This document shows positions 1 to 64,000 of a stretch of 64,000 bases of DNA, piece after piece. Where the stretch lies: the NCBI GenBank assembly GCA_018268835.1, contig JAFDVU010000003.1:1-64000 (forward strand). The letters are read 5' to 3'. A program made the translations under genes and the position numbers. The notes beneath the pieces were generated by a model. It was not told where the DNA came from. It searched no databases and saw only the letters and a list, made by a program, of their open reading frames with translations. Origin of the DNA: Acidobacteriota bacterium. Its GTDB lineage: Bacteria; Acidobacteriota; Terriglobia; Bryobacterales; Bryobacteraceae. Positions within the stretch are counted from its first letter, which is position 1. Every line of letters starts with the position of its first letter.

Positions 1-2908
1 CGGAATCAAACCGAATCCCCGACCAGTCGCCTGCCGCCGGCACCGTCGCACTGCCATCACCGTTCGAGTCGCCGCCTACGGTGTCGTCCCGTTCCGATGT
101 GAAGTAGATCGGCTGCGCCGCCGTCCCGTTCGCTACCAGTGTCCCCTGCACCCTCAAATATGCCGAAGTGTAGCAACATCCGCCCGGCGCGTAGCGGAAC
201 TTCACCACAACACCCGGCACGATCGTTAGAGTTGCGCCTGCTCCTACCGTGAGGCCGCCGCTGGGGATGACGTATGGGCTCTGGCTAAGGTCCCACGTCG
301 TGCTCGCTGCAATCACAGAAAGCCCTGCTTGGGTTACGGTGAAGGACTGCGTCCCTAGCGATAGCACACCTGTACGCGGCGGGCCGGGGTTGACGGCCAC
401 AGTGTAGTTGGCCGTGCCGCTGATACCGGGGGGTACAGCCCCAACCGTAATCCAAGGCACCGAAGCCGACGGTGTCAGCGAACATGTCGCGTCCGAAGAT
501 CCTACCGTGGCAGTTCCGGACCCTCCCGTAATCGGGAACGAAGTGGAGGAGGTTGCCGTCAGCGTATACGTGCATCCACCCGCATGCGGCTCCATCCCCG
601 CTAACGCCTTAACCCCAGCGCCGTCTTGCCCGATAAGGAGTTTGTGCCCCTCCACGCTTATTGAGCCTGAACGGGACTGCATATCCTTGTTGGCACCTAC
701 CCTAATGTCCAGAACGCCCGGACCGACCTCGGCGCTGGCTTGAGCGGAGATCCACACGGGCAGTCCCGTTGCACGCCATTCACAATTCGGTGCTGTCGGG
801 ACAACACGCAGGGAATCGGTGCCGCCTAGACGACCGAAAGACCGGTTGGTCCACGAGAAATCGTAGCCGCACGGGGATAGCTGGCTGATGAACGTGCCGC
901 TGCCTAACACGGCGTCTGTTTGCCCAACCTGGGGGAAGTCATTGCTTCGACCGTCGGCTGCACTGGCGTCGCCAGCCAAGTACGCATGATTGTCCTTATC
1001 AATGACAATCGCCACCGCGCGATCCGCATCGCTGCCGCCCAGGAATGTACCATCGATCAGGGCGTCTCCCGACACGCTCACTCTGACAAAGAAGGCGTCC
1101 TGCGGTCCGGCCAAGGCCGCCTGGACCGCGCTGCGCGTTGGAAAGTCGGAGGATTGGGTCCAGCCGCCGACAAACGCCTCACCCACATCGTTTGCCCGAA
1201 TGGTGAGTCCGCGGTCAGCCTTCGTGCCCCCGAGGTAGGTCGAGTACTCAAGTGCGCCATCCGGACCTAGCCGTGTAACAAAGGCGTTCTCGGTACCGCG
1301 CAAAAACGAGGAGAGGGCGGAGATCGTCGGGAAGTCGGGCGACGAAGTCCAGCCGGTGACATAGGCTCGTCCGGCACCATCAACCGCAACACCGAGAGCC
1401 TCGTCTGAGCCGCTCCCGCCAAGGAGTGTGACGTAATCAAGAGCGTTGCCGTCGCTATTGAGCTTGGCTAGGAACGCATCCGTTTGTCCCAAATACGGTC
1501 GTGCCGAGAGGCCCATGGCGATTTCCGGCGATGTCGTGGCGCCCGCGACGTAAGCCCGCCCTGTGGCATCCACGGCAATGGACTCGCACCGGTCCTCACC
1601 ACTGCCACCGAAATAGGTGGAGAACAGAATGGTGGCGCCGTCACCGCTGATCTTGGTGACAAATCCGTCGGAAGAGCCTCGCAAGGTGGCCTGCACACCA
1701 CCGCGAATCGGGAAATCCAAAGATGTAGTCGCACCCGCCAGATAGGCATTTCCCTGTGAATCGACCGCCATGGCGCGTACTTCATCAGTGCCCGAACCGC
1801 CGATGTACGTAGAAAAGACCACTTCGCCTTCCGGACTGAGTTTGGCCAGGAACCCGTTCCTTGGGCCTCGGAGGGCTGACTGAAGCGGGTTGCGAGTGGG
1901 GAAGTTGACAGATGTGGTCCAACCTGCCAGGTACACGCTGCCCTGTTCATCGGTGGCGATACCTGTGGCACGGTCTTCGCCAGTTCCACCCAGAAAGGTC
2001 GTAAAGACGACCTTGCCGCTGGCGTCGATCTTTCGGATGAAAGCATTCGCACCGCCAGCGGTCATCTGCTGTTCGGTCGCCGACGCGGCTCTGGAAATTG
2101 TCGTGCCCGCGACATAGAGGTTACCGGAGCCGTCGCGGGCGATGCCGGCTACCGATTCGGAGCCAGTGCCGCCAAACTGGGCGGAATAGGTAACGACGGG
2201 ATCGATAACCAGTGGGTGGCTTCGGTCGTAGGCACCCACCTCAATCGCGATGAAGCCTTCCGATGTAAGGCGATATTTGCCCGGGACTGAAACACGCTTT
2301 CCCCGAATCTCCTGGTACAGGATTGCCGGTGCTTGGCGAAGATGTCCCCGAGGCGTCTGGAAGATAACTGATCCATCCTGGTCGGTCTCAATGCCGGACA
2401 CGCCCTCGGCCCTGATCTCAATTCGTCCCGGATCGGCCCCTGGCGCGACTACAAAATCGTACTCGAACCTCGAACCGACACCATAGAGGACAACATCGAT
2501 GCCCGGCCAAACGCTACGGTATTGGATCTTCTCGTAACTTCGAATGCCCGTTCGCCAATTCCGGCCCTTTTGGCCGAGGAAGTAGTTAACGGTCGTGCCA
2601 GCCGGTGCCGCGCCTTCCGGCGCGGCGCTCCGGCTTCCGCGGCTCCAAAGCCAGTGAACCGTGTCGGCGGGCCCGCTAAAGGTGAACCCTCCCGCATGTG
2701 CCGTGAGACGGTAGCCGGCCATGCGAGCCTCAAAAGCCGGACTGCCCGGAGACATGGAACTCTTCTCGAAGCGCCAAATCTCGCACTGGTATGGATTCCA
2801 GGTCACTCGCGAAGCCGCCGTCGCGATATCGGTTGCCAGCGAGATCAAGCAAATGCTGGTAAAGATCGTAGGCCAAACGCGTCGGGTCGAACGGCCATCC
2901 TCAATCAT
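1..2908 (-). CDS. Secreted SBBP beta-propeller / BACON-domain protein, C-terminus cut by window edge
   Basis: The reading frame stays open from the ATG at 2908 to the window edge (969 codons, no stop), so the C-terminus is missing. Residues 1-32 look like a signal peptide: an Arg-Arg pair followed by a hydrophobic stretch ending in AlaThrAlaAla. From about residue 235 the protein has repeated units with Gly-Gly-(S/T)-G-x-(D/E), then Y(V/L)AG-x-T, about 55 residues apart, which is the SBBP seven-bladed propeller pattern. Two BACON-like segments follow (about 677-720 and 776-823), each with Cys...Cys-x-W/L...W-I. Large proteins of this build are common in Solibacter-type acidobacteria and are thought to be exported; the ligand is unknown. 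The gene is divergent from the regulator at 3331. Confidence 0.85.
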   Translation of the reverse strand, partial: MIEDGRSTRRVWPTIFTSICLISLATDIATAASRVTWNPYQCEIWRFEKSSMSPGSPAFEARMAGYRLTAHAGGFTFSGPADTVHWLWSRGSRSAAPEGAAPAGTTVNYFLGQKGRNWRTGIRSYEKIQYRSVWPGIDVVLYGVGSRFEYDFVVAPGADPGRIEIRAEGVSGIETDQDGSVIFQTPRGHLRQAPAILYQEIRGKRVSVPGKYRLTSEGFIAIEVGAYDRSHPLVIDPVVTYSAQFGGTGSESVAGIARDGSGNLYVAGTTISRAASATEQQMTAGGANAFIRKIDASGKVVFTTFLGGTGEDRATGIATDEQGSVYLAGWTTSVNFPTRNPLQSALRGPRNGFLAKLSPEGEVVFSTYIGGSGTDEVRAMAVDSQGNAYLAGATTSLDFPIRGGVQATLRGSSDGFVTKISGDGATILFSTYFGGSGEDRCESIAVDATGRAYVAGATTSPEIAMGLSARPYLGQTDAFLAKLNSDGNALDYVTLLGGSGSDEALGVAVDGAGRAYVTGWTSSPDFPTISALSSFLRGTENAFVTRLGPDGALEYSTYLGGTKADRGLTIRANDVGEAFVGGWTQSSDFPTRSAVQAALAGPQDAFFVRVSVSGDALIDGTFLGGSDADRAVAIVIDKDNHAYLAGDASAADGRSNDFPQVGQTDAVLGSGTFISQLSPCGYDFSWTNRSFGRLGGTDSLRVVPTAPNCEWRATGLPVWISAQASAEVGPGVLDIRVGANKDMQSRSGSISVEGHKLLIGQDGAGVKALAGMEPHAGGCTYTLTATSSTSFPITGGSGTATVGSSDATCSLTPSASVPWITVGAVPPGISGTANYTVAVNPGPPRTGVLSLGTQSFTVTQAGLSVIAASTTWDLSQSPYVIPSGGLTVGAGATLTIVPGVVVKFRYAPGGCCYTSAYLRVQGTLVANGTAAQPIYFTSERDDTVGGDSNGDGSATVPAAGDWSGIRFDS

Positions 2909-3330
2909 TGCTGTGCTCCCCGTCTTCCGAGTAGTCCATTATATTGGTGATCACCTTTAAATAACAGGAGAAACTGACATTCGCATCTGAATCGGTCCCA
3001 AAGGTCCCTTGTCCTAACCCGACAACGGGCGGCAGGTACTGTATGTACCGGGGCGGAGGCGGAGCCTCGGAGCGAAAATCGCCGCCACTGGTTCCTGTAA
3101 GGCTCGTTCTATGTCGGTCCCCCACATGCTACCCGCCATCATCTTTCCCGATAGGGTCAAACGCCCTCTCCACCCGACAGGGACGATTCCGATCACCCGG
3201 GTTCCCGGCCGCACCGGCCGTCCGCCAACGCCGTCATAACGCTTCAGCTATGCTGAGAAGCTAACCCATGTTCATTTTCGGGTCATTGGCATCGGGCTGA
3301 AACTTTTATGAAAAACTTCTGAAGGCACCC
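2909..3330. other. Divergent intergenic region between the SBBP gene and the CadC-like regulator
   Basis: This 422-bp stretch contains no convincing gene; short reading frames on both strands overlap each other and have no recognisable protein features. It must hold both divergent promoters. A short inverted repeat, TCAGC-TAT-GCTGA, lies at 3244-3256, and a possible rightward promoter lies at 3286-3312. Nothing else stands out. Confidence 0.5.
3286..3312 (+). promoter_or_regulatory. Possible promoter of the CadC-like regulator gene
   Basis: TTGGCA (3286-3291) and TATGAA (3307-3312) resemble -35 and -10 boxes but are only 15 bp apart, shorter than the usual 17. Transcription would start near 3319, just before the GTG at 3331. 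The assignment is tentative. Confidence 0.3.
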
Positions 3331-6144
3331 GTGGGAACCTCCAACCGCTTATTCTTCTATCGCTTCGGGCCCTTCTGTCTGAGCGGCGGGGAGCGCGTCC
3401 TGAGGCGAGACGGCCAAGCGGCCAATCTCGGGCCGAAAGCCGTTGATACGCTTCTGGTCCTCATACAAAACCGCCACAGAGTGGTCCCCAGGGAAGAACT
3501 GATGAAGGAGGTCTGGCCCGACAGTGTGGTCGAAGAGAATAATCTCGACCAGCAGATCGCGGCGCTGCGCAAGGTTCTCGGCAAGGATGCGATCGAAAAT
3601 GTCCCGAGGCGGGGATATCGGTTTCTGCTCGATGTCAGGGAGGAACACGAGCGGCCTCAGCCAGAGGGCAGGAAGCGTTTCTGGCTCATTGTCGCGGCAA
3701 CCATTGCCATGGCCCTCGTGGGCGGCTGGCTAATTCGAAGCCGCACCGCGAGCCAGCGTTCCGTCCCATCATCGCGGTACCGGCAGGCGGTCGTGGTCCT
3801 CGGGTTCAAGAACCTGTCCGGTGGCCAGGAATCGGCTTGGCTATCCACAGGTCTTGAGGAAATGGTGAGGGCCGAACTCTCCGCTGCGAAGAATCTGCGC
3901 ACCATCTCTGGCGAAGAGACAGCCCGCGCCAAGATCGATCTGAGCCTGCCGGATGCCGACAGTCTTTCGCTGGGCACACTGGCGGCTATCCGGAAGCGTC
4001 TGAACGCCGATCTCGCTGTTCTGGGGTCTTATGCGGTGATCGGCCAAGGACTGACCGCGCCGGTGCGGCTCGATATAGCCGTCCAGAATACCGGCAGCGG
4101 GGAGGTCACCGTCTCCGTCACGCGAACCAGCAGTCAGGCTTCCTTGCCCGAAGTTATTGCATCCATTGGCACAACACTGCGCAAAGAGTTGGGCGAGAAA
4201 GAACTCACAGCAACTGAGGCTCAGGCTCTGAGAACGACCTATCCCCCCAGCCTGGAAGTCGAGCGTCTCTATGCCGAAGGCCTAGGGAAACTGCGGTTGC
4301 TGAATGCTGTTTCCGCGCGCCCTGTACTGGAGAAGGCGCTTGAGACGGAGCCGGGCTATGCACTCGCATATAGCGCTCTGGCGGATTGCTGGTCCATCCT
4401 GGGCTATCAACAGAAAGCAAAGGAGGCTGCCACGAAGGCCTTCGATCGTGCATCGGGCCTGCCTCGGGAATCGTTCCTGCTGCTCGAAGGCCAGTATCGC
4501 GAGCTAATGAACGAATGGGAGCGCGCGATTCAAATCTATCGCGCCCTTTGGACGTTCTTCCCGGATGAAACAGATTACGGACTCCGGTTGGCTAACGCTC
4601 AAACCAATGCTGGGAAAGGTAAAGATGCACTGGTTACGATCCAGGAGTTACGCAAAACAACCGGAGCGGATGACCCACGTGTTGATCTTGCGGAAGCAGC
4701 AACCGCGGAAGCACTTGGAGATTTTCGCCGCGAACAGACGGTCGCTTCCGAGGCGCGCAAGAAGGCTGAGGCGCGGCGGACACGGCTCGTGGCCGCGGCC
4801 GCATGGCTGCGGGAGTCTTGGGCAGAGAACCAGATGGGTGACCGCAAACCAGCGCTCGAGGCAGCGCAGCAGGCGAAAGCAATCTATGTCGAGGTCGGGG
4901 ACCATGCTGGCGAGGCCCGAGCTTGGAAGAACATTGCCGACGTCCTGGATGACGAGGGCGATAGCATGTCTGCCAAAGGCGCATACGAACGTGCCTTGTC
5001 CATCTTCCGCGAAGTTGGCCATGAGGCGGCCGTGTCGGCGACGATCAACAACCTGGCGTATGGCCTTATGGATAGAGGGGACCTGAACGGCGCGAGAAAG
5101 ATGTTCGAGGAGTCTGCGGGTATTGGCAGAAAGATCGCTGATCGCGCGCGCGAGGCCATCGCATTGAATGGTGTGGCCAATGTTCTATGGCGACAGGGGG
5201 ATCTGAATGCGGCACTTGCCGTGTACCAAAACGTGGTGACGATCCACCGCGAACACGGGGACAAGGCGCGGACTGCGACAGTACTGGGCAACGTAGCAAT
5301 CGTCTTACAAGACCAAGGCCACCTGGATGAGGCTAAGGCCAAGTTCGAGGAGTCGTTGGACATCATTCGCCAGATCGGCGATAAGCCCGGCCTTGCGCGA
5401 ACGTTGGGGAATCTTGGGGAGTTGCTTCTGAAACAGGGGGATGTGACAGGCGCGAAGAAGCGGTTTGAGGAACACCTCTCCGTAGCGGAACAAATGGATG
5501 ATAACCGGCAACGTGGATACGCGTTCTTCGGCTTAGGAGAGGCGCTGATGGCTGGAGGGGACCTCAGCGGTGCCAGATCGCGGTACGAAGACGCGTTGGC
5601 CGTACGAACGAAAATGAATGCCAAGAGCGTAATGGCGGAGAGCCAGCTTGCTCTTGCGGGCCTCGCGCTGGAAGAAGGCAAGTTCGGTGAGGCTGTTCAG
5701 CGGGCTCGGGATGCCCGTGCAGAGTTTCACCGGGAGCACGAGACTGACCAGGAAGCGCTTGCAATCGCAATCGAGGCCCGCGGACTGTCAGCTCAGGGGA
5801 AGTTGTCGGACGCCGCCCGAGCGGCGAAGCCTCTTGGCGAGCAATTACCCAAGATTCAGGACCGTGCTGAGCGGCTCGCGGTGTTGGCTACGGCCGCACC
5901 CGTGATGGCGAGAGCCGGTACAGTCGAGGCCGTCAAGGCGGAACTGGTAGCTGCCGAATCCGAAGCCGCGAAATTTGGCTATGGAGCCTTACGACTCGAG
6001 ATTCTGTTGGCCCAGTCCGAGGTTGAGCGGAATCCCGTGACCGCTGCGCACCGTCTCGAGGCTATTGAACGCGAGGCGAAGGCCAAGGGCCTCGGACTGA
6101 TTTCTCAAAAGGCTGCCGAGCGTCTCAGGTCTGCAAGCAAGTAG
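3331..6144 (+). CDS. Membrane-anchored winged-helix regulator with TPR array (CadC/ToxR-like)
   Basis: Residues 10-100 form an OmpR/PhoB-type winged-helix DNA-binding domain: the motif L-G-P-K-A-V-D-T-L near 33, E-E-L-M-K-E-V-W-P near 55, and the C-terminal R-R-G-Y-R-F at 93-98. A single transmembrane segment covers about 117-135, so the DNA-binding domain should be cytoplasmic and the rest outside, as in CadC. About 310-790 is an array of TPR units (repeats of G-D-L/x-A-x-x-x-Y/F-E-x-A/S). The start is GTG, preceded by GAAGG at a workable distance. It probably senses a signal at the envelope and regulates nearby or distant genes. The divergent SBBP gene is a possible target, but nothing shows this. 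It ends 10 bp from the first prophage gene. Confidence 0.85.
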   Translation: MGTSNRLFFYRFGPFCLSGGERVLRRDGQAANLGPKAVDTLLVLIQNRHRVVPREELMKEVWPDSVVEENNLDQQIAALRKVLGKDAIENVPRRGYRFLLDVREEHERPQPEGRKRFWLIVAATIAMALVGGWLIRSRTASQRSVPSSRYRQAVVVLGFKNLSGGQESAWLSTGLEEMVRAELSAAKNLRTISGEETARAKIDLSLPDADSLSLGTLAAIRKRLNADLAVLGSYAVIGQGLTAPVRLDIAVQNTGSGEVTVSVTRTSSQASLPEVIASIGTTLRKELGEKELTATEAQALRTTYPPSLEVERLYAEGLGKLRLLNAVSARPVLEKALETEPGYALAYSALADCWSILGYQQKAKEAATKAFDRASGLPRESFLLLEGQYRELMNEWERAIQIYRALWTFFPDETDYGLRLANAQTNAGKGKDALVTIQELRKTTGADDPRVDLAEAATAEALGDFRREQTVASEARKKAEARRTRLVAAAAWLRESWAENQMGDRKPALEAAQQAKAIYVEVGDHAGEARAWKNIADVLDDEGDSMSAKGAYERALSIFREVGHEAAVSATINNLAYGLMDRGDLNGARKMFEESAGIGRKIADRAREAIALNGVANVLWRQGDLNAALAVYQNVVTIHREHGDKARTATVLGNVAIVLQDQGHLDEAKAKFEESLDIIRQIGDKPGLARTLGNLGELLLKQGDVTGAKKRFEEHLSVAEQMDDNRQRGYAFFGLGEALMAGGDLSGARSRYEDALAVRTKMNAKSVMAESQLALAGLALEEGKFGEAVQRARDARAEFHREHETDQEALAIAIEARGLSAQGKLSDAARAAKPLGEQLPKIQDRAERLAVLATAAPVMARAGTVEAVKAELVAAESEAAKFGYGALRLEILLAQSEVERNPVTAAHRLEAIEREAKAKGLGLISQKAAERLRSASK

Positions 6145-6153
6145 CGGCAAGCC

Positions 6154-6510
6154 CTATTTGTCTGGCACGAGATCCACGGCGAAGAGCGTCTCGACTAGGG
6201 GTTGCAGCCAACGGCGGTCGGCGTTGGCGCCGTACGAGTCCCACATCTGGATCGCCGCCTTGATGCGCGCGACCTCCGGATCGGTGAACTCGAACTCTTT
6301 GGCCGGGATGGAGAGCGCGGGATTCCACACCGCGCGCTCCTGGCCGGCGACGATTTCGCGCTTCAACTCGACTGCTTTCTCCTCGTCGGCGTTGAGTGCG
6401 ATGCGATCCTGGACTGCCCAGATCGCGCGAATAGAACCCACGTCTGCCCGCTGTGCGCCCAGGAGCGCGTGCAGGTTCAGACGCTGGGTGTGATCAAGCG
6501 TCAACTTCAT
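6154..6510 (-). CDS. Hypothetical protein at the end of the tail operon
   Basis: A 118-residue acidic, mostly helical protein follows the tail fibre gene after 16 bp in the same direction. I do not recognise the family. It is rich in Leu, Ala and Glu and has no signal peptide or membrane segment. It begins with a short helical stretch (T-L-D-H-T-Q-R-L-N-L) and has a central acidic helix (E-E-K-A-V-E-L-K-R-E). Position suggests a small tail-fibre accessory or assembly protein, but that rests only on location. It is the last phage gene before the convergent host regulator. Confidence 0.7.
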   Translation of the reverse strand: MKLTLDHTQRLNLHALLGAQRADVGSIRAIWAVQDRIALNADEEKAVELKREIVAGQERAVWNPALSIPAKEFEFTDPEVARIKAAIQMWDSYGANADRRWLQPLVETLFAVDLVPDK

Positions 6511-6526
6511 CGGTTTGCCTTTCGAT

Positions 6527-8668
6527 TTACGGGTTGGAGTAGAGCAGGATGTAGCCTGCGGTCACGCCTGCGGGGTTCTTCACCTTGAGGCATCCGGACC
6601 ATCCGGACGGGTTGCTCGCGCCCACGATCTCCGCGAGGCGGTAGCCGTTGCCGGTGCCTCCGGCGATGATCAGTTCGCCGCCCGCCGTGACTTCGAGCAA
6701 CGTGTGGTCCGCGAGCGGGGAGCCAGGCCCGCGCACCTTCAACGGCGACTCTCCGCTATCCTTGCCGACGACCAGCAGCGGGCCGCATGCGATTCCGGCG
6801 CCAACTGTCGCGGTCTGGTAGCCCCACGTGCGCGCGTACCCGCGCTTAGGATCGTCGCCCAACTGGAGGCAAGCGCCCCACGCGTGGAACACGTTCCCGG
6901 CCGTCCAGCCATCGGTGTAGTGACCGATGGCCACCCAGAGCGACGTGGCGCCGCCCGTCATCGTGCCGGTGACCTTGAACCGCTGCCAGGAGGTCGTGAG
7001 CGTTACTGCGGTCGGGCCGACCAGCCACGTCGTCCAGCCGTTGTCGAGGATGCCGAGCGAGACGGTCATCGTTCCGGACGGCACCTTGAGCCAGACGTAA
7101 AACGTGTACTGGCCGTTGGCGGAGAGTCCCGCGACGTTCTGCCGGATCAGGCCCGCCGCGCCACTGGCGGTAACGGCGTCGGCGGTCGCGTTGCCATCGG
7201 GCGCGAGCACGCTGTTCCCGCTCACCGTGCAGGTGCCGCCGTTCTTGTCCCACGTCCCGACGCTGAAGTCTTCGGAGTACTTCAGCATGTTCTCGTACGA
7301 CCCGCCGGCCGACTGGAACGGGCCGCACTCGATGGAGTTGAGGTGCGAGTCCAGGTACGCCCACAGGTTGTTGGCGGCGGCGTACGCGAACGACGCGCCG
7401 CCCGACCCGTCGCGCAGGACCACGGTGGCCGCCGTGGCGTTCGCGGTCGCATCGCTGATCTGCGAGGACGTGTGCGTGTGGACGGACGCCGCCTTGCCCG
7501 CGAGGTCCGTTACCAGGCCGGTGACGTCGGCCTCCGCATGGGTGTGGCTGGTCGGAGCTTTGCCAGCCAGAGCGGTGACGAGGCCGGTCACATCGGCCTG
7601 CGCGTGCGTATGGGTGAGCGGTGCCTTGGCCGCGAGATCCGTGGCGAGGTTCGTTACGTCGGCCTCCGCATGCGTATGGCCCGGAACCGACGCGAGCGCG
7701 ATGGTGACGTTCACACGGTCGCTGGCGGGCACGTCCACGAACGTAAGCCCGATGTTCGCGCCCTGGATCAGGTTCAACGCGCGGCGCGTCCCGACCGCCG
7801 CACCGTTGTTCTGGATCGAGAATGGCAGCGACCCGGAGACGATATCTGCCGCCACGTGGGTGTGCGTGGGTAGGTCGCCGGCGACGAGTTGCGCGCCAGT
7901 CGTGGCGCGGCCCCATGAGTCCACGGTCACCTTGGTGTACGTGCCAGGACCGACGCCGGAGGCCGACAAGGAGATAACGCCCGCCGCCACGCTGATGCCG
8001 CCCACCGGGTCGATCTGTACGATGCCCTTGGCGAGCGTGCTCGCGTCCGGAACGGTGCTCGCGCCAAACGTCTGGCCGGCCGCGAAGTCGATGATCGCGT
8101 CCATCGCCAGATGGTTGTTGGCCGCGAGCGCTATGCCGAGGTCGCCGGAGTTGTCCTGCTTTCTCCACTTGACCGCGCCGCCGTTGGGCAGGCGTACCAG
8201 GCCGGTGCTCGACTTCGTGCCGGAGCCAAACTCGGCGCCGTCCTGGAACGTCTTGAGGCCGGTCACCGTGACCGCGCCGTCCTTCCGGATGTAATTGCGC
8301 GCGGCGGCGGTGCCCAACTCCGTCTCGATGGCCACGACCGCCGACTGGAGCGCGGTGATGAAGCCGGCCACCATGTTGGCCTTCACCGCGCCACCGTTGT
8401 TGTGGGTGGCGGCGGCGGTCCCGAAGGCTCCCCGCTGGCACCCCGTGAACTGCGTGGCGTTCTTGCCGGTGTACACGACCAGTTCGTCGTCCAGCGAGAG
8501 CACACCGTACGTCGCGGCAAAGCCGCCTGTGGTGGACGCCACGTTGATCGTGCTGTCGCCTGGATTCACCTGCGCCGTGGTCGTCGTCTCCAGGGGCTTC
8601 GCGGAGAAGGCATCGACCGGCGTGAACAGGCTGGCCGCGCTGTCGAGTGCTCCAGGATAGTTAGCCAT
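6527..8668 (-). CDS. Phage tail fibre protein with His-Thr-His repeats
   Basis: This 713-residue protein has an N-terminal segment (about 20-90) rich in small residues that resembles tail-attachment regions. Residues 331-396 hold three 22-residue units starting His-Thr-His-Ala, with Asp-Val-Thr and Leu-Ala-x-Lys, followed by a further His-Thr-His. Such HxH repeats are typical of trimeric tail fibres, where the histidines can bind metal along the axis. The C-terminal half looks like beta-rich receptor-binding modules, one of them carbohydrate-binding-like (about 470-620). It starts with ATG overlapping the end of the upstream gene by 8 bp, so the two are translationally coupled. It probably contacts the host surface. 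Confidence 0.75.
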   Translation of the reverse strand: MANYPGALDSAASLFTPVDAFSAKPLETTTTAQVNPGDSTINVASTTGGFAATYGVLSLDDELVVYTGKNATQFTGCQRGAFGTAAATHNNGGAVKANMVAGFITALQSAVVAIETELGTAAARNYIRKDGAVTVTGLKTFQDGAEFGSGTKSSTGLVRLPNGGAVKWRKQDNSGDLGIALAANNHLAMDAIIDFAAGQTFGASTVPDASTLAKGIVQIDPVGGISVAAGVISLSASGVGPGTYTKVTVDSWGRATTGAQLVAGDLPTHTHVAADIVSGSLPFSIQNNGAAVGTRRALNLIQGANIGLTFVDVPASDRVNVTIALASVPGHTHAEADVTNLATDLAAKAPLTHTHAQADVTGLVTALAGKAPTSHTHAEADVTGLVTDLAGKAASVHTHTSSQISDATANATAATVVLRDGSGGASFAYAAANNLWAYLDSHLNSIECGPFQSAGGSYENMLKYSEDFSVGTWDKNGGTCTVSGNSVLAPDGNATADAVTASGAAGLIRQNVAGLSANGQYTFYVWLKVPSGTMTVSLGILDNGWTTWLVGPTAVTLTTSWQRFKVTGTMTGGATSLWVAIGHYTDGWTAGNVFHAWGACLQLGDDPKRGYARTWGYQTATVGAGIACGPLLVVGKDSGESPLKVRGPGSPLADHTLLEVTAGGELIIAGGTGNGYRLAEIVGASNPSGWSGCLKVKNPAGVTAGYILLYSNP
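7480..7678 (-). repeat. Three 66-bp coding tandem repeats in the tail fibre gene
   Basis: Three in-frame units of 66 bp encode the 22-residue His-Thr-His repeats of the fibre; a fourth partial unit follows. They diverge at the DNA level more than at the protein level, so protein structure appears to be what is conserved. Confidence 0.75.
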
Positions 8669-11600
8669 TGCACTTTCTCTCGTTCAACTTGAAGCGATTG
8701 AGCGCGCCCGCAGCAGGCGGCACCACAACAGCCTTGGGCACCTCCAGCGTGCGCGCGAGGCGCGGCTTGTGGTACACCGTCGCGGTGGCGGGCGATTGCA
8801 CCCACACCTCCAGCGGGTTTGGCCTGCCATTCAGGCAGTACTGGTCGAACGCCCAGAAGCACATCGAGTAGTACGGCGCGGTCAACCACTGGCCGTACGC
8901 CTGCGCCATCGGCGGGTCCGGAGGACCGTAGAGGCCCGCGAGGTACATGCACTCCGATGCGGGCCGTCCCAGCGTCTGCGCGCCGTACATCATCGTCTGG
9001 CGCATCAGGTTGGTGTTCTTGTTCCACACGTCGTAATCGAAACCCTCGCACCGGAAGTACTTCACGCCGTACGCCGACGACTTCCACTGCTCCGGCAGGT
9101 TGACGTGCATCAGCAGTTGCCGGTACTGGCTCTTGGGGGAAGGCTTCCCCTGGTTCGCATCGAGAGGCCACAGGCACTCGAACACCGCCGCCGGATGGGA
9201 CGCGCGCACGTACGCAATCACGTCCTGGCAATAGGACCAGATCCGGTCCCGCAGGAAATCCGCAGTTTCCTTCGGGTGCGCCGGATCGCCAGCAGGATCA
9301 TCCGTATTGGAAGTGAACGGCCAAATCTGGTGACCCTTCGCCGCCTCAAACGCATCGATCGTCTCCTGGTCGTAGAACGGCATCCCGCCCAGCGGGTCGC
9401 TGGCGCGGTTGTCGAAGTACCACCACTGCGTCTCACCGAACTGGAGCGCGACCGGCATCCCGCCCGCCGCGATCTGGTCGGCGCACTCCTTGTACATCTG
9501 CTTCAGGTAGTTCCGGACGCGCGTCCCGAAGTGCATCTGGTGCGAGGGCACGTCGAGATACACGTCCTCTCCGGGCGCCACGACGCCGCCCGAATAGTGC
9601 AGGTACTTGGCGCGCATCGGGGCGGGCGGGTTGTAGATTTCCATCGAGAACGCGAACGAAGCCAGGATGCCCGCTGCCGCGAACTGGCTGGCCAGATCCT
9701 TGATCCACTTCCGCGCGCCCTCCGTCATCACCGGCGACACCGAGTCGATCAACTCCCAATCGCCCTCCGTGCCTGCCTCGCCAAGGTGGTCCGTGAGGGT
9801 CGCCATCACCGACAACGGCGTCCTCTGGTACGAGTCGAAGCCGAGCGTGGCGCACGCAGATCCCTCGACCTTGATCGGGTGCGTGGACTCGATCCACTGC
9901 TGGCCATAACTCACAGCCTGCGCCGTCGCCGGAGCGCCGGCCGATTCGAACGCCGCCTCGATCTCCGTCGCGATCTCCGCGCCGGTCCTGGCCGCGCCCG
10001 CCGAGAGCGTGACGCTGACCTGCGGCCCGCCGTCGCCGTCGAACGTGAACAGGAGCGCGTCGTTGACGCCTGCGGTGATGGTGAAGGGTTCGTTCGCCAC
10101 TCCAGGCAGGAGCGCGGTCCCGGTGCTCACGTACACGTTCGGGTACGTCCAGGACGGAGCCTTAGACTGGATGCGAAGCGTGGTGCTGCTGCCGTAGTTG
10201 TCGTCGGCCCACACGCCGGAGAACTGGTTGATCAGCACGCGCATCCAGTTGACGGCATCCTGCAACGACTCGCCCTCGATGATCGTGTGCTGCATGGACG
10301 ACCCGCCGACGATGATCGTCACCACGTCCCCCGCCACCGGCGCGGCCACGCCGGGAGCCAGCGCATAGTCGATGGTGGCGTACGGATAACTCGCGCCCAC
10401 GCGCCGCCGCTTGTTGTTCCAGAAGACGCCCATGTACACGTCGGCGTGGCCCTTGAATCCGCACTTCTGGAGATGCCAGAGGTGCCAGGCCGGGGGCTTC
10501 TTGTAGCCGTGGTCGGTGTCGAAGTCGATGGCCAGCGACACGTCCTGGTACGTCTTCTGCGGGTCCGGAACGTCCTGCGGCACCAACGGCCACAGGTAAT
10601 CGAAGTAAAAGTAGTACCCGCTGCTGCCCTCGTTCTTCTCAAAAAGGGCGGTGATCACGACGGTGTGGTTTCCGGCCGCAACGCCGGAGGCGATCTTGAC
10701 GTTCGCCGTGGTCCCGCCGTACTCGAACAGGTACAGATCGACGGGCGATTCGGCGGTCGGCGCCCCGTCCACATCGACGCTGATCTTGCCGCAGTCAGTG
10801 TTGAGGAAGGTCCCGAGGTAGAGGTCATGCTGCTCAGTGGCCGAGTAGGTGATCACGACCGCGCGCACGTCGTTCACATCGCTGGGGCCGGTGCGCTTCG
10901 CGTGGCCCATGCTCCACCACTGCGAGGGCCACCCGGTGGCGTACTTGTAGTCCTCCCAAAAGCCGGTGTACTTGCATCGCGCGTCGGCGCCCTCGATACG
11001 CTCTGAATCGCCGCCCACCTGGAGGCTGACGTCTCCGGTAACCGCGATGTTTGAGATGGTCGCGCCCCACTCCACGTCGGACTGGAAGCCGGAGATAGGC
11101 GGGAGCTTCTTCAGGCGCGTGCCCGCCGGCCAGGAGCCAGGCGTCGAGGACTCGTACCCGCGTTGCACCCGGATGCTGGTCGCGCCGCCAGCCACAAGCA
11201 GAATCCGCTCCTCGCTGGAGGCGTCTCCGATGAAATGCCGGCCACCCGTGAGGCTGGCCCCGCTGTCCACGCTCCAGGTGGTGTCACCCGGACCAACCGG
11301 CGCGGTGAGGAAGCACCCGTCCTCCAACGCCTCCTCCACGATCTCGAAGCGAGGCGCGAAGACCATGTACATCTTCCGGCAGTCCTGCGTGGGCACAGCC
11401 ACGCCGTTCTTGTCGCTCAGCGCGCCCAGCGGGAGGTTGATGTGGTACTTCGTGTCGTTGTCGCCGCCCCGGAATCGGATGACCCGGTTCCCACCGAACG
11501 TGATGCCCTGCACATCCTTGCTGGCGTCGTACGACTCGTCCTGGAGGTCCACTGGAACCGTCTCGTGGTACGAGCGCACGGCCAGCACCTCGCCGTTGCC

Positions 11601-12866
11601 GAGCTTCCCGTACACGGGCGCGGGCGGCGTGCTGGTCTTGAACGCGATGGTCAGCGTGGTCCCGGTGGCGGTCGCCTCGATCACACCCGACTGGTCCGGG
11701 CCGGTGACCGCGCAACTCGTCGGGTTGCCGTTGATGGTGCTGGCGAGTGCCTGCACCGCCGATTCAGCGGTACCCCTGCGGCGCACGTGCCACTGAGGAC
11801 CAGCGCCAGCGTACACGCCGACCGGAATTGCGATGGTCGATTGCGCGGTTCCGCCGTACATGATGATCTCGCCACCGCCGACTGGCTGCGTGGACGTGAC
11901 GCGCACGCACCCATCGTCGGTCACGTCGGCAATCGCAGCCAGGCCCGCCGCGCCGAACGCGGTGTTGATGTCGGCGGCGACCTGCTCTGCGCTTACCTCC
12001 AAGCCTGCCGTGAGGCCGACGTAAATGCTGGTGCCGTCCACGATGAAGGTCAGCGTGTCGTTCTTGGCGGCTTCGATCAGGAACGGTCCCGACGTCCACG
12101 ACCGGCAGACGGTCGGCCCGCCGTGCGTGAGCGTGTTGTCGAACGTGACGTTGACCCCATCGACGGCGGTGACGTGGCACGTCTCCTCCAACTGGTACGG
12201 AGGATCGTCCGGATAAAGCGGGTCGTACGTGAAGTACACCGTGTCCCCCACTTGGAGGTCCAGGAGGCTCGTGGCGGGGTCGAGGTCGGACGGGTAGAGC
12301 GCCAGAGTGCCGTTCGGCGCGGTGACGCTGCGCGGCAGGATGTGCGCTTGGCCGAGCGGCTGGCAATCGTACACCGTGTCGCGGAACACGACGACCACGT
12401 GGTCCGTGCCCTGCTCTGCGTACTTGCCCGACGCCTCGATGGTCACGCTGGCGGGCGTCTCCCCTCCGGATACCACGGTGGCGTACGCGAGGAGCTTCAC
12501 CTCATGAATCTCGTCCGCATTGCCCTTGCCGCACACGAAGGTCATCGAGTCCCAGGAGACGGACGGGTACTTGGCAGCGTCGAGGCGCATGGCGCCGTCG
12601 AGCGCGTGGTCGTACTCGATATCGAACTCCAACACCAGGCCGGAGAGGTCCGTCCGCGGCAGGTGCTTCTGCCGGAGGTGGTTGAAGTAATCGTACGCGT
12701 TGTAAAACCCGAGCACCGCGAAGTCCTCTGCGGCTTGGAAGATGCCGGAGACGGACACACCTGTCGCGGAGGCGTCGTGGATCGTGGTGGTCGCGGCGCG
12801 GCCAGTGAAGCCCTGCAACTGAAAGTTGCGGCGCGGATCGAAGATGCGAAGAGATTCGGCAGCCAC
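8661..12866 (-). CDS. Very large phage tail protein with C-terminal TIM-barrel-like domain
   Basis: A 1401-residue protein starting at GTG. The N-terminal and middle parts are beta-rich with several Ig-like or carbohydrate-binding-like stretches. The last ~350 residues look like a glycoside-hydrolase-type barrel: S-M-E-I-Y-N-P-P (Glu1076), L-Q-F-G-E-T-Q-W-W (Glu1145) and A-V-F-E-C-L-W-P (Glu1230) carry acidic residues in strand-end settings typical of retaining glycosidases. It lies between the L/J-like hub and the fibre, where baseplate or tail-sleeve proteins sit. It could be a non-contractile tail-sheath-like protein, a depolymerase, or an inactive barrel used for binding. The domain call is from motif reading only. 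Confidence 0.65.
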   Translation of the reverse strand: MAAESLRIFDPRRNFQLQGFTGRAATTTIHDASATGVSVSGIFQAAEDFAVLGFYNAYDYFNHLRQKHLPRTDLSGLVLEFDIEYDHALDGAMRLDAAKYPSVSWDSMTFVCGKGNADEIHEVKLLAYATVVSGGETPASVTIEASGKYAEQGTDHVVVVFRDTVYDCQPLGQAHILPRSVTAPNGTLALYPSDLDPATSLLDLQVGDTVYFTYDPLYPDDPPYQLEETCHVTAVDGVNVTFDNTLTHGGPTVCRSWTSGPFLIEAAKNDTLTFIVDGTSIYVGLTAGLEVSAEQVAADINTAFGAAGLAAIADVTDDGCVRVTSTQPVGGGEIIMYGGTAQSTIAIPVGVYAGAGPQWHVRRRGTAESAVQALASTINGNPTSCAVTGPDQSGVIEATATGTTLTIAFKTSTPPAPVYGKLGNGEVLAVRSYHETVPVDLQDESYDASKDVQGITFGGNRVIRFRGGDNDTKYHINLPLGALSDKNGVAVPTQDCRKMYMVFAPRFEIVEEALEDGCFLTAPVGPGDTTWSVDSGASLTGGRHFIGDASSEERILLVAGGATSIRVQRGYESSTPGSWPAGTRLKKLPPISGFQSDVEWGATISNIAVTGDVSLQVGGDSERIEGADARCKYTGFWEDYKYATGWPSQWWSMGHAKRTGPSDVNDVRAVVITYSATEQHDLYLGTFLNTDCGKISVDVDGAPTAESPVDLYLFEYGGTTANVKIASGVAAGNHTVVITALFEKNEGSSGYYFYFDYLWPLVPQDVPDPQKTYQDVSLAIDFDTDHGYKKPPAWHLWHLQKCGFKGHADVYMGVFWNNKRRRVGASYPYATIDYALAPGVAAPVAGDVVTIIVGGSSMQHTIIEGESLQDAVNWMRVLINQFSGVWADDNYGSSTTLRIQSKAPSWTYPNVYVSTGTALLPGVANEPFTITAGVNDALLFTFDGDGGPQVSVTLSAGAARTGAEIATEIEAAFESAGAPATAQAVSYGQQWIESTHPIKVEGSACATLGFDSYQRTPLSVMATLTDHLGEAGTEGDWELIDSVSPVMTEGARKWIKDLASQFAAAGILASFAFSMEIYNPPAPMRAKYLHYSGGVVAPGEDVYLDVPSHQMHFGTRVRNYLKQMYKECADQIAAGGMPVALQFGETQWWYFDNRASDPLGGMPFYDQETIDAFEAAKGHQIWPFTSNTDDPAGDPAHPKETADFLRDRIWSYCQDVIAYVRASHPAAVFECLWPLDANQGKPSPKSQYRQLLMHVNLPEQWKSSAYGVKYFRCEGFDYDVWNKNTNLMRQTMMYGAQTLGRPASECMYLAGLYGPPDPPMAQAYGQWLTAPYYSMCFWAFDQYCLNGRPNPLEVWVQSPATATVYHKPRLARTLEVPKAVVVPPAAGALNRFKLNERKCNG

Positions 12867-13021
12867 GGAAAGGACAATCTGCGATTCAGGAACGCCTTCG
12901 TCGCTTCAGGCGGGTTTCGATCTCAAAACGTAATATCCTGACTATGACAGCTTCTGATGGTGCAAGAACGTGTGCTTGCCACGACCTCGACGAAATCGTT
13001 AACGAGCAGGCAGGAGGTTCC

Positions 13022-14092
13022 GTGCCTAAAGTAGAGTATGACCCCACGACAAACTCGTGGAGTTTGGGGCCAACTGAATCGGACTTGCAGCATTTGGCAA
13101 GGGCTCTGAGATGGCTGTTCCGGCGCCAGGAGTACATCAATTACTCGCCTGACCACGCGGCTGAAGCTTATCAGGACAGCAGTATTCAATTCGTCCAACC
13201 GCCCGGCGGGCGCATAAGGGCTCCGTATCAGTTGCTTGTGGACTACAGGCAATGGCCATCAAACTGGGGGTGGGGCACCATCGAATTTGCAGAAGACTAT
13301 TGTTTTCCCGGCGCTTTGGCTAAGCACAAGACAGCAATGATTCGTCAGTTCGAGCGCCAGAACTTGCTTAAGAAAGGGAATCAAAGAGCTCTGCGTGTTT
13401 TGAGGTGTGATCTCCGCAGGAAGGTGCCCCATCTCGTCGTTCAGGGAGCCTTTTACCACGACCAAGTGGGGTCGAACCTCACCCTCGATTTCCCGTTCGC
13501 GACTCCGGTCCCGGTTGGCGACGTACAATGTCGATGCGTTAGGGAGTGGGATGTCGTTCAAGCCCGCGGAAACGCAAAGCATCTGCCGGAGTTTGAAGAG
13601 TCCAAACTAGCCAACACCGTTGGCGTTGCAATCGGCATGACGGCGAGATCGCGGGATGGCCGACTGTACTGGCTTCGACGCAAACGGTCCAAGACGGTGG
13701 CTGTCTACCCAGGCATGTGGCACGTACCCTTCTCCTTTGGCCTGGCGATTGACGAGCACTCACGGCGCGCGAAAGATATTAAGTCCCTCATTAGGTTCGA
13801 TTTGGGTGTCGAACGCGCCGAAGAACTGGGAGGCCTGGAGTATAGCGATTTTGGGGAACTGCGGCCCCTCGCTCTCTGCCGAGATCTCGCGCGCGGCGGC
13901 AAACCACAGTTCTTCTTTGAACTTCCGTGTCTGGTCCCATTCGAAGACCTCCGACGAAAGGCCGTAGACACCACGTCGGAGTTCGCCGGGAAGATCGAGA
14001 CAATCTCAAACGGCGAGGAGGAGATGTTCTCGCCGGAGTTGGCATGTTTTATGTTGCTTAAACTACTTTCTGGACTGGATCAGGCCGGGTAA
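13022..14092 (+). CDS. Nudix-like cargo protein inserted between tail genes
   Basis: This gene runs against the tail genes. I chose the GTG at 13022 because AGGAGG lies at 13012-13017 and a possible -10 box (TAATAT, 12931-12936) would put the transcript start near 12943; an in-frame ATG at 12944 would then be nearly leaderless. The product is about 356 residues. The C-terminal half (counted in this product) has A-N-T-V-G-V, then D-G-R-L-Y-W-L-R-R-K and Y-P-G-M-W-H-V-P-F, the strand pattern ahead of a Nudix box. The box itself (G-x5-E-x7-R-E-x-x-E-E) is not present, so catalysis is doubtful. By eye it is AT-richer than its neighbours, as expected of a phage moron. Function unknown; a role in host benefit or defence is a guess. 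Confidence 0.7.
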   Translation: MPKVEYDPTTNSWSLGPTESDLQHLARALRWLFRRQEYINYSPDHAAEAYQDSSIQFVQPPGGRIRAPYQLLVDYRQWPSNWGWGTIEFAEDYCFPGALAKHKTAMIRQFERQNLLKKGNQRALRVLRCDLRRKVPHLVVQGAFYHDQVGSNLTLDFPFATPVPVGDVQCRCVREWDVVQARGNAKHLPEFEESKLANTVGVAIGMTARSRDGRLYWLRRKRSKTVAVYPGMWHVPFSFGLAIDEHSRRAKDIKSLIRFDLGVERAEELGGLEYSDFGELRPLALCRDLARGGKPQFFFELPCLVPFEDLRRKAVDTTSEFAGKIETISNGEEEMFSPELACFMLLKLLSGLDQAG

Positions 14093-14304
14093 GTCGACGC
14101 CAGAACAAGCTCCGCGTTGACACCTTGAACCCTTCGTCTGTTGACCGCATCTGGTCGGCGGCGGCATTGCGGACCTCAAACCCCGTTCAGTTCCGCCCGG
14201 TCGACGGTCGCGCCCGACCGATCCGCAGATGCGGCCGCGCTGCGCGAGCGTACCGTCGGCGATAAAGGACTTGGGTACCGGACCGTGATCTCGCATTTAA
14301 CCCG

Positions 14305-17300
14305 TCACGTTTGAATCACCACTGTCAAGTCGCTACCCGGTTCCGGGCTGGCCACCCCCAGGATGTCGAACGCGAGGCTGTCTCCCTCGCTGAGGATCGG
14401 CGTCGGCCAAATGGTGGGGCGCACCGTGGCGCCGGTGGAGTGGGCCTTGGTGAAGACCGCATCGAACGTCTGATTCTCCGAATCGGCGGCGAGCACCTGG
14501 ATGTACTCCTCGTCGGCCTTGCCGAGGTTGATGTGAACGAACTCGCCCACATCGAACCCGAGCCGGTTCGCGCCGTACGATGCGGTCTGCACCGTCTGCG
14601 GCGCGGCATTGGCGAGCACGTCCTGGAACAGGATGATGCCGAAGTCGTTGTACGGGAGGCGGCGCGTCTGCGGCTTGCCCTCTCCCCCATCGACCACGAA
14701 GTCGTACGTGTTCTTGTAGCCATCGGGAAACTTCTGCGCGATCCCCATGTACTCAAGCGCCAACCACGTGGCCCCGTCGTCGCGGGAGATTTTTACCAGG
14801 AACGCGCTCTGGCCGTCCGTGGTGGGCGTCTGCACATACGCGAAGATGCACCGGATGGACGCGCTGTCGTGGACGCGCATCGGAATGACCACGGTGTCCG
14901 CGACCGCCAGAGGGCCGGGGATCTGGAACGAGTAAGCGCCGCCGTTGCACGTTCGATCTCCCGGCATGAACGGTTCGCTATGGTGCGAGCACGGAAAGGT
15001 CGTGTACGCCCCGTACCCGAAGTTATTGGCCACGCCGACGACCGCCGCGACGATGGCTGCGGTCGGGAGCTTCGCCTCGATCCGCACCGGCAGTCCCGGC
15101 GTCCGGAAGAAGCCCTTCTTGACGGAGTACGTGAACGTCTTCGAGTCCAGTTTGAAGAACCGGATGCCCTTCTGGTGCGGCGTCCGGAGCGTCTCGAACG
15201 AGGCCCAAGGCAGGTCCACGCGCGTGTCGGCGGTCGGCTTCCTCTGGAACTGGAAGTTGCCGGAGGGAACCACATCTCCTGTGGCACCAGGCCCGACGAT
15301 CTGCGCGCACTCGTACCGACGCCGGTATCCCACGTCCGGACTCTTGGCCTCGTCGTTGAAGATGACGTAATCGCCAACGCGGAAGACCTTCGATGTGGCC
15401 GGGTTCATCGTGCAAGCCACCGTGACCGGATCGGTGTCGCGGTCGATGGCGGCGTCGAGGCTGGCCCACAGGTCGGTGGCCAACTCGTCCACGTAGAACA
15501 GCGTCATGGCGATCTCGTGCGCCGAGACGATGTTCATGTTGCCCGCCGCATCGGGCGCGATCACCATGTCGTCCACCGCGAAGAACCCGTAATCCGCGAG
15601 CTTCGTGGTGCCGGTGAGGACGCCAGGAACCCCGGTGTCGTACATGATCTCCTCCGGCACCGGCTCCGGTTCCACGTCGGCGGGCTTGGGACCGGCGACC
15701 AGATCGTACATGCTGTCGGCGGTCGTGCGGCCCACCACGTCGATAGAGAAGTCCTTGTTGAGCTTCCACGAGGCCACCCGGAACTCGCCCGCGCCTCCGG
15801 GCATGTCGGCATGGGTCATCGAGCAGACCATCCCCGGCTCCGTGTTGAGCGCGAGGACCGTGGTTTTGAATCCGATCTGCCGCGCCGCCTTCCACTCCGC
15901 TGCGCTGGTGCCGCCCAACTCCTCGCGCAGGCGCGTGCTCACGATGCGCGCGGCTTGGCTCTTGGTGGACGTGCCGCAGAGGTTGACGCTCGACTTGAGG
16001 TACATCGGACCCGCGCCGCCGATCTGCGCGGCGTGGTCGATGTCGTACACCGACACGCTGTTGGTGACGAACGCGAAGTCCTGGTCGGCAAAGTTGGCCG
16101 TGAGGTGGTTGAACGTCGGCTTGAGCGGGGCCAACTGGAGGCTGCGGAAGATGATATTGCCGTCCGTGAACGCCTCGACCACCGACGAGTTCTCGCGGAT
16201 GCCGATCCGGAGCTTCCCGAAGGCGAACGTGTAATAGCCGAGGCAGTTCATCAGGACTTCCTGAATCCAGTCCCGCAGGGGCTTCTCCTCCTGGAGCGTG
16301 CCGCGGAACGTGAACTGCGTCTCCGTGCCGACGCCGACCATCTTGGTCACGGAGTCGTTGCAGATCGCCGCGGCGTCGATCGCCGCCCGCACGTCGAACA
16401 GGGCCTCCGCTGCATCGAGTTCCCCGCTTGTCGCGCCCGCGCCCAACCGGAGGCCGCGCGCACGGAACAGCATGTTGACCGCGATCCAGACCGGGTTCAC
16501 CATGCACGGGCCGTACACGCGCACGCCGGGACTCGTCCACACCCACCCGCTCAAGCCCTGCTGGACCGTTGCGATCATCGCGTGGTCGCCCGGTTTGGAG
16601 AGTTGGAGGCCCTTCGAATCCGACCGGCGAATCACGATGAACGCCGTGCCCGCAGCGAAGTTGTCCTTGAACGTCGAGTTGCCGGAATAGACCTTGCGCC
16701 AATCCCCGCCCGTGGTGTTGCCCGACTGATCGAGCGAGAAGAAGTCCGTGTCGCCGGCCGGATCGGAGCCACGCACCAACCGGAGGCCGTAGTTGTTGGC
16801 TGGATACCCGTGGTGCGCCTGCCCGTCGAGCGTGTGGCCCACGAGCGTCTCCGCTTGCCCGTCGCCGTCCTTGTCCTCGTAGTGGGTGGCAGCGTACGCG
16901 ACCAGCGGGCCTTCGCCCACGATCCCCAACGCCTCGTAGAAGTCGCTCTCGTCCCGGCCCGCCGCGACCTTGCAGTTCACCGGCATGGCGGTGTCGGTGT
17001 ACACCTCCGGCAGCACTTGGTCGTAAATCGACTCCGCGACGATGGACGTGCTGGTGAGGGAGGACCGCCCGAAGCCCCACACGCCGGTCGAGTTGTCCTT
17101 GATCCGGACGCCCTGCGGTTCCGCGATGATGCCGCCGTAGTACTTCTTCATCCCGTGCGCGAGGCACCCGTTCGGCGTGTCGTAGTTCTTGTCGCAGGAG
17201 TTGGCGGCGGCGTCGGGGAAGTGGACCAGATCGAGCGCGCCATGCGCGGCGTACGGGCAGGCCTGCCCGTCGAACTTCTTCCAGCACGTGCGGGAGATCT

Positions 17301-18168
17301 TGCGTGTCGGGTACGGCAGGTTCAACTCGTAGAGGCCGTCCGACGCCGTGACCTTAAACTCCGGACCAGCATCGAGGGACCAGTTGACGATATCCCCCTT
17401 CCACAGATCGACCTTGATGCCGGTCCCGACGTGGAACAGGGAGAACGAAATCGACGCGCGGTACAGGTCCACGTCGTTGGCGAGATCGCGCATCACGCGA
17501 TCCGCGTTGCCGAAGACGAACGTGGCGTTGTCGGCCTCGTTGCCCATCCCCTGCGAGATGCCGTCGAAATCGATAAGCCGCGCCTGGTAGAGCTGTGCTC
17601 CGACCGTGCAACGCCGGTCGGAGACATAGATTGCGGGATACCCCGCTGCGAGCGGTTCGATCTTGAGCAGAGGAATGGCCTGCTGCACCTGCGAGAGGAG
17701 CGCGGTCTGGAGTCCTGCGGACGGGAACCGGGTAACGGTCGAGTTGAGCGTGTAGGTCGGGGCGCCGGACGGGATCTCGATCAGCGTCACGCCGACCGAG
17801 CAGGCCCACTCCGCGACCATCTGCCAGGAGAGCGGTTCGTTGGCGAACCGGCACGTGAACGCCGTGGTCCCGTTGCCGTCGTCGTTGGGCGCGTTATAGG
17901 TGAACGCGCCGTACGGCCCGTACTTCGTCTCCCAAAAGCTCCGGAGCGCGAGACGCTGGGTGTCGTTCATCCACGTGCGGCGCACAGTGAACCGCCGCGC
18001 GCCCGTGCCCAGCAAGAAGCGCTGCTCGATCTTCGCGTTGCCCGATCCGAACTGGTGGATTGCCACGTCCGGATAGCTGGCGCGGCCATAAGGATATTCG
18101 GGGATGACGGGGAACGTGCCGGAGGTGGCGATCTCCGGGACCGCGATGTTGCCGATGAAGTCAGGCAT
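14305..18168 (-). CDS. Fused tail-tip protein: DUF2460/M-like + L-like iron-sulfur + hub (J-like)
   Basis: A 1287-residue protein occupying the position of lambda L-K-I-J. Residues 1-200 resemble the protein at 19420-19821 (R-x-W..., then Leu-Arg-x-Phe-(W/Y) and G-x-x-x-x-F-x-Y), a DUF2460/M-type tail domain. Four cysteines at 295, 304, 325 and 335 match in spacing the C-terminal cysteines with which lambda gpL holds an iron-sulfur cluster. The remaining ~900 residues are beta-rich and probably form the tail hub and central tip. There is no sign of the gpK peptidase/NlpC domain. Fusion of these functions in one chain is unusual compared with lambda. The start is ATG; no strong ribosome-binding site. 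Confidence 0.7.
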   Translation of the reverse strand: MPDFIGNIAVPEIATSGTFPVIPEYPYGRASYPDVAIHQFGSGNAKIEQRFLLGTGARRFTVRRTWMNDTQRLALRSFWETKYGPYGAFTYNAPNDDGNGTTAFTCRFANEPLSWQMVAEWACSVGVTLIEIPSGAPTYTLNSTVTRFPSAGLQTALLSQVQQAIPLLKIEPLAAGYPAIYVSDRRCTVGAQLYQARLIDFDGISQGMGNEADNATFVFGNADRVMRDLANDVDLYRASISFSLFHVGTGIKVDLWKGDIVNWSLDAGPEFKVTASDGLYELNLPYPTRKISRTCWKKFDGQACPYAAHGALDLVHFPDAAANSCDKNYDTPNGCLAHGMKKYYGGIIAEPQGVRIKDNSTGVWGFGRSSLTSTSIVAESIYDQVLPEVYTDTAMPVNCKVAAGRDESDFYEALGIVGEGPLVAYAATHYEDKDGDGQAETLVGHTLDGQAHHGYPANNYGLRLVRGSDPAGDTDFFSLDQSGNTTGGDWRKVYSGNSTFKDNFAAGTAFIVIRRSDSKGLQLSKPGDHAMIATVQQGLSGWVWTSPGVRVYGPCMVNPVWIAVNMLFRARGLRLGAGATSGELDAAEALFDVRAAIDAAAICNDSVTKMVGVGTETQFTFRGTLQEEKPLRDWIQEVLMNCLGYYTFAFGKLRIGIRENSSVVEAFTDGNIIFRSLQLAPLKPTFNHLTANFADQDFAFVTNSVSVYDIDHAAQIGGAGPMYLKSSVNLCGTSTKSQAARIVSTRLREELGGTSAAEWKAARQIGFKTTVLALNTEPGMVCSMTHADMPGGAGEFRVASWKLNKDFSIDVVGRTTADSMYDLVAGPKPADVEPEPVPEEIMYDTGVPGVLTGTTKLADYGFFAVDDMVIAPDAAGNMNIVSAHEIAMTLFYVDELATDLWASLDAAIDRDTDPVTVACTMNPATSKVFRVGDYVIFNDEAKSPDVGYRRRYECAQIVGPGATGDVVPSGNFQFQRKPTADTRVDLPWASFETLRTPHQKGIRFFKLDSKTFTYSVKKGFFRTPGLPVRIEAKLPTAAIVAAVVGVANNFGYGAYTTFPCSHHSEPFMPGDRTCNGGAYSFQIPGPLAVADTVVIPMRVHDSASIRCIFAYVQTPTTDGQSAFLVKISRDDGATWLALEYMGIAQKFPDGYKNTYDFVVDGGEGKPQTRRLPYNDFGIILFQDVLANAAPQTVQTASYGANRLGFDVGEFVHINLGKADEEYIQVLAADSENQTFDAVFTKAHSTGATVRPTIWPTPILSEGDSLAFDILGVASPEPGSDLTVVIQT

Positions 18169-18254
18169 GTTTGTCGTCGTGTGTCAAAGCCGCCTGGTTG
18201 GCGCTCGCCAAACGAACGCTGAGCTTCGTCAGGTCCGGCCGACGGTTCGGAGAC

Positions 18255-18283
18255 TTGACACGAACTGGTTCAAATGTTTTAGC
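18255..18283 (+). promoter_or_regulatory. Possible promoter for the tandem-nuclease cargo gene
   Basis: A perfect TTGACA (18255-18260) is followed after 17 bp by TTTAGC (18278-18283), a weak -10. Transcription would begin near 18290 and reach the GTG at 18312. The match in the -10 box is poor, so this is tentative. Confidence 0.4.
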
Positions 18284-18311
18284 TGCGGCAGAGCGATGTT
18301 ATGGTAATAAC

Positions 18312-19388
18312 GTGACAGACGAATCTTCCGAACGAGCCGACAGTCCCCGAACCTCCGGGGAATTGGTTCAAGAGTTTGAAGAGCTTTGCGAGCTGTTGTT
18401 CGATGCCGAAGGCTACAATCGCGTGGAGCCCTCAGGAAGGGCGACTCCGAGCACGCCGATTCAAAGCCCTGATCTACTTTTGCTCCATCGCGAATCCCGC
18501 GCTTTGGCAGTCGCGGAAGTAAAGCTGTACCGTTCCACAGTGATTTCGGTATCGCTCTTGCGAAACAGCCTCAATCAAGTTCAGGCATACCAGAAGCTGT
18601 ACAACGCGAGTGCGGGCTTTCTCATTATCAGTGTCCCGATTGAGCCTCGCCGTATCCGGCAAGCTGCTGTCGAATCGGGAGTCACAGTGTGGGATCTGAA
18701 GAAGTTGACGTCGATAGCAGCGCGCGATCCAACTCTCGGCGAGTTATTGTCCGACTTTATTCGGAGGGCGAGCATAGGCGTTCTTAGCAGCACGTCTCGT
18801 GCACTCACAGCAAACGAATCGCTATCGCTATCTCCGGAGATCGAAGCAAAGCACCGAATTGGCGGACAACTTATTCAAACCCTTGAAAATTGCCCTCCGG
18901 GCAAAGGAGCCTCCACAGAATTTGAGCGCGCATGTGGTGCCGCACTGCAATATCTCTTTGGAGAAGAGTTCGCAATGTGGAAGCCGCAGAATCAGGTGGA
19001 GGAAGGTTTCCACAGGATTGATCTTTTAGCTCGACTGGCTCCGCGGCATCAATTCTGGCTGGGACTCGCGCGGGATTTCAAAACGCGATACGTTGTATTC
19101 GAGTTTAAGAATTATTCGGAACCCCTCCCGCAGAACCAGATCTACACGACTGAGAAGTACTTGTTTCCGGCTGCTCTTAGGTCGGTGGCCATCTTAGTGG
19201 CCCGTGCGGGTATCGATAGTGGCGCTCGACACGCGATCAAAGGGGCACTGCGAGAATCCGGGAAGTTGATGATATGGATCACACTTCCCGAATTGATCAA
19301 CATGTTAAGGGACAAGGACGCCGGCAACGACCCCCATAATATGCTTTTCGATCGGGTAGACGAACTGCTCGTTGATCTGGCGCGCTGA
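18312..19388 (+). CDS. Protein with two PD-(D/E)XK nuclease-like domains (cargo gene)
   Basis: About 358 residues if started at GTG 18312; the same frame opens at 18171, but a promoter-like sequence lies at 18255-18283 and the first 47 residues look like leader. Two similar domains are visible. The first has Pro-Asp-(Leu)4 followed by V-A-E-V-K-L, the second has H-R-I-D-L-L followed by Y-V-V-F-E-F-K-N: in each an Asp, then Glu-x-Lys about 15-25 residues on, which is the PD-(D/E)XK core. The second copy is preceded by T-E-F-E-R. It is transcribed against the tail genes, between the hub and the M-like gene. Such nucleases occur in restriction and anti-phage systems; a superinfection-exclusion role is inference. 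Confidence 0.7.
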   Translation: MTDESSERADSPRTSGELVQEFEELCELLFDAEGYNRVEPSGRATPSTPIQSPDLLLLHRESRALAVAEVKLYRSTVISVSLLRNSLNQVQAYQKLYNASAGFLIISVPIEPRRIRQAAVESGVTVWDLKKLTSIAARDPTLGELLSDFIRRASIGVLSSTSRALTANESLSLSPEIEAKHRIGGQLIQTLENCPPGKGASTEFERACGAALQYLFGEEFAMWKPQNQVEEGFHRIDLLARLAPRHQFWLGLARDFKTRYVVFEFKNYSEPLPQNQIYTTEKYLFPAALRSVAILVARAGIDSGARHAIKGALRESGKLMIWITLPELINMLRDKDAGNDPHNMLFDRVDELLVDLAR

Positions 19389-19419
19389 CTTGGCCCACTT
19401 TCAACAAGCAGCTAGTATG

Positions 19420-19821
19420 TCAGGCAAGTTCGAGGAGTTCGACTTGCACCTCCGACCGGCCCGGCCCGACCTGCTGGGTCCAGTCGCCGTTGAACCGGAC
19501 GGCGTACCTGCCCGTCACGGCCACGCCGGTCGGGTCGTACGAGAACTTGGGGTTCGTCTCGTACGGATCGTAAAAGTAGAACGGTTCGTGCGACCCGTTC
19601 CGGGCGTCGTAAAACGCCCGGAGCGTGGCCAACTGCGACGGCGTAAGCCGCTTCGTGAGCGTCCACTTCTTGCGGCTGGTGGACGCCTGCGCCGACCTCT
19701 GCGACTCGCCGTTCCGGTACTCGTTGTCGATGACCGGGTACTCGCGCGTGTGCGTGAACGCGCGAGAGAGCGAGTTGGGCATCACCGTGGTCGGCGCGGT
19801 ATTTGCAACGGAGCCAGGCAT
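19420..19821 (-). CDS. Phage minor tail protein, M-like / DUF2460-like
   Basis: 133 residues. Located directly after the tape measure gene and before the L/J-like protein, the same place as lambda gpM. The central motif (W-T-L-T-K-R-L-T...L-R-A-F-Y-D) and the later F-Y-F-Y-D-P-Y segment are echoed in the first 200 residues of the 1287-residue protein, so the two share a domain. It probably forms part of the collar joining tube to tip. The ATG overlaps the tape-measure stop codon by 1 bp. Identification rests on position and the shared motif. Confidence 0.65.
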   Translation of the reverse strand: MPGSVANTAPTTVMPNSLSRAFTHTREYPVIDNEYRNGESQRSAQASTSRKKWTLTKRLTPSQLATLRAFYDARNGSHEPFYFYDPYETNPKFSYDPTGVAVTGRYAVRFNGDWTQQVGPGRSEVQVELLELA

Positions 19822-22800
19822 TACGAGGTCACCAGTCCAGGACTGAGTTGGAGGCTGGTCAACTCCCGCCGGCCGGCGTTAGACTTCGACGCACTCATCA
19901 CCGCGCCCTGCACGACGCGCGGGTTGCTGGCGATCGCCTGCACCGCCTCGCCACGCAGGAGGCTCGTCGTCGCCGGACCGTCGAGTTGGATCACCACCGG
20001 CCCGCCTCCGGAAGCCACACCAGCACCGATGCTGTCCATCGTGGGCAGGCCTCCCATGCCGGGAAGCGCCGTCCCGTTGGAGTAACCGGGGGACTGGTAG
20101 AGCGACCCGCCCGACTGGACTACATCGAGCGGGTGGATCTGCGCGGGCATGCCCTTGGTCTGCTGGCCGGTACTCATCGCGTACAACTGGATCAGGTCCC
20201 GCACCTGCTGCGTCCGGATCGCCATGTCGAGGTTGCCGCCGTACGTCTGCTTGGCGATCTCCACGATCTGCTGGATCACCTGCTTGTCGGTGATATCGAC
20301 GCCGTAAAGGTCCTTGATCTTCTGGCGGGCCTTCTCTCCCGCACCTTTGACGAACAGACGGACGACGCCAGCGATAGCGCCAACGCCCGCGCCGATAGCC
20401 GCACCCAAGGGACCGCCGACGTTCCACCCGAACATCGCGCCGCCCGCCGCACCCTCCGCGACTCCCCACCCGCCGCCGCGCCGCATGGCATCCGCGAACA
20501 GGCCGATGCCTGCGCCGCCAATCGCGCCGATAGGACCACCGGATAGACCGATGCCCGCGCCCATGATCGCTCCGCCCCCGATGGTGCTGAGTGCGCTGCC
20601 CCTCTTCACCCCGCTCAATATCAACAAGCCGCCACCGAGAGTCATCGCGGAGTACAGATTCTTCCAACTGGCGAGGTTCTTCATGCTCTGCCAGTTGAAG
20701 AACTGCGCCGCACCAGCCTTCGACGTGACGCCGCCGCCCGGAATGAACGGTGGCGTGGTGCCCGGAGTAACGCCGGGAATGACGCCGCCGCCAGGAGAGG
20801 TCGTGCCGCCGAAGACCGGGACCGCGCCGATCCCCAGGAGGCCACCAAGCCCGCCGAGGATGCCGCCCGACCCGCCAGGCCCCGCGCCGCCACCCGCGAA
20901 CGACACCTTCTGGCCGGTGAACAACTGCATCAGTATGGCGGCGACACGTGAGGTGACGACCTCCTTGATCGCGGTCAGAATGGCCGCCTTGAAGGCGTTC
21001 CCGATGGCCGACCACACGGACTGTGACTTTTGGAGGAGCGCATCGAACACGCCGCCCGCCTGCTGCTTCAGCGAGTCGAAGATCGAACGGTTGTGCTCGC
21101 GGATTATCTGCGCCTGCCGGTTGGCGGCGTTCTCACGCGCCGCCTTGATCGCATCGTCGTTGGCCTCGTCTCTTTGATCGTGGATCTCCTTGCGCTGGCC
21201 CGCCAGTTCATCGAGTCGCGCCTTGATCTCGTCGGCCTTGTAGCCGAGACGCTTGAGGGTCAACTCCTCCTCCATCAGCATCCGGCGCGTGTCCATGTCG
21301 TAGAGCGCCTGTTTGACCTGATGGACCTTCTGCAAATAGTCGATCTCGATGTGCGCCTTCTGCGCCTCGACCGCGACTTTCTGCTGGATCGTTACGGCAT
21401 CCTGGCCTTCCACCTGCCGGAGGCGCGCGTCCCTCTCGAAGCCGGCCCGCTGCTCCTCGAAGGCGTACACGTCCCGCAGATGGTCGAGGTTCCTCTCCGC
21501 GATCTCCGTGTCGTGCTGGAGCCGTTCCTGGAACCGCTTGGCCTCGTACGCCATCTCCCTCTGGTGCTTCTCGTCCTCGTCCTTGAGGTAATCCGCGAGG
21601 GCCTTCTTGTTGTCATCGGCGGTCTTGCCAAGGAACGCCTTCAACTTGCCGTTCGCGTATTCGATGATCGAGTCCCACGCCTTCTTGGTAAGCGGGACGT
21701 GGTGCTCGCCGTTGTCATCGATCCAGGTGGTCCGGTTGGCGATCTCCTTGTTGATGTCGGCCACGTCCTTGCCGAAGCCGGAGAGCGGAACCTCCATCGG
21801 CTTGCCGTTGACCATGATCGTGGCGGGCCGGTTGCCAATGGCCTGATCGCGGAAGTACTTCTCGTTCTCCCGCTGCCGCTTCTGGATCTCGATCTGCCGC
21901 TTCAGATCCTCGGGGTCGGGCTGGCCCGCGATCTTGATCTTGGGCAGGCCCGCGCCCAACTCGCCCCACGGAGACTCCTCGCCGGGAATGGCTTTGCGGC
22001 CGGAGATCAACTCGCGGATCTGGTCGTCGTCCATCCCGCGCTTTTTCAGGTCCTCGATCTTAACCTTGCCGGAGAACACATCCTTCCGGAGCGCGTCCGT
22101 CTCCAGTTGCTTCGAGCGGGCCTCCCAGCCCTCCTTCATGTCCGAGTACTCTTTCCAGATGATCGCGCCCGCACCGACGATCCCGCCCGCCAGCAGGAAC
22201 GCCGGGTTGACGGCCATCGCAAGGTTGAGCGCACCCTGCGCGAGCGCCCACGCCTTGGTCGCCGCCGTGATCGTGGCGATGATGCCAGCCAGGACCAGGA
22301 CGCCCTTCGCAAACTTCGAGATCGTGTCGGTATGGTCCGCGAAGAACGACACCATGCCGCGGAGGAGGCCGACGACCGCCTTCAACTCCGTCTGGAACGT
22401 CCTGCCAACGTCGTCCTTCAACTCCTCGACCTCGCGGCCCAGCGCCTTCATATGGCCGGAGGCGGTGCCCGCTGCGGCGGCGTTCGCGTCCTGGATCCTC
22501 TTCGCCGCCTCCACGATGGCGTTGTACCGGATCTGCTTGACCTCGTTCTCGTCCAGCGTCTTGCCGTGGAGTTGCGCCTCCAATCGCGCGACCTGCTCTG
22601 CCTTGGCAAGGTCGGGGAACAGCGAGAGGGTCCGGAGGCCACGGGACTGCCCCGTCTCGATCGCCAGCATGATCTTTTCGAACGCCTCCGACGCACTCAC
22701 GCCCTCCGTACTCACGGCGGCGGCGTCCTTGGCGATCTTGGCGAGGCCCTTGGCCTTCTCCAGACCGATGTCGGAGATGATTAGCTTCTGAACCGCCTCG

Positions 22801-23183
22801 GTCGCGGCAGCGGTCGTGTAGCCCACCTCGCGGATTGCCTCCACAGCCTTGCTCGCTGCGGCGGCGCCGTCGCCGTGCGCTTTGGCGAGAGATCGCGTGA
22901 CGATGGCTGCGCGCTCCTCCTGGGCCGCCTGCTTCGCGGCATCGACCGTCCACTCTTTCACCGTCTCGATGGCCTTCCTGATCGCGTCCGCGAACAGGTT
23001 GCCAGCCGTAGCGCCCTTGATTATCGAGGCCGTCATGCCGTCGATTCCCTGTGAGGCGCCGCGCGCCGCCCGCACGGCGGTCTGCTCGATTCCCGAGAGG
23101 TTCGCGTTGACGGATTTGATGGACCGGTTCGCCTGGTCCACCTCGACGGTGACGACCAGTTCGACTTGGTTGCTATTTGCCAT
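19821..23183 (-). CDS. Tail tape measure protein (gpH-like)
   Basis: 1120 residues. The N-terminus (about 1-290) is helical and Ala/Lys-rich; a hydrophobic block at about 295-345 is followed by a long charged coiled-coil-like stretch (about 400-700) and then a Gly-Ala-rich hydrophobic region (about 840-960). This arrangement is that of tape measure proteins, which set tail length and help DNA enter the cell. By the usual rule of about 0.15 nm per residue it predicts a tail of roughly 165 nm. It starts 11 bp inside the end of the GT reading frame, as in lambda, where G-GT precedes H. Confidence 0.9.
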   Translation of the reverse strand: MANSNQVELVVTVEVDQANRSIKSVNANLSGIEQTAVRAARGASQGIDGMTASIIKGATAGNLFADAIRKAIETVKEWTVDAAKQAAQEERAAIVTRSLAKAHGDGAAAASKAVEAIREVGYTTAAATEAVQKLIISDIGLEKAKGLAKIAKDAAAVSTEGVSASEAFEKIMLAIETGQSRGLRTLSLFPDLAKAEQVARLEAQLHGKTLDENEVKQIRYNAIVEAAKRIQDANAAAAGTASGHMKALGREVEELKDDVGRTFQTELKAVVGLLRGMVSFFADHTDTISKFAKGVLVLAGIIATITAATKAWALAQGALNLAMAVNPAFLLAGGIVGAGAIIWKEYSDMKEGWEARSKQLETDALRKDVFSGKVKIEDLKKRGMDDDQIRELISGRKAIPGEESPWGELGAGLPKIKIAGQPDPEDLKRQIEIQKRQRENEKYFRDQAIGNRPATIMVNGKPMEVPLSGFGKDVADINKEIANRTTWIDDNGEHHVPLTKKAWDSIIEYANGKLKAFLGKTADDNKKALADYLKDEDEKHQREMAYEAKRFQERLQHDTEIAERNLDHLRDVYAFEEQRAGFERDARLRQVEGQDAVTIQQKVAVEAQKAHIEIDYLQKVHQVKQALYDMDTRRMLMEEELTLKRLGYKADEIKARLDELAGQRKEIHDQRDEANDDAIKAARENAANRQAQIIREHNRSIFDSLKQQAGGVFDALLQKSQSVWSAIGNAFKAAILTAIKEVVTSRVAAILMQLFTGQKVSFAGGGAGPGGSGGILGGLGGLLGIGAVPVFGGTTSPGGGVIPGVTPGTTPPFIPGGGVTSKAGAAQFFNWQSMKNLASWKNLYSAMTLGGGLLILSGVKRGSALSTIGGGAIMGAGIGLSGGPIGAIGGAGIGLFADAMRRGGGWGVAEGAAGGAMFGWNVGGPLGAAIGAGVGAIAGVVRLFVKGAGEKARQKIKDLYGVDITDKQVIQQIVEIAKQTYGGNLDMAIRTQQVRDLIQLYAMSTGQQTKGMPAQIHPLDVVQSGGSLYQSPGYSNGTALPGMGGLPTMDSIGAGVASGGGPVVIQLDGPATTSLLRGEAVQAIASNPRVVQGAVMSASKSNAGRRELTSLQLSPGLVTS

Positions 23184-23499
23184 GGGTGTTCATCCGTTCG
23201 CGTTCCAACTGGTCCCGTTCTTCCTCCAGGATCACCATGGTGTAGAACTCGTCGGCCCGGAGATCATCAAGGCCGATGTGGACGCCGAGATTGAGCGCCG
23301 CGCGCAGTTCGAGGGCGCGCCGGATGAGCAATCCGGCTTCGGAGGTCTGCGCGGCGTCGAGTTTGTCTTGGGGGCAGTGGTCGCAACGACCACCTTCGGG
23401 CGCGTCCGGACACAAGCCGGGATCGCACAACTCCTCACGCCGGAGCGCCCAATGGATGAGGTAACGGAGGGAGGGCTGTTCGGGCCACTCCCCCTCTAA
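23173..23499 (-). CDS. Tail chaperone GT extension reached by -1 frameshift
   Basis: Reading in the -1 frame from the slippery heptamer gives 108 residues beginning L-E-G-E-W-P-E-Q, with the conserved-looking P-S-L-R-Y-L-I-H-W-A-L, and ending just inside the tape measure gene. It has no good start codon of its own near the beginning (a TTG at 23430 is the only candidate). It holds a cysteine cluster (C-D-P-G-L-C ... C-D-H-C) that could bind zinc. In lambda and many other siphophages the fused G-GT chaperone recruits tail tube subunits to the tape measure; the same architecture is seen here. The G-T fusion would be 313 residues. Confidence 0.8.
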   Translation of the reverse strand, partial: LEGEWPEQPSLRYLIHWALRREELCDPGLCPDAPEGGRCDHCPQDKLDAAQTSEAGLLIRRALELRAALNLGVHIGLDDLRADEFYTMVILEEERDQLERERMNTHGK

Positions 23500-24113
23500 A
23501 AATTTGCGTCCCGATCCTCTTGGAATGCGCCGTCAAGAGCGTCGATGGCTGCTTTGACCGCGACCGCCTGATGGATGATCGGCACCTCACCTACGTACCC
23601 TTCGGTCGCGTCCACAAGCTTCTTCCAGAGGTCGCCGGCCGCTCGCACGTTAATCGTCAACTCCTGGCGACCGTACGGCAGATCCAGCACGCGCGCAAAG
23701 CCGCGCCGGTAAGTGTTCACGTCCTTGGCCGAAGGCATCTTCAGCAGATGCGTGACAGCACCGCCGAGCACGCGGAGTGCGACCCGAAAGGCATCGCCCG
23801 CGAGCACCACGTCGTCCACGTCGCAGGTGGCCAACTGCTCGATGACCTTCTGCGCCTCGAACGCATCGACTTCGGGAGCCTCCTCCGTCCGGACCTTGGC
23901 CAGGAGCGCGGCGTCGATATCCTCGTTGTTCGGGATGAGCGTCTCCGACACCTGCCGCCCGAGGTTCTTCACGATGACCTTGCGGCGGTGCTGCCTTTCC
24001 ACCCACTCGTCGTCGGAGGGGAAACGGACCCGGATGGTCTTCACACCGTCCGGGCCCCGGAGTTGAACCGCGACCGGGCGGGTCGCGTCGAAGATAGACG
24101 TATCGTTTGGCAT
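23496..24113 (-). CDS. Tail assembly chaperone G
   Basis: 205 residues, located between the tail tube and the tape measure genes, the position of lambda gene G. It has a helical middle (K-V-I-E-Q-L-A-T-C-D-V-D-D-V-V) and ends E-D-R-D-A-N-F-stop. The last two sense codons form the slippery site. By family behaviour it is made mostly as the short form and occasionally as the GT fusion. No catalytic motif is expected. Start ATG at 24113. Confidence 0.8.
   Translation of the reverse strand: MPNDTSIFDATRPVAVQLRGPDGVKTIRVRFPSDDEWVERQHRRKVIVKNLGRQVSETLIPNNEDIDAALLAKVRTEEAPEVDAFEAQKVIEQLATCDVDDVVLAGDAFRVALRVLGGAVTHLLKMPSAKDVNTYRRGFARVLDLPYGRQELTINVRAAGDLWKKLVDATEGYVGEVPIIHQAVAVKAAIDALDGAFQEDRDANF
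23499..23505 (-). promoter_or_regulatory. Slippery heptamer for -1 ribosomal frameshift (G to GT)
   Basis: On the coding (minus) strand the sequence reads GCA AAT TTT TAG. The heptamer A-AAT-TTT has the X-XXY-YYZ form, so both tRNAs can re-pair one base back. The next codon becomes TTA and the frame stays open to 23173. The site lies exactly at the last codons of G, immediately before its stop. I did not find a clear pseudoknot but did not fold the RNA. Confidence 0.8.
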
Positions 24114-24208
24114 AGGATTGTTGTGGTCTAAACCTGGACTTGATTACGACGTGAAGGAAAGGCGCCCCGAGCGATCGGGACCCGTGCCACGTGCCGACGG
24201 ATGGAGTC

Positions 24209-24382
24209 TTACTTATTCGGGCGCTTCTTCTTCGCTGGCTTGGGCTCCCAGATCGCCTTGACAGCGGCTTCCTCGTTCACGAAGTCCATCGCGTGCCCAA
24301 GCAGTTCCAACTTCTCGGCTTTCGACAGCCCTGATTCTTGGAGCAACTCCAGTAGCTGTTTGTAGAACTGTACCCCTGTCAT
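24209..24382 (-). CDS. Small basic-tailed tail-module protein (57 aa)
   Basis: ATG at 24382 follows AGGAG with 7 bp spacing, so the start is well supported. The 57-residue product has a leucine-rich helix (Q-L-L-E-L-L-Q-E) and a helix with E-K-L-E-L-L, and ends in a lysine-rich tail (P-A-K-K-K-R-P-N-K). It lies between the tail tube and chaperone genes. I do not recognise the family. A role in tail assembly is suggested only by position. Confidence 0.65.
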   Translation of the reverse strand: MTGVQFYKQLLELLQESGLSKAEKLELLGHAMDFVNEEAAVKAIWEPKPAKKKRPNK

Positions 24383-24460
24383 GTATCAACTCCTGGTAGC
24401 GACTGGTCCGCACAGGTGCGCTGAAGCCGAGATCATAACACGGGCATAGCAGAAACGGGT

Positions 24461-25501
24461 CTACTGGCAGATCCCGTCCACCGTCGTCTTGCCGACCGCC
24501 GTGATGATGCCCTGAGCAGCATCGTACATCGGCAGGCAGTCCACCGCGACGGTGAGGATCTGGTCCGTCTCGGCGATTTCAACTACCGAGTAGGTGACTT
24601 TCTGCCACGTCAACTGAAGGGAGTTGTTGGCGTCGTACGCGAGGGTGATAACCGCCGTGCCGGAGGTCTGCGCCTTGAGCTTCGTGTACTCCGATGATCC
24701 GTTCTCGAAGCGGGCCACGAACCGGAGATTGCCGGTGCGGTTGCCGAATTCGAGTCGGCCGCGGACCGCGCCCGTGGACCCGTCGCCCGCCGTCTGGAAG
24801 CCGGAGCCGGGGAAGAAGCCCGAGTCCATCCGGATGTTGTTCTTCCAGCCCGTCTCGAGCGAGACGATGTTCTTGTTGGTCACATAGTCCACGCCGTTGA
24901 TCGAGAGCGTCAATGAAGCGGACGGGAGGAGTTTCTCGGCGGTAGCCGCCGGCATCGTGATACCGGTCGCGGAATCGATGACCTTGCCGGAGCCGACCAG
25001 TTCAACGCTGATCTTGCTGTTGGCGCGGCCAGGACCGGAGCCAACGCTGATCTGGAACGACTCGACAGCCATGCCGACAGCCTGTCGATCCACGACCACC
25101 CCTGCGCCCGGTCGGATCTGCTCGACGTACGACAGGTACGGCAGTTCGGCAGCATCGCCGTTCGCCGGAATCAGAGGGGTGCAGGTGTACACGAAGTTCG
25201 GCCCGCCCGACTTGACGACCTTGCCCAAGCCAAAGCAGACGGCCCACGTCCCGATTTCGGCGCCGAGGTACTTCTCCAGCGTGACGCCCACATCCCACGC
25301 CGTCTTGTACGTGGCGGTCGGGAACTCGTGCCCCTTGCCGTACTCGTCGGCATCGTTCTCGGTCGCGAGTTTCGGGTTCGCGAGCGCGGCGTTGATCTTG
25401 CTGAACCGCCACATGGCAGCCGCTGCCTGCGCCGTGGCGATGTCGGCCTGCTTCCCCTTGCCGAAGCAGATCAATACTTCCTGGAGCCTAGTCGTGGACA
25501 T
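24461..25501 (-). CDS. Major tail tube protein (gpV-like)
   Basis: 346 residues, beta-rich with few charged helices, in the lambda V position between tail completion and chaperone genes. The N-terminal half contains T-W-A-V-C-F-G-L-G and a long strand-rich stretch; the C-terminal half has S-L-T-L-S-I-N-G and repeated beta strands. Tube proteins form stacked hexamers around the tape measure. The length is greater than lambda gpV (246 residues), perhaps because of an extra surface domain. The start ATG lies within the end of the preceding small gene (overlap 14 bp). There is no enzyme motif. Confidence 0.75.
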   Translation of the reverse strand: MSTTRLQEVLICFGKGKQADIATAQAAAAMWRFSKINAALANPKLATENDADEYGKGHEFPTATYKTAWDVGVTLEKYLGAEIGTWAVCFGLGKVVKSGGPNFVYTCTPLIPANGDAAELPYLSYVEQIRPGAGVVVDRQAVGMAVESFQISVGSGPGRANSKISVELVGSGKVIDSATGITMPAATAEKLLPSASLTLSINGVDYVTNKNIVSLETGWKNNIRMDSGFFPGSGFQTAGDGSTGAVRGRLEFGNRTGNLRFVARFENGSSEYTKLKAQTSGTAVITLAYDANNSLQLTWQKVTYSVVEIAETDQILTVAVDCLPMYDAAQGIITAVGKTTVDGICQ

Positions 25502-25646
25502 TCGTCGGTACCTCCTCGTCGTTGGCCGGCGGCGCGCATTGGGACCAACCCGCGACCATCAAAGGGGTCAATATTTCGGCCTTCGCTTCAACCTTTCGAA
25601 TCTCGCCATCACCCCAGGGTGGGCGCATGTACACGAAATCAGTCAT
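25488..25646 (-). CDS. Small tail-module protein (52 aa)
   Basis: An upstream in-frame ATG at 25715 lies inside the previous gene. The ATG at 25646 is preferred because it overlaps that gene's TGA (ATGACTGA), a coupling pattern seen throughout this operon. The product starts M-T-D-F-V-Y and contains W-G-D-G and an acidic tail. Its position between the U-like and V-like genes suggests a tail connector subunit, but no family is recognised. Confidence 0.6.
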   Translation of the reverse strand: MTDFVYMRPPWGDGEIRKVEAKAEILTPLMVAGWSQCAPPANDEEVPTNVHD

Positions 25647-26112
25647 CTCCAATCTCCGTAAACGTGATGGGAACTTCGAAGTAATCCAGTCCCTCTGCGT
25701 CCGGCTGCCTTTCAATCGACGGAAAGTCCATCGGATAGCAGGAAGGGTGTACGGTCGCGTTCAGCATCGGAACATCCGCACCCTGTGGAACGCCCTTGAC
25801 GATCAGCCGAAACAGCCGGTTATACGGGTTCGGCGGGTCGTCATCGAACGTCTCACGAGCTCGTAGGTACAGCTTGAAATGGTGTTTCCAAACGTCGATG
25901 CTGCCGAACAAGCCCGGTCCGTCGCCATGCCATACCGCCATGATGGAAGGCACGGGCATCTGATGAATGGCATGCGCCACGCTCGATCGTTTCGGGTATT
26001 GATCGTGATAGGCGAAAATCCGCTCCGGGTCGCCGTTCATTTCCAGGACAAGGTCCTGAATGCCCCGAAGCATCTCTACCAGCTTGTCTAGGAGAACGGA
26101 ACCGTCGATCAT
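25639..26112 (-). CDS. Probable tail completion/terminator protein (U-like)
   Basis: 157 residues in the lambda U position. It is a mixed alpha/beta protein with an N-terminal amphipathic helix (L-D-K-L-V-E-M-L-R) and a strand-rich core. Tail terminators cap the tube and limit its length. The identification depends mostly on gene order (Z, U, V); sequence resemblance is not decisive. It overlaps the upstream gene by 4 bp (ATGA). Confidence 0.5.
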   Translation of the reverse strand: MIDGSVLLDKLVEMLRGIQDLVLEMNGDPERIFAYHDQYPKRSSVAHAIHQMPVPSIMAVWHGDGPGLFGSIDVWKHHFKLYLRARETFDDDPPNPYNRLFRLIVKGVPQGADVPMLNATVHPSCYPMDFPSIERQPDAEGLDYFEVPITFTEIGDD

Positions 26113-26564
26113 CGTTGTTTACCGCCGAGCATGCGCTCCATCACCAGACGAGGCGCGTTCTCAGCCATCACGCGCCGCGCCGCCTCGAGCACGGCCGCAC
26201 GGTTTTTGGGAGAGAAGACCAGCCACGGCTCGATCTTCTGGTTGACCCACGCCTTGATGCGGTCTTTACGCGTAGAAAGGCCAGCGCGCGCCCGGTTTTG
26301 GCTTACGGAGCGCACTTGCAGGTTCCGCAGCAGGTCGCCGGTGAAGGTCAGGTTGCGGCGGTTGCCTTTGCCCAGACGGGTCTTCCGAATGGCATAGGCC
26401 TTCGTCAGGGGCTTGGCCGCCGAGTCCTCCGGGCCCATCGCCGCTCCGACTCGGTTTTTCACGGCCGCCACGCCCACGTTGCCGATTTTGAACATCTGGT
26501 TCTGGCGGAAGTTGAGACGGTCCAACTGGATCTGCTTCTTCTGCCATATGCGAACGGAGGGCAT
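26109..26564 (-). CDS. Head-tail / tail connector, Z-like (HK97 gp10-like)
   Basis: 151 residues, strongly basic. The segment R-N-L-T-F-T-G-D-L-L-R-N-L resembles the central motif of Z/gp10 type minor tail proteins (T-G-x-L...), and the flanking helices are basic. In lambda, Z follows FII and helps position the DNA end in the tail. Its location after the joining protein supports this. It overlaps the downstream gene by 4 bp. Confidence 0.6.
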   Translation of the reverse strand: MPSVRIWQKKQIQLDRLNFRQNQMFKIGNVGVAAVKNRVGAAMGPEDSAAKPLTKAYAIRKTRLGKGNRRNLTFTGDLLRNLQVRSVSQNRARAGLSTRKDRIKAWVNQKIEPWLVFSPKNRAAVLEAARRVMAENAPRLVMERMLGGKQR

Positions 26565-26867
26565 CTACGTTTGCCGGAGCCGCAACACGGCGCCGCCACT
26601 CGTGTCGGCCTCGATGTCGAACACCTTGTATAAGATCCCGTCCATGCTGACTTCATCGCCGCGCTCCGGCGGCTTTGGCAGATCGGTGAGACGAATAAAG
26701 AGGACGCCGTATACGCCGGGCGAGTTCTCTTCCGCCTCGTGGGACGGCTGGAAGATCGCCGGGATCGCTGACGGCGTACCCGCTTGCGGCGAGTAGGTCA
26801 CCTCCCTGCCGAACGCCGTGAGCGCGGCTCTGTTCAGGGTGTTCAACAGGCAGGCAAAGTCGGCCAT
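26565..26867 (-). CDS. Head-tail joining protein (FII-like)
   Basis: 100 residues, located just after the capsid gene. The motif F-G-R-E-V-T-Y and later R-G-D-E-V-...-D-G-I-L-Y-K-V are characteristic of the small beta-barrel head-tail joiners. It probably sits at the portal vertex and receives the tail. It starts at ATG and its stop codon ends directly before the start of the Z-like gene. Confidence 0.65.
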   Translation of the reverse strand: MADFACLLNTLNRAALTAFGREVTYSPQAGTPSAIPAIFQPSHEAEENSPGVYGVLFIRLTDLPKPPERGDEVSMDGILYKVFDIEADTSGGAVLRLRQT

Positions 26868-26870
26868 GGC

Positions 26871-27878
26871 TCAGGCCTTGGTGCCTTTGACCAGGACTTC
26901 CGGCCGCAGGCAGATCGGTAGCGGGTTGGACTGGGTGTGCAGGTCGGTTCCGCGCCCGAACTTGCGCGGTTCCTGCTTCGCGTACAGCGGCAACCCGAGC
27001 GTATTCGCCGTCTCGTTGAAATCGGCCGGCGCGAAATACGTCCGGAAGGTGTTCGCGGTGCCGATGGGGAAGAAGTGCGCCTCGTCGTCCGCGATGAACT
27101 TCCGGACGGTTCCGGCAGCATCGGTCGCCTGGCCCCGGTACTCTTCGAAGGTGATGCCGCCGAAGGTGAAACCGGTGCGGTAGTCGTTGCCGAGTTGCTG
27201 GTTGCGTTGGAAGTACATGAACGCCTCCTTCACCTTGGCGTGCGTGGTGAAGGCGTCGTAGAAGCCCTGCGAGCAGAGGCACATGATGCCGGTCATGAAC
27301 TCGCCCTTGAGGTTGTCCTCGATGTGGCGCTTCACCTCGAGCACCTTCAGCAGTACCTCGGTCGCGGCGTTCGCGAGCGCAAAGCTCACCGTTTTGGCCG
27401 CGATGCCGAACTCGGTGTAGAGGTTGTAGAGCGTAGAGCCGTCCGCATCCAGGATGACGCCCTTGAGCGCGCCCATCCGCAAATACTCGAGCGTGATGGC
27501 GTGCTTGTTGCGCATGTTCTGGAGCTTGAGCGCCAGCAGGTTGGCGAGGGCGTCGGTTTCCGTTTCCGACCCGAACGCGCGAATGCCCTGGACCTCTTCT
27601 GGCAACACGGCATCGTCGTGCGGGATGTGCGGGATCACGAACGAGCGCACCTTGCGCTTGCCGCCGGTCCCCTGCGTGCCGGGAGCGCCGACCGGCTGCG
27701 TGGGCAGGAGGTTCAGCACGCCGCTCATCTCCTCGATGATCATTGTGCGGGTGCGAACGCCCTGCGGGGTCATGAGGCCCAACTGCTCCACGCGGCCGTA
27801 GGTGTTGGGGATTTTGTTGATGGCGGCGGTCAGCGCCGCCATATCGAAAGCGTCGGTTGCGAAAGGATTCAAGATCAT
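26871..27878 (-). CDS. Major capsid protein E
   Basis: 335 residues. The layout and motifs match the lambda gpE family: an N-terminal region with N-P-F-x-x-D-A-F, then R-T-R-T-M-I-I-E-E, the E-x-Q-G-I-R-A-F segment, and a C-terminal R-P-E-V-L-V. It forms the capsid shell with a HK97-like fold. Upstream is the decoration protein, downstream the joining protein, as in lambda. The product is close to the usual 340 residues and seems intact. Confidence 0.9.
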   Translation of the reverse strand: MILNPFATDAFDMAALTAAINKIPNTYGRVEQLGLMTPQGVRTRTMIIEEMSGVLNLLPTQPVGAPGTQGTGGKRKVRSFVIPHIPHDDAVLPEEVQGIRAFGSETETDALANLLALKLQNMRNKHAITLEYLRMGALKGVILDADGSTLYNLYTEFGIAAKTVSFALANAATEVLLKVLEVKRHIEDNLKGEFMTGIMCLCSQGFYDAFTTHAKVKEAFMYFQRNQQLGNDYRTGFTFGGITFEEYRGQATDAAGTVRKFIADDEAHFFPIGTANTFRTYFAPADFNETANTLGLPLYAKQEPRKFGRGTDLHTQSNPLPICLRPEVLVKGTKA

Positions 27879-27881
27879 TCG

Positions 27882-28550
27882 TTACGCTCCTTGGCGGACC
27901 AGGATGCCCGCGGATTTGAGTTGCGCGATGGCGGCGTTCTTCTGGTTTTCGGTCGCGCCCACCGGCCACGTGGTGCCGTTATCTGAGACGATCGCGTTGC
28001 GGACGATGGCGACGCCGGACCGGTCCGTGCCATCCGGAGCGGTCGTGTCGAGCAGCAGGATGCCGCAGGCGGCATTGCTGCCGTCGGTGGCCGCAAAATC
28101 GATCTGCTTCACTTTCCCGGAGCCGGCCGCGACAGTGATGGTGAAGCTGTCGCCGGCCACGAAATCCGCGGCGCCGTCGGCAATCGTGAAGGTGAGATGG
28201 GTGGTGAACTCGACGCCGACCGTGGCCACGCCGATCAGGACTCCATCCGGATCCTCGACGGCGAACTTGCCCGCATCCGCCGCCGGCTCGATGCACACGA
28301 CCCGGTAAACGCCGGGTTTGGCGGCCTGCCCCACCGCAGGGGCGGCGGTGATGGTGCCATTGCCGGTGTTACCCGCAACGGCGGCGCTCGCGGCCGTGCC
28401 TTTCGTGATCCGGCCGAGGACCATGCCGGTGAGCAGGGCGCGGTCGGCACCACTCCCGGCCAGCACAGTCACGATGTCGCGGCTGTAGTGGTTATCGGCC
28501 TCGAACTTGAGCCAATCGCCCAGGTAATTGCGTTCGGTTTGAACGGGCAT
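27882..28550 (-). CDS. Capsid decoration protein D, enlarged
   Basis: 222 residues, about twice the length of lambda gpD. The start (Y-L-G-D-W-L-K-F-E) and the segment A-L-L-T-G-M-V-L-G-R are like gpD, and the C-terminus (A-I-A-Q-L-K-S-A-G-I-L-V-R) matches the gpD end. Between them lies an added beta-rich, Ig-like stretch. It would bind at three-fold sites and stabilise the shell. The insertion probably projects outward. Confidence 0.8.
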   Translation of the reverse strand: MPVQTERNYLGDWLKFEADNHYSRDIVTVLAGSGADRALLTGMVLGRITKGTAASAAVAGNTGNGTITAAPAVGQAAKPGVYRVVCIEPAADAGKFAVEDPDGVLIGVATVGVEFTTHLTFTIADGAADFVAGDSFTITVAAGSGKVKQIDFAATDGSNAACGILLLDTTAPDGTDRSGVAIVRNAIVSDNGTTWPVGATENQKNAAIAQLKSAGILVRQGA

Positions 28551-28551
28551 T

Positions 28552-28887
28552 TCAGTTCACTCCTTTTCCGGCCAGCCTCTCGACGGCCTTCATGACGGGG
28601 TTGTTGGCGAGCGACGGCTTGGCCGTCGTGCCGGTCTCGGGCATGACATGGGACCGGATCTCCGGCGCGTCCTCGGCGACCCGAGCCTCCATGAGCTGCT
28701 GCCGGGCCGCTTCCGGCGTGGTCTGCTTCGCGAGGAGCCCGGCAGCCCGGCGCGGCATTCCGGCGAGTTCGCAGAGGTCCACGATCTCCGTGGCATCGGC
28801 GTACCCCTGACGGTACGCCTCCGCCCGGATGGCTTCGATATCTGCGGCGGAGGGCGTCGCCTCGGCCGCGCGTTGTTCTTCGTTCAT
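28552..28887 (-). CDS. Scaffold protein from internal start (Nu3-like)
   Basis: An in-frame ATG at residue 292 of the protease is preceded by AAAGGA six bases away, a good ribosome-binding site. The predicted 111-residue product begins M-N-E-E-Q-R and is the charged helical C-terminus, the same design as lambda Nu3 inside gene C. It would guide capsid assembly and be degraded by the protease. Confidence 0.7.
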   Translation of the reverse strand: MNEEQRAAEATPSAADIEAIRAEAYRQGYADATEIVDLCELAGMPRRAAGLLAKQTTPEAARQQLMEARVAEDAPEIRSHVMPETGTTAKPSLANNPVMKAVERLAGKGVN

Positions 28888-29760
28888 GGCGTTTCCTTTG
28901 AGTGGGATTGAGGCGGCGGTAGGGCCGCTGATGGCATTGCCAAGGTCGGCGAGTGCGTCCTGACGGGTTCCCAGGCGGTCCGCCAACCGGGCGGCGACGG
29001 CATCACCACCGAAGTAGAGCGCTGCCTGCGTCTGGCGAATGTCGGACTCGGCGAGGCTGCGATTCCGTGCGACGGAGCCGACCAGCAACTGGTAAGTGCG
29101 GTCGACCTCGGCTTCGATGACCGCGCGTGCCTCGTCGGCAAGTGGCGCGTGCGGATTGAAATCGGCCTTGCGGGCGCCGGCGTGGATGATCGTGTACTTG
29201 TAACCGAGCTTCTGATCGCTGGCGCTCACGTCCAGATGCGTGACGATCACGCCGATGCTGCCGAGACCGGACGTCCGTCCGGCGTAGATGTACTGGGCCC
29301 CGGACGCGAGCAGGTACGCTGCGCTGAAGGCATCGGAATTCGCAGCGGCGAAGACCGGCTTTGCAGCACGCGCGGAATAGATGGTGTCCGCCAAGTCGAA
29401 AACGCCAGCTACCTCGCCGCCGGGCGAATCGATGTCCAGCAAGATGCCCTTAATCGCCGGATCGGTAGCCGCGTCCTCGATCTCTTCCTGCAGGTCCACA
29501 TACGACCGGAGTCCTGAGAACGCGTCGAGCCCGTAAGACTTGTGCACGAGCGTGCCCTCGATCGGAATGATGGCAATGCCATTCGGTGTGACCTCGTAGG
29601 GCTTCCGTGAGGGACGCTCGCCCAAGGCTGCGGCCGCCGGAGCCAAAACATCCAGCCCGAGGTGCGGCGCCAAGACTCCGAGGATGATTTCAAGCTTCTG
29701 TGGCGCTATCAGCAGTGGAGTGTCGAACACTCGCGTCGCCAGATGTGGCAGATGCGTCAT
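28552..29760 (-). CDS. S49 capsid maturation protease (C-like) with scaffold domain
   Basis: 402 residues. The protease core has I-P-I-E-G-T (65-70), D-S-P-G-G-E-V (111-117), a probable catalytic Ser146 in A-F-S-A-A-Y, and a probable Lys198 in G-A-R-K-A-D, the Ser-Lys arrangement of SppA-type peptidases. The C-terminal ~110 residues are charged and helical, as expected of a scaffold. In lambda C cleaves itself and the scaffold during head assembly. It overlaps the portal gene by 71 bp, and an internal start gives a separate scaffold. Confidence 0.9.
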   Translation of the reverse strand: MTHLPHLATRVFDTPLLIAPQKLEIILGVLAPHLGLDVLAPAAAALGERPSRKPYEVTPNGIAIIPIEGTLVHKSYGLDAFSGLRSYVDLQEEIEDAATDPAIKGILLDIDSPGGEVAGVFDLADTIYSARAAKPVFAAANSDAFSAAYLLASGAQYIYAGRTSGLGSIGVIVTHLDVSASDQKLGYKYTIIHAGARKADFNPHAPLADEARAVIEAEVDRTYQLLVGSVARNRSLAESDIRQTQAALYFGGDAVAARLADRLGTRQDALADLGNAISGPTAASIPLKGNAMNEEQRAAEATPSAADIEAIRAEAYRQGYADATEIVDLCELAGMPRRAAGLLAKQTTPEAARQQLMEARVAEDAPEIRSHVMPETGTTAKPSLANNPVMKAVERLAGKGVN

Positions 29761-31174
29761 TGCTTTCCTTTCGCGGATCGGAATCGTAGGCTAGGCCGAG
29801 ATCATCGGCCCGTGCGTTGTCGGCCGCGATTTCGCGATCGATCTCTTCGGCGTCGTAGCCCTGTTCGGAAACAACTTCGGCGCGGCTCTTGAAGCCGGCG
29901 CGCACGGCCATGATCTGGGCCTTGATGTCTTTAAGCGGATCAACCCACGCGAAGCCGGGTGGAATCCACTTCACGTCGTAGTACGGCGTGAGATCTTTCA
30001 GGCTCGGTAGGGCGCCGCTGCCGATTGCCGCGTCAATCCAGGCCCGCCAGATCGGGCGGCACATCTGGAAAACGATCACCTGGTGCTGGAACGCTTCGCA
30101 CCGGCGACGGAACTCCAGCAGGCCAGCCCGGATCGAAGAGTAGTTGACGCCCGTGAGGTCGCCGGTCAGCTGCTCGTAGGTGATGCCCATCCCGGCGGCG
30201 ATGCTGCGCAACTGCACGCGCATGAACGTCTCGTAGGTTGCGCCGACGTCCGCGGGCGAAGAGAACTTCACGTCCTCCCCGGGCAGCAGCACCTGGAGGG
30301 TGCCCGGCTCGAGGCTCGTTTCCGCTACTCCGTTCGCATCGGCGTTGACCTCGGGCAGCAGCGAATCCTGTGGCGCGTTCTTCGTGACGAAGCCGGCGAA
30401 CATGGCCGCGGTCTTCTTCCGGACCAGTTCCGCGTCGTCGTACTGATCGAGCTCGTAAAGCTTAATCAGGACCTGCGTCAGCCACGGCTGGCCGCGCAAC
30501 TGACCCGGCCGAAGTGGACGGAACAGATGGAGGACATAATCCGCGGCCACCCGTACCGGGTCGGCCGAGAGGAAGGGATTCAGGGCGTCGCCGGGATGCT
30601 CCCGGTACAGGTGATACGCAACGCGTTTCCCGATGCCGTTGAACTCGATGCCCGCGCGGATGTAGTTGCCGGTTGGCAGAACCTGGGACAAGTTGGTCGG
30701 CAGATGCTCGGCTTCGAGTACCTGAAGTTGCAGCGGGACGGATAGGCCGTCCTTCGGCAGTCGCGGCCGCAGCCGCACCAGGCACTCGCCCGCTTCCATG
30801 ACTGAACGGCACGCGAGTGCCTGGAGCCCATAGAAATCGGTTAGTCCAGAGGCATCCGCCTCGTCGGTCCACCGCAGCCAGAGCGCCTGGACCTGCTCCC
30901 TGGTCGCCGCATCCGGATGCATCGCCTGCGGCTTGATGCCCGTGCCGATGCAGTTCCCGACAAAAGCATCGAGCGCATTTGTGGCCCAGGGATTCCGGCG
31001 CACCATGTCACGCGAGCGTGATCGCAACGTATCCGCGCTGCGGAAGACGAGCGTATTGATATCGCTCGCCGGAGGCGTCCAGCCGGATGTGCGTCGGGTT
31101 GCAGCAGCCGCCTCGTAGTCCGCGGTCGCGCGGAACCTCGGCAACGATCCCAGGAGTCTTTTCCAGAAGCCCAC
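29690..31174 (-). CDS. Portal protein (B-like)
   Basis: 494 residues, GTG start. It has the lambda-type portal features: R-R-N-P-W-A-T-N-A-L in the wing region, E-A-G-E-C-L-V-R-L in the core, and the clip/stem segment G-M-G-I-T-Y-E-Q-L-T-G-D. Twelve copies form the ring through which DNA is packaged and to which the head-tail joiners attach. The length is a little shorter than lambda gpB. It sits between gpW and the protease, as expected. Confidence 0.9.
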   Translation of the reverse strand: MGFWKRLLGSLPRFRATADYEAAAATRRTSGWTPPASDINTLVFRSADTLRSRSRDMVRRNPWATNALDAFVGNCIGTGIKPQAMHPDAATREQVQALWLRWTDEADASGLTDFYGLQALACRSVMEAGECLVRLRPRLPKDGLSVPLQLQVLEAEHLPTNLSQVLPTGNYIRAGIEFNGIGKRVAYHLYREHPGDALNPFLSADPVRVAADYVLHLFRPLRPGQLRGQPWLTQVLIKLYELDQYDDAELVRKKTAAMFAGFVTKNAPQDSLLPEVNADANGVAETSLEPGTLQVLLPGEDVKFSSPADVGATYETFMRVQLRSIAAGMGITYEQLTGDLTGVNYSSIRAGLLEFRRRCEAFQHQVIVFQMCRPIWRAWIDAAIGSGALPSLKDLTPYYDVKWIPPGFAWVDPLKDIKAQIMAVRAGFKSRAEVVSEQGYDAEEIDREIAADNARADDLGLAYDSDPRKESNDASATSGDASVRHSTADSATEA

Positions 31175-31179
31175 GGTCG

Positions 31180-31383
31180 TCAGAAGCCCTTTTCCGTTTG
31201 CACGCGAATCTGCCGTACAGGCCCCGCGCCGCTGCCCTTGGCGACGTCCGCCTCGGCGGCGGCGATGGCCTGCTTCAATTCGTCGACGGTGCGGTACTCG
31301 ATTTCCCGGTCTCCGAAACGGACCCGGCGTACGCCAGTCGCCAGCGCGTCCCGAAGTGTCTGTAGCTGCTGTTCCGTGTACAT
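31180..31383 (-). CDS. Head-tail connector gpW-like
   Basis: 67 residues, the size of gpW (68 residues). The N-terminal helix (Q-Q-L-Q-T-L-R-D-A-L), then R-V-R-F-G-D-R-E-I-E-Y and D-E-L-K-Q-A-I, are typical of the family. gpW plugs the portal after DNA packaging. It is immediately upstream of the portal gene in the same operon. Confidence 0.85.
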   Translation of the reverse strand: MYTEQQLQTLRDALATGVRRVRFGDREIEYRTVDELKQAIAAAEADVAKGSGAGPVRQIRVQTEKGF

Positions 31384-31451
31384 TCGCCTGTCTATCGCCT
31401 CGGAGGATTCTGTTCCAATTGCCTTGCTATTCCGGCTGGAAGAAGGGACTC

Positions 31452-31706
31452 ATGTGTTCGATGCAACGCGCAACCAAGAACACCAAGCAGACCGCCGCCG
31501 AAGTCTACGCCGCGCGTTACGCCGAATGCGCAGACCTTTTGAAGCGCGTCACCGCGCAACTAGAACAACACCGGACGCGCCAGGCTGCGGACCCGCGCGA
31601 TTGGGGCTTCGCCGGCGACCTCGGCCGCGTTGCGGAAGAACTCGCCTACGTCCTCGCCAGCCTTGGCGACCGGAGCGCGGTGGATCAGAAAGGACTGGAG
31701 TACTGA
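31452..31706 (+). CDS. Small helical protein of the rightward cassette (84 aa)
   Basis: Start ATG at 31452 follows AGAAGGGA. The 84-residue product is helical and charged (A-A-R-Y-A-E-C-A-D-L-L-K-R-V) with a W-G-F-A-G-D-L-G-R turn and a second helix (E-L-A-Y-V-L-A-S-L). It is the first gene of a three-gene rightward set that interrupts the leftward late operon. Family unknown. Confidence 0.6.
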   Translation: MCSMQRATKNTKQTAAEVYAARYAECADLLKRVTAQLEQHRTRQAADPRDWGFAGDLGRVAEELAYVLASLGDRSAVDQKGLEY

Positions 31707-31708
31707 GC

Positions 31709-32215
31709 ATGCAGAAGCGCAACGTCAAGGTCGGATCGACCTACATCGTCAAGGTCAGCGGCACGCTGGCCAGAGTCCGCATCACCCGCGAACATGACCG
31801 CGGAGGGTGGTACGGCATCAACCTCGCTACAGGCCGCGAGATCCGCATCCGGACCGCCGCGCGCCTGCGGTCCGAAGCCGCCCCGGCCGAATCGCGGAAG
31901 CCGGTACGCAACCCGCGCGGGCCCGACTTCACCGCCGACGAGTTGCACGCGGTCGTCGAGCGAGCCAAGAGCGAAATACTCGCCCACGTTGCAGCCGGGA
32001 TTGTCCCGCGCACCTGCGCATCCTTCAGCGAACTGCATGACTACGTGGATGCCAACGGGTACGGAGGGGCATTTGAACGGCCTTTCGACAACAACGAAAC
32101 GGACTTCTGGAACGCCGTCCAAGACACGGTGGATCGCTGGATCAAAGCGGGCGGCCTCCGAGGCACGCTCACCGAGGACGAGGCGCGCCGGATCGTAGAC
32201 GAGATCGAATTCTGA
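31709..32215 (+). CDS. Hypothetical protein of the rightward cassette (168 aa)
   Basis: 168 residues, starting 3 bp after the previous gene, so it is co-transcribed. The N-terminal 60 residues resemble a small SH3/KOW-like barrel (V-G-S-T-Y-I-V-K-V-S-G, then G-R-E-I-R-I-R-T), followed by a linker rich in Arg/Pro and a helical C-terminal half (D-E-L-H-A-V-V-E-R-A-K). I do not recognise the family. The barrel might bind nucleic acid, but that is a guess. Confidence 0.6.
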   Translation: MQKRNVKVGSTYIVKVSGTLARVRITREHDRGGWYGINLATGREIRIRTAARLRSEAAPAESRKPVRNPRGPDFTADELHAVVERAKSEILAHVAAGIVPRTCASFSELHDYVDANGYGGAFERPFDNNETDFWNAVQDTVDRWIKAGGLRGTLTEDEARRIVDEIEF

Positions 32216-32229
32216 ATCAGGAGAAAACC

Positions 32230-32778
32230 ATGACCACCTTCGCAATCACTAACGACAACAACATCACCGCCTTCACCGCCGCCGAGCAGATCCCCGAAGG
32301 CCAGCAGCGTTTTGCCACGGAAAAGGAACTCGCCAAAGTCTCCGCTGAGTGGCCGATCACCCGGTTCGCCGAGGTCTGGAACGGCTTCGCCGGCGTGGTG
32401 CCCTTCGACAGCCTGAAGCCGGTCAAGAAATTCACGGATCGCAAGACGGCAGTCGCCCGGATCTGGAAGGCCATCCAAGCCCTGAGGCCCACCCCCGCGC
32501 CACAGACGGCCCCAGCCGCGCCGAAAGCCAAGAGGGCGAGGAAGGCTACCACGTCTGGTATCGCGCCAAAAACGCGCGACGGCAGCAAGAAGGCGATCGT
32601 CCTCGAAATGCTGAAGCGCCCGGACGGCGCGTCACTCATGGACATCATGGACGCAACATCATGGCAGCCGCATAGCGTGCGCGGCTTCATCTCCGGCAGC
32701 ATCACCAAGAAGATGGGGCTCAGCGTCGAGTCCTTCAAACGCGACGACGGGGCACGCGCATATCGCGTGAACCAGTAA
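32230..32778 (+). CDS. DUF3489 domain protein
   Basis: 182 residues. The C-terminal 80 residues have the DUF3489 pattern: K-K-A-I-V-L-E-M-L-K-R-P-D-G-A-S, M-D-A-T-S-W-Q-P-H-S-V-R-G-F-I-S-G and a final R-A-Y-R-V, a small winged-helix-like fold. The N-terminal part has a helix with E-V-W-N-G-F. DUF3489 proteins are found in prophages and mobile elements, and may be DNA-binding regulators. It ends the three-gene rightward cassette. Confidence 0.75.
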   Translation: MTTFAITNDNNITAFTAAEQIPEGQQRFATEKELAKVSAEWPITRFAEVWNGFAGVVPFDSLKPVKKFTDRKTAVARIWKAIQALRPTPAPQTAPAAPKAKRARKATTSGIAPKTRDGSKKAIVLEMLKRPDGASLMDIMDATSWQPHSVRGFISGSITKKMGLSVESFKRDDGARAYRVNQ

Positions 32779-32792
32779 CGCCCGCCTCCTCC

Positions 32793-32816
32793 GCCGCCGG
32801 TTCAGTTGCCGGCGGC
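32793..32816 (+). terminator. Possible terminator between convergent genes
   Basis: An 8-bp stem (GCCGCCGG / CCGGCGGC) with an 8-base loop lies 14 bp after the DUF3489 stop and is followed by ATTTCTCTT. It may end rightward transcription, although it overlaps the end of the convergent gene, and the T-run is weak. Confidence 0.45.
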
Positions 32817-33059
32817 ATTTCTCTTCAGTTCGGCGGCCAACTCTGCCAGCCGCTCATGCACCAGTTCCTCCCGGAGTTTGCATTCACCCGAGCGGACGTA
32901 CGTCCCGTTGATCCGGGTGATGATACGGTTCTCCAGTTCCGCCAGCTCCTTCCGGACCTCCGCGAGCAGAGCCCGGTTCTGCAACCCGACATAGGTTCCG
33001 ATCAGCCCGGAGATCAATCCGCTCGCCGGAATCAGGAATTGAAAGAAGTGCTCGTTCAC
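32802..33059 (-). CDS. Small membrane protein with coiled coil (85 aa)
   Basis: GTG start. One membrane segment (about 6-26: F-L-I-P-A-S-G-L-I-S-G-L-I-G-T-Y-V-G-L) is followed by a charged coiled-coil helix (E-V-R-K-E-L-A-E-L-E-N-R). Topology and size would suit a holin-like or membrane-anchored phage protein, but lysis-gene function is only a possibility. It overlaps by 176 bp another leftward frame, which is odd. Confidence 0.6.
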   Translation of the reverse strand: MNEHFFQFLIPASGLISGLIGTYVGLQNRALLAEVRKELAELENRIITRINGTYVRSGECKLREELVHERLAELAAELKRNAAGN

Positions 33060-33228
33060 GTTCGAGAATCCTCAGTTCTGCCGACCAGTCGTGTAACGCG
33101 AGGCAGAGGCCTTCGACGTCGGGGTGCCCGGCTCGCAGCAGGCGCTCCACCTCGGCGATCTCGGCATGGCAGCGGTCGATCTCACGCTGTAACTCGCTCG
33201 CCGGCGACGTCGGCGAAGGTCCGGCCAT
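32884..33228 (-). CDS. Small coiled-coil protein overlapping neighbours (possible)
   Basis: A frame from ATG 33228 gives 114 residues. Residues 10-60 look real: E-I-D-R-C-H-A-E-I-A-E-V-E-R-L-L, followed by H-P-D-V-E-G-L-C-L-A-L-H-D-W. The last ~55 residues, lying over the start of the GTG membrane gene, look less natural. It overlaps the methyltransferase end by 47 bp. It could be a genuine gene with a long overlap, or a frame whose natural end was lost. Confidence 0.45.
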   Translation of the reverse strand: MAGPSPTSPASELQREIDRCHAEIAEVERLLRAGHPDVEGLCLALHDWSAELRILERERALLSIPDSGERIDLRADRNLCRVAEPGSARGGPEGAGGTGEPYHHPDQRDVRPLG

Positions 33229-34435
33229 CTCCGTCGAGCGTAGCTTCGCGCCCGGTGAACTCCTGCCATCGGCGGATGATGACATCGCAGTATTTCGGCT
33301 CCAGTTCGATGAGCCGCGCCGTGCGGCCGGCCTTCTCGCACGCGATCAGCGTCGTGCCCGAGCCGCCGAACGGATCGAGCACCGTGTCGCGGCCCTTGCT
33401 ACTGTTGCGGATCGCGCGCTCCACCAATTCGACGGGCTTCATGGTCGGATGGAGATCGTTCGCGACCGGCTTCTTCACGAACCACACGTCGCCCTGGTCG
33501 CGGGCGCCGCACCAGAAATGATCCGTGCCTTCCTTCCAGCCGTAGAGGATCGGCTCGTACTGCCGCTGGTAATCCGCCCGGCCCATGGTGAAGGTGTTCT
33601 TGGCCCAGATGACAAACGTGGACCAGTGGCCGCCGGCCTCCCGGAACGCCTTCTCCAGCGTGTGCAACTCCGAGGACGACATGCAGATGTAGACCGCGCC
33701 CTTCGTGACCGCGAGGATGTTCACGCAGGCGTCGTACAAGAAGCGCTCAAAGTCGTCGCCCAGATTGTCGTTCGCGATCTTCCGCTTGTTGCCGCGGAGC
33801 TTGTCTTTCATCGTCGCGCCGTAGTTCACGTTGTAAGGCGGGTCGGTGAAGACCAAGTCGGCGAGACCGCCCGCGAGCACTTTCTCCACGGCGTCCATCT
33901 GGGTGGAGTCACCGCAGAGTAGACGGTGATCGCCGAGGAGCCATATGTCGCCAACGGCCGTGACCGCAGTCTCCTGCTCCTCGGGCACCGCATCATCGTC
34001 GGTGTTGCCTGCGGCCTGAACCGCTTCCGGGTCGATCAGTAGATCCGCGAGTTCGTCATCGGAGAAGCCGATGACGCTCAGGTCGTAATCGTCCTCGCGG
34101 ATGGCTTCGAGTTCGACGCGCAGCATCTCCTCGTCCCACCCCGCATTGAGCGCGAGGCGATTATCGGCGAGAACCAGCGCGCGCCGTTGGGTTTCGGTGA
34201 GGTGATCGAGGACGATGACCGGGACCTCGGTCTTGCCCAGTTTCCGTGCTGCCAGCAGGCGCGCGTGGCCGGCGATGATGATCCCATCGGACCCGGCGAG
34301 GATTGGGTTGGTCCACCCGAACTCGGCTATCGAGGCCGCGATCTGGGCAACCTGTTCGTCACTATGCGTGCGCGCATTCCGGGCGTAAGGGATCAGCCTT
34401 TCGACCGGCCACGTCACCACCTGCGGGAGGCTCAT
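33182..34435 (-). CDS. ParB-domain DNA methyltransferase (DPPY type)
   Basis: 417 residues from ATG 34435; an upstream in-frame start lies inside the preceding gene. Residues 8-130 are a ParB/Srx-like domain (I-I-A-G-H-A-R-L-L-A-A-R, about 54-65). A methyltransferase follows with D-P-P-Y (198-201) and F-G-G-S-G-T-T near 370, the order of beta-class amino-methyltransferases. D-P-P-Y favours N6-adenine. The ParB-like part probably guides DNA binding. It may modify phage DNA to escape host restriction. The second copy lies at 35358. It overlaps its upstream neighbour by 4 bp. Confidence 0.9.
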   Translation of the reverse strand: MSLPQVVTWPVERLIPYARNARTHSDEQVAQIAASIAEFGWTNPILAGSDGIIIAGHARLLAARKLGKTEVPVIVLDHLTETQRRALVLADNRLALNAGWDEEMLRVELEAIREDDYDLSVIGFSDDELADLLIDPEAVQAAGNTDDDAVPEEQETAVTAVGDIWLLGDHRLLCGDSTQMDAVEKVLAGGLADLVFTDPPYNVNYGATMKDKLRGNKRKIANDNLGDDFERFLYDACVNILAVTKGAVYICMSSSELHTLEKAFREAGGHWSTFVIWAKNTFTMGRADYQRQYEPILYGWKEGTDHFWCGARDQGDVWFVKKPVANDLHPTMKPVELVERAIRNSSKGRDTVLDPFGGSGTTLIACEKAGRTARLIELEPKYCDVIIRRWQEFTGREATLDGDGRTFADVAGERVTA

Positions 34436-34707
34436 GCGTTGTTGGGTTGAGCGGACTTCTGGAACAGACCGAGTGCGTTGTGCAGATCGACGATCTTTGC
34501 GATCATCGGCACGACTACCGCGACCAGCTTGTCCCAACTGAACTGTTTGGCCAGATCCGTGCTTCCGTCATAGGCGGACTTGAGCACGTCTAGCACGAGT
34601 TCCAGCTTCTTGTTTCCCTGGCCGGGCAGCGGGATCGCTTGCTCGACGGCCTGAACCGCCGCCAGAACCAGGGGGAAGATCTTGAGGATGATGAGCAGGG
34701 TGTTCAT
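34432..34707 (-). CDS. Small hydrophobic-N-terminus phage protein (91 aa)
   Basis: 91 residues with a hydrophobic N-terminal helix (L-L-I-I-L-K-I-F-P-L-V-L-A-A-V) and two amphipathic helices after it. It overlaps the methyltransferase start by 4 bp. Family unknown. Its size suits a holin-like or small membrane-associated protein; no lysis gene neighbours support this. Confidence 0.55.
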   Translation of the reverse strand: MNTLLIILKIFPLVLAAVQAVEQAIPLPGQGNKKLELVLDVLKSAYDGSTDLAKQFSWDKLVAVVVPMIAKIVDLHNALGLFQKSAQPNNA

Positions 34708-34775
34708 TTGAGTTTCGTCTCCAGTGAGAGGATCCGGGGCGGCCAGAACCGCTGCCGCCCCGGTCGGAGGAATGG

Positions 34776-35309
34776 CTACGCCGTCTTCGGCTGCGCCTGG
34801 TTGACGACGTTCGCGATGGACGTGGTCGCGGTCGCAAGAGCCTCCACAATCTGCTGGAGGGTGGCGAGCACCGGCGTGATGGTTGCATCCACCTGTTTGG
34901 CAACTGCGGCCGCGACGGCCTGGGCGTCCACGCCCACGCCCGCCGCGCTCACATCGGTAGCGCGGTTGGCGGGAACGGCGCCCGCGGTCAGGTTCGAACC
35001 CGCGCCGCGCGCGACCGGGTTCAGTTCGTCGGTCCAGAGGGCATCGGCAGCGACATCGGCGTGCCGGATGGCCTGCTTCGCGACCATGTTGCTCGTCTCG
35101 ACGCTGTTCTGCAGCGCCTGGAGAGCCACGTTCTGGAGCTGATCGAATTGCAGTTGCGAACGTCGCGCCGCGACCAGATCCAGATCCTGATAAGCGTCGT
35201 ACGTGCGTTTTGCGTTGGCTGCCGTGAGTTCGGAGTGAGCCTTGAAGAACTCATCCGACCCCGTTTCGAATTCACGTTCGCCCTGATTGGGCGTTGCCAC
35301 TTCGGGCAT
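34776..35309 (-). CDS. Helical hypothetical protein (177 aa)
   Basis: 177 residues, almost wholly helical, with a coiled-coil-like middle (L-Q-F-D-Q-L-Q-N-V-A-L-Q-A-L) and Ala/Thr/Val-rich C-terminal repeats (A-V-A-A-A-V-A-K-Q-V-D-A-T). It lies between the two methyltransferase genes. I do not recognise the family. It could be a structural accessory protein. Confidence 0.65.
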   Translation of the reverse strand: MPEVATPNQGEREFETGSDEFFKAHSELTAANAKRTYDAYQDLDLVAARRSQLQFDQLQNVALQALQNSVETSNMVAKQAIRHADVAADALWTDELNPVARGAGSNLTAGAVPANRATDVSAAGVGVDAQAVAAAVAKQVDATITPVLATLQQIVEALATATTSIANVVNQAQPKTA

Positions 35310-35357
35310 AGAAAGACTCCTTTCGATTCAGTCGTTCTTGGGTTTAGAGGATTCTGG

Positions 35358-36842
35358 TCAGGCCGCGACTTCCACCCCGCGCGCGGCTGCTACTACTGGG
35401 AACGTTTCTCCGCTGGAGGCCAGCGCCGGCACGTCCCCGGTGAGGTGTTGGATTCGTTTCAGGATGACGTCACAATATGAGGGCGACAGTTCGCATCCGT
35501 AGCCGGTCCGGTCAAGAACGGCCGCGGCCGCCAAGGTGGTACCGGACCCCATGAACGGATCGAAGATCAGGTCGCCCGGATCGGAGAATGCTTTCACGAA
35601 GAACTCGACCAGCGCTCGCGGGAACGGAGCCGAGTGCGATCCCTGGCTGCTCTCGGTTTTGACCTCGATCACGTTCGACGGGCGGGCAATGCCTCCGTGG
35701 CGCCCCTCCATGTTGTTCGCGTTCCGGCGTGTGGTCTGCCACGCCTGCTGGTGCTTGCCGCTGTCTGCCGCCGCACCGCGCGGGCCCGTGCCAAGCAGGC
35801 CACTACCGGACGTCGACTTCGGGTTATTCGGCGAGTAGTCGAAGCAATCGTCCGACCAGTGGCCGACTTCCTTGGGCCGGAACTTTATCTTCTGCTGGCG
35901 CGAGAAGTGGAACACGGGCTCCCATGCGTTCTTGAACCGATTTCCCCAGCCTCCTGGCACGCCGTCGTCGGTTTTCCGCCAGCAGAATTCATCCACGAAC
36001 CGCCATCCCCAGTGCCGGCGATGCGCGATGGTCAGGTCCTTCACGTAAAGGTTGCGCTCGCCGTCGTCCGCGTGTTCCTTGATATTAAGGAGGTACGACC
36101 CATCGTCGGCGAGCACCGCCGCGAGGTTCGCGGCTACGTCCGCGTACCAGGCGACGTACTCCTCCGGCGGTACCGGTCGGAACCCGCTCGACGGATCGTA
36201 GGCGCGCTGCGAAGCGTAAGGCGGGGAAGTGATCACTACATTTGCCTTGGCGCTTTCGAACAGCCGTTCGACAACTCCGTGATCCCGGCAGTCCCCGCAG
36301 ATCAGCCGATGCGGGCCTATCACCCAGATGTCGCCCGGCCGCGTGACCGCCTCAGCCGGTTGTTCCGGTATTTCTTCTTCCGCTTCCGGTTGCGCGCTCT
36401 CGGTCGCTTCTTGAGTAAGCAGGCCTTCCAGTTCGGAATCGCTGAAGCCGGCCACGCCGAGGTCGAAGCCCTCAGCTTGGATGGCCGCCAGTTCTTCCCC
36501 GAGCAGTTCATCGTTCCACCCTGCGTTCAGCGCGAGGCGGTTGTCCGCGAGCACGTAGGCCCGCCGCTGTAGCGGAGTCAGGTGGCCCAGGACAATGACC
36601 GGGACTTCGGTAAGGCCAAGCATCCTCGCGGCCAGTAGTCGACCGTGGCCAGCAATAACGCCCGCTTCGGAATCCACGAGAATCGGATTCGTGAAACCAA
36701 ACTCGACAATGGACGCCGCGATCTCGGCGACCTGCTCCTCCGAGTGCGTCCGGGCGTTCCGTACGTAGGGCACGAGGCGGTCCAGCGGCCAGTGCTCCAG
36801 TTCCCGCGGCATCGCGGGTGTAATCGCAACGGGTTCGCTCAT
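35358..36842 (-). CDS. ParB-domain DNA methyltransferase (SPPY type)
   Basis: 494 residues. The first 145 residues are closely similar to the other ParB-methyltransferase here (shared A-R-T-H-S, E-F-G, T-N-P-I-L, I-A-G-H, A-D-N-R-L-A-L-N-A-G-W). S-P-P-Y lies at 206-209 and D-P-F-M-G-S-G-T-T near 445, so the target is probably N4-cytosine by the usual rule for S-P-P-Y. The catalytic domain is longer than its paralogue. The two enzymes together would give the phage two base modifications. The ATG overlaps the TGA of the Dcm relic. Confidence 0.9.
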   Translation of the reverse strand: MSEPVAITPAMPRELEHWPLDRLVPYVRNARTHSEEQVAEIAASIVEFGFTNPILVDSEAGVIAGHGRLLAARMLGLTEVPVIVLGHLTPLQRRAYVLADNRLALNAGWNDELLGEELAAIQAEGFDLGVAGFSDSELEGLLTQEATESAQPEAEEEIPEQPAEAVTRPGDIWVIGPHRLICGDCRDHGVVERLFESAKANVVITSPPYASQRAYDPSSGFRPVPPEEYVAWYADVAANLAAVLADDGSYLLNIKEHADDGERNLYVKDLTIAHRRHWGWRFVDEFCWRKTDDGVPGGWGNRFKNAWEPVFHFSRQQKIKFRPKEVGHWSDDCFDYSPNNPKSTSGSGLLGTGPRGAAADSGKHQQAWQTTRRNANNMEGRHGGIARPSNVIEVKTESSQGSHSAPFPRALVEFFVKAFSDPGDLIFDPFMGSGTTLAAAAVLDRTGYGCELSPSYCDVILKRIQHLTGDVPALASSGETFPVVAAARGVEVAA

Positions 36843-36946
36843 CGAGTCGCGACTATGGAATTTCCATAGTCATCCACAATCTGAATTCGCCGGCCGATCC
36901 AGCGCATCGCCGCCTCGATCCCGGAACAGATGCTGCCGTAAACCAT
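36839..36946 (-). pseudogene. Relic of a Dcm-type cytosine methyltransferase (N-terminal 13 residues)
   Basis: A 35-codon frame begins M-V-Y-G-S-I-C-S-G-I-E-A-A, the start typical of phage C5-cytosine methyltransferases (motif I G-x-x-S-G-I-E-A-A), then continues into unrelated sequence and ends with TGA overlapping the next ATG (ATGA). It looks as if most of a dcm gene was deleted and the remaining start was joined to the upstream region of the SPPY methyltransferase. It contains a 21-bp palindrome. It may now act only as a leader peptide. Confidence 0.6.
36851..36871. repeat. 21-bp palindrome upstream of the SPPY methyltransferase
   Basis: Arms GACTATGGAA and TTCCATAGTC match perfectly around one central base. 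A near copy lies at 50453-50473 (one mismatch), and the match extends a few bases into the flanks. It lies 9 bp before the methyltransferase start, where a regulator could bind. Confidence 0.65.
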
Positions 36947-36949
36947 CGA

Positions 36950-38770
36950 TCAGAAGCCGCGCCGTCCCGACTCGAGCCAGTGGCTCCTCAAGACCGATCG
37001 GGCGGGCCTCGACGCGGCAGCCGGTGAGACGACCGCGTTCGTTGCCGGCCGCAGTGCCGCGACGCGATCTGCTTCTGCATCTACCCGCAGTCCCATCGAC
37101 ACGAGCCCGCAGATCGCCGCGTACGCGTAAACCCGCGCGTCCAACGCTTCCGTCCTGACGCCCTTCTTCGGCCGCCACTCCCGGACGGGCACGCCCTTCG
37201 AATAAGTGGTGACGAGTGTCTCGGAGAGCAACTGCTCGAACCAACCCACCGGACGCTCCGCCGGGAAATGCGAGTACCCCGGCGATGGCTGCTCTATCTT
37301 GAGCCGCCCGTAGATCACGCTCTTCGCGCTATCGACGCCGACGATCCACAGCGGCGTGCGGTTGATCGTGTTCCGCGTCGGCTTCTTCGGCCAAACCGGC
37401 AGCGGCCCGGATTTGCCCTTCAATGCGAACACGCGTCGGTGATACCGGACGCGGCAGAAGTCATACACCTGCTGGGTGTGAAAACCCGAGTCGATCCCGC
37501 ACGCCGCAACCGGCAGTGAGATCCCGTACTCGTGCAGCCACTGGCGATTGAGGTATTCATCGATGGCCCGCCACATCTCCGGCGCACTCGGATCGCCGGG
37601 GAACACGCGGTACTCAATCGACCATGATTCCTCGCCCTTGCCCCAACCGACCAGTTCCAGTTCCGCGAGGTCCAGCTGGACGTCGATGCCGGCGGTCAGA
37701 ACGCAGACGCCACCGGGCAGGCGAGGACCGTACTGCTCACGCCGGGTCAGCAGAGCCGCAATATCGACGCTGGTTTCGGCCTCGTCATCCCACAGTTCGC
37801 CGAGGGCGGTGTTGATGAACGCGCGCCAGGTCTCCGGGCCACCGTGCCGGGCCTCAACGCCTTCGATGGCGGTGTCCGGCCACTCCTTCCACGGCGAGTA
37901 CAACTGATTGATCCAGAACCCGGCGATCTTGCTTTTGGGGTTCGCGGCCCGCCATTCGCCACGTGCCAGCATCCACGGCTTACGGTAGGACGCCAGCATC
38001 TCGCCGCAATGCTCGCAGCGATAAAGCGCCTGTTCCGGATGCCCTTTGGGCCAGATCAGGTTCGGCCAGACCAGCACCTGGTAGCCGTTGCACAGCGGGC
38101 AGGGCACCCAGTAGCTCTGCTGGTTGCTGCGCAGCCACCATGATTCAATCCGGCTGGCGCCCTTGACGGTGGGCGTGGAGACCAGCAGGACCTTCCGGTT
38201 CCACCAGGTCGTGGAACGCTTGACCGCGAGGCTGACCGGATCGCCTTCGGTTCCAGCCGAGGGCGGATACCGGTCCACCTCGTCCAGCAGCACGTACCGG
38301 ATCGGCCGCATGGCCAATCCCGCCGGACTGTTTGCGCCGGCGATGGTGATGCTGCCGCCCTGAAAACGCTTATGCAGGACGCGGTTGTTCGCATCACGCG
38401 AACGCACATCCGCGACCTTGCCCCGTAGGACCGGCGTGTCCCGCAGCATCGGCGCGAGGCGGTCCTTACTCCACGCCTCACCATCCTCGACTCGCGGTTG
38501 CACGACGAGGATCGGACCCGGGTCCTGGTCGATCACGTAGCCGACGAACGAGTTCAAGCACTCGGTCTTGCCGACCTGGCTCGACGACATGAACACGACC
38601 CGTTCATACGGGCTGTTCGGCGTCAGTGCATCGAGCAGTGCCCTCTGGTACGGCGCGCGATCGGTTCGCCACTCACCAGCTTCCGCCGACGCCTCCGGCG
38701 ATAGTCGCCGGTTGCGATCGGCCCACTCGGAGACCGTCTGGCGCGGAGGTGGTTCGAGCGCAGCGATCAC
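36950..38770 (-). CDS. Terminase large subunit (GpA-type)
   Basis: 606 residues. The ATPase part has a Walker-A-like S-S-S-Q-V-G-K-T-E (62-70) and Walker B L-L-D-E-V-D (161-166). Two Cys pairs (C-P-L-C and C-E-H-C) form a likely zinc site near 225-265. The nuclease part has G-I-D-V-Q, C-G-I-D-S-G and L-D-A-R-V-Y, the acidic residues expected for the nuclease centre. This family cuts concatemers and pumps DNA into the head. The small subunit lies directly upstream. Confidence 0.95.
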   Translation of the reverse strand: MIAALEPPPRQTVSEWADRNRRLSPEASAEAGEWRTDRAPYQRALLDALTPNSPYERVVFMSSSQVGKTECLNSFVGYVIDQDPGPILVVQPRVEDGEAWSKDRLAPMLRDTPVLRGKVADVRSRDANNRVLHKRFQGGSITIAGANSPAGLAMRPIRYVLLDEVDRYPPSAGTEGDPVSLAVKRSTTWWNRKVLLVSTPTVKGASRIESWWLRSNQQSYWVPCPLCNGYQVLVWPNLIWPKGHPEQALYRCEHCGEMLASYRKPWMLARGEWRAANPKSKIAGFWINQLYSPWKEWPDTAIEGVEARHGGPETWRAFINTALGELWDDEAETSVDIAALLTRREQYGPRLPGGVCVLTAGIDVQLDLAELELVGWGKGEESWSIEYRVFPGDPSAPEMWRAIDEYLNRQWLHEYGISLPVAACGIDSGFHTQQVYDFCRVRYHRRVFALKGKSGPLPVWPKKPTRNTINRTPLWIVGVDSAKSVIYGRLKIEQPSPGYSHFPAERPVGWFEQLLSETLVTTYSKGVPVREWRPKKGVRTEALDARVYAYAAICGLVSMGLRVDAEADRVAALRPATNAVVSPAAASRPARSVLRSHWLESGRRGF

Positions 38771-38786
38771 CTGATCGACGCACTCC

Positions 38787-39314
38787 TCAACGACGCTGAT
38801 AACGGATCTCCTCTTGGAGCGACTTCAGGATCGCGATGATCTCCGCGTCGAGCAGATCGCGGATTTCGGCCGGATCACTCAGTGCGGCGAGTTGCGGCGC
38901 CAGTTTGGCCGGGATCGCCAGCAGTTTGTCGCGGATTTGCCGGACCAGGGTGTACCACTTGACCTTCACTTCGTCGGAGGACAGGAACCTCCCGCTTTTG
39001 GTCTCGAACTCCAGCTTCCGGAGACGCGCCCGGAAAACCATCTCGGCGGTTCGAGCCTGGGCGAAGTTGCCGGGTTGCGCCACAGGACCGCCAGCATCTG
39101 CCGCCGGGCGCGCCGACTGCGCCGCCGCGTGCGAGTCCGGCAACACCTGGTCAACAGGCTTGTCGTCCAGCACCGCGTCGCTTGCGGCAACGTCCACCAG
39201 TTTGCCGCGCATCACGAGGATGCCGCGTTTGGCTAGCCGGCTGATGTGCGAGCGGTTTACATTCCGGTGCCGCGCGTAATCGGCCTGGCTCATCAGGCCA
39301 CTGGAGGATTTCAC
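38787..39314 (-). CDS. Terminase small subunit (Nu1-like)
   Basis: 175 residues. The N-terminal ~40 residues form a winged-helix-like DNA-binding domain (M-S-Q-A-D-Y-A-R-H-R, then S-H-I-S-R-L-A-K-R-G-I-L). The middle is a linker, and the C-terminal half is helical (K-L-E-F-E-T-K-S-G...D-E-V). It would bind the packaging (cos) site and bring in the large subunit. The order Nu1 then A is that of lambda. Confidence 0.8.
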   Translation of the reverse strand: MKSSSGLMSQADYARHRNVNRSHISRLAKRGILVMRGKLVDVAASDAVLDDKPVDQVLPDSHAAAQSARPAADAGGPVAQPGNFAQARTAEMVFRARLRKLEFETKSGRFLSSDEVKVKWYTLVRQIRDKLLAIPAKLAPQLAALSDPAEIRDLLDAEIIAILKSLQEEIRYQRR

Positions 39315-39433
39315 AGTGTTGCCTTGCTGTTGACCACTGTTGACTGGTATTTTTCGCGTTTCACTGGCGACAGCGTGCCATCCTTCTACCCGCGGCCGTC
39401 AGGCCCCCGGAAGGACCCATGATTGCTACGGCA

Positions 39434-39796
39434 TCATGCAAGCTTTTGATGATGCGCCTCGTGGAGCATCAGACTCCCGTTGTTCGCCACGAAGGTATGC
39501 CTGCTGGCGCCCTTTCGGCGCCCGAGCCCCAGTACCACTGCGGGAGCGATCATCGGCAGGTTTGCCAACTCAGTGAGTCTTGCCATGCCGCTGCCCGCCG
39601 CACGCTCGTACCAGTAGCGCGTCGCCTCTACAGAGGCCTGCGCGGACGCATGTCGATGGTCAGACTGGATGAATCGGATGGAGACGCCCGGCTCGACCCA
39701 CTCGGCCCGGCCTTGCGCTACGAATCTCTTGGCGCGATTTCTTGAAGTGAAGCCAGACCCTGAGACCGGGTTGTCGATCCGAATGTTTTTGCGCAT
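39434..39796 (-). CDS. Hypothetical phage protein (120 aa)
   Basis: 120 residues, basic, ATG start. The N-terminal part has F-T-S-R-N-R-A-K-R-F-V and R-A-E-W-V-E-P-G-V-S-I-R-F-I, which resembles small phage proteins usually found just before the terminase genes. The remainder contains R-Y-W-Y-E-R and G-L-G-R-R-K-G. Function unknown. It stands alone between the terminase small subunit and the early-region genes. Confidence 0.6.
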   Translation of the reverse strand: MRKNIRIDNPVSGSGFTSRNRAKRFVAQGRAEWVEPGVSIRFIQSDHRHASAQASVEATRYWYERAAGSGMARLTELANLPMIAPAVVLGLGRRKGASRHTFVANNGSLMLHEAHHQKLA

Positions 39797-39910
39797 AGCT
39801 CTCCCGTCGAGCCCAGGTGGGATTGCGGGTATGCCCGCAAGGGATTTACAGCAGGAGGAATCTCTCGGGGAGTGCGCCTGACGCTGATCGTCCGAACCGA
39901 CTCTTCATCT

Positions 39911-39946
39911 ACTAATACCCGCGGCTCACGACAGATTTTCGGATTT
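39911..39946. repeat. Bipartite motif, copy 1 (ACTAATACC-N15-ATTTTCGGATTT)
   Basis: This 36-bp arrangement recurs at 58363-58398 with both blocks identical and the same 15-bp gap. It overlaps the 3' end of the hypothetical gene at 39926. Role unknown. Confidence 0.7.
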
Positions 39947-40615
39947 CTTTACGTCCGCGCCGATTTTTCTAATCCACGGCTGCTCGACATCGGGGTTATA
40001 GAAGCGGTGGCGCACCTCCGAGGGCAGTGGATGGATGATCTCGATGGACTGCGCCGTGACCTCGCCGATCTTGTCACCGGACCTGAGGTAGCAGACGAGC
40101 CCGCGATTCGGATCGAAGAGGCCCTTGCCCGGATTGTAGAGCCGTTCGCGCCTCCAGCCGACGGCCATCGCTTTTTCCACCATCGCGTTTACCATCGCAA
40201 TGGCATCGGCCGAGACGTGATCGGATCTCCGCGCCTGCGGGAGCGAAGCACGCGGGCTATCATCCTCGGGCACCGGCGCGTTGTAGTCGGCACGGAGACC
40301 CCGCACGGCCTCCAGAAGGACTTCCTCGCCGAAATGCCCAATGGCCCACTGATGCACGGCGTTGAACCGCACGCGCAATTCTTCGAATGCCACGGTATCG
40401 ATCCGGCCGGCCGCCGCGGCTTTCTTCGCGATCACCATTCGTGACCGCAGCCACGCGTAGAACTCCGGATCGAGCCGCCGATACATCGTGTCGTTGATCT
40501 GGAAATCGCGGGCGAACCGTTCCGGTGTTTCGGTCGACCATGTCAACAGCGTGGACGACACAAAAAGAGATCCCGGCGCCGCCGGGGCACACGACTCCTG
40601 TGGTGCGACGTTCAT
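39926..40615 (-). CDS. Hypothetical early protein (229 aa)
   Basis: 229 residues. ATG at 40615 follows GAGGAG. There are helical parts (F-Y-A-W-L-R-S-R-M) and a C-terminal part with basic patches, including L-R-S-G-D-K-I-G-E-V. It is the last gene of the early operon before the primase-helicase. I do not recognise the family. Confidence 0.7.
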   Translation of the reverse strand: MNVAPQESCAPAAPGSLFVSSTLLTWSTETPERFARDFQINDTMYRRLDPEFYAWLRSRMVIAKKAAAAGRIDTVAFEELRVRFNAVHQWAIGHFGEEVLLEAVRGLRADYNAPVPEDDSPRASLPQARRSDHVSADAIAMVNAMVEKAMAVGWRRERLYNPGKGLFDPNRGLVCYLRSGDKIGEVTAQSIEIIHPLPSEVRHRFYNPDVEQPWIRKIGADVKKSENLS

Positions 40616-40668
40616 CGATGTTCTCCTCGCTGATCTGAGTCCCTAATTGGCCTGCGGCCCCGTCAGGA

Positions 40669-43600
40669 TCATGGCGGGTCTTTACCGCTCCCCGGCGTCA
40701 TGGCCGGCAGATCGGCGAGATCGATGCCGCCACCCCTTCCGGGGGGACGTTGGGGGGACGTCGTGGGAACCTGGTGGAGACGTTGCGATCCAAACGTCTC
40801 CACCGTTAAGTTGCTGTGTTTTGTATCGCTTGTGCGGGTGGTGGAGACGTTGGGGACGTTTTTGGGGTTTCCGGCGGCGGAATCCGCAGTGTTTTCACAC
40901 GCTGTCCCTTTCCTCTCTATATGCGCATCCTCGTGTATTTCTCTTGCGCGGGAATTGAGGAGAACGTCTCCACCGTCACCAACGTCTCCACCGTCGTTGT
41001 AGTCTGCTGATTCGATGGGACCTAAGTGGTGGAGACGTTTGTCGGCCAACGTCTCCACCACGTCTCCACCGCCCGGCTCGACGTCTCCACCGAGTGAATC
41101 CAGGAGGCTCAGGTTCGGCGGGCGATATTGGCCCGGTTTATCGCCGTCCGCGGGAACGAGAACGTAGAGAACGCCGGTCTTGTGGTTTCCTTCGCTGATG
41201 CGCTTGACTGTAAGCCCGTTGAATACGCGGTCGCGCTTCACGCCGAGCGCCTTGCCCAACCGCGTCTGTTGGGAGCGCGCCGCTCCATCGCCACGCACCC
41301 TGAGCATCAGGTCGCGATCCTCGCAGAGCTGATTCAGTTCACTGACGCGTTTCGGCTCATCCCGGAATGATTCCCACCAGGCACCAGTGAATTCCCGCCA
41401 CATCTGGCCATCGCTATCGGCAGCCGCGTAAAGCTCGTTCAGATTGCCGAGGAACCCTGGGATGCCCGCAACCTGCAGCACACCGCCGATTACCTCGGAC
41501 CATCTCTCGAAGGAACCGAGGCGGCGATCGTTGAGCGGGCGCCCGGCTGCAATCCAGGCTTGAATCAAAGTGAGCGCGGCGCGCACCAGCGCCGAACGGT
41601 TCTCCCGCGCCCATTCGGTGACCAGCGGGTGTTTGAATCCCGCTCGCAGCCATGGCCTGTCGATCCGTGGATCGATGCGGATACGAACGCACCGGCGGGT
41701 CATCTCATCCGAAAGCTGCGGATTATTGCCGGTCATCATCCAAAGCGCGTGGTTCTTCAGGTCGAGCATCCTGGAGATGCCCAGGATTCGATCCCTCCAG
41801 GCAGGCTGAGTGATCACCGAGGCCAGCGCCGAGGAGTCCAACATTCGTTTTTCGTTGAGATTGTCGATTAGGATTGTGGGGCGGCCGTTTATCAATTCCG
41901 CCGTGATCATCTTCCGGATATCGTCCTCATCTTCCGGCAGCGTGCGACCTTCCGGAGCCGCACCGGTCGTGACGATCCCGATCAGACTCGCCAGCAGCCC
42001 CTTCCCGGATCCTTGCGTCGGCGCTTCGATGAGGTGTATCGGCGCACAACCTTCGACCATGCGGCGCATGAACGGCAAGAGAATAGCCGCGACGACGTGC
42101 GCCTGGTCTGAGTCCCTGACAAACGGGAAATCGACGAGCAGGTCATCAACGAGCAATGACCGGGCATGTGCGATCTCTTCGCCCGTAGGGCAGCTCGGGA
42201 CCTCTCCAATCTCAAGGGCTGGGTCGGAAAAGAGCCACACTGCATCCGCACGATGGTAACCAGCGGTAGCGATGAGGGCGCCGTCGCGGCCAAACATCGG
42301 CGTTCGAACCACGGATTCGAGCGGCGGCAAGGCGAAATCCGGGTTGACCAGCATATCGCGCGCCGTGTCCCGCGACGGTGGAGCGGCAAGCACGGCCGCC
42401 TCCGTCACCTTGTGCCAGTTGGCGCTTCGGGCCAGAATCCCGTAGACCGACGTCTCGCAGTGCGGCTCGATTCTCGCATTGGCGCCCTCGCCTGCAATGC
42501 GCATGAGAGTGCCGGCCTTTTGAAAGAGGAACGGCCTGGCCGTATCGCCCGGGGCCGGTTCGTTGATGGCGTGAATGGCAGCCCAGGAGTCGGCGATTAC
42601 ATCGCGCAATTGGCGGTTGTTCACCTGGATGCCCGGAAGTGACTGATCCTGCGTTTCCCCGCCGCGCTCCATTGCGGCCGCGCCGGCACGCCGGTTCAGC
42701 CGTGGCCGCGCAATCTCCACTACCTTCAGTTGCCTCCGCAACGTGGTGACGGGCACGCGGACCTTGCCGCATCGAGTTTGGATAAGCCTGAGGTGACGTT
42801 CCTGTTCGATCGGATCGAGCCGGCCGGCCTCGGCCAGGATGGGCTCGAGAAAGCGGCTGAGCGCAGCGTCCGGGGTGTCTATGCTCAGCCGCGAAATCGC
42901 CAGCTCGAGCGGCGTCTGCGCGGCGTCGAGAATCGCTTCGAATTCCGCCTCCGTTTTGCCACTCGCGAAGAACTCGTTTACGTCGATCTTGGCGTCGGCG
43001 AGCAGTTCATCCGTCCCGGCACTCTGCGCGCCCAAGGCAGCCAGCTTCGCGCGTGCGACCCGCTGCTTATCACCGAGAGGTAGAACCGCAACCCGCGTCG
43101 CAATGCCGTGATCCGCCAGGACACGGGCGGTCTTGAGCGCTCCCTGCATGCCGGCCTCTGAGATCTCGTTGTCCTGGCAGATGAAGACGGTCTTCACGCC
43201 GGCGAGTTTTGGCAGCAGCCGCTCCCAATCTGCTTCCCGAATCTGCACCGTCACCGGCGAGACGGCGGGGAATCCATGCTCCATGAGGGAGAGACAATCG
43301 GTGACGCCCTCGGTGATGACGACGCGTCCCGGACGGGTCAGGAGCGCGTCCTCGTTGTAGAGAACGTCGTTCCGAATACATTCCGCAACGTGCTCGTTGT
43401 TGCGCCCATTCCTGACGGCGAGCTTCTTGTACTTCGATTTCTCCCATTCGTGATCGGCTGTCCAGGGCGTGCGCCGGCCGATCATGAACACTACGCGCCC
43501 GCGGCTCCAATACGGAAATACGATCCGCCCGTCGAAGAACGGTACGATGCCATCCTGCGCCGTCGGCCGAAATACGGAGGTAGCGGTCAAATCCCGCATC

Positions 43601-44190
43601 GTGAACGCGCCGGGCCCATCCATCAGAGTCCGCGCTAAGCCGGGCTCGCCGTTGTCGGCATAGCCGATCTTCAGTCGTGCGATCGTCTCCTCGCCAATGC
43701 CGTACTTCGTCCGGAACCAGCTGAGGACTTCGCCATTCGCAATCAGACGCTGGTGATACGCCTCGGCGATCGCAGTTAGGGTTTCCCGCACGCGCAGCGA
43801 GGATCGGTACGATTCCTCAGCTTCTTCCGGGCTGGCTAATTTCGAGAGCGGCGGCAACCCGATTCGCGCCGCCAGGAAGTCGCGCGCCGAACGGTGCGAT
43901 TCCGGCATGCGGCCGGACTGCCCACGCGTCACTACGCCATGGTGAACAAACTCGACAAGCTGAAGGACGTCGCCCCCAACACCACATCCCCAGCAGCACC
44001 AGCACTGTTCCTCAAGCGAAACATGCAGCGAACGGTGGGACTGGCTCGCATGATTCGGGCAATCGCAGAAGAGCGTTTGCCGCGATTCCTGCATAATCCT
44101 GGCGCCCAGCAACTCGCGGGCGATCTCGCCAATGTCGATGTCCGTGACCTGGCGATAGTAGCTGTGCACATCAGCGGGTGCCGCGGTCAC
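40669..44190 (-). CDS. Primase-helicase replication protein
   Basis: 1173 residues, GTG start in a GTGA overlap with the helicase gene. The N-terminal zinc-binding region has C-D-C-P-N-H (42-47) and C-W-C-C-W-G-C (63-69), like CHC2 primases. A Toprim domain follows, with V-I-T-E-G-V-T-D (near 280-300) and the acidic F-I-C-Q-D-N-E. The helicase/ATPase part has A-P-T-Q-G-S-G-K-G and a later L-I-D-N-L-N. The last ~100 residues are low-complexity and encode the iterons. It should synthesise primers and unwind the phage DNA. The cluster of iterons in its own 3' end is like the lambda O arrangement. Confidence 0.9.
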   Translation of the reverse strand: MTAAPADVHSYYRQVTDIDIGEIARELLGARIMQESRQTLFCDCPNHASQSHRSLHVSLEEQCWCCWGCGVGGDVLQLVEFVHHGVVTRGQSGRMPESHRSARDFLAARIGLPPLSKLASPEEAEESYRSSLRVRETLTAIAEAYHQRLIANGEVLSWFRTKYGIGEETIARLKIGYADNGEPGLARTLMDGPGAFTMRDLTATSVFRPTAQDGIVPFFDGRIVFPYWSRGRVVFMIGRRTPWTADHEWEKSKYKKLAVRNGRNNEHVAECIRNDVLYNEDALLTRPGRVVITEGVTDCLSLMEHGFPAVSPVTVQIREADWERLLPKLAGVKTVFICQDNEISEAGMQGALKTARVLADHGIATRVAVLPLGDKQRVARAKLAALGAQSAGTDELLADAKIDVNEFFASGKTEAEFEAILDAAQTPLELAISRLSIDTPDAALSRFLEPILAEAGRLDPIEQERHLRLIQTRCGKVRVPVTTLRRQLKVVEIARPRLNRRAGAAAMERGGETQDQSLPGIQVNNRQLRDVIADSWAAIHAINEPAPGDTARPFLFQKAGTLMRIAGEGANARIEPHCETSVYGILARSANWHKVTEAAVLAAPPSRDTARDMLVNPDFALPPLESVVRTPMFGRDGALIATAGYHRADAVWLFSDPALEIGEVPSCPTGEEIAHARSLLVDDLLVDFPFVRDSDQAHVVAAILLPFMRRMVEGCAPIHLIEAPTQGSGKGLLASLIGIVTTGAAPEGRTLPEDEDDIRKMITAELINGRPTILIDNLNEKRMLDSSALASVITQPAWRDRILGISRMLDLKNHALWMMTGNNPQLSDEMTRRCVRIRIDPRIDRPWLRAGFKHPLVTEWARENRSALVRAALTLIQAWIAAGRPLNDRRLGSFERWSEVIGGVLQVAGIPGFLGNLNELYAAADSDGQMWREFTGAWWESFRDEPKRVSELNQLCEDRDLMLRVRGDGAARSQQTRLGKALGVKRDRVFNGLTVKRISEGNHKTGVLYVLVPADGDKPGQYRPPNLSLLDSLGGDVEPGGGDVVETLADKRLHHLGPIESADYNDGGDVGDGGDVLLNSRAREIHEDAHIERKGTACENTADSAAGNPKNVPNVSTTRTSDTKHSNLTVETFGSQRLHQVPTTSPQRPPGRGGGIDLADLPAMTPGSGKDPP
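40773..41091. repeat. Iteron cluster, probable replication origin
   Basis: Nine copies of GGTGGAGACGTT (or its complement) lie at 40773-40784(+), 40793-40804(-), 40840-40851(+), 40963-40974(-), 40981-40992(-), 41028-41039(+), 41048-41059(-), 41060-41070(-, one mismatch or 11 of 12) and 41080-41091(-, 11 of 12). They encode different peptides according to frame and strand (G-G-D-V, V-E-T-F/L, R-L-H-Q/H, N-V-S-T), so the DNA rather than the protein is conserved. The AT-rich stretch at about 40890-40945 lies inside the cluster and could be the melting site. Replication origin is inference. Confidence 0.75.
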
Positions 44191-46379
44191 TTCCTGGTCT
44201 CCGGTTGGAGCAGGAAGGAGAGAAAGGTGTTCCGGCGATCAACCTGGCGCTTCTCTGCACAGTTCTCCATGCCCCACCGATCCCCCAGCAGGATCACGGA
44301 TTCCTTCGCGCGCGTTACTGCCGTGTACAGGAGGTTGCGGTGATGCATGAAGGAGTGCGATTTGTGGGCGACCACAACGGCGCACGGGAACTCCGACCCC
44401 TGCACCTTGTGAATCGATGTGGCATACGCCAACTGGACATTGCTGGCCGCTTCACTGGCGGCCTTGATCTCTACCGGGCGGCCATCGAAGTCGATGGTCA
44501 TCGCCCCATCGCGTTCCACGCCGAGGACCACACCCATCGCGCCGTTCATGACACCGAGGTCATAGTCGTTCTTCGTCTGGATCACCTTGTCGCCCGTGTA
44601 GAAGCGGTGCCGGTGCCCGGCTTCGATCTCGGGCACTTCGAAGTCGAAGAGCTTTTTCTGAAGCAACCGCTGAAGCTCTACGTTGAGCTCTATGGTGCCG
44701 AGAGGCCCCCTGTGCGTGGGCGTCAATACCTGTACGTCGCAAATCAGGTCGTAGCCGAGCCGCTCCTGCAACACCTCGTCGAACAGGAGCAACAGCATGC
44801 GCCGCACGTCGCCGGTGTCCGTGAACCGGTCGATCACATACCATGGCCGGCGGTCGCCATTCTTCACATCCGCGGTCGGCCGCACCTCGCCGGACAGAAT
44901 GGCGGTCGAGTTCTCTTTGAGCACGCCTGCCTGCCGGATGATCTGGGTGAGTACGGTCGTCGGAATCGCGCGCGACTTCACCAGGTCGCGGAGAAGATTG
45001 CCCGGCCCGACCGGCGGCAACTGATTATGGTCACCGACAAGGACGACGGCAGTCTTCGATCTGTCAATGGCCTGAAACAGTCGCCACGCGAGCGGCACGT
45101 CCACCATCGAGACTTCGTCCACCACAAGGATGTCCGCCTCGATCGGGTTGAGCGCATCACGGGAATATGTGCTCCCGTTGTAGCCCAGCAGACGGTGGAT
45201 CGTACTGGCCTCGTGTCCCACGACCTGTTCCAGCCGCTTGGCGGCCTTGCCAGTGGGTGCGGCCAGGACCACGCGCTTCTCCAGGAGGTTGCCGATGGTG
45301 GTGATCGTTGAGACGGCATACGTCTTTCCGCTCCCGGCGCCCCCGGTCATCAGCGAGATGGCACACGCGAGCGCGTTCTTCACGGCCGCCCTCTGCTCCG
45401 GGTTCAGTTCCGGGCCTTCCGCGTCGAGCAAACCTTCGACATCCGCGATCACGTGTGGGCTTCGCGATCCAGCCGTCTGCAACACATCGGCCAGATCCCG
45501 CTCTATGCGGTGGATCTCCGGATCGGCAACTACCAGACGTTCAAAGGGATGGCTGACGAGCAGGCCCTCGGCGATCAGCGCCTCCAGATGGCCCTCGATC
45601 ACTTCCCGGCTATCGAGCGTGTCCATCACGAGCAGGTTGTTGGCGCGGTCGAGGAGGTCCTCGTATTCAACCCAGCAGTCGCCGCCATCCAGTGCGTCGA
45701 GCACGCAGTAGTGAATCCCGGCGCGAATGCGCGAAGGCAGATCTTTGGGCGTGCCCATCTTGCGGGCGATCTTATCGACGCGTTTGAATCCAAAACCTGA
45801 GATCTCGCGCATCAGCACGTAGGGATCGCGTTCGAGAATCGGCACCACCTGGCTGCCGAACCGGTCCACCAGAGTCGTGACCTGGTGATGGGTCAATCCG
45901 AACCGCGACAGATAGGTCATGGCTGCGTTGAAATCGCTGTTGGCCATCCAGATACGCTGAAGCGCCAGAATCGAGTCCAGCGGAGCCTTCGCGGCGGTCG
46001 CGACCGCTTCGGGCCGGGTCCGGATCGCCGCGTCAAAGCCGGCGCCAAACTCAACCGCAATGAGCCGGGCCTTGGCCGGACCGATCCCTTTCACGTCCGG
46101 ATGGTTCGCGAGGAAGTTCGCCAGCCCATCGGCGTCCATCTCCAGGTCGTAACCAAGGCATTCAACCGAGAACTGGCGCCCGTACTTGGGGTGATTCATC
46201 CACAGGCCTTCGAAGCGCACCGGGTCGTTGGGCTTCGCGAAGACCTTGCCAGCGAAGTTCACCAGCGCGCCTTCCGCCGTTCGAAGGCGCCCGGCAGTAA
46301 ATGCCGGGCCCGAGTAGAAGACCGTTTCCACGATGCCGCGGAGGGAGGTGCGCGTCTCCGCGGTTGCTACCTTCGTCAT
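44187..46379 (-). CDS. RecD2-like DNA helicase
   Basis: 730 residues from ATG 46379; a longer frame to 46577 runs back through the end of the ERCC4 gene and is disfavoured by the ATGA overlap with that gene. An N-terminal helix-hairpin-helix region has V-K-G-I-G-P-A-K-A-R. Then come Walker A G-G-A-G-S-G-K-T, L-V-V-D-E-V-S-M-V-D (Walker B) and further SF1 motifs (L-V-G-D-H-N-Q-L-P-P-V-G-P-G, T-P-T-H-R-G-P-L-G, T-S-I-H-K-V-Q-G-S-E). It resembles RecD2 and would process DNA in replication or recombination. Confidence 0.9.
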   Translation of the reverse strand: MTKVATAETRTSLRGIVETVFYSGPAFTAGRLRTAEGALVNFAGKVFAKPNDPVRFEGLWMNHPKYGRQFSVECLGYDLEMDADGLANFLANHPDVKGIGPAKARLIAVEFGAGFDAAIRTRPEAVATAAKAPLDSILALQRIWMANSDFNAAMTYLSRFGLTHHQVTTLVDRFGSQVVPILERDPYVLMREISGFGFKRVDKIARKMGTPKDLPSRIRAGIHYCVLDALDGGDCWVEYEDLLDRANNLLVMDTLDSREVIEGHLEALIAEGLLVSHPFERLVVADPEIHRIERDLADVLQTAGSRSPHVIADVEGLLDAEGPELNPEQRAAVKNALACAISLMTGGAGSGKTYAVSTITTIGNLLEKRVVLAAPTGKAAKRLEQVVGHEASTIHRLLGYNGSTYSRDALNPIEADILVVDEVSMVDVPLAWRLFQAIDRSKTAVVLVGDHNQLPPVGPGNLLRDLVKSRAIPTTVLTQIIRQAGVLKENSTAILSGEVRPTADVKNGDRRPWYVIDRFTDTGDVRRMLLLLFDEVLQERLGYDLICDVQVLTPTHRGPLGTIELNVELQRLLQKKLFDFEVPEIEAGHRHRFYTGDKVIQTKNDYDLGVMNGAMGVVLGVERDGAMTIDFDGRPVEIKAASEAASNVQLAYATSIHKVQGSEFPCAVVVAHKSHSFMHHRNLLYTAVTRAKESVILLGDRWGMENCAEKRQVDRRNTFLSFLLQPETRK

Positions 46380-46822
46380 GCATGCCACCTCGTGTGTGCG
46401 GCCAGCAGGTACGCCTGTACGAAGTGGCAGGCAGCCTGCCGGCTGGAACAGAAGAAAACCGGAACGCGGAAATCGAGAATGATCGATAAAGCGCTGCCGA
46501 CCACGGCGTTCGGATGGGCATCGCCGCGGTATCGGTGCAGCAGCACTTCCAGGAGACCCGCCTCGACCACGACACATGCCGCCCGGTACTCGGCCAGCTT
46601 CCGCAGTTCCTTGCGAAAGCGAGCCCGGCTGTGAATCACCGTCGATACGAAGTCCTCGAGGCTCTTGCGCTCCACGGCCACGATGTTTTCCAGCCCGGCG
46701 ACGGAGTAATCCCCGGCCGGCAGCGCGCGCCGCACCGTCGCCAGCCGGGAATCGAATGAATAGCCTTCCTGTTCGCGCGTGTCGATGACGATCGTGACCG
46801 GTCCCGCGTTAGAACGGGACAA
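46376..46822 (-). CDS. ERCC4-type nuclease
   Basis: 148 residues, starting at TTG inside the end of the DUF669 gene; no other good start is available. The motifs I-D-T-R-E-Q, G-D-Y-S-V and V-E-R-K-S-L-E-D are the metal-binding core of the ERCC4 (XPF) nuclease domain. It lacks the helicase and helix-hairpin-helix parts of XPF. It probably cuts branched DNA in phage recombination or repair. It lies between the DUF669 gene and the helicase, overlapping both. Confidence 0.85.
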   Translation of the reverse strand: MSRSNAGPVTIVIDTREQEGYSFDSRLATVRRALPAGDYSVAGLENIVAVERKSLEDFVSTVIHSRARFRKELRKLAEYRAACVVVEAGLLEVLLHRYRGDAHPNAVVGSALSIILDFRVPVFFCSSRQAACHFVQAYLLAAHTRWHA

Positions 46823-47267
46823 GGGCGTCGCCGGCCTCCTGCCGGAACTTGCCGGGCGTGCGGTCCGTCTCGATGCGGCGGTTGAAGAAGATGTTTTCGT
46901 TCTCGCCCTTCGTCTTCTTAGTGACTTCGAGCTTCACGTCGAGCAGTTTCTTCAGGTGCTTCGGCAGATCGGAGATCCTGTCGAGGTCCAGGCCGCACAT
47001 GTGGAGGTCGGTCTTCACGTACTTCAGCGTGTTGTGGGTAATGACGCTGTTGCGCCAGATGAGGCGGTTAATGAACTTCGGCGCGATCACACGCAGGGTC
47101 CACTTCAGCATCGGGTTCCCGGTGGACTGCGCCTCCGTCAACTCGACCTTCTCCACCGCTACCTGATACTTGCCGTCAGGTACGCTTTCAAAATCGCCGC
47201 GCTCTTCCGGCTGCTCGGAACGGTAGTCGTCGTCAAACTGCGACAGGTCAATTGCACGTTTGCTCAT
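46809..47267 (-). CDS. DUF669 protein
   Basis: 152 residues. The start follows AGGAG within AGGAGAAAAACAGT. The motif G-K-Y-Q-V-A-V-E-K-V-E-L, the central L-K-W-T-L-R-V-I and the N-terminal D-D-Y-R-S-E match DUF669. In phages this family is usually next to the RecA-like ATPase and recombination nucleases, and is suspected to bind single-stranded DNA. That context holds here. The exact role is not established. Confidence 0.85.
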   Translation of the reverse strand: MSKRAIDLSQFDDDYRSEQPEERGDFESVPDGKYQVAVEKVELTEAQSTGNPMLKWTLRVIAPKFINRLIWRNSVITHNTLKYVKTDLHMCGLDLDRISDLPKHLKKLLDVKLEVTKKTKGENENIFFNRRIETDRTPGKFRQEAGDALVPF

Positions 47268-47289
47268 ACTGTTTTTCTCCTGTTGGATT

Positions 47290-48030
47290 TCACTTCGCCG
47301 CCGGCCTGGCTGTGGGCTGCGGCTTCAGCGGCGCGACCGCCGCATTGAATGCGTCGAGGAACTTCCGGAAGTCAAGATCGATGGTCTCGGGGAGGCGGCC
47401 GGTCCGGTCGCCCGCTTCGTAGTAAAGGCTGGGCTTGGTGCGGATCACGCGCTTGATACTCTCGGCGCCGCCCTCGGCGGTGGCCGTTTCCAGATCGCAG
47501 AACAGCACCTGATCCACCATGCCCAGGACGATCTTGCGGGCCTTGTCGGGCAGCGTCGGCACGATCCGGGTGTACTTGCCCGTGCGCGTGTCCACTTCGA
47601 TCTCCTTGGCGTGAGAAATCAGGAAGAGGCCATACGGCAGGAACGCGAGCTTGGTCAGCACCCGCTGGAATTCATTGTTCACGAGGGCGTACCCCTTGCC
47701 GTAGCCGAGGTCCGATTCGTGCTCGATCTTGTACTTCTTGACGATGTAGTCCGTGCAGAACTTGTATGCGTTGTCGATAGTGTCGACGATGATGGTTCGG
47801 AACGCGTGCTTTCCCTCCGTCACTTCGGCGCAGGCGTTGAGTAAGTCATCCCAGGATTGAATCGGCACCTGATAGACATCGAGTGCGTTCAGGCCGGGCT
47901 CGGTGGCGAGGAACAGCGCGCCGTCGGACTGGGAGCAGAATGTGGATTTCCCGATTTTCGTTTGGCCGTACACCAGCACCGTGAGGTCGGCCAGGTCGGG
48001 CTTGGGTTGTGTCTTTGCGGTCGGCAGCAT
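47290..48030 (-). CDS. RecA-like phage ATP-binding protein
   Basis: 246 residues from ATG 48030, which follows AAGGAG. Walker A is G-Q-T-K-I-G-K-S-T near 24-32; Walker B is probably R-T-I-I-V-D-T-I-D near 80-88. This is the phage nucleotide-binding ATPase type found with DUF669, Cas4-like nuclease and RecD-like helicase in Sak4-type recombination modules. Sak4-like function (strand annealing or exchange) is inference. Confidence 0.8.
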   Translation of the reverse strand: MLPTAKTQPKPDLADLTVLVYGQTKIGKSTFCSQSDGALFLATEPGLNALDVYQVPIQSWDDLLNACAEVTEGKHAFRTIIVDTIDNAYKFCTDYIVKKYKIEHESDLGYGKGYALVNNEFQRVLTKLAFLPYGLFLISHAKEIEVDTRTGKYTRIVPTLPDKARKIVLGMVDQVLFCDLETATAEGGAESIKRVIRTKPSLYYEAGDRTGRLPETIDLDFRKFLDAFNAAVAPLKPQPTARPAAK

Positions 48031-48041
48031 AATTCTCCTTT

Positions 48042-49058
48042 TCAAAAAACTGTTTCTGGCGCCTCGTTCGGCAGCACCCTCAATTCCTCGTTGGGCGCGA
48101 CCCGCTGGTAGAAGTTCTCGATCACGTTGGGATTCCCGTTGGAACGACACAGCGGGAAGTAGGCGCACGGACGCTGATAGTTAAAGCAAAACGCGGTGTT
48201 CTGGTAGAAGACCCCGCGGCGCCGGGCGTCGAGGAACGCCTGCGTCAACTCCCACAGTTCACTGCGGAGGACGTCGAAGCGGTCCCGCGAAAGGTACAGC
48301 ATCTCCCGGTGGAACATCTCCGAATCGGCGTATTTCTCCGCCAGTCGCAGCTGGAACTCATCGTCGGACTCCGGCAGCTTGCGCTTGGCCGTGGTCTTGC
48401 CGGTTTTCGATTTCGCCAGCAACTCCGCGCGCCGGGCCTGGTACTCCTCCTCCGTCTCGCCCTTGCCCTGCTGGAGCTTCGCCTTCACGAGCACGTTGTA
48501 GAGGATCCCGGTGATCGGGATGCCCATCGTCTGCTCGATGTAATGGGCGTAGATGGTGATCTGGAAGTCGGTCCAGAGCTTCTCCAGGTAATCCCCATCG
48601 AGCTGGCCGGCGGTTTTGTGTTCGAGGATGAAGTAGTCGTCGCCGATGCGCACGACGCCATCCACCTTGCCGGCGAGAACGAAGCTGCGGGATGCGGCGC
48701 CGGTGGCCGGGTTGATGATCGGGCCCTCGAAGTTCTTCTCCAGGGCGACAATCTCGAAGTTGTCACTCGCGTACCGCCGCGCGTACGCCTTCATCAGGGC
48801 GGTGGCCAAATGCCAGTCACGGCGCTGGTTCTCGTCCTGAAGATGCTCCGGACAAAGGCGATTGATGAGCGCCAGGATCTCCTGGAGGTCCCGCCGCTGA
48901 TGCCATGCCTGGAGGCATTCGTGGATGATCGCGCCGAAGTGCAGGTTCCGGTCGCGTTCGAGCGGGACCAGATGCTGGAGGTAGCGCAGTTCCACCGCTT
49001 TCCGGCAGTTCCGGAAGAGCGACCACATGGAGTAGGTAGAGACGAGTGGCTGTGTCAT
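48042..49058 (-). CDS. PD-(D/E)XK nuclease, Cas4/AddB-like
   Basis: 338 residues from ATG 49058 (the track extends further into the ParB-like gene). The motif G-K-V-D-G-V-V-R-I-G-D-D-Y-F-I-L-E-H-K-T-A gives the Asp, Glu and Lys of the catalytic core. An N-terminal Cys and C-terminal cysteines (C-F-N-Y-Q-R-P-C-A-Y-F-P-L-C) could hold an iron-sulfur cluster, as in AddB and Cas4. It is probably a DNA-end-processing exonuclease in the recombination module. It overlaps the ParB-like gene by 4 bp. Confidence 0.85.
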   Translation of the reverse strand: MTQPLVSTYSMWSLFRNCRKAVELRYLQHLVPLERDRNLHFGAIIHECLQAWHQRRDLQEILALINRLCPEHLQDENQRRDWHLATALMKAYARRYASDNFEIVALEKNFEGPIINPATGAASRSFVLAGKVDGVVRIGDDYFILEHKTAGQLDGDYLEKLWTDFQITIYAHYIEQTMGIPITGILYNVLVKAKLQQGKGETEEEYQARRAELLAKSKTGKTTAKRKLPESDDEFQLRLAEKYADSEMFHREMLYLSRDRFDVLRSELWELTQAFLDARRRGVFYQNTAFCFNYQRPCAYFPLCRSNGNPNVIENFYQRVAPNEELRVLPNEAPETVF

Positions 49059-50074
49059 AGGGAGTTTGCTCCGGGTGCGACCAGTCTCCGTGTCCGTCTG
49101 CCCGAGTTGATGTGGTCGACGATCAGCCTGCTCAGTACACCGATGCTCGAACTGTTGCACGCCATCGCACGGACACTGGGATCGCTGAGGCCGAACTGGG
49201 CGATCTTCTTCTGCATGTCGCGCTCGATACGGAGCGTGCTCCCGGACCAGAACGTCGGATAACCGGAAATCACGTCCGCAAGCGCGAAGAGGAATCCGGA
49301 TTTCAGGTGCGTGGCCCGATCCTTGTAAAGGATGTTGCGGATGCCCCAGGCTTCATCCAGGAACTCAAAAAATGCCTTGACGTTATCCGGCATCGTGACC
49401 AGGCCGACCTTGGCCATCATGGGCGGCAACGCTTGCCAGATCGCAGGCAGCGCGACATAGCGTCCCGCGCCGAACGCTGAATGGAGCCGCATGACCGTCT
49501 TGACGAACGACAGCGCCGTTATCAGCTCTTCCCGCCGCATGTACTGCGACCAGGAAACCCGCTGGTGCAGAGCGAACGATTCGTCGTTGCAGAGGTCGTG
49601 GAGCCGGCGAAGCGCGGAGCACTGGACCACACGATTCCGGAGCAGCACGTTCGGTGAGAGCCGGGTTCTTCGCAGGTTGAGGATGTCGAACCGCTCCCGC
49701 TCCCAGGTTTCCGTCGTCCCGAAGTGCACCATGGCGCCGACCAACGGGGTTCCGCCGTTCGTCGCAAACTCTCTGGCGGCACTGATCCGCTGGAGGCCAT
49801 CGATGATGTACACGTCGCCTGTGATCGTGTATATGCCGTTCGAATCCGTGCACCCGTAATCTTCACCGCGGGCTGCGAGTTCGACATCGGGCACGCGCCC
49901 CGCCCCATCCCGGAATGCTTGCATCAGCCCGTCGATCGTGGCGGTTCGAAGCGTCTCGCGTTGGTAGTCCGGCTTGAGCAAGCCGCTTAGCGACGCGGGA
50001 TCGATTACCCCGCGCAGTACAATCCGGCCCGGCGTGAGTTCATCCAGGGCGCCGGACAGCAGTCGTAGCGTCAT
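49055..50074 (-). CDS. ParB-like / DGQHR-type protein
   Basis: 339 residues from ATG 50074. The motif V-Y-I-I-D-G-L-Q-R-I-S-A-A-R-E-F (about 88-103) is the ParB/Srx or DGQHR-type core. Helical parts follow (about 200-330). It overlaps the next gene by 4 bp. It probably binds phage DNA, or has a nuclease- or CTPase-like core; its function is not known. It is one of four ParB-like domains in this prophage. Confidence 0.7.
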   Translation of the reverse strand: MTLRLLSGALDELTPGRIVLRGVIDPASLSGLLKPDYQRETLRTATIDGLMQAFRDGAGRVPDVELAARGEDYGCTDSNGIYTITGDVYIIDGLQRISAAREFATNGGTPLVGAMVHFGTTETWERERFDILNLRRTRLSPNVLLRNRVVQCSALRRLHDLCNDESFALHQRVSWSQYMRREELITALSFVKTVMRLHSAFGAGRYVALPAIWQALPPMMAKVGLVTMPDNVKAFFEFLDEAWGIRNILYKDRATHLKSGFLFALADVISGYPTFWSGSTLRIERDMQKKIAQFGLSDPSVRAMACNSSSIGVLSRLIVDHINSGRRTRRLVAPGANSL

Positions 50075-50913
50075 GAGTTCTTCTCCTGAATTTCCAAACG
50101 GAATGCGTTCAGCGGGTCGGCTGCGACCGCCTTTCCCTCGATCTCCGCACTGGCGGCGGAAATGGCCTGGCTGACGTTGGCCAGCAACTGTTCCGCGTAT
50201 TCGAATTCGCCGGCAGTCTCGCCCAGCCATCCGGCCAGGTGGGCGAGGTGCTTTGTGGCCTCAATAAACGAGAGAATCGACCGGGTCATCCGCTCGATCT
50301 TTTCCGCCCGCGCAGTTCTTCGCGTACGCGCAGCCGCCGGATCTGGAGACGCAGCCTTCGCTTCCATCGCCGTCTGGGCCTGTTCCGGCGGAGGGGCCTT
50401 GCCGATCCTCGTGATGTCGATCGTCCGCCCGTCGCGTCCCTTGCGCTTCGGCGACTGTGGAATTTCCATAGTCAACTTCGTCCGCCAGTTCCCGACCGTC
50501 TTCACGTCGACGCCGACGTGAGCAGCAAGCTGGTGGTCGCTGAGAGTGCCGGCATTGGTGTGGGTCAGCGCCGCTCTTACCGCCCGCTGTTTATCTCTGT
50601 TCGTGCGGCGGAGGCCGTTAGCTTTGTTTGCGCCGAAGCTGTACCACAGCGCGTCCTGCTTTGTGCCCTGGTACACCTCGCACGCGATAACGCCGTGTCC
50701 GGCGTTTTCGGCGGCCTGAATCCGATGGAAGCCATCCGCAAGCCAGTAGTCGGTGCCGTCGTAGAACACGACCACGGGCGGGAATTCCGCGCCGGCGGCC
50801 ATGCTCGCCATGTAATCGGAGACCGCTTCCCGATTGATGGCGGCCCGCGGCTGCGTGCCGCCATCCCGCCGGATGCCGGAGATGGGGACCGATTGCGAGT
50901 CAGTCACACGCAC
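50071..50913 (-). CDS. ParB-like nuclease-domain protein
   Basis: 280 residues. The ParB-type domain has P-P-V-V-V-F-Y-D-G and W-L-A-D-G-F-H-R-I-Q-A-A (57-68). A helix-turn-helix follows (S-D-H-Q-L-A-A-H-V-G-V-D-V-K-T-V). The rest is a basic linker and a helical C-terminal part. This domain set resembles plasmid and phage ParB proteins that bind DNA and regulate or segregate. The DNA for T-M-E-I-P contains a near copy of the palindrome at 36851. It overlaps the sigma-like gene by 14 bp. Confidence 0.8.
   Translation of the reverse strand: MRVTDSQSVPISGIRRDGGTQPRAAINREAVSDYMASMAAGAEFPPVVVFYDGTDYWLADGFHRIQAAENAGHGVIACEVYQGTKQDALWYSFGANKANGLRRTNRDKQRAVRAALTHTNAGTLSDHQLAAHVGVDVKTVGNWRTKLTMEIPQSPKRKGRDGRTIDITRIGKAPPPEQAQTAMEAKAASPDPAAARTRRTARAEKIERMTRSILSFIEATKHLAHLAGWLGETAGEFEYAEQLLANVSQAISAASAEIEGKAVAADPLNAFRLEIQEKNS
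50453..50473. repeat. Near copy of the 36851 palindrome inside the ParB-like gene
   Basis: GACTGTGGAA-T-TTCCATAGTC differs from the site at 36851-36871 at one base, and the match runs into both flanks for about 23 bases. Here it is coding (T-M-E-I-P-Q). Confidence 0.65.
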
Positions 50914-51442
50914 CTCCCCCGGCCTGCGGCCTGAATCCGGCTTGCATGAACGCCGCGCGGATCCTTGCGATGCTCCGGTTGAGTTGAGCCGCCGTCAGAC
51001 CTGTTTTCCGGCGAACAACCGACACGGGCATCTCGGCCAGCAACCGGGCGATGCTCGTCAGATCGGGGGGCAGGCTCGCCAGAACCCGCTCCGTATCCAG
51101 ACCGAGCTCGAGAAGCGGCCGAAAGTCCTCCGCCGGTAGCTCGCAGGCACTGCCGGCTTCGGATTCCTCGATCGGCTGAGGCTGCGGGCGAAATTTCTGC
51201 CGGGATGCCAAGACACAGGCGTGGTGGCGCACGACGCCGCGCACGAACCCTTGCCAGTTCCCGCGCGAGCTGTCGAATTTGGGCAACCGCCGGAGACAGT
51301 CGAGCGCCAGATCCTGGCGGAGATCGTCCCATTCATCCGCCGCGAAGCCGAAGCTCGTCTGAAGCAGGCTCGCGCGCAGCGCGGTTTGCTGGAGCAGGTA
51401 CGGGGTGAAATCCGCCAGGGGTATGGTTGCCGCCGCCATCAC
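50900..51442 (-). CDS. Sigma-70-like phage protein
   Basis: 180 residues. The region D-E-W-D-D-L-R-Q-D-L-A-L-D-C-L-R-R-L-P-K-F-D (about 37-58) is like sigma region 2, and the C-terminal part has a helix-turn-helix-like segment (V-S-V-V-R-R-K-T-G-L-T-A-A-Q-L-N-R-S-I). It has the build of an ECF sigma or a close relative. It might direct late transcription of the phage. It is near the start of the early operon. Confidence 0.65.
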   Translation of the reverse strand: MMAAATIPLADFTPYLLQQTALRASLLQTSFGFAADEWDDLRQDLALDCLRRLPKFDSSRGNWQGFVRGVVRHHACVLASRQKFRPQPQPIEESEAGSACELPAEDFRPLLELGLDTERVLASLPPDLTSIARLLAEMPVSVVRRKTGLTAAQLNRSIARIRAAFMQAGFRPQAGGGACD

Positions 51443-51783
51443 CGCCGTACCCCCTGAATAGGGCGTTCAATCACGGCGCGGCGCGGAATCCCGTAGCGGA
51501 TATCGATCCGCTCGATGATGCCGTCCCGTAACTGGTCCAGCTCATCCATGAGCCGGATGATCTCCTCGCGCAATTCGAAATCGGGCAAATCCGAGAGGCG
51601 GACCGGCGGTTCGTGGACGGTATCCAGCTTGACTTCCTGAAACACAATCGGTGCGGGATTGAATACCGGCTCACCTCCGCGAATTTCGAGGCCTTCGATG
51701 TGCCCGAAGATCGTGGATTGAAAGAGCCGGACCAGCGCTTGGCGGCCCGCGGAAAGACGAGAGAATCGCGTGGTGCGGTCCAT
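51439..51783 (-). CDS. Hypothetical early protein (114 aa)
   Basis: 114 residues, ATG start, overlapping the sigma-like gene by 4 bp. N-terminal basic helix, central beta strands (F-Q-E-V-K-L-D-T-V) and a helical D-E-L-D-Q-L-R-D-G-I-I-E-R segment. No known family. Its position suggests a small regulator of the early operon. Confidence 0.6.
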   Translation of the reverse strand: MDRTTRFSRLSAGRQALVRLFQSTIFGHIEGLEIRGGEPVFNPAPIVFQEVKLDTVHEPPVRLSDLPDFELREEIIRLMDELDQLRDGIIERIDIRYGIPRRAVIERPIQGVRR

Positions 51784-51791
51784 GGCCGGCC

Positions 51792-52115
51792 TTACTCCCC
51801 CATCCCCGCGCGGTTCCGCACCAGGAATTCCTCGACGGCGGCGTGCACGCGCGGCGGATTCGCGGCCGCTGGCTCCATGCCGTCCAAACGAGCGGTGCCT
51901 TTGAGATCCCGGAGCAGCCGGACGCGGATGCGGTCCAGCCGCTTCATCAGCGTCCAGGTGAGATCGTCATCGAGATGGTGGAGGACCGCAACGCCGCCGA
52001 TAAGCAGGGCGATGTCGTTGAACGCCTCCCTAACCAGGGGCTCCGGGTCTCCCTTGACGATTGCCGGAGCTTGGGGGTCCTGCTGGTTTCCGTTAGTAGC
52101 AGATGCTGAATTCAT
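51792..52115 (-). CDS. First gene of the early operon (107 aa)
   Basis: ATG 52115 is favoured over the longer upstream frame, which runs through the operator region; AGAGGCAACG precedes it. The 107 residues contain V-L-H-H-L-D-D-D-L-T-W-T-L-M-K-R-L-D-R-I and two further helices. No family recognised. It is the first gene of the leftward early operon and lies beside the operator pair. Confidence 0.6.
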   Translation of the reverse strand: MNSASATNGNQQDPQAPAIVKGDPEPLVREAFNDIALLIGGVAVLHHLDDDLTWTLMKRLDRIRVRLLRDLKGTARLDGMEPAAANPPRVHAAVEEFLVRNRAGMGE

Positions 52116-52135
52116 CGTTGCCTCTGCTACTGGCT

Positions 52136-52151
52136 GGGTGACATGTAACCC
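52136..52151. promoter_or_regulatory. Operator copy 1 (GGGTGACATGTAACCC)
   Basis: A 16-bp near-perfect palindrome (one mismatch to the perfect copy at 52243). It lies 21 bp before the start of the leftward early operon and 107 bp from copy 2. It is probably bound by a repressor or activator dimer. Confidence 0.7.
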
Positions 52152-52242
52152 AACTCCCGGTTTTCCACAGAGGTCGAAAGCTAAGCGACTGAAAACACGC
52201 CGAATTTTGCCTCGAATTTTTTCGCGGCGGGCCGCCGACGGT

Positions 52243-52258
52243 GGGTTACATGTAACCC
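52243..52258. promoter_or_regulatory. Operator copy 2 (GGGTTACATGTAACCC)
   Basis: A perfect 16-bp palindrome lying between the divergent early operon and the rightward gene at 52323. The two sites are about ten helical turns apart, so looping or joint binding is possible. The region between holds two CGAATTTT repeats (52201, 52213). Confidence 0.8.
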
Positions 52259-52322
52259 TACTCAGGAATCCGGCCTGAATTCCCGATGGCGAAGAAAAGG
52301 AGAATACGCTAAGATCAGTGAC

Positions 52323-52805
52323 GTGAACGGGTTTCGCTTCCAGGAGTTCCAGTTCGACCCGGGCCTCGATCCCGACTGGCTTCGGCTGCGGCGGCACAAG
52401 CAGTTGGTGGGCGGTCGGACGGCCCACGAACTCACCGAACTCTGGGAGCGGGAGATCCTAAGCCGGGTCAGGTTGAGCGAGACGTCTGGCGCGCAACCAA
52501 GGTTCGTGCCAGAGCGCCTGCTGGCACCCATCACGAAACTGAACATCCGGGTGCGCCACACACTTTACCGCGTGGAAATCGAAGTCCGGGTTTCGGATGG
52601 TCACTGGCATCCCGTGGTACAGAGTTGCCTCTCCTACGAGCAGGCAAACCCGTTTTTGTTGCGTGGAAGGCTTCCAGTCCGGAACTACGGCGATCTCCTG
52701 CCCATCGTGGTCCGGCACATCCGGTGGTCGGACTCCGTTCTTCTGCAGCACCCGGATCTCAAATGCATCCTCGCCGGCCAACTGCCCGAAGCGAAGCTGG
52801 TGTAG
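52323..52805 (+). CDS. Hypothetical protein divergent from the early operon (160 aa)
   Basis: GTG start, 160 residues, transcribed away from the early operon across the operator pair. It has a helix with H-E-L-T-E-L-W-E-R-E, and a beta-rich second half (V-E-I-E-V-R-V-S-D-G-H-W). No helix-turn-helix is visible, so I cannot call it a repressor. It ends 10 bp from the convergent 478-residue gene. The location is that of cI or cro in lambda. Confidence 0.6.
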   Translation: MNGFRFQEFQFDPGLDPDWLRLRRHKQLVGGRTAHELTELWEREILSRVRLSETSGAQPRFVPERLLAPITKLNIRVRHTLYRVEIEVRVSDGHWHPVVQSCLSYEQANPFLLRGRLPVRNYGDLLPIVVRHIRWSDSVLLQHPDLKCILAGQLPEAKLV

Positions 52806-52814
52806 TGCTGCAGC

Positions 52815-54251
52815 TTATCGACGCTGGCGCGCATTGTCGCTCGAGCAGGGAAAGACAGCGGTCCAGCATGCTGACGCCTCAACGAGCCGGAGCGGCTCGC
52901 CGTCTAGGCCAGTCCATTCTCGAAGTTGTTTTGCAAGCCGCAGCACAACGAGGTCGTCGCCCCGCCGCGCAACGCTACCGGCGCCACGCAGCATCCGAAT
53001 GAAAATGGATCCTTCCTCGCTCAGTCTGCCGGATGCCCCCCTGAATCCGAGATCTTCCAGAGAATAGGTGCGGACGACAGTCCCGCTCTCCTCGGCCACC
53101 TCCGCTCGGCGGTTGCCGTTGGTATCCGGTCCGTGGGCGCGAAATCGCCGCGGCTCGGAAACCGATACGGCAAGCCGACCGTCGGAGCGCTCATGGAACG
53201 AGAAGTCGAGCCACGATACGCCCGCCGGCGTGGGAAAGCCGTTCTCCCGGTCAAGGCGGATTTCGAACTCGCAAATGTAGGTCTGCGTTTTCTTGGTGAC
53301 TCTGATCGGCGGACCATCGATGTCGATTAGGCTCTGGAGAACCTGCCGCAGCCGGAGGAGCCGGGTCTTCATCGGCGTATCCCCGGTGACGGCGCTCCGC
53401 GCTGTTGTGGCATCCAAAGTCCCGCGCGCCGCCGCAAACAGGCGCAGGAGTTCGATTGGCTGAGCATCCCGGTCCGTTCCGATCCCGGCAAAGCCCAGGT
53501 CATGCCATTTGCCGCCCAATCCGATCCGCAGAGAATCATCACAGACCACGATGGAGACATCCGCCCATGTCGCTCCGGCAGCCGCTGGAATGCTCATTGC
53601 AGCTCTCGGCGGGGCAGACTCGACCTCGGCAAAACGGTCGTGTAGGTAATCGAGATCTACAACTATCCGGTCACCTTCAATGCGCGAGACCGACGCCAGT
53701 GCGATCACGTCGTGGTTGCGCGGCAGCTCGGTCTGGCCGCCTTCACAACCGACGGTCAGAATAAGCGCCGGAGCCTCGCCCATTGAGCGCCGGATCGCCA
53801 TGAACATTTCCGAAAGTGCCGGCCCTCCATCGACGCCCAAGAAGATGTCGCGGTAGCGCCCGCCCAGCCGCCGTCGGCCGAGCCGCCACAGATGTTGCAG
53901 CAGCAGCACCTCAGTCGGGGGTGCGAGATCCAAGGCGGCGCCCGCGAGTTCGCCTACGCGCCCGGCGTCAATCCGCCACTGCCGTAGCCGTTGCGCCTCG
54001 ATGTTCACGGAGCCTTCTTCCGGACAGGAGATGAACATCCGGCGGCCGCCAGCCACGGTGATCACTTCCGACCAGTGCCTATCCGGGCAGAAGTCGCACA
54101 TGATCCACCGGGCCGGCTCCGTCTCGCGCAGGATTCCCACTCCGATGGCGCGCTCGAATTCGAGGCGACCCCAGCGCCGCATTTCATCGATACCGACTAC
54201 GGGATCACCCGTCGCTAAACGCTCAAGCAGCCGTGGCCAAATCGTCCGCAT
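52815..54251 (-). CDS. Unknown cargo protein of 478 residues
   Basis: ATG 54251 lies within the last codons of the upstream gene and gives 478 residues. An N-terminal cysteine-containing part (I-M-C-D-F-C-P-D, then I-S-C-P-E-E-G) may bind zinc. The centre contains I-L-T-V-G-C-E-G-G and V-D-L-D-Y-L-H-D-R-F; the C-terminal half is beta-rich with repeated R-V-T-K-K and A-V-S-V-S-E motifs. No known family. It is coupled to the 397-residue gene. Confidence 0.6.
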   Translation of the reverse strand: MRTIWPRLLERLATGDPVVGIDEMRRWGRLEFERAIGVGILRETEPARWIMCDFCPDRHWSEVITVAGGRRMFISCPEEGSVNIEAQRLRQWRIDAGRVGELAGAALDLAPPTEVLLLQHLWRLGRRRLGGRYRDIFLGVDGGPALSEMFMAIRRSMGEAPALILTVGCEGGQTELPRNHDVIALASVSRIEGDRIVVDLDYLHDRFAEVESAPPRAAMSIPAAAGATWADVSIVVCDDSLRIGLGGKWHDLGFAGIGTDRDAQPIELLRLFAAARGTLDATTARSAVTGDTPMKTRLLRLRQVLQSLIDIDGPPIRVTKKTQTYICEFEIRLDRENGFPTPAGVSWLDFSFHERSDGRLAVSVSEPRRFRAHGPDTNGNRRAEVAEESGTVVRTYSLEDLGFRGASGRLSEEGSIFIRMLRGAGSVARRGDDLVVLRLAKQLREWTGLDGEPLRLVEASACWTAVFPCSSDNARQRR

Positions 54252-55416
54252 CGTTTTCGATCCCCCATTTCGGCAGATACTGACGCAGGATCTGCTCTTC
54301 GGGGCGATCACCCAGATCGCAGGTGGCCGGAGCGCCGATCTTGAACTGCACGACGCGCTCCCTATCCTCGTCGTCACGGAGGAACGCCTGCATGGTTACC
54401 CCGGCTACCGTTGCGCTCGCCAGGCGCGCGTGCTTCTCGGCGAGTTTGTCGGCGATAACGTCGTACACAGATCCGTCCTTCGACCGCGCATCGATCGCGA
54501 CCGTGATCCGTCCGGCTCGATGCCCATGAAACTGGAGCTTGATCGCCTGCACCCGGACGAGCGTGATCCGGTGCGAGGGATCTGTCGGAAACGTGATGTT
54601 CGGGTTCTTGAAGATTTCGAGGTTGAAAGGCTCCTCGGCAGGCATCTCAGGCAGGTGGTCGAGGCCGAGGACCACCCGTGCGAAGATCTGCGCCAGAGGC
54701 TGCCGCACCTTCCGCCCGCCCTGAACGTAGGCGTCGGTGGTGCCGTCGGCGCGGTGGTAGCCGAAAATGACCTCGAATGCGGGCCTTTGGCGCTGGAATC
54801 CGAACTGGCCGGCATCGTCGTAGCCAAAACGCTCTTCGAGGTAATCGGCCGGATACGCGAAGAAGCAGTCGACGTCGCCCTCGCGGCGCCGGTGCTCGAC
54901 AATGCACCGCTCGCCGCGCTTCTGCGTCGCCCAGAAGTACTCGGAGAACTGTCGCCCCAGTTCAGCCAGCACGTCAGGAGTGACCTCGATGGCTTTCGCC
55001 GGCAGGTTCTTCAGCGTGTCCCAGGAGCGCTTCGGCAGTCCGTCGATGTGCCCGAGCATGCGCGCGGTGCGAAAGATCCGCTTGTCGCGCAGGTAACACC
55101 GGAAGGCGCGCTCGTGGGCGCCCATGTTCCCGGCGATCTCGGCCGCGACCTCCACATCGATGTCGCGGGCGGCCTCCATGAAGGCCTGCGTGCCGGCTGG
55201 ATTCGCCAGGGATTCGATCATGCAGAAAACATCGAAAATCCTGGAGCATTCGTCTGGCGGGATCAGGTTGCACCGCTCGTAAACTGCCTCGATACGCCGT
55301 TCACTCACCGCGCTCCAGTCGAAGGTGTCGAAGGCGGGAACGGAGGAAAAGAACTGCTGAAGCAATGCGTTGGGGACGTGGCGGAAGAAAGATAGCGGAT
55401 TAAAGAAAACCGGCAC
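54223..55416 (-). CDS. Unknown cargo protein of 397 residues
   Basis: 397 residues, ATG start. The N-terminus has hydrophobic and aromatic residues (V-F-F-N-P-L-S-F-F), then helices; the C-terminal half has F-K-N-P-N-I-T-F-P-T and a beta-rich Q-F-H-G-H-R-A-G-R-I-T-V-A-I-D-A-R-S. I recognise no family. It overlaps the 478-residue gene by 29 bp, so the two are one unit; an inverted repeat lies 66 bp upstream of its start. Confidence 0.65.
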   Translation of the reverse strand: MPVFFNPLSFFRHVPNALLQQFFSSVPAFDTFDWSAVSERRIEAVYERCNLIPPDECSRIFDVFCMIESLANPAGTQAFMEAARDIDVEVAAEIAGNMGAHERAFRCYLRDKRIFRTARMLGHIDGLPKRSWDTLKNLPAKAIEVTPDVLAELGRQFSEYFWATQKRGERCIVEHRRREGDVDCFFAYPADYLEERFGYDDAGQFGFQRQRPAFEVIFGYHRADGTTDAYVQGGRKVRQPLAQIFARVVLGLDHLPEMPAEEPFNLEIFKNPNITFPTDPSHRITLVRVQAIKLQFHGHRAGRITVAIDARSKDGSVYDVIADKLAEKHARLASATVAGVTMQAFLRDDEDRERVVQFKIGAPATCDLGDRPEEQILRQYLPKWGIENDADDLATAA

Positions 55417-55481
55417 AGAGGCCTCCTCGGTTTGCGAAGGACTCTATGCGTTTCCCCCTGCGGCAACGGCAGGCGCTGGAC

Positions 55482-55507
55482 TCCATTGTCGATGTGCTAT
55501 CAATGGA
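55482..55507. promoter_or_regulatory. Inverted repeat upstream of the two-gene unknown unit
   Basis: TCCATTG and CAATGGA, 7-bp arms with a 12-bp gap, lie 66-91 bp before the ATG at 55416. It may be an operator for that unit; no promoter boxes were identified with confidence. Confidence 0.35.
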
Positions 55508-55650
55508 TTTTCAGAGCCCAAGATCGCTGTAGAACCCCACAGAATACCACGGCGAACATAAAGCGAAAGCACTTGGTATGTAAGCTGCTGATTTCTTTCG
55601 GTAAAATTCGGTTGACAGTCTGGCGCGCTGGCGCTCCCACCAGCGCCGAT

Positions 55651-56038
55651 TCAATCTAACCTGCTGTTTTGCTTGAGGTTACGCCAAAGGTCCCGCTGCT
55701 CGGCCCACTCGAATTTAGCGGCAATTCGCCGCACCGCCACCTCGCTGATCGGGAACCGCGGCTTTGTTGTGGGTGGGAATTCGAGGATCTCCTGCTGGAT
55801 ATCCGGTGCGAGCCAGACCAGTTCCATGATCTGGCTCATTCGCTCCCGAGTCAGGCAGCCGAGGCGGGCGAGGTCGGCGTAGTCCCGCGACTCGCCGCGT
55901 TGGATCATGTCCTGAAACTGGATGGCCAGCGCCATCACCTGCGCCACTCGGGGCAGACGCCCGATGGCGTGCCGCCGGACGTCTTTCGGTAACTCCTGCC
56001 TGGGGCGCGGGGGCGCCGCGTTCAGCCGGAATTGAATT

Positions 56039-56058
<20 letters not shown>
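55651..56058 (-). CDS. HTH-like protein of the integration module (135 aa)
   Basis: 135 residues overlapping the 3' end of the recombinase by 20 bp. The segment D-Y-A-D-L-A-R-L-G-C-L-T-R-E-R-M-S-Q-I-M-E-L resembles a helix-turn-helix. Proteins of this kind accompany serine recombinases of this type. It could help in excision or regulate the recombinase. Confidence 0.7.
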
Positions 56059-57461
<1,403 letters not shown>

Positions 57462-57472
<11 letters not shown>

Positions 57473-57974
57473 GCCGCGCCTCCTTGTCGACCCCGAAGAA
57501 AGCGAAACCGTTCCAGTGGGTACCGGTGATCGCGGCGGCGATGTTGCTGAGCGATTTGTACCGCCGACCTTCATATTCGAAGGCGTCATCGAGAACCTTC
57601 ACGACCAGCGTGCGGTCCTTGTACTTCTTCACGATCAGGCTTCCCGGCATCGGCAGCCGCGCGTCCCGGATCTGGACGACCGTGCTCATCAACGCCTGAT
57701 CGGCAGGTATCTGGGGCTGGCGCTTCGAGAGGTTCTCCGTGATTCTGACCCGCAACGGTACCTCGCGGGCGATAGCGATCGCGCGTTGCCGCACCACCTC
57801 CGGAAGGCCGCCCTCCTTTTCTGCCTGGAGGTGCCAGGCAATCTTCCGCCGGAGGTGCTGGCAGTTTGCGATTGGGTGCTCCGCGCCGAACAGCAGGCGA
57901 TGGACCGCCTGCAATTGCGCCGCGTTCAATCTGGGCAGATCCGCGATGGCCGGCAGCGGGCGCTCTTTCCTCAT
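57462..57974 (-). CDS. DUF2924 protein
   Basis: 170 residues. The central to C-terminal part matches DUF2924: G-S-L-I-V-K-K-Y-K-D, V-K-V-L-D-D-A-F-E-Y-E-G-R-R-Y-K-S-L-S-N-I-A, G-T-H-W-N-G-F-A-F-F-G. This gene is usually just upstream of serine recombinases. A role in regulating or helping recombination is likely but not known. Confidence 0.9.
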
Positions 57975-58189
57975 TAATGTGCTGACTCCTTTCCGGGCCG
58001 TCTCTGGCCCGTCAACGTCAGTCCATGAGGGCTCGGTTCTCCCGTCTTATCAAGGGCTTGTGTTGACCGAATCGCGTCGACCGCGGCGTCTGCCAGTGGC
58101 AGTTCCGAATACCGGAGATATGCCTTCGCCAGGATCTCCGCGACCTCGCCGACGACCTCGGCGATCGTCGGCGTCTCGCCATTCTGCAT
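57974..58189 (-). CDS. Small protein of the integration module (71 aa)
   Basis: ATG 58189 follows GGAGG with 7-bp spacing, so this start is preferred to the longer frame. The 71 residues have an acidic helix (I-A-E-V-V-G-E-V-A-E-I-L) and a second helix with L-P-L-A-D-A-A-V-D-A-I. Its end touches the DUF2924 start. It probably belongs to the recombinase operon. Confidence 0.6.
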   Translation of the reverse strand: MQNGETPTIAEVVGEVAEILAKAYLRYSELPLADAAVDAIRSTQALDKTGEPSPHGLTLTGQRRPGKESAH

Positions 58190-58362
58190 GGGCTCGCCTC
58201 CATGGGCGGCCGCAGGCGGCGGTGTATCCGTGCGTGGAGACAGGACGAGCGCAGACCGCCGCCGCGGCTGTGTGGTGGCTCGATGCATCTCCACCCACAA
58301 CGAGTCCCGCTTGGCGGCCTTCCCGTTATCTGGTGTTCCGGGGCGTTTCCGCGCCCCTGTCA

Positions 58363-58398
58363 ACTAATACCAGGGGGCATTTGAAAATTTTCGGATTT
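58363..58398. repeat. Bipartite motif, copy 2 (ACTAATACC-N15-ATTTTCGGATTT)
   Basis: This copy lies outside the recombinase module, between it and the giant helicase gene. Both blocks (9 and 12 bp) are identical to copy 1 at 39911, with the same 15-bp gap. Confidence 0.7.
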
Positions 58399-58423
58399 GT
58401 TGGCTAGGCTGTACACGCGGCGA

Positions 58424-61400
58424 TCAAGGCGTTCCCTTCACGCGCGCAGACGGCGTTTGTTGCCGCAAGAACTCCTGGTACGCGGAGGGGAGGTCCTGCT
58501 CGACGAGGTAATCGGGAAGAAGCACGGCGACCCTACCGAATTTCGTACGGAGCGAATGTCTTGCTGCGGCCTCGGCTGAGGTGACGAGCGCGGGGTACGT
58601 TCCCACGAGCGCTTCCGTTCCCCCAAGAGGAGGCGTTGCGAGGAGCGGCACGACCACGCCGTCCTTTTGACCCGCGCGGCGAACCTTCCAACCTTCGAGT
58701 TCGATATAGCGGGCGAGTGGCTCAAGCAGTTTGGCCTGCTCGACCGTACCCTCGAACACCGGAATCTCGCCGAACCGGGCATAGCGGAGGAGTTTGAGAC
58801 CCAGCCGCCGATCCAATCTGGGGTGATGGAAGCGGTTTCCGTAGTGCCGAAGGCACTTCGTGCAGGAGCGCTCGCATTCTCCCGGGCAGACCTTCAGTAA
58901 CTGCTCTACCTGCGCGAGCACTTCCTCCAAGTTTTCCCCGGCATCGAATGCGTATCCCGCGCCGCCGGAGGCGGTATCGAATAGGTATATCTCCGCGGCT
59001 TGCGTCCCGTCCTTAAGGTGAACGAGGCGGAAGCCGGAACTCAACTCGCCCGGGTCAATGGTAAGCGTGAGGCTCGCGCCGATCGCCAGTGACTCCGCAA
59101 AGGTCGCCAAAGCGTCGTACAGCCACGGCTGCTTCGGGCTGAAATCCATGGGCGGGCGCAGCAGGAGCCGAAGGAGCAGAATGTCCGTGCGGAACTGATG
59201 GCCGAGGTAGATGTCACGGCGGATAGCGCCGTTGCAGAGCGGCGGCGCCTGCTCTTTCATCATGACGGAGTGGGGAACGAGGAACGGCCTCCTGTGCGGC
59301 TTCGCGGGCACCTTGTCGTCGCAGATCCACGCGGCCCCGCATTTCTCGCAAACCGCGAAGCCCTCGAGTTCCTGGCCCTTGTTCGCGACAATAAGCTTCA
59401 CGCCTTCCGCGTGGGCGTACTGGAGTTGCGGCGTCCTCTCCTTCCAAGGGAAATCCTGCTCCACGAGTTCCGGCAGTTGGGCGCTCGACGCGTACGTGAT
59501 GTCCTGCTCGCGGTCGCTCTCCTTGACCGGCCGCGCCTCTTCCGGAGAGAACGCAGGCGGATCAAGGATTTCGTGAGCTTGTAGCTCTTCGCCGCAGACC
59601 GGGCACTCCTTCTCCTCAAGTTCGCGCGCTACGTCCTCCGTCTCGTCGAGCGTGACGTACGTGCATCGGGGGCACCCGATATAGCGGGTGCGAATGCCGC
59701 CGAATATGCCTTCGGCAGGGCTTGCACTCGGCGGCCCATCGAAAAAGACGCCGCCTACACGGTACGTCTTCTTATTGATGACGAGAAGCCGGCCAGGTGC
59801 GTACTCGCTTAACGCCTGCGTCTTCCCGAGTTGCGGTCTCTCCTTCTCCTTGATGCGCCCGTGCTCGCCGCGTTCCTGGACGACGAAGCTACATAGGTCT
59901 GTGGGGAACGCATACGAGGGCAGGAGTCCACGGTCAAACAGAAGATCGAGAAGGCTCCCCGACGGGGTGCCGGTCTCGCCCTCCTCGTCTTCGTTGTCTT
60001 TCGCCTCTAGTTTCTCTCCGATGGCCCGGAGCGCCTCGACGAGATCCTTCGCAACCTGCCGCACGAAGAGCATGCGTGCCTTGCGCGGGTCTTTCTCGTT
60101 GGCTGCGATCTCGTCCGGAAGCCATGCCACGATGGTTTCCGCGACGTCGCTCCCGGCCCTAAGTACCGATTCATCGATCCACCGCTCGAACTCGGCGAAC
60201 GTGAATTCGCCGTCATCCACAAAGAAGTCGCTCGCGTTTCCAAACGCGCTCATAAGGTCAGGCCGCTCCGCCGCAAGCGCGCTCTCCTCCTCCTCACTTA
60301 AGAGGTCGATACGCGTGTGGAAGAACGTCTGGAGCAGGTACGAGTAAATGTGTCGGCGCGCTAGGCGCTTGTTGTCGGACTTGATCCGCGGCTCGCGTGG
60401 CGGCCCGCTGATAATAGCCTCGGGGTGCTCGAAGTAATGAGCGTCGTGCGCCCCTCCCTGAGCGAATGTGAGCACGCTTGATACCGAGGTACCCCTTCGA
60501 CCTGCACGTCCCGCACGCTGCTGATAATTCTCGCGGAGCGGCGGAACCGTTCGGAGCCCGACCGCCGTGAGCGATCCGATATCGATACCGACCTCCATGG
60601 TCGTCGTGCAACTCAAGATGTCTACCGGGGGCTTCGCGGGGCCGAGCGGCACGTCCTGGAATCGCAATTCGAACTCCTCCGTCGTCGCATACACGACGCC
60701 CGTATCTCGCTGCGAGAGCTGGGCCGTATGCTCCTCCGCCGTGATGTGTATCGGGCGCTGGCCCTGCAACACGGCGCGAAGCGGTTCGCGGAAGAACCCC
60801 TTGCGGGCGGTCATGTACGGATGGTCGGGAGGCCGCGCCTCGAGAGTTTTGTGTCCGCAGTTCGCGCACGAGCCGAGATACGGCTTCGGCTGGACGTTGC
60901 CGCAGAGGCGGCACTGCTGCCACGTGTCGTCGATGGCGACGTTGACCACGAGGGAATCGGGAAGGAGGAGCCGTCCCGAGTCATCGGAACCCTGGGCGAC
61001 GCTCGTAAAAACCTCGAAGAGCGACTCGCGGATTGTCTTCACCCCTTCGGCATCCAAACCCGACCGGGTCTTGAGGTCTTCGAAGAACTTCTTGAGGCCG
61101 TCCTCCGCCCGGACCGCCTCGAAGTATGGGAACTCGAGTTCGCGCTGGTTGAGCGAGAGCGCCGGATCAAATGCGCTGTGATCGAGCATCTCTTTCACCC
61201 ATTGAGACGCGACCTCGACGAGGCTTTCTGCCGAGATGAGCCCCCCGATTCGGTTCTGCACCTTGCGAAGCCTCGCCTGGCGCGGCTCGACCACGGCCGC
61301 GCACGCCGCGACGAGCGAATAGTACGGGTCGCTAATCTGGCGCAAGAGCGCCTGCCGGTAGCGCACCTTGGGTTGGGGACGCCACTCCTCGGAGAACGCC

Positions 61401-63955
61401 AGGTCGAGACTCGACTCGTAGTCCTTCCGGAACCGCTCGCAATCCTCGATGAGCGCAGTCTGGTCATCTCCATCGAAGAAATGAAGGTGATGACGGGCGC
61501 AAACGGAGACGAACGCTACGTATAGGTTTTCGTTCGGCGTAGCGTCGGGCTTCGCTTTCTTCAGTTCCGAGACGGCGAGGATGACCGCCTCGCGAAACGA
61601 ATCCTGTTCGACCTCCCTCGGCAGGTCGCGCGCGAGCCTCGCGGCCTTTTGCCTGCCGTCGCTGAAGAGGAGGGCCTTCTTGCCTTCGTTCGGATGCCGG
61701 TCGTCGAGGGGCTTCGTGGGCACCTGGTTGACGAACTGCTCGCGGATGAGATTCGCGAACGGCTGCTCGCCCTTGGTGGCGAGATCCATGATCTTGAACG
61801 TGCGGCCCGTGGCAGTCCGCCTCGTGCACAGCGGGCACCGGCCGAAGGTCGACAACGTATCGTCGCCGCCGGTCGGTCGATAGACGAGCCGGAAACCCTT
61901 CGTCTCATCCTGAACCGTCTCATACACGCGGCCCGTGGCGATGTCGAGCCAGACCGGCTCGACATTCTTGACCTCGTCGGGGTGCGGCTCCTCGAGGAGA
62001 AGGTGTATCTCGTGGAGCGGCTTCCCGAACTCAGTCATCTTGCCGCCCCGCTCGTTCCAGAGAAAAGCCGTGTCCCGCCCGAAGCCGAAAGCCCGCAGGA
62101 AAGCGACGCCGCAATCGCGGTGCGTGTAGATCTCGTACACCCGAGCTCCGCAGACGCAGTGCGTCCTCGGCTCGGTGTAGAGCCTTCCCAGAAGCGTCTT
62201 CTTTCCAGGTTCCACTCGGCGCTCGGTGCACTGCGGGTTGATGCAGGCGTGTACTGAGGGCAGTCCACGGAAGAGCATGTGGACTCGCGTGGGGAGGAGC
62301 GGTTGCTCCTGCCGTCCTTTCTCCCAGCGTCTGGCGAAACAGCCGAGAGCAAGGAGACCGTCGGTTGCTCGTTCGGCGACTTCTGTCGGAAGCCCGGGGA
62401 AGAGCTTTTGGGCGAGGGCTTCGAAGGCGACCGCGCGGCCGGCGCACTCCTCAAGGAGAAGTTCAAGCGGCCCCGTGCCGGTGAGAGCCCGGGCGACGTA
62501 GGTTCGGATCTCCTCTTCGCCTGCCGAGAGCGCAGGCCGCGGAGGCCAGTTGAGTTCGGAGCCGACCGCCTCGATGACGCCGAGCGCCGCTGTGAGATCC
62601 ATTTGGGCGCCGGCGAGCGCAACGGGGTCTGCCTTGGCGAACGCCGCCGCTTCGTGTGCGGTTCCGCTTTGCGCGCCCTTGCGCGCCTCGCGCGTGCCGC
62701 GGACAATCCCGAAGTCGCGATTCTTGCGCGCGCCCGTAAGGCCTCGTGCGAAAGCCCTTCCTGCCGCTTCCGCCGCTGCGCCGGTGCCGAGGCTCGCGCT
62801 CGTCAGGATGCAGCGCAATTGGTCGCGTCTGATCCCGAGTCGCGACTGCAGGCGGCGAATGAGGAGTCCGACTTCGGCTCCCGCGACGCCCCTATACATG
62901 TGTGCTTCGTCGAGGATGAGCAGAAGTTGGTTCGCATTGTTCTCGGCGAGCCAGGCGGCCGTCTGCTTGAATATGGAGCGCTCGATCGGACGGAGAAGCA
63001 TGTACTCGAGCATCGAGTAGTTGGTGACGAGGAGGTCGGGCGCGCAGGCCTGCATCTCGTGGCGCGTCAAAAGTTCCCGATCGCCCTGCTGCGTAACGAG
63101 CCGCTCCTCCCACTTGTGCTTCGTGTACGTTTTTCCGGCTTTATTTCCCGACTTGTATGTGTGCTCCTCTTCCTCTGCCTTGCCGAAGAACCCGACCACG
63201 TCCTTGGCGGGCCAGCGGCCGCGGGCTTTGAGTTCTTTGACGAGGTCCTTCTTGTCCACATCGTTCGACTCTTCGAGGTCGACGAAATACTTGAGAAGCG
63301 ACGCGATGTGCGTCTGGTCTCGCGAAGAACTCCGCACGCCGGGGTAGGGGGTGCGGCTCGTGTACATGCCGAAGAGAGGATGGCGGCCCCACCGCTTCCT
63401 CCACAACTCGGAGAGGCGTGGATCGCCTAAGAGCCTGCGGAGCCGCGCCGTCTGGTCGCTTACGAGCGCGTTCATGGGATACAGGAGGAGCGCCCGGACG
63501 GCGTTCTTCGAAAAGGAATCGGGCCGGTGCGTCGCCTCAAGCGTGAGCGAGCCGAGGATCGAATAGAGGAAAGTCTCTGTTTTTCCCGAGCCCGTTCCTG
63601 TCGCGACGATGAGATCCGACCCGTCCGCACCATCGGAGAAGTAGTGCTCGAGTGCGTCAGCCTGATGTCGGTACGGAGGATACACGCCGATCGACGGCTT
63701 CCACCCGAGGAGTTCGGAAAGAAGCGACTTTACGGGCGCTGGTATCTTGAGCCCGGAGAAATCTTTCTCAACGGCATAGGAGGGCGTCACCTCCACAAAC
63801 GGCCGCTGCGAGATCGCACCGGCCTCGCGCAAAAGATCCCTGCGCTCCTCGATCAAACTCGAATCTCGAATGTGGTACTGCGCCTCAAGATAGCGCTGGA
63901 GGCGTCCGTGGATGCGTTCCGCAACTTGGCTTACGCCGATATCCGTTTGACCCAT
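58424..63955 (-). CDS. Giant DEAD-box helicase with DUF1998, DruE-like
   Basis: 1843 residues. ATG 63955 is directly preceded in frame by TAA, so the start is secure. Walker A is A-T-G-T-G-S-G-K-T-E (118-127), with Y-R-H-Q before it as Q motif, L-I-L-D-E-A-H near 350, T-S-A-S-L, and Q-R-A-G-R-A-G-R-R-G near 1150. Several Cys pairs occur (C-I-N-P-Q-C; C-R-L-C; C-P-R-C; C-P-V-C), and the C-terminus carries the DUF1998 cysteine group C-P-G-E-C-E-R-S-C-T-K-C. The length and build match DruE of Druantia defence systems; DISARM and MrfA-type helicases share parts of it. The upstream partner genes lie outside the window, so the system is not proven. It lies just outside the prophage. Confidence 0.8.
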   Translation of the reverse strand: MGQTDIGVSQVAERIHGRLQRYLEAQYHIRDSSLIEERRDLLREAGAISQRPFVEVTPSYAVEKDFSGLKIPAPVKSLLSELLGWKPSIGVYPPYRHQADALEHYFSDGADGSDLIVATGTGSGKTETFLYSILGSLTLEATHRPDSFSKNAVRALLLYPMNALVSDQTARLRRLLGDPRLSELWRKRWGRHPLFGMYTSRTPYPGVRSSSRDQTHIASLLKYFVDLEESNDVDKKDLVKELKARGRWPAKDVVGFFGKAEEEEHTYKSGNKAGKTYTKHKWEERLVTQQGDRELLTRHEMQACAPDLLVTNYSMLEYMLLRPIERSIFKQTAAWLAENNANQLLLILDEAHMYRGVAGAEVGLLIRRLQSRLGIRRDQLRCILTSASLGTGAAAEAAGRAFARGLTGARKNRDFGIVRGTREARKGAQSGTAHEAAAFAKADPVALAGAQMDLTAALGVIEAVGSELNWPPRPALSAGEEEIRTYVARALTGTGPLELLLEECAGRAVAFEALAQKLFPGLPTEVAERATDGLLALGCFARRWEKGRQEQPLLPTRVHMLFRGLPSVHACINPQCTERRVEPGKKTLLGRLYTEPRTHCVCGARVYEIYTHRDCGVAFLRAFGFGRDTAFLWNERGGKMTEFGKPLHEIHLLLEEPHPDEVKNVEPVWLDIATGRVYETVQDETKGFRLVYRPTGGDDTLSTFGRCPLCTRRTATGRTFKIMDLATKGEQPFANLIREQFVNQVPTKPLDDRHPNEGKKALLFSDGRQKAARLARDLPREVEQDSFREAVILAVSELKKAKPDATPNENLYVAFVSVCARHHLHFFDGDDQTALIEDCERFRKDYESSLDLAFSEEWRPQPKVRYRQALLRQISDPYYSLVAACAAVVEPRQARLRKVQNRIGGLISAESLVEVASQWVKEMLDHSAFDPALSLNQRELEFPYFEAVRAEDGLKKFFEDLKTRSGLDAEGVKTIRESLFEVFTSVAQGSDDSGRLLLPDSLVVNVAIDDTWQQCRLCGNVQPKPYLGSCANCGHKTLEARPPDHPYMTARKGFFREPLRAVLQGQRPIHITAEEHTAQLSQRDTGVVYATTEEFELRFQDVPLGPAKPPVDILSCTTTMEVGIDIGSLTAVGLRTVPPLRENYQQRAGRAGRRGTSVSSVLTFAQGGAHDAHYFEHPEAIISGPPREPRIKSDNKRLARRHIYSYLLQTFFHTRIDLLSEEEESALAAERPDLMSAFGNASDFFVDDGEFTFAEFERWIDESVLRAGSDVAETIVAWLPDEIAANEKDPRKARMLFVRQVAKDLVEALRAIGEKLEAKDNEDEEGETGTPSGSLLDLLFDRGLLPSYAFPTDLCSFVVQERGEHGRIKEKERPQLGKTQALSEYAPGRLLVINKKTYRVGGVFFDGPPSASPAEGIFGGIRTRYIGCPRCTYVTLDETEDVARELEEKECPVCGEELQAHEILDPPAFSPEEARPVKESDREQDITYASSAQLPELVEQDFPWKERTPQLQYAHAEGVKLIVANKGQELEGFAVCEKCGAAWICDDKVPAKPHRRPFLVPHSVMMKEQAPPLCNGAIRRDIYLGHQFRTDILLLRLLLRPPMDFSPKQPWLYDALATFAESLAIGASLTLTIDPGELSSGFRLVHLKDGTQAAEIYLFDTASGGAGYAFDAGENLEEVLAQVEQLLKVCPGECERSCTKCLRHYGNRFHHPRLDRRLGLKLLRYARFGEIPVFEGTVEQAKLLEPLARYIELEGWKVRRAGQKDGVVVPLLATPPLGGTEALVGTYPALVTSAEAAARHSLRTKFGRVAVLLPDYLVEQDLPSAYQEFLRQQTPSARVKGTP

Positions 63956-64000
63956 TTATGTATTGCTTCCCACCGCAGAACCCTGTAACTCAACTCCGAG

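Follow-up and report, generated by a model that had tools for sequence, protein, structure and literature searches.

The end of a primase-helicase gene in an acidobacterial prophage carries a short motif repeated many times in both orientations, which raises the question whether the repeats serve the protein or the DNA, and what such DNA would do. The original prediction took the array for a probable phage replication origin. We followed this up in the window, i.e. the whole stretch of 64,000 nucleotides (64 kb) that was analysed, and in relatives of the gene from other genomes. Our answer is that the array is very likely the replication origin of the prophage, and that the primase-helicase encoded across it is the initiator.

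Iterons at the end of the primase-helicase gene

The primase-helicase gene (40669-44190, minus strand) is an open reading frame of 1173 amino acids with Pfam matches to the CHC2 zinc finger, DnaG N-terminal and Toprim domains, and with PHROG matches to the DNA primase and DNA polymerase/primase families. The array occupies its last ~150 codons, so that the earlier placement inside the primase gene was correct as to the overlap but not as to the gene body, as the array sits at the 3' end. Nine copies in both orientations had been reported, and we recovered all of them at 40773-41091, seven being exact copies of GGTGGAGACGTT and two having one mismatch. With up to two mismatches allowed, the 64-kb window contained 21 matches compared to 6.0 +/- 2.8 in shuffled sequences, of which 0 of 100 reached 21. 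No further clustered copies of the unit were present elsewhere in the window, and seven of the ten exact occurrences of the 12-mer in the 7.46 Mb assembly were inside the array. Based on the 10-bp core TGGAGACGTT with at most two mismatches, 12 sites were counted from 40742 to 41089. As had been predicted, the sites are read in different frames; they use both orientations and all three codon phases, giving GGDV, VETF or VETL, RLHQ or RLHH, and NVST or NVPN.

The sites form two mirror-image half-arrays, a feature that the original prediction had overlooked. On the gene strand, and measured from start to start, the layout is > 21 > 11 > 18 < 49 > 9 > 9 > (112) < 9 < 49 > 18 < 33 <, in which the two halves mirror each other. 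Counted on the sequence, half-module A (40963-41091) has distal sites at 41080-41089, 41059-41068 and 41048-41057, an inverted site at 41030-41039 and proximal sites at 40981-40990, 40972-40981 and 40963-40972. Half-module B (40742-40860), counted in the same way, has proximal sites at 40851-40860 and 40842-40851, an inverted site at 40793-40802 and distal sites at 40775-40784 and, in degenerate form, 40742-40751. GC skew around the array showed no switch and was uninformative.

The element is a full-size prophage with genes for a tape measure, a minor tail protein, a head protease, a portal and both terminase subunits, and it has a serine recombinase gene at 56039-57589. Upstream of the primase-helicase gene, a replication and recombination cassette (44187-50913) encodes a RecD2-like helicase, an ERCC4 nuclease, a DUF669 protein, an AAA_24 ATPase, a PD-(D/E)XK nuclease and ParB-like proteins. 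Two prophage genes at a short distance from each other, at 33182-34537 and 35358-36842, resemble fusions of a ParB-like domain with a DNA methyltransferase, the first by a PHROG match and the second as judged from its sequence.

Conservation of the array in relatives

Thirty-odd close relatives, taken from Acidobacteria MAGs and IMG/VR viral contigs, carried an array in the same place and with the same layout. Their units were different, e.g. TGGGGACGTT, GGGGAACGTT, TGGGGACCTT and TGGGGATGTT, with GGCGGACCTC, TCGGGATCTT, TGGGGATCTT, GCGGTACCTT and others in further relatives. Each gene had its own unit, and a change of unit was common to nearly all copies within that gene, i.e. it was concerted. 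The peptide tracked the unit, as in GDVGDV, GNVGNV and GDLGDL, or in PNVPNV, PHVPHV and PKVPKV. The proposed check, whether relatives keep the iteron rather than the peptide, showed that the 12-mer itself was not kept, and that what was kept is an array of a private unit with the same geometry. In the family this geometry consists of two mirrored half-modules of about six iterons each (mode six, usually five to seven sites per half), facing each other across about 50-115 bp. Where the arm between the inverted and the proximal sites differed in length, it usually did so equally in both halves (56/57 in L064, 39/39 in L065 and 59/58 in L055), with L052-L054 (49/60) as the exception.

The array was also found outside the reading frame. 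In L052, L054 and L097 a stop codon right before the array puts all of it outside the coding sequence, with the geometry retained; in L059 the stop codon falls inside the array, and in the distant helicase relatives L107, L110 and L115 the array is again non-coding. In total it was wholly non-coding in seven relatives and partly so in two more, and on a tree of 79 relatives its coding state switched at least five times. The expectation that DNA and not peptide is conserved was thus borne out, as the peptide follows the unit and the array is kept as non-coding DNA when a stop precedes it.

Substitutions pooled over 24 pairs of near relatives gave synonymous differences per site of 0.353 for the helicase, 0.265 for the non-iteron part of the tail and 0.118 for the iteron codons, the last value being one third of that of the helicase. 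The corresponding pN/pS ratios were 0.11, 0.58 and 0.83. Based on these figures we conclude that the iterons are constrained as DNA, and that amino-acid selection on the remainder of the tail is weak. A tail that stays open up to a conserved tip, together with the pN/pS of 0.58 outside the iterons, which implies some amino-acid selection, is what would be expected if the repeats were selected as a peptide, namely a low-complexity GGD/VETF tail, and the paired inverted sites could form a series of mRNA hairpins. We consider both forms of this explanation extremely improbable, since copies of the unit stand in every codon phase and either orientation, the synonymous constraint is strongest exactly in the iterons, arrays persist beyond a stop codon, changes of the unit track the DNA-binding helix described below, and direct repeats spaced by 9 bp on one strand would be useless for a hairpin.

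In the tail alignment, the tip GIDLADLP (40705-40728, minus strand), which follows the array, is conserved as [IV]DLAxLP in most of the clade of our phage, and another clade has the tip PDWLRELDP. As the tail thus has a conserved, clade-specific tip, the read-through product probably matters too. In the second large clade, consisting of viral contigs L149-L195, the arrays are mostly coding, the arm measures 37 bp and the tails have PDWLRELDP at their end. The tail of L129 ends in DDSDLPF, a sequence similar to the C-terminal tip of an SSB.

The module is not universal, since some relatives lacked a downstream array. There was none downstream of the helicase gene in L063, L066 and L105, none downstream of the related helicase of a Cereibacter plasmid, and none was detected downstream of the related helicases of the large phages Ruegeria phage RpAliso (L212) and Caulobacter phage C1 (L213), whose origins may lie elsewhere. 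In pCM32 repeats were present in a different arrangement. VapE-like helicase genes that share the N-terminal primase half of our gene but have another helicase (L033, L035 and L040) had two-sided non-coding iteron arrays downstream, and in two of these three loci long alternating tracts were seen.

The initiator and its recognition of the iterons

The primase part of the protein, with the zinc finger, DnaG-N and Toprim domains, covers residues ~36-376 (43063-44085, minus strand) according to the Pfam domain positions. With AlphaFold2 and Foldseek, an AAA+ helicase part with a D5/SaPI-Rep-like fold was predicted for residues ~517-945 (41356-42642, minus strand), followed by a C-terminal winged-helix-like domain at residues ~946-1013 (41152-41355, minus strand), which the models and the covariation mark as probably iteron-binding. 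AlphaFold2 modelled the helicase and the winged helix confidently (pLDDT 90). The best PDB matches in Foldseek were NrS-1 PrimPol, SaPI5 PriRep1, ASFV PrimPol and D5 (6lrb, 7ola, 7pds, 8iqi and D5), with E values of 1e-7 to 1e-6 and moderate TM-scores of about 0.4-0.5, and a sequence-level search of the PDB with the primase-helicase gave no match. The models thus place the putative initiator among the AAA+ primase-helicases of the D5/SaPI-Rep fold. A fold search with the winged helix alone gave no significant PDB match, and the DNA-binding domain of P4 alpha was absent from its matches; for this reason we term the domain winged-helix-like only.

Sequence comparison showed a strong covariation of the unit with the C-terminal winged helix of the Rep-type helicase, and we conclude that the iteron binder is very probably this domain of the helicase itself. 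When unit positions were scanned against the residues of the winged helix by mutual information, base 7 and residue 976 (T976; 41263-41265, minus strand) came out as the top pair. Base 7 was T when residue 976 was V or I, and C when it was T or S, in 34 of 34 relatives, in which residue 976 was the only one among ~497 that predicted base 7 perfectly; all four independent changes in this first set were concordant. In a larger set, collected afterwards, new units with T at base 7 carried I at 976, and one weakly registered unit carried M. Both sets together gave agreement in 78 of 78 relatives, with M joined to the hydrophobic class only after it had been seen, and in eight of eight independent pairs (p = 0.0078) on a tree from which the winged helix had been left out. 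A hydrophobic side chain facing the methyl group of thymine would be chemically sensible.

The covariation of base 8 with residue 980 (K980; 41251-41253, minus strand) was less strict, with p = 0.008-0.016 for a class chosen post hoc, and is a tendency rather than a rule. When bases 7-8 were first split into classes against residue 980, the small tree offered too few independent pairs, and support came from the larger tree only. Residues 976 and 980 are separated by one turn of the predicted recognition helix (residues 971-984; 41239-41280, minus strand), a helix in both models.

These results bear on the possibility that another phage protein binds the array, as a site of partition, packaging or recombination; the ParB-like genes and TerS of the same prophage would supply candidates. 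The unit, however, covaries position by position with the recognition helix of the helicase itself, the window is without other clustered copies, and pWTY27, a non-phage homologue, uses the same layout as its origin, which makes such a site highly improbable.

A homologous origin in plasmid pWTY27

The RepA protein of the Streptomyces plasmid pWTY27 is homologous to the helicase (tblastn from L184, E 1e-58; profile 246 bits). As we read them, its repeats are > 11 > 16 < 40 > 9 > centre < 9 < 40 > 16 < 11 <, i.e. the array has the same layout as in our phage and lies directly 3' of the gene, right after the repA stop codon. The 300-bp non-coding sequence after repA is needed for replication, an inner piece of 149 bp being insufficient; RepA binds the sequence after repA specifically, with DNase I protection at 405-447 and 462-509; and replication is bidirectional (BMC Microbiol 2012, PMC3583192). 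Converted by us to distances from the stop codon, the footprints lie approximately at +112 to +216, where they take in the proximal pairs and the margins of the centre. The authors proposed a folded-back stem-loop with five RepA molecules, and not two iteron half-modules (PMC3583192). In contrast to our phage, the plasmid has a non-coding array and a separate prim-pol gene (RepB) as primase, and is not a full prophage.

The predicted origin function is supported by a homologue of the same layout that is an experimentally shown origin, and with pWTY27 as the reference we regard it as well supported, while for our phage itself it is inferred. In another explanation the array is an operator or silencer, through which the helicase or a phage repressor regulates transcription through the gene end, with no replication start. 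The covariation fits an array bound by its own gene product in this case also, and autoregulation by initiators at their iterons is established for plasmids. This explanation is nevertheless very unlikely, as the array, whether coding or not, occupies the 3' end of the gene rather than a promoter, and as its symmetric geometry of two halves and a centre recurs in pWTY27, where replication of the plasmid itself depends on it, and is of the same type as in the P4 ori and the PICI origin.

The centre and a model for initiation

Between the half-modules of the putative origin lies a centre (40861-40962) that we propose as the melting region. The AT-richer stretch reported at 40890-40945 is real (GC 0.45 compared to 0.62 for the gene), but over all its 102 bp the centre is just mildly AT-rich (GC 0.54). 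It contains a short alternating purine-pyrimidine tract of 11 bp, TATATGCGCAT, at 40918-40928 (shuffle p 0.04). Over the centres of the family the mean GC profile showed a modest dip only, and many had a GC-rich alternating tract in the middle. Strictly alternating purine-pyrimidine runs averaged 20.2 in 77 centres, which are not independent of one another, and reached up to 52 bp; gene windows gave a mean of 6.3 and shuffled sequences one of 6.5. The centres are hence more distinctive for the alternating tract than for A+T. Alternating tracts of this kind tend to form Z-DNA and contain many flexible pyrimidine-purine steps, which leads us to suggest, tentatively, that they may serve as the unwinding element. 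Long tracts in the middle of the origin were seen for example in L184, L137, L145 and L148, the 52-bp maximum being in L145, and in one coding clade the central tract is translated as THxHARARAH-like peptides. In the literature searched, which covered only a minority of subscription journals, no listed paper linked iterons to Z-DNA or to alternating tracts in replication origins.

We propose that the winged helices of one primase-helicase hexamer would bind each half-module of about six iterons, and that two hexamers would then face each other over the ~100-bp centre, open it and load onto opposite strands for bidirectional replication, with primers laid by the Toprim domain of the same protein. 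Direct iteron binding, one hexamer per half-module and melting at the centre are inferred. Initiator and origin would move as a single cassette, and in the clade of our phage the frame would run through the origin, giving a tail of ~150 amino acids that ends in the conserved tip.

If so, one can read origins from sequence throughout a large helicase family of phages and plasmids, finding the unit, its copy number and the array geometry where a single gene ends, and can predict the recognition residues of the initiator. The family would provide matched pairs of initiator and origin, a natural series in which origin specificity can be studied, and would open the stoichiometry of six sites per hexamer to direct testing. 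The locus is also an example of a probably essential cis-element wholly overprinted by protein code, and the alternating centre bears on how self-loading hexameric helicases open duplex DNA, GC-rich origins included.

Comparison with known replication modules

The original prediction drew a parallel with lambda, where the iterons, four in number, lie in the middle of the initiator gene O. The O protein is neither helicase nor primase, and needs lambda P and the host DnaB. The parallel holds as an analogy, but the closer relatives are the rep-ori modules of P4, PICI/SaPI and pWTY27, and a lambda O-type origin was rejected, the gene being a primase-helicase and not that of an O-like protein.

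In the Pri-Rep-ori modules of PICI/SaPI, the initiator is a primase-helicase whose C-terminal domain recognises iterons, and a melting region just 3' of rep has a set of iterons on either side (PMC6092414, PMC7581432). Our phage resembles them in the fold of the initiator, which matches SaPI5 PriRep1 (7ola, 7pds), and in having a pair of iteron sets, separated by a ~100-bp centre, where the gene ends, although in our phage these sets overlap the coding sequence and the primase is of the DnaG/Toprim type instead of the AEP type of SaPIs. With its tape measure, tail, portal, head protease and terminase genes the prophage was not assigned to the PICI satellites. The E. coli PICI EcCICFT073 (L217) has two half-modules after the pri-rep gene, at about 19010-19235; it shares the half-module with our phage, but there the two are back to back and non-coding, whereas in our phage they are face to face.

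For P4 (NC_001609, L218) we examined the repeats at 4291-4590 and 9310-9413. The type 1 repeats of its ori, > 10 > 11 > 22 < 43 > 10 >, correspond to one half-module of six, and crr, several kb from ori, contains partial half-modules. P4 is thus like our phage in having a primase-helicase initiator (alpha) and the half-module, and unlike it in that the partner half-sites are in crr several kb away and the alpha gene is not overlapped.

Taken together, one broad reading would be that a module of six iterons per hexamer is common to P4, PICIs, actinobacterial plasmids and many phages, which differ only in the placement of the two modules; that in this superfamily the strands open at a conserved alternating purine-pyrimidine tract, Z-DNA-prone and flexible, and not at a classical AT-rich element; that the frame of the initiator has repeatedly been extended over, and withdrawn from, the whole origin; and that recognition follows a code of two residues and two bases. 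We advance this reading as a whole tentatively, giving it slightly less than an even chance. As far as the literature was searched, the embedding, the specificity code, the shared half-module and the central alternating purine-pyrimidine tract are new. As pWTY27 has the same layout and the P4 ori and the E. coli PICI origin use the half-module, the array is very probably a P4/PICI-type origin overprinted by the gene of its own initiator. It would belong to an already known kind, the rep-ori of P4, PICI and pWTY27, of which the overprinting by the reading frame of the initiator is the variation.
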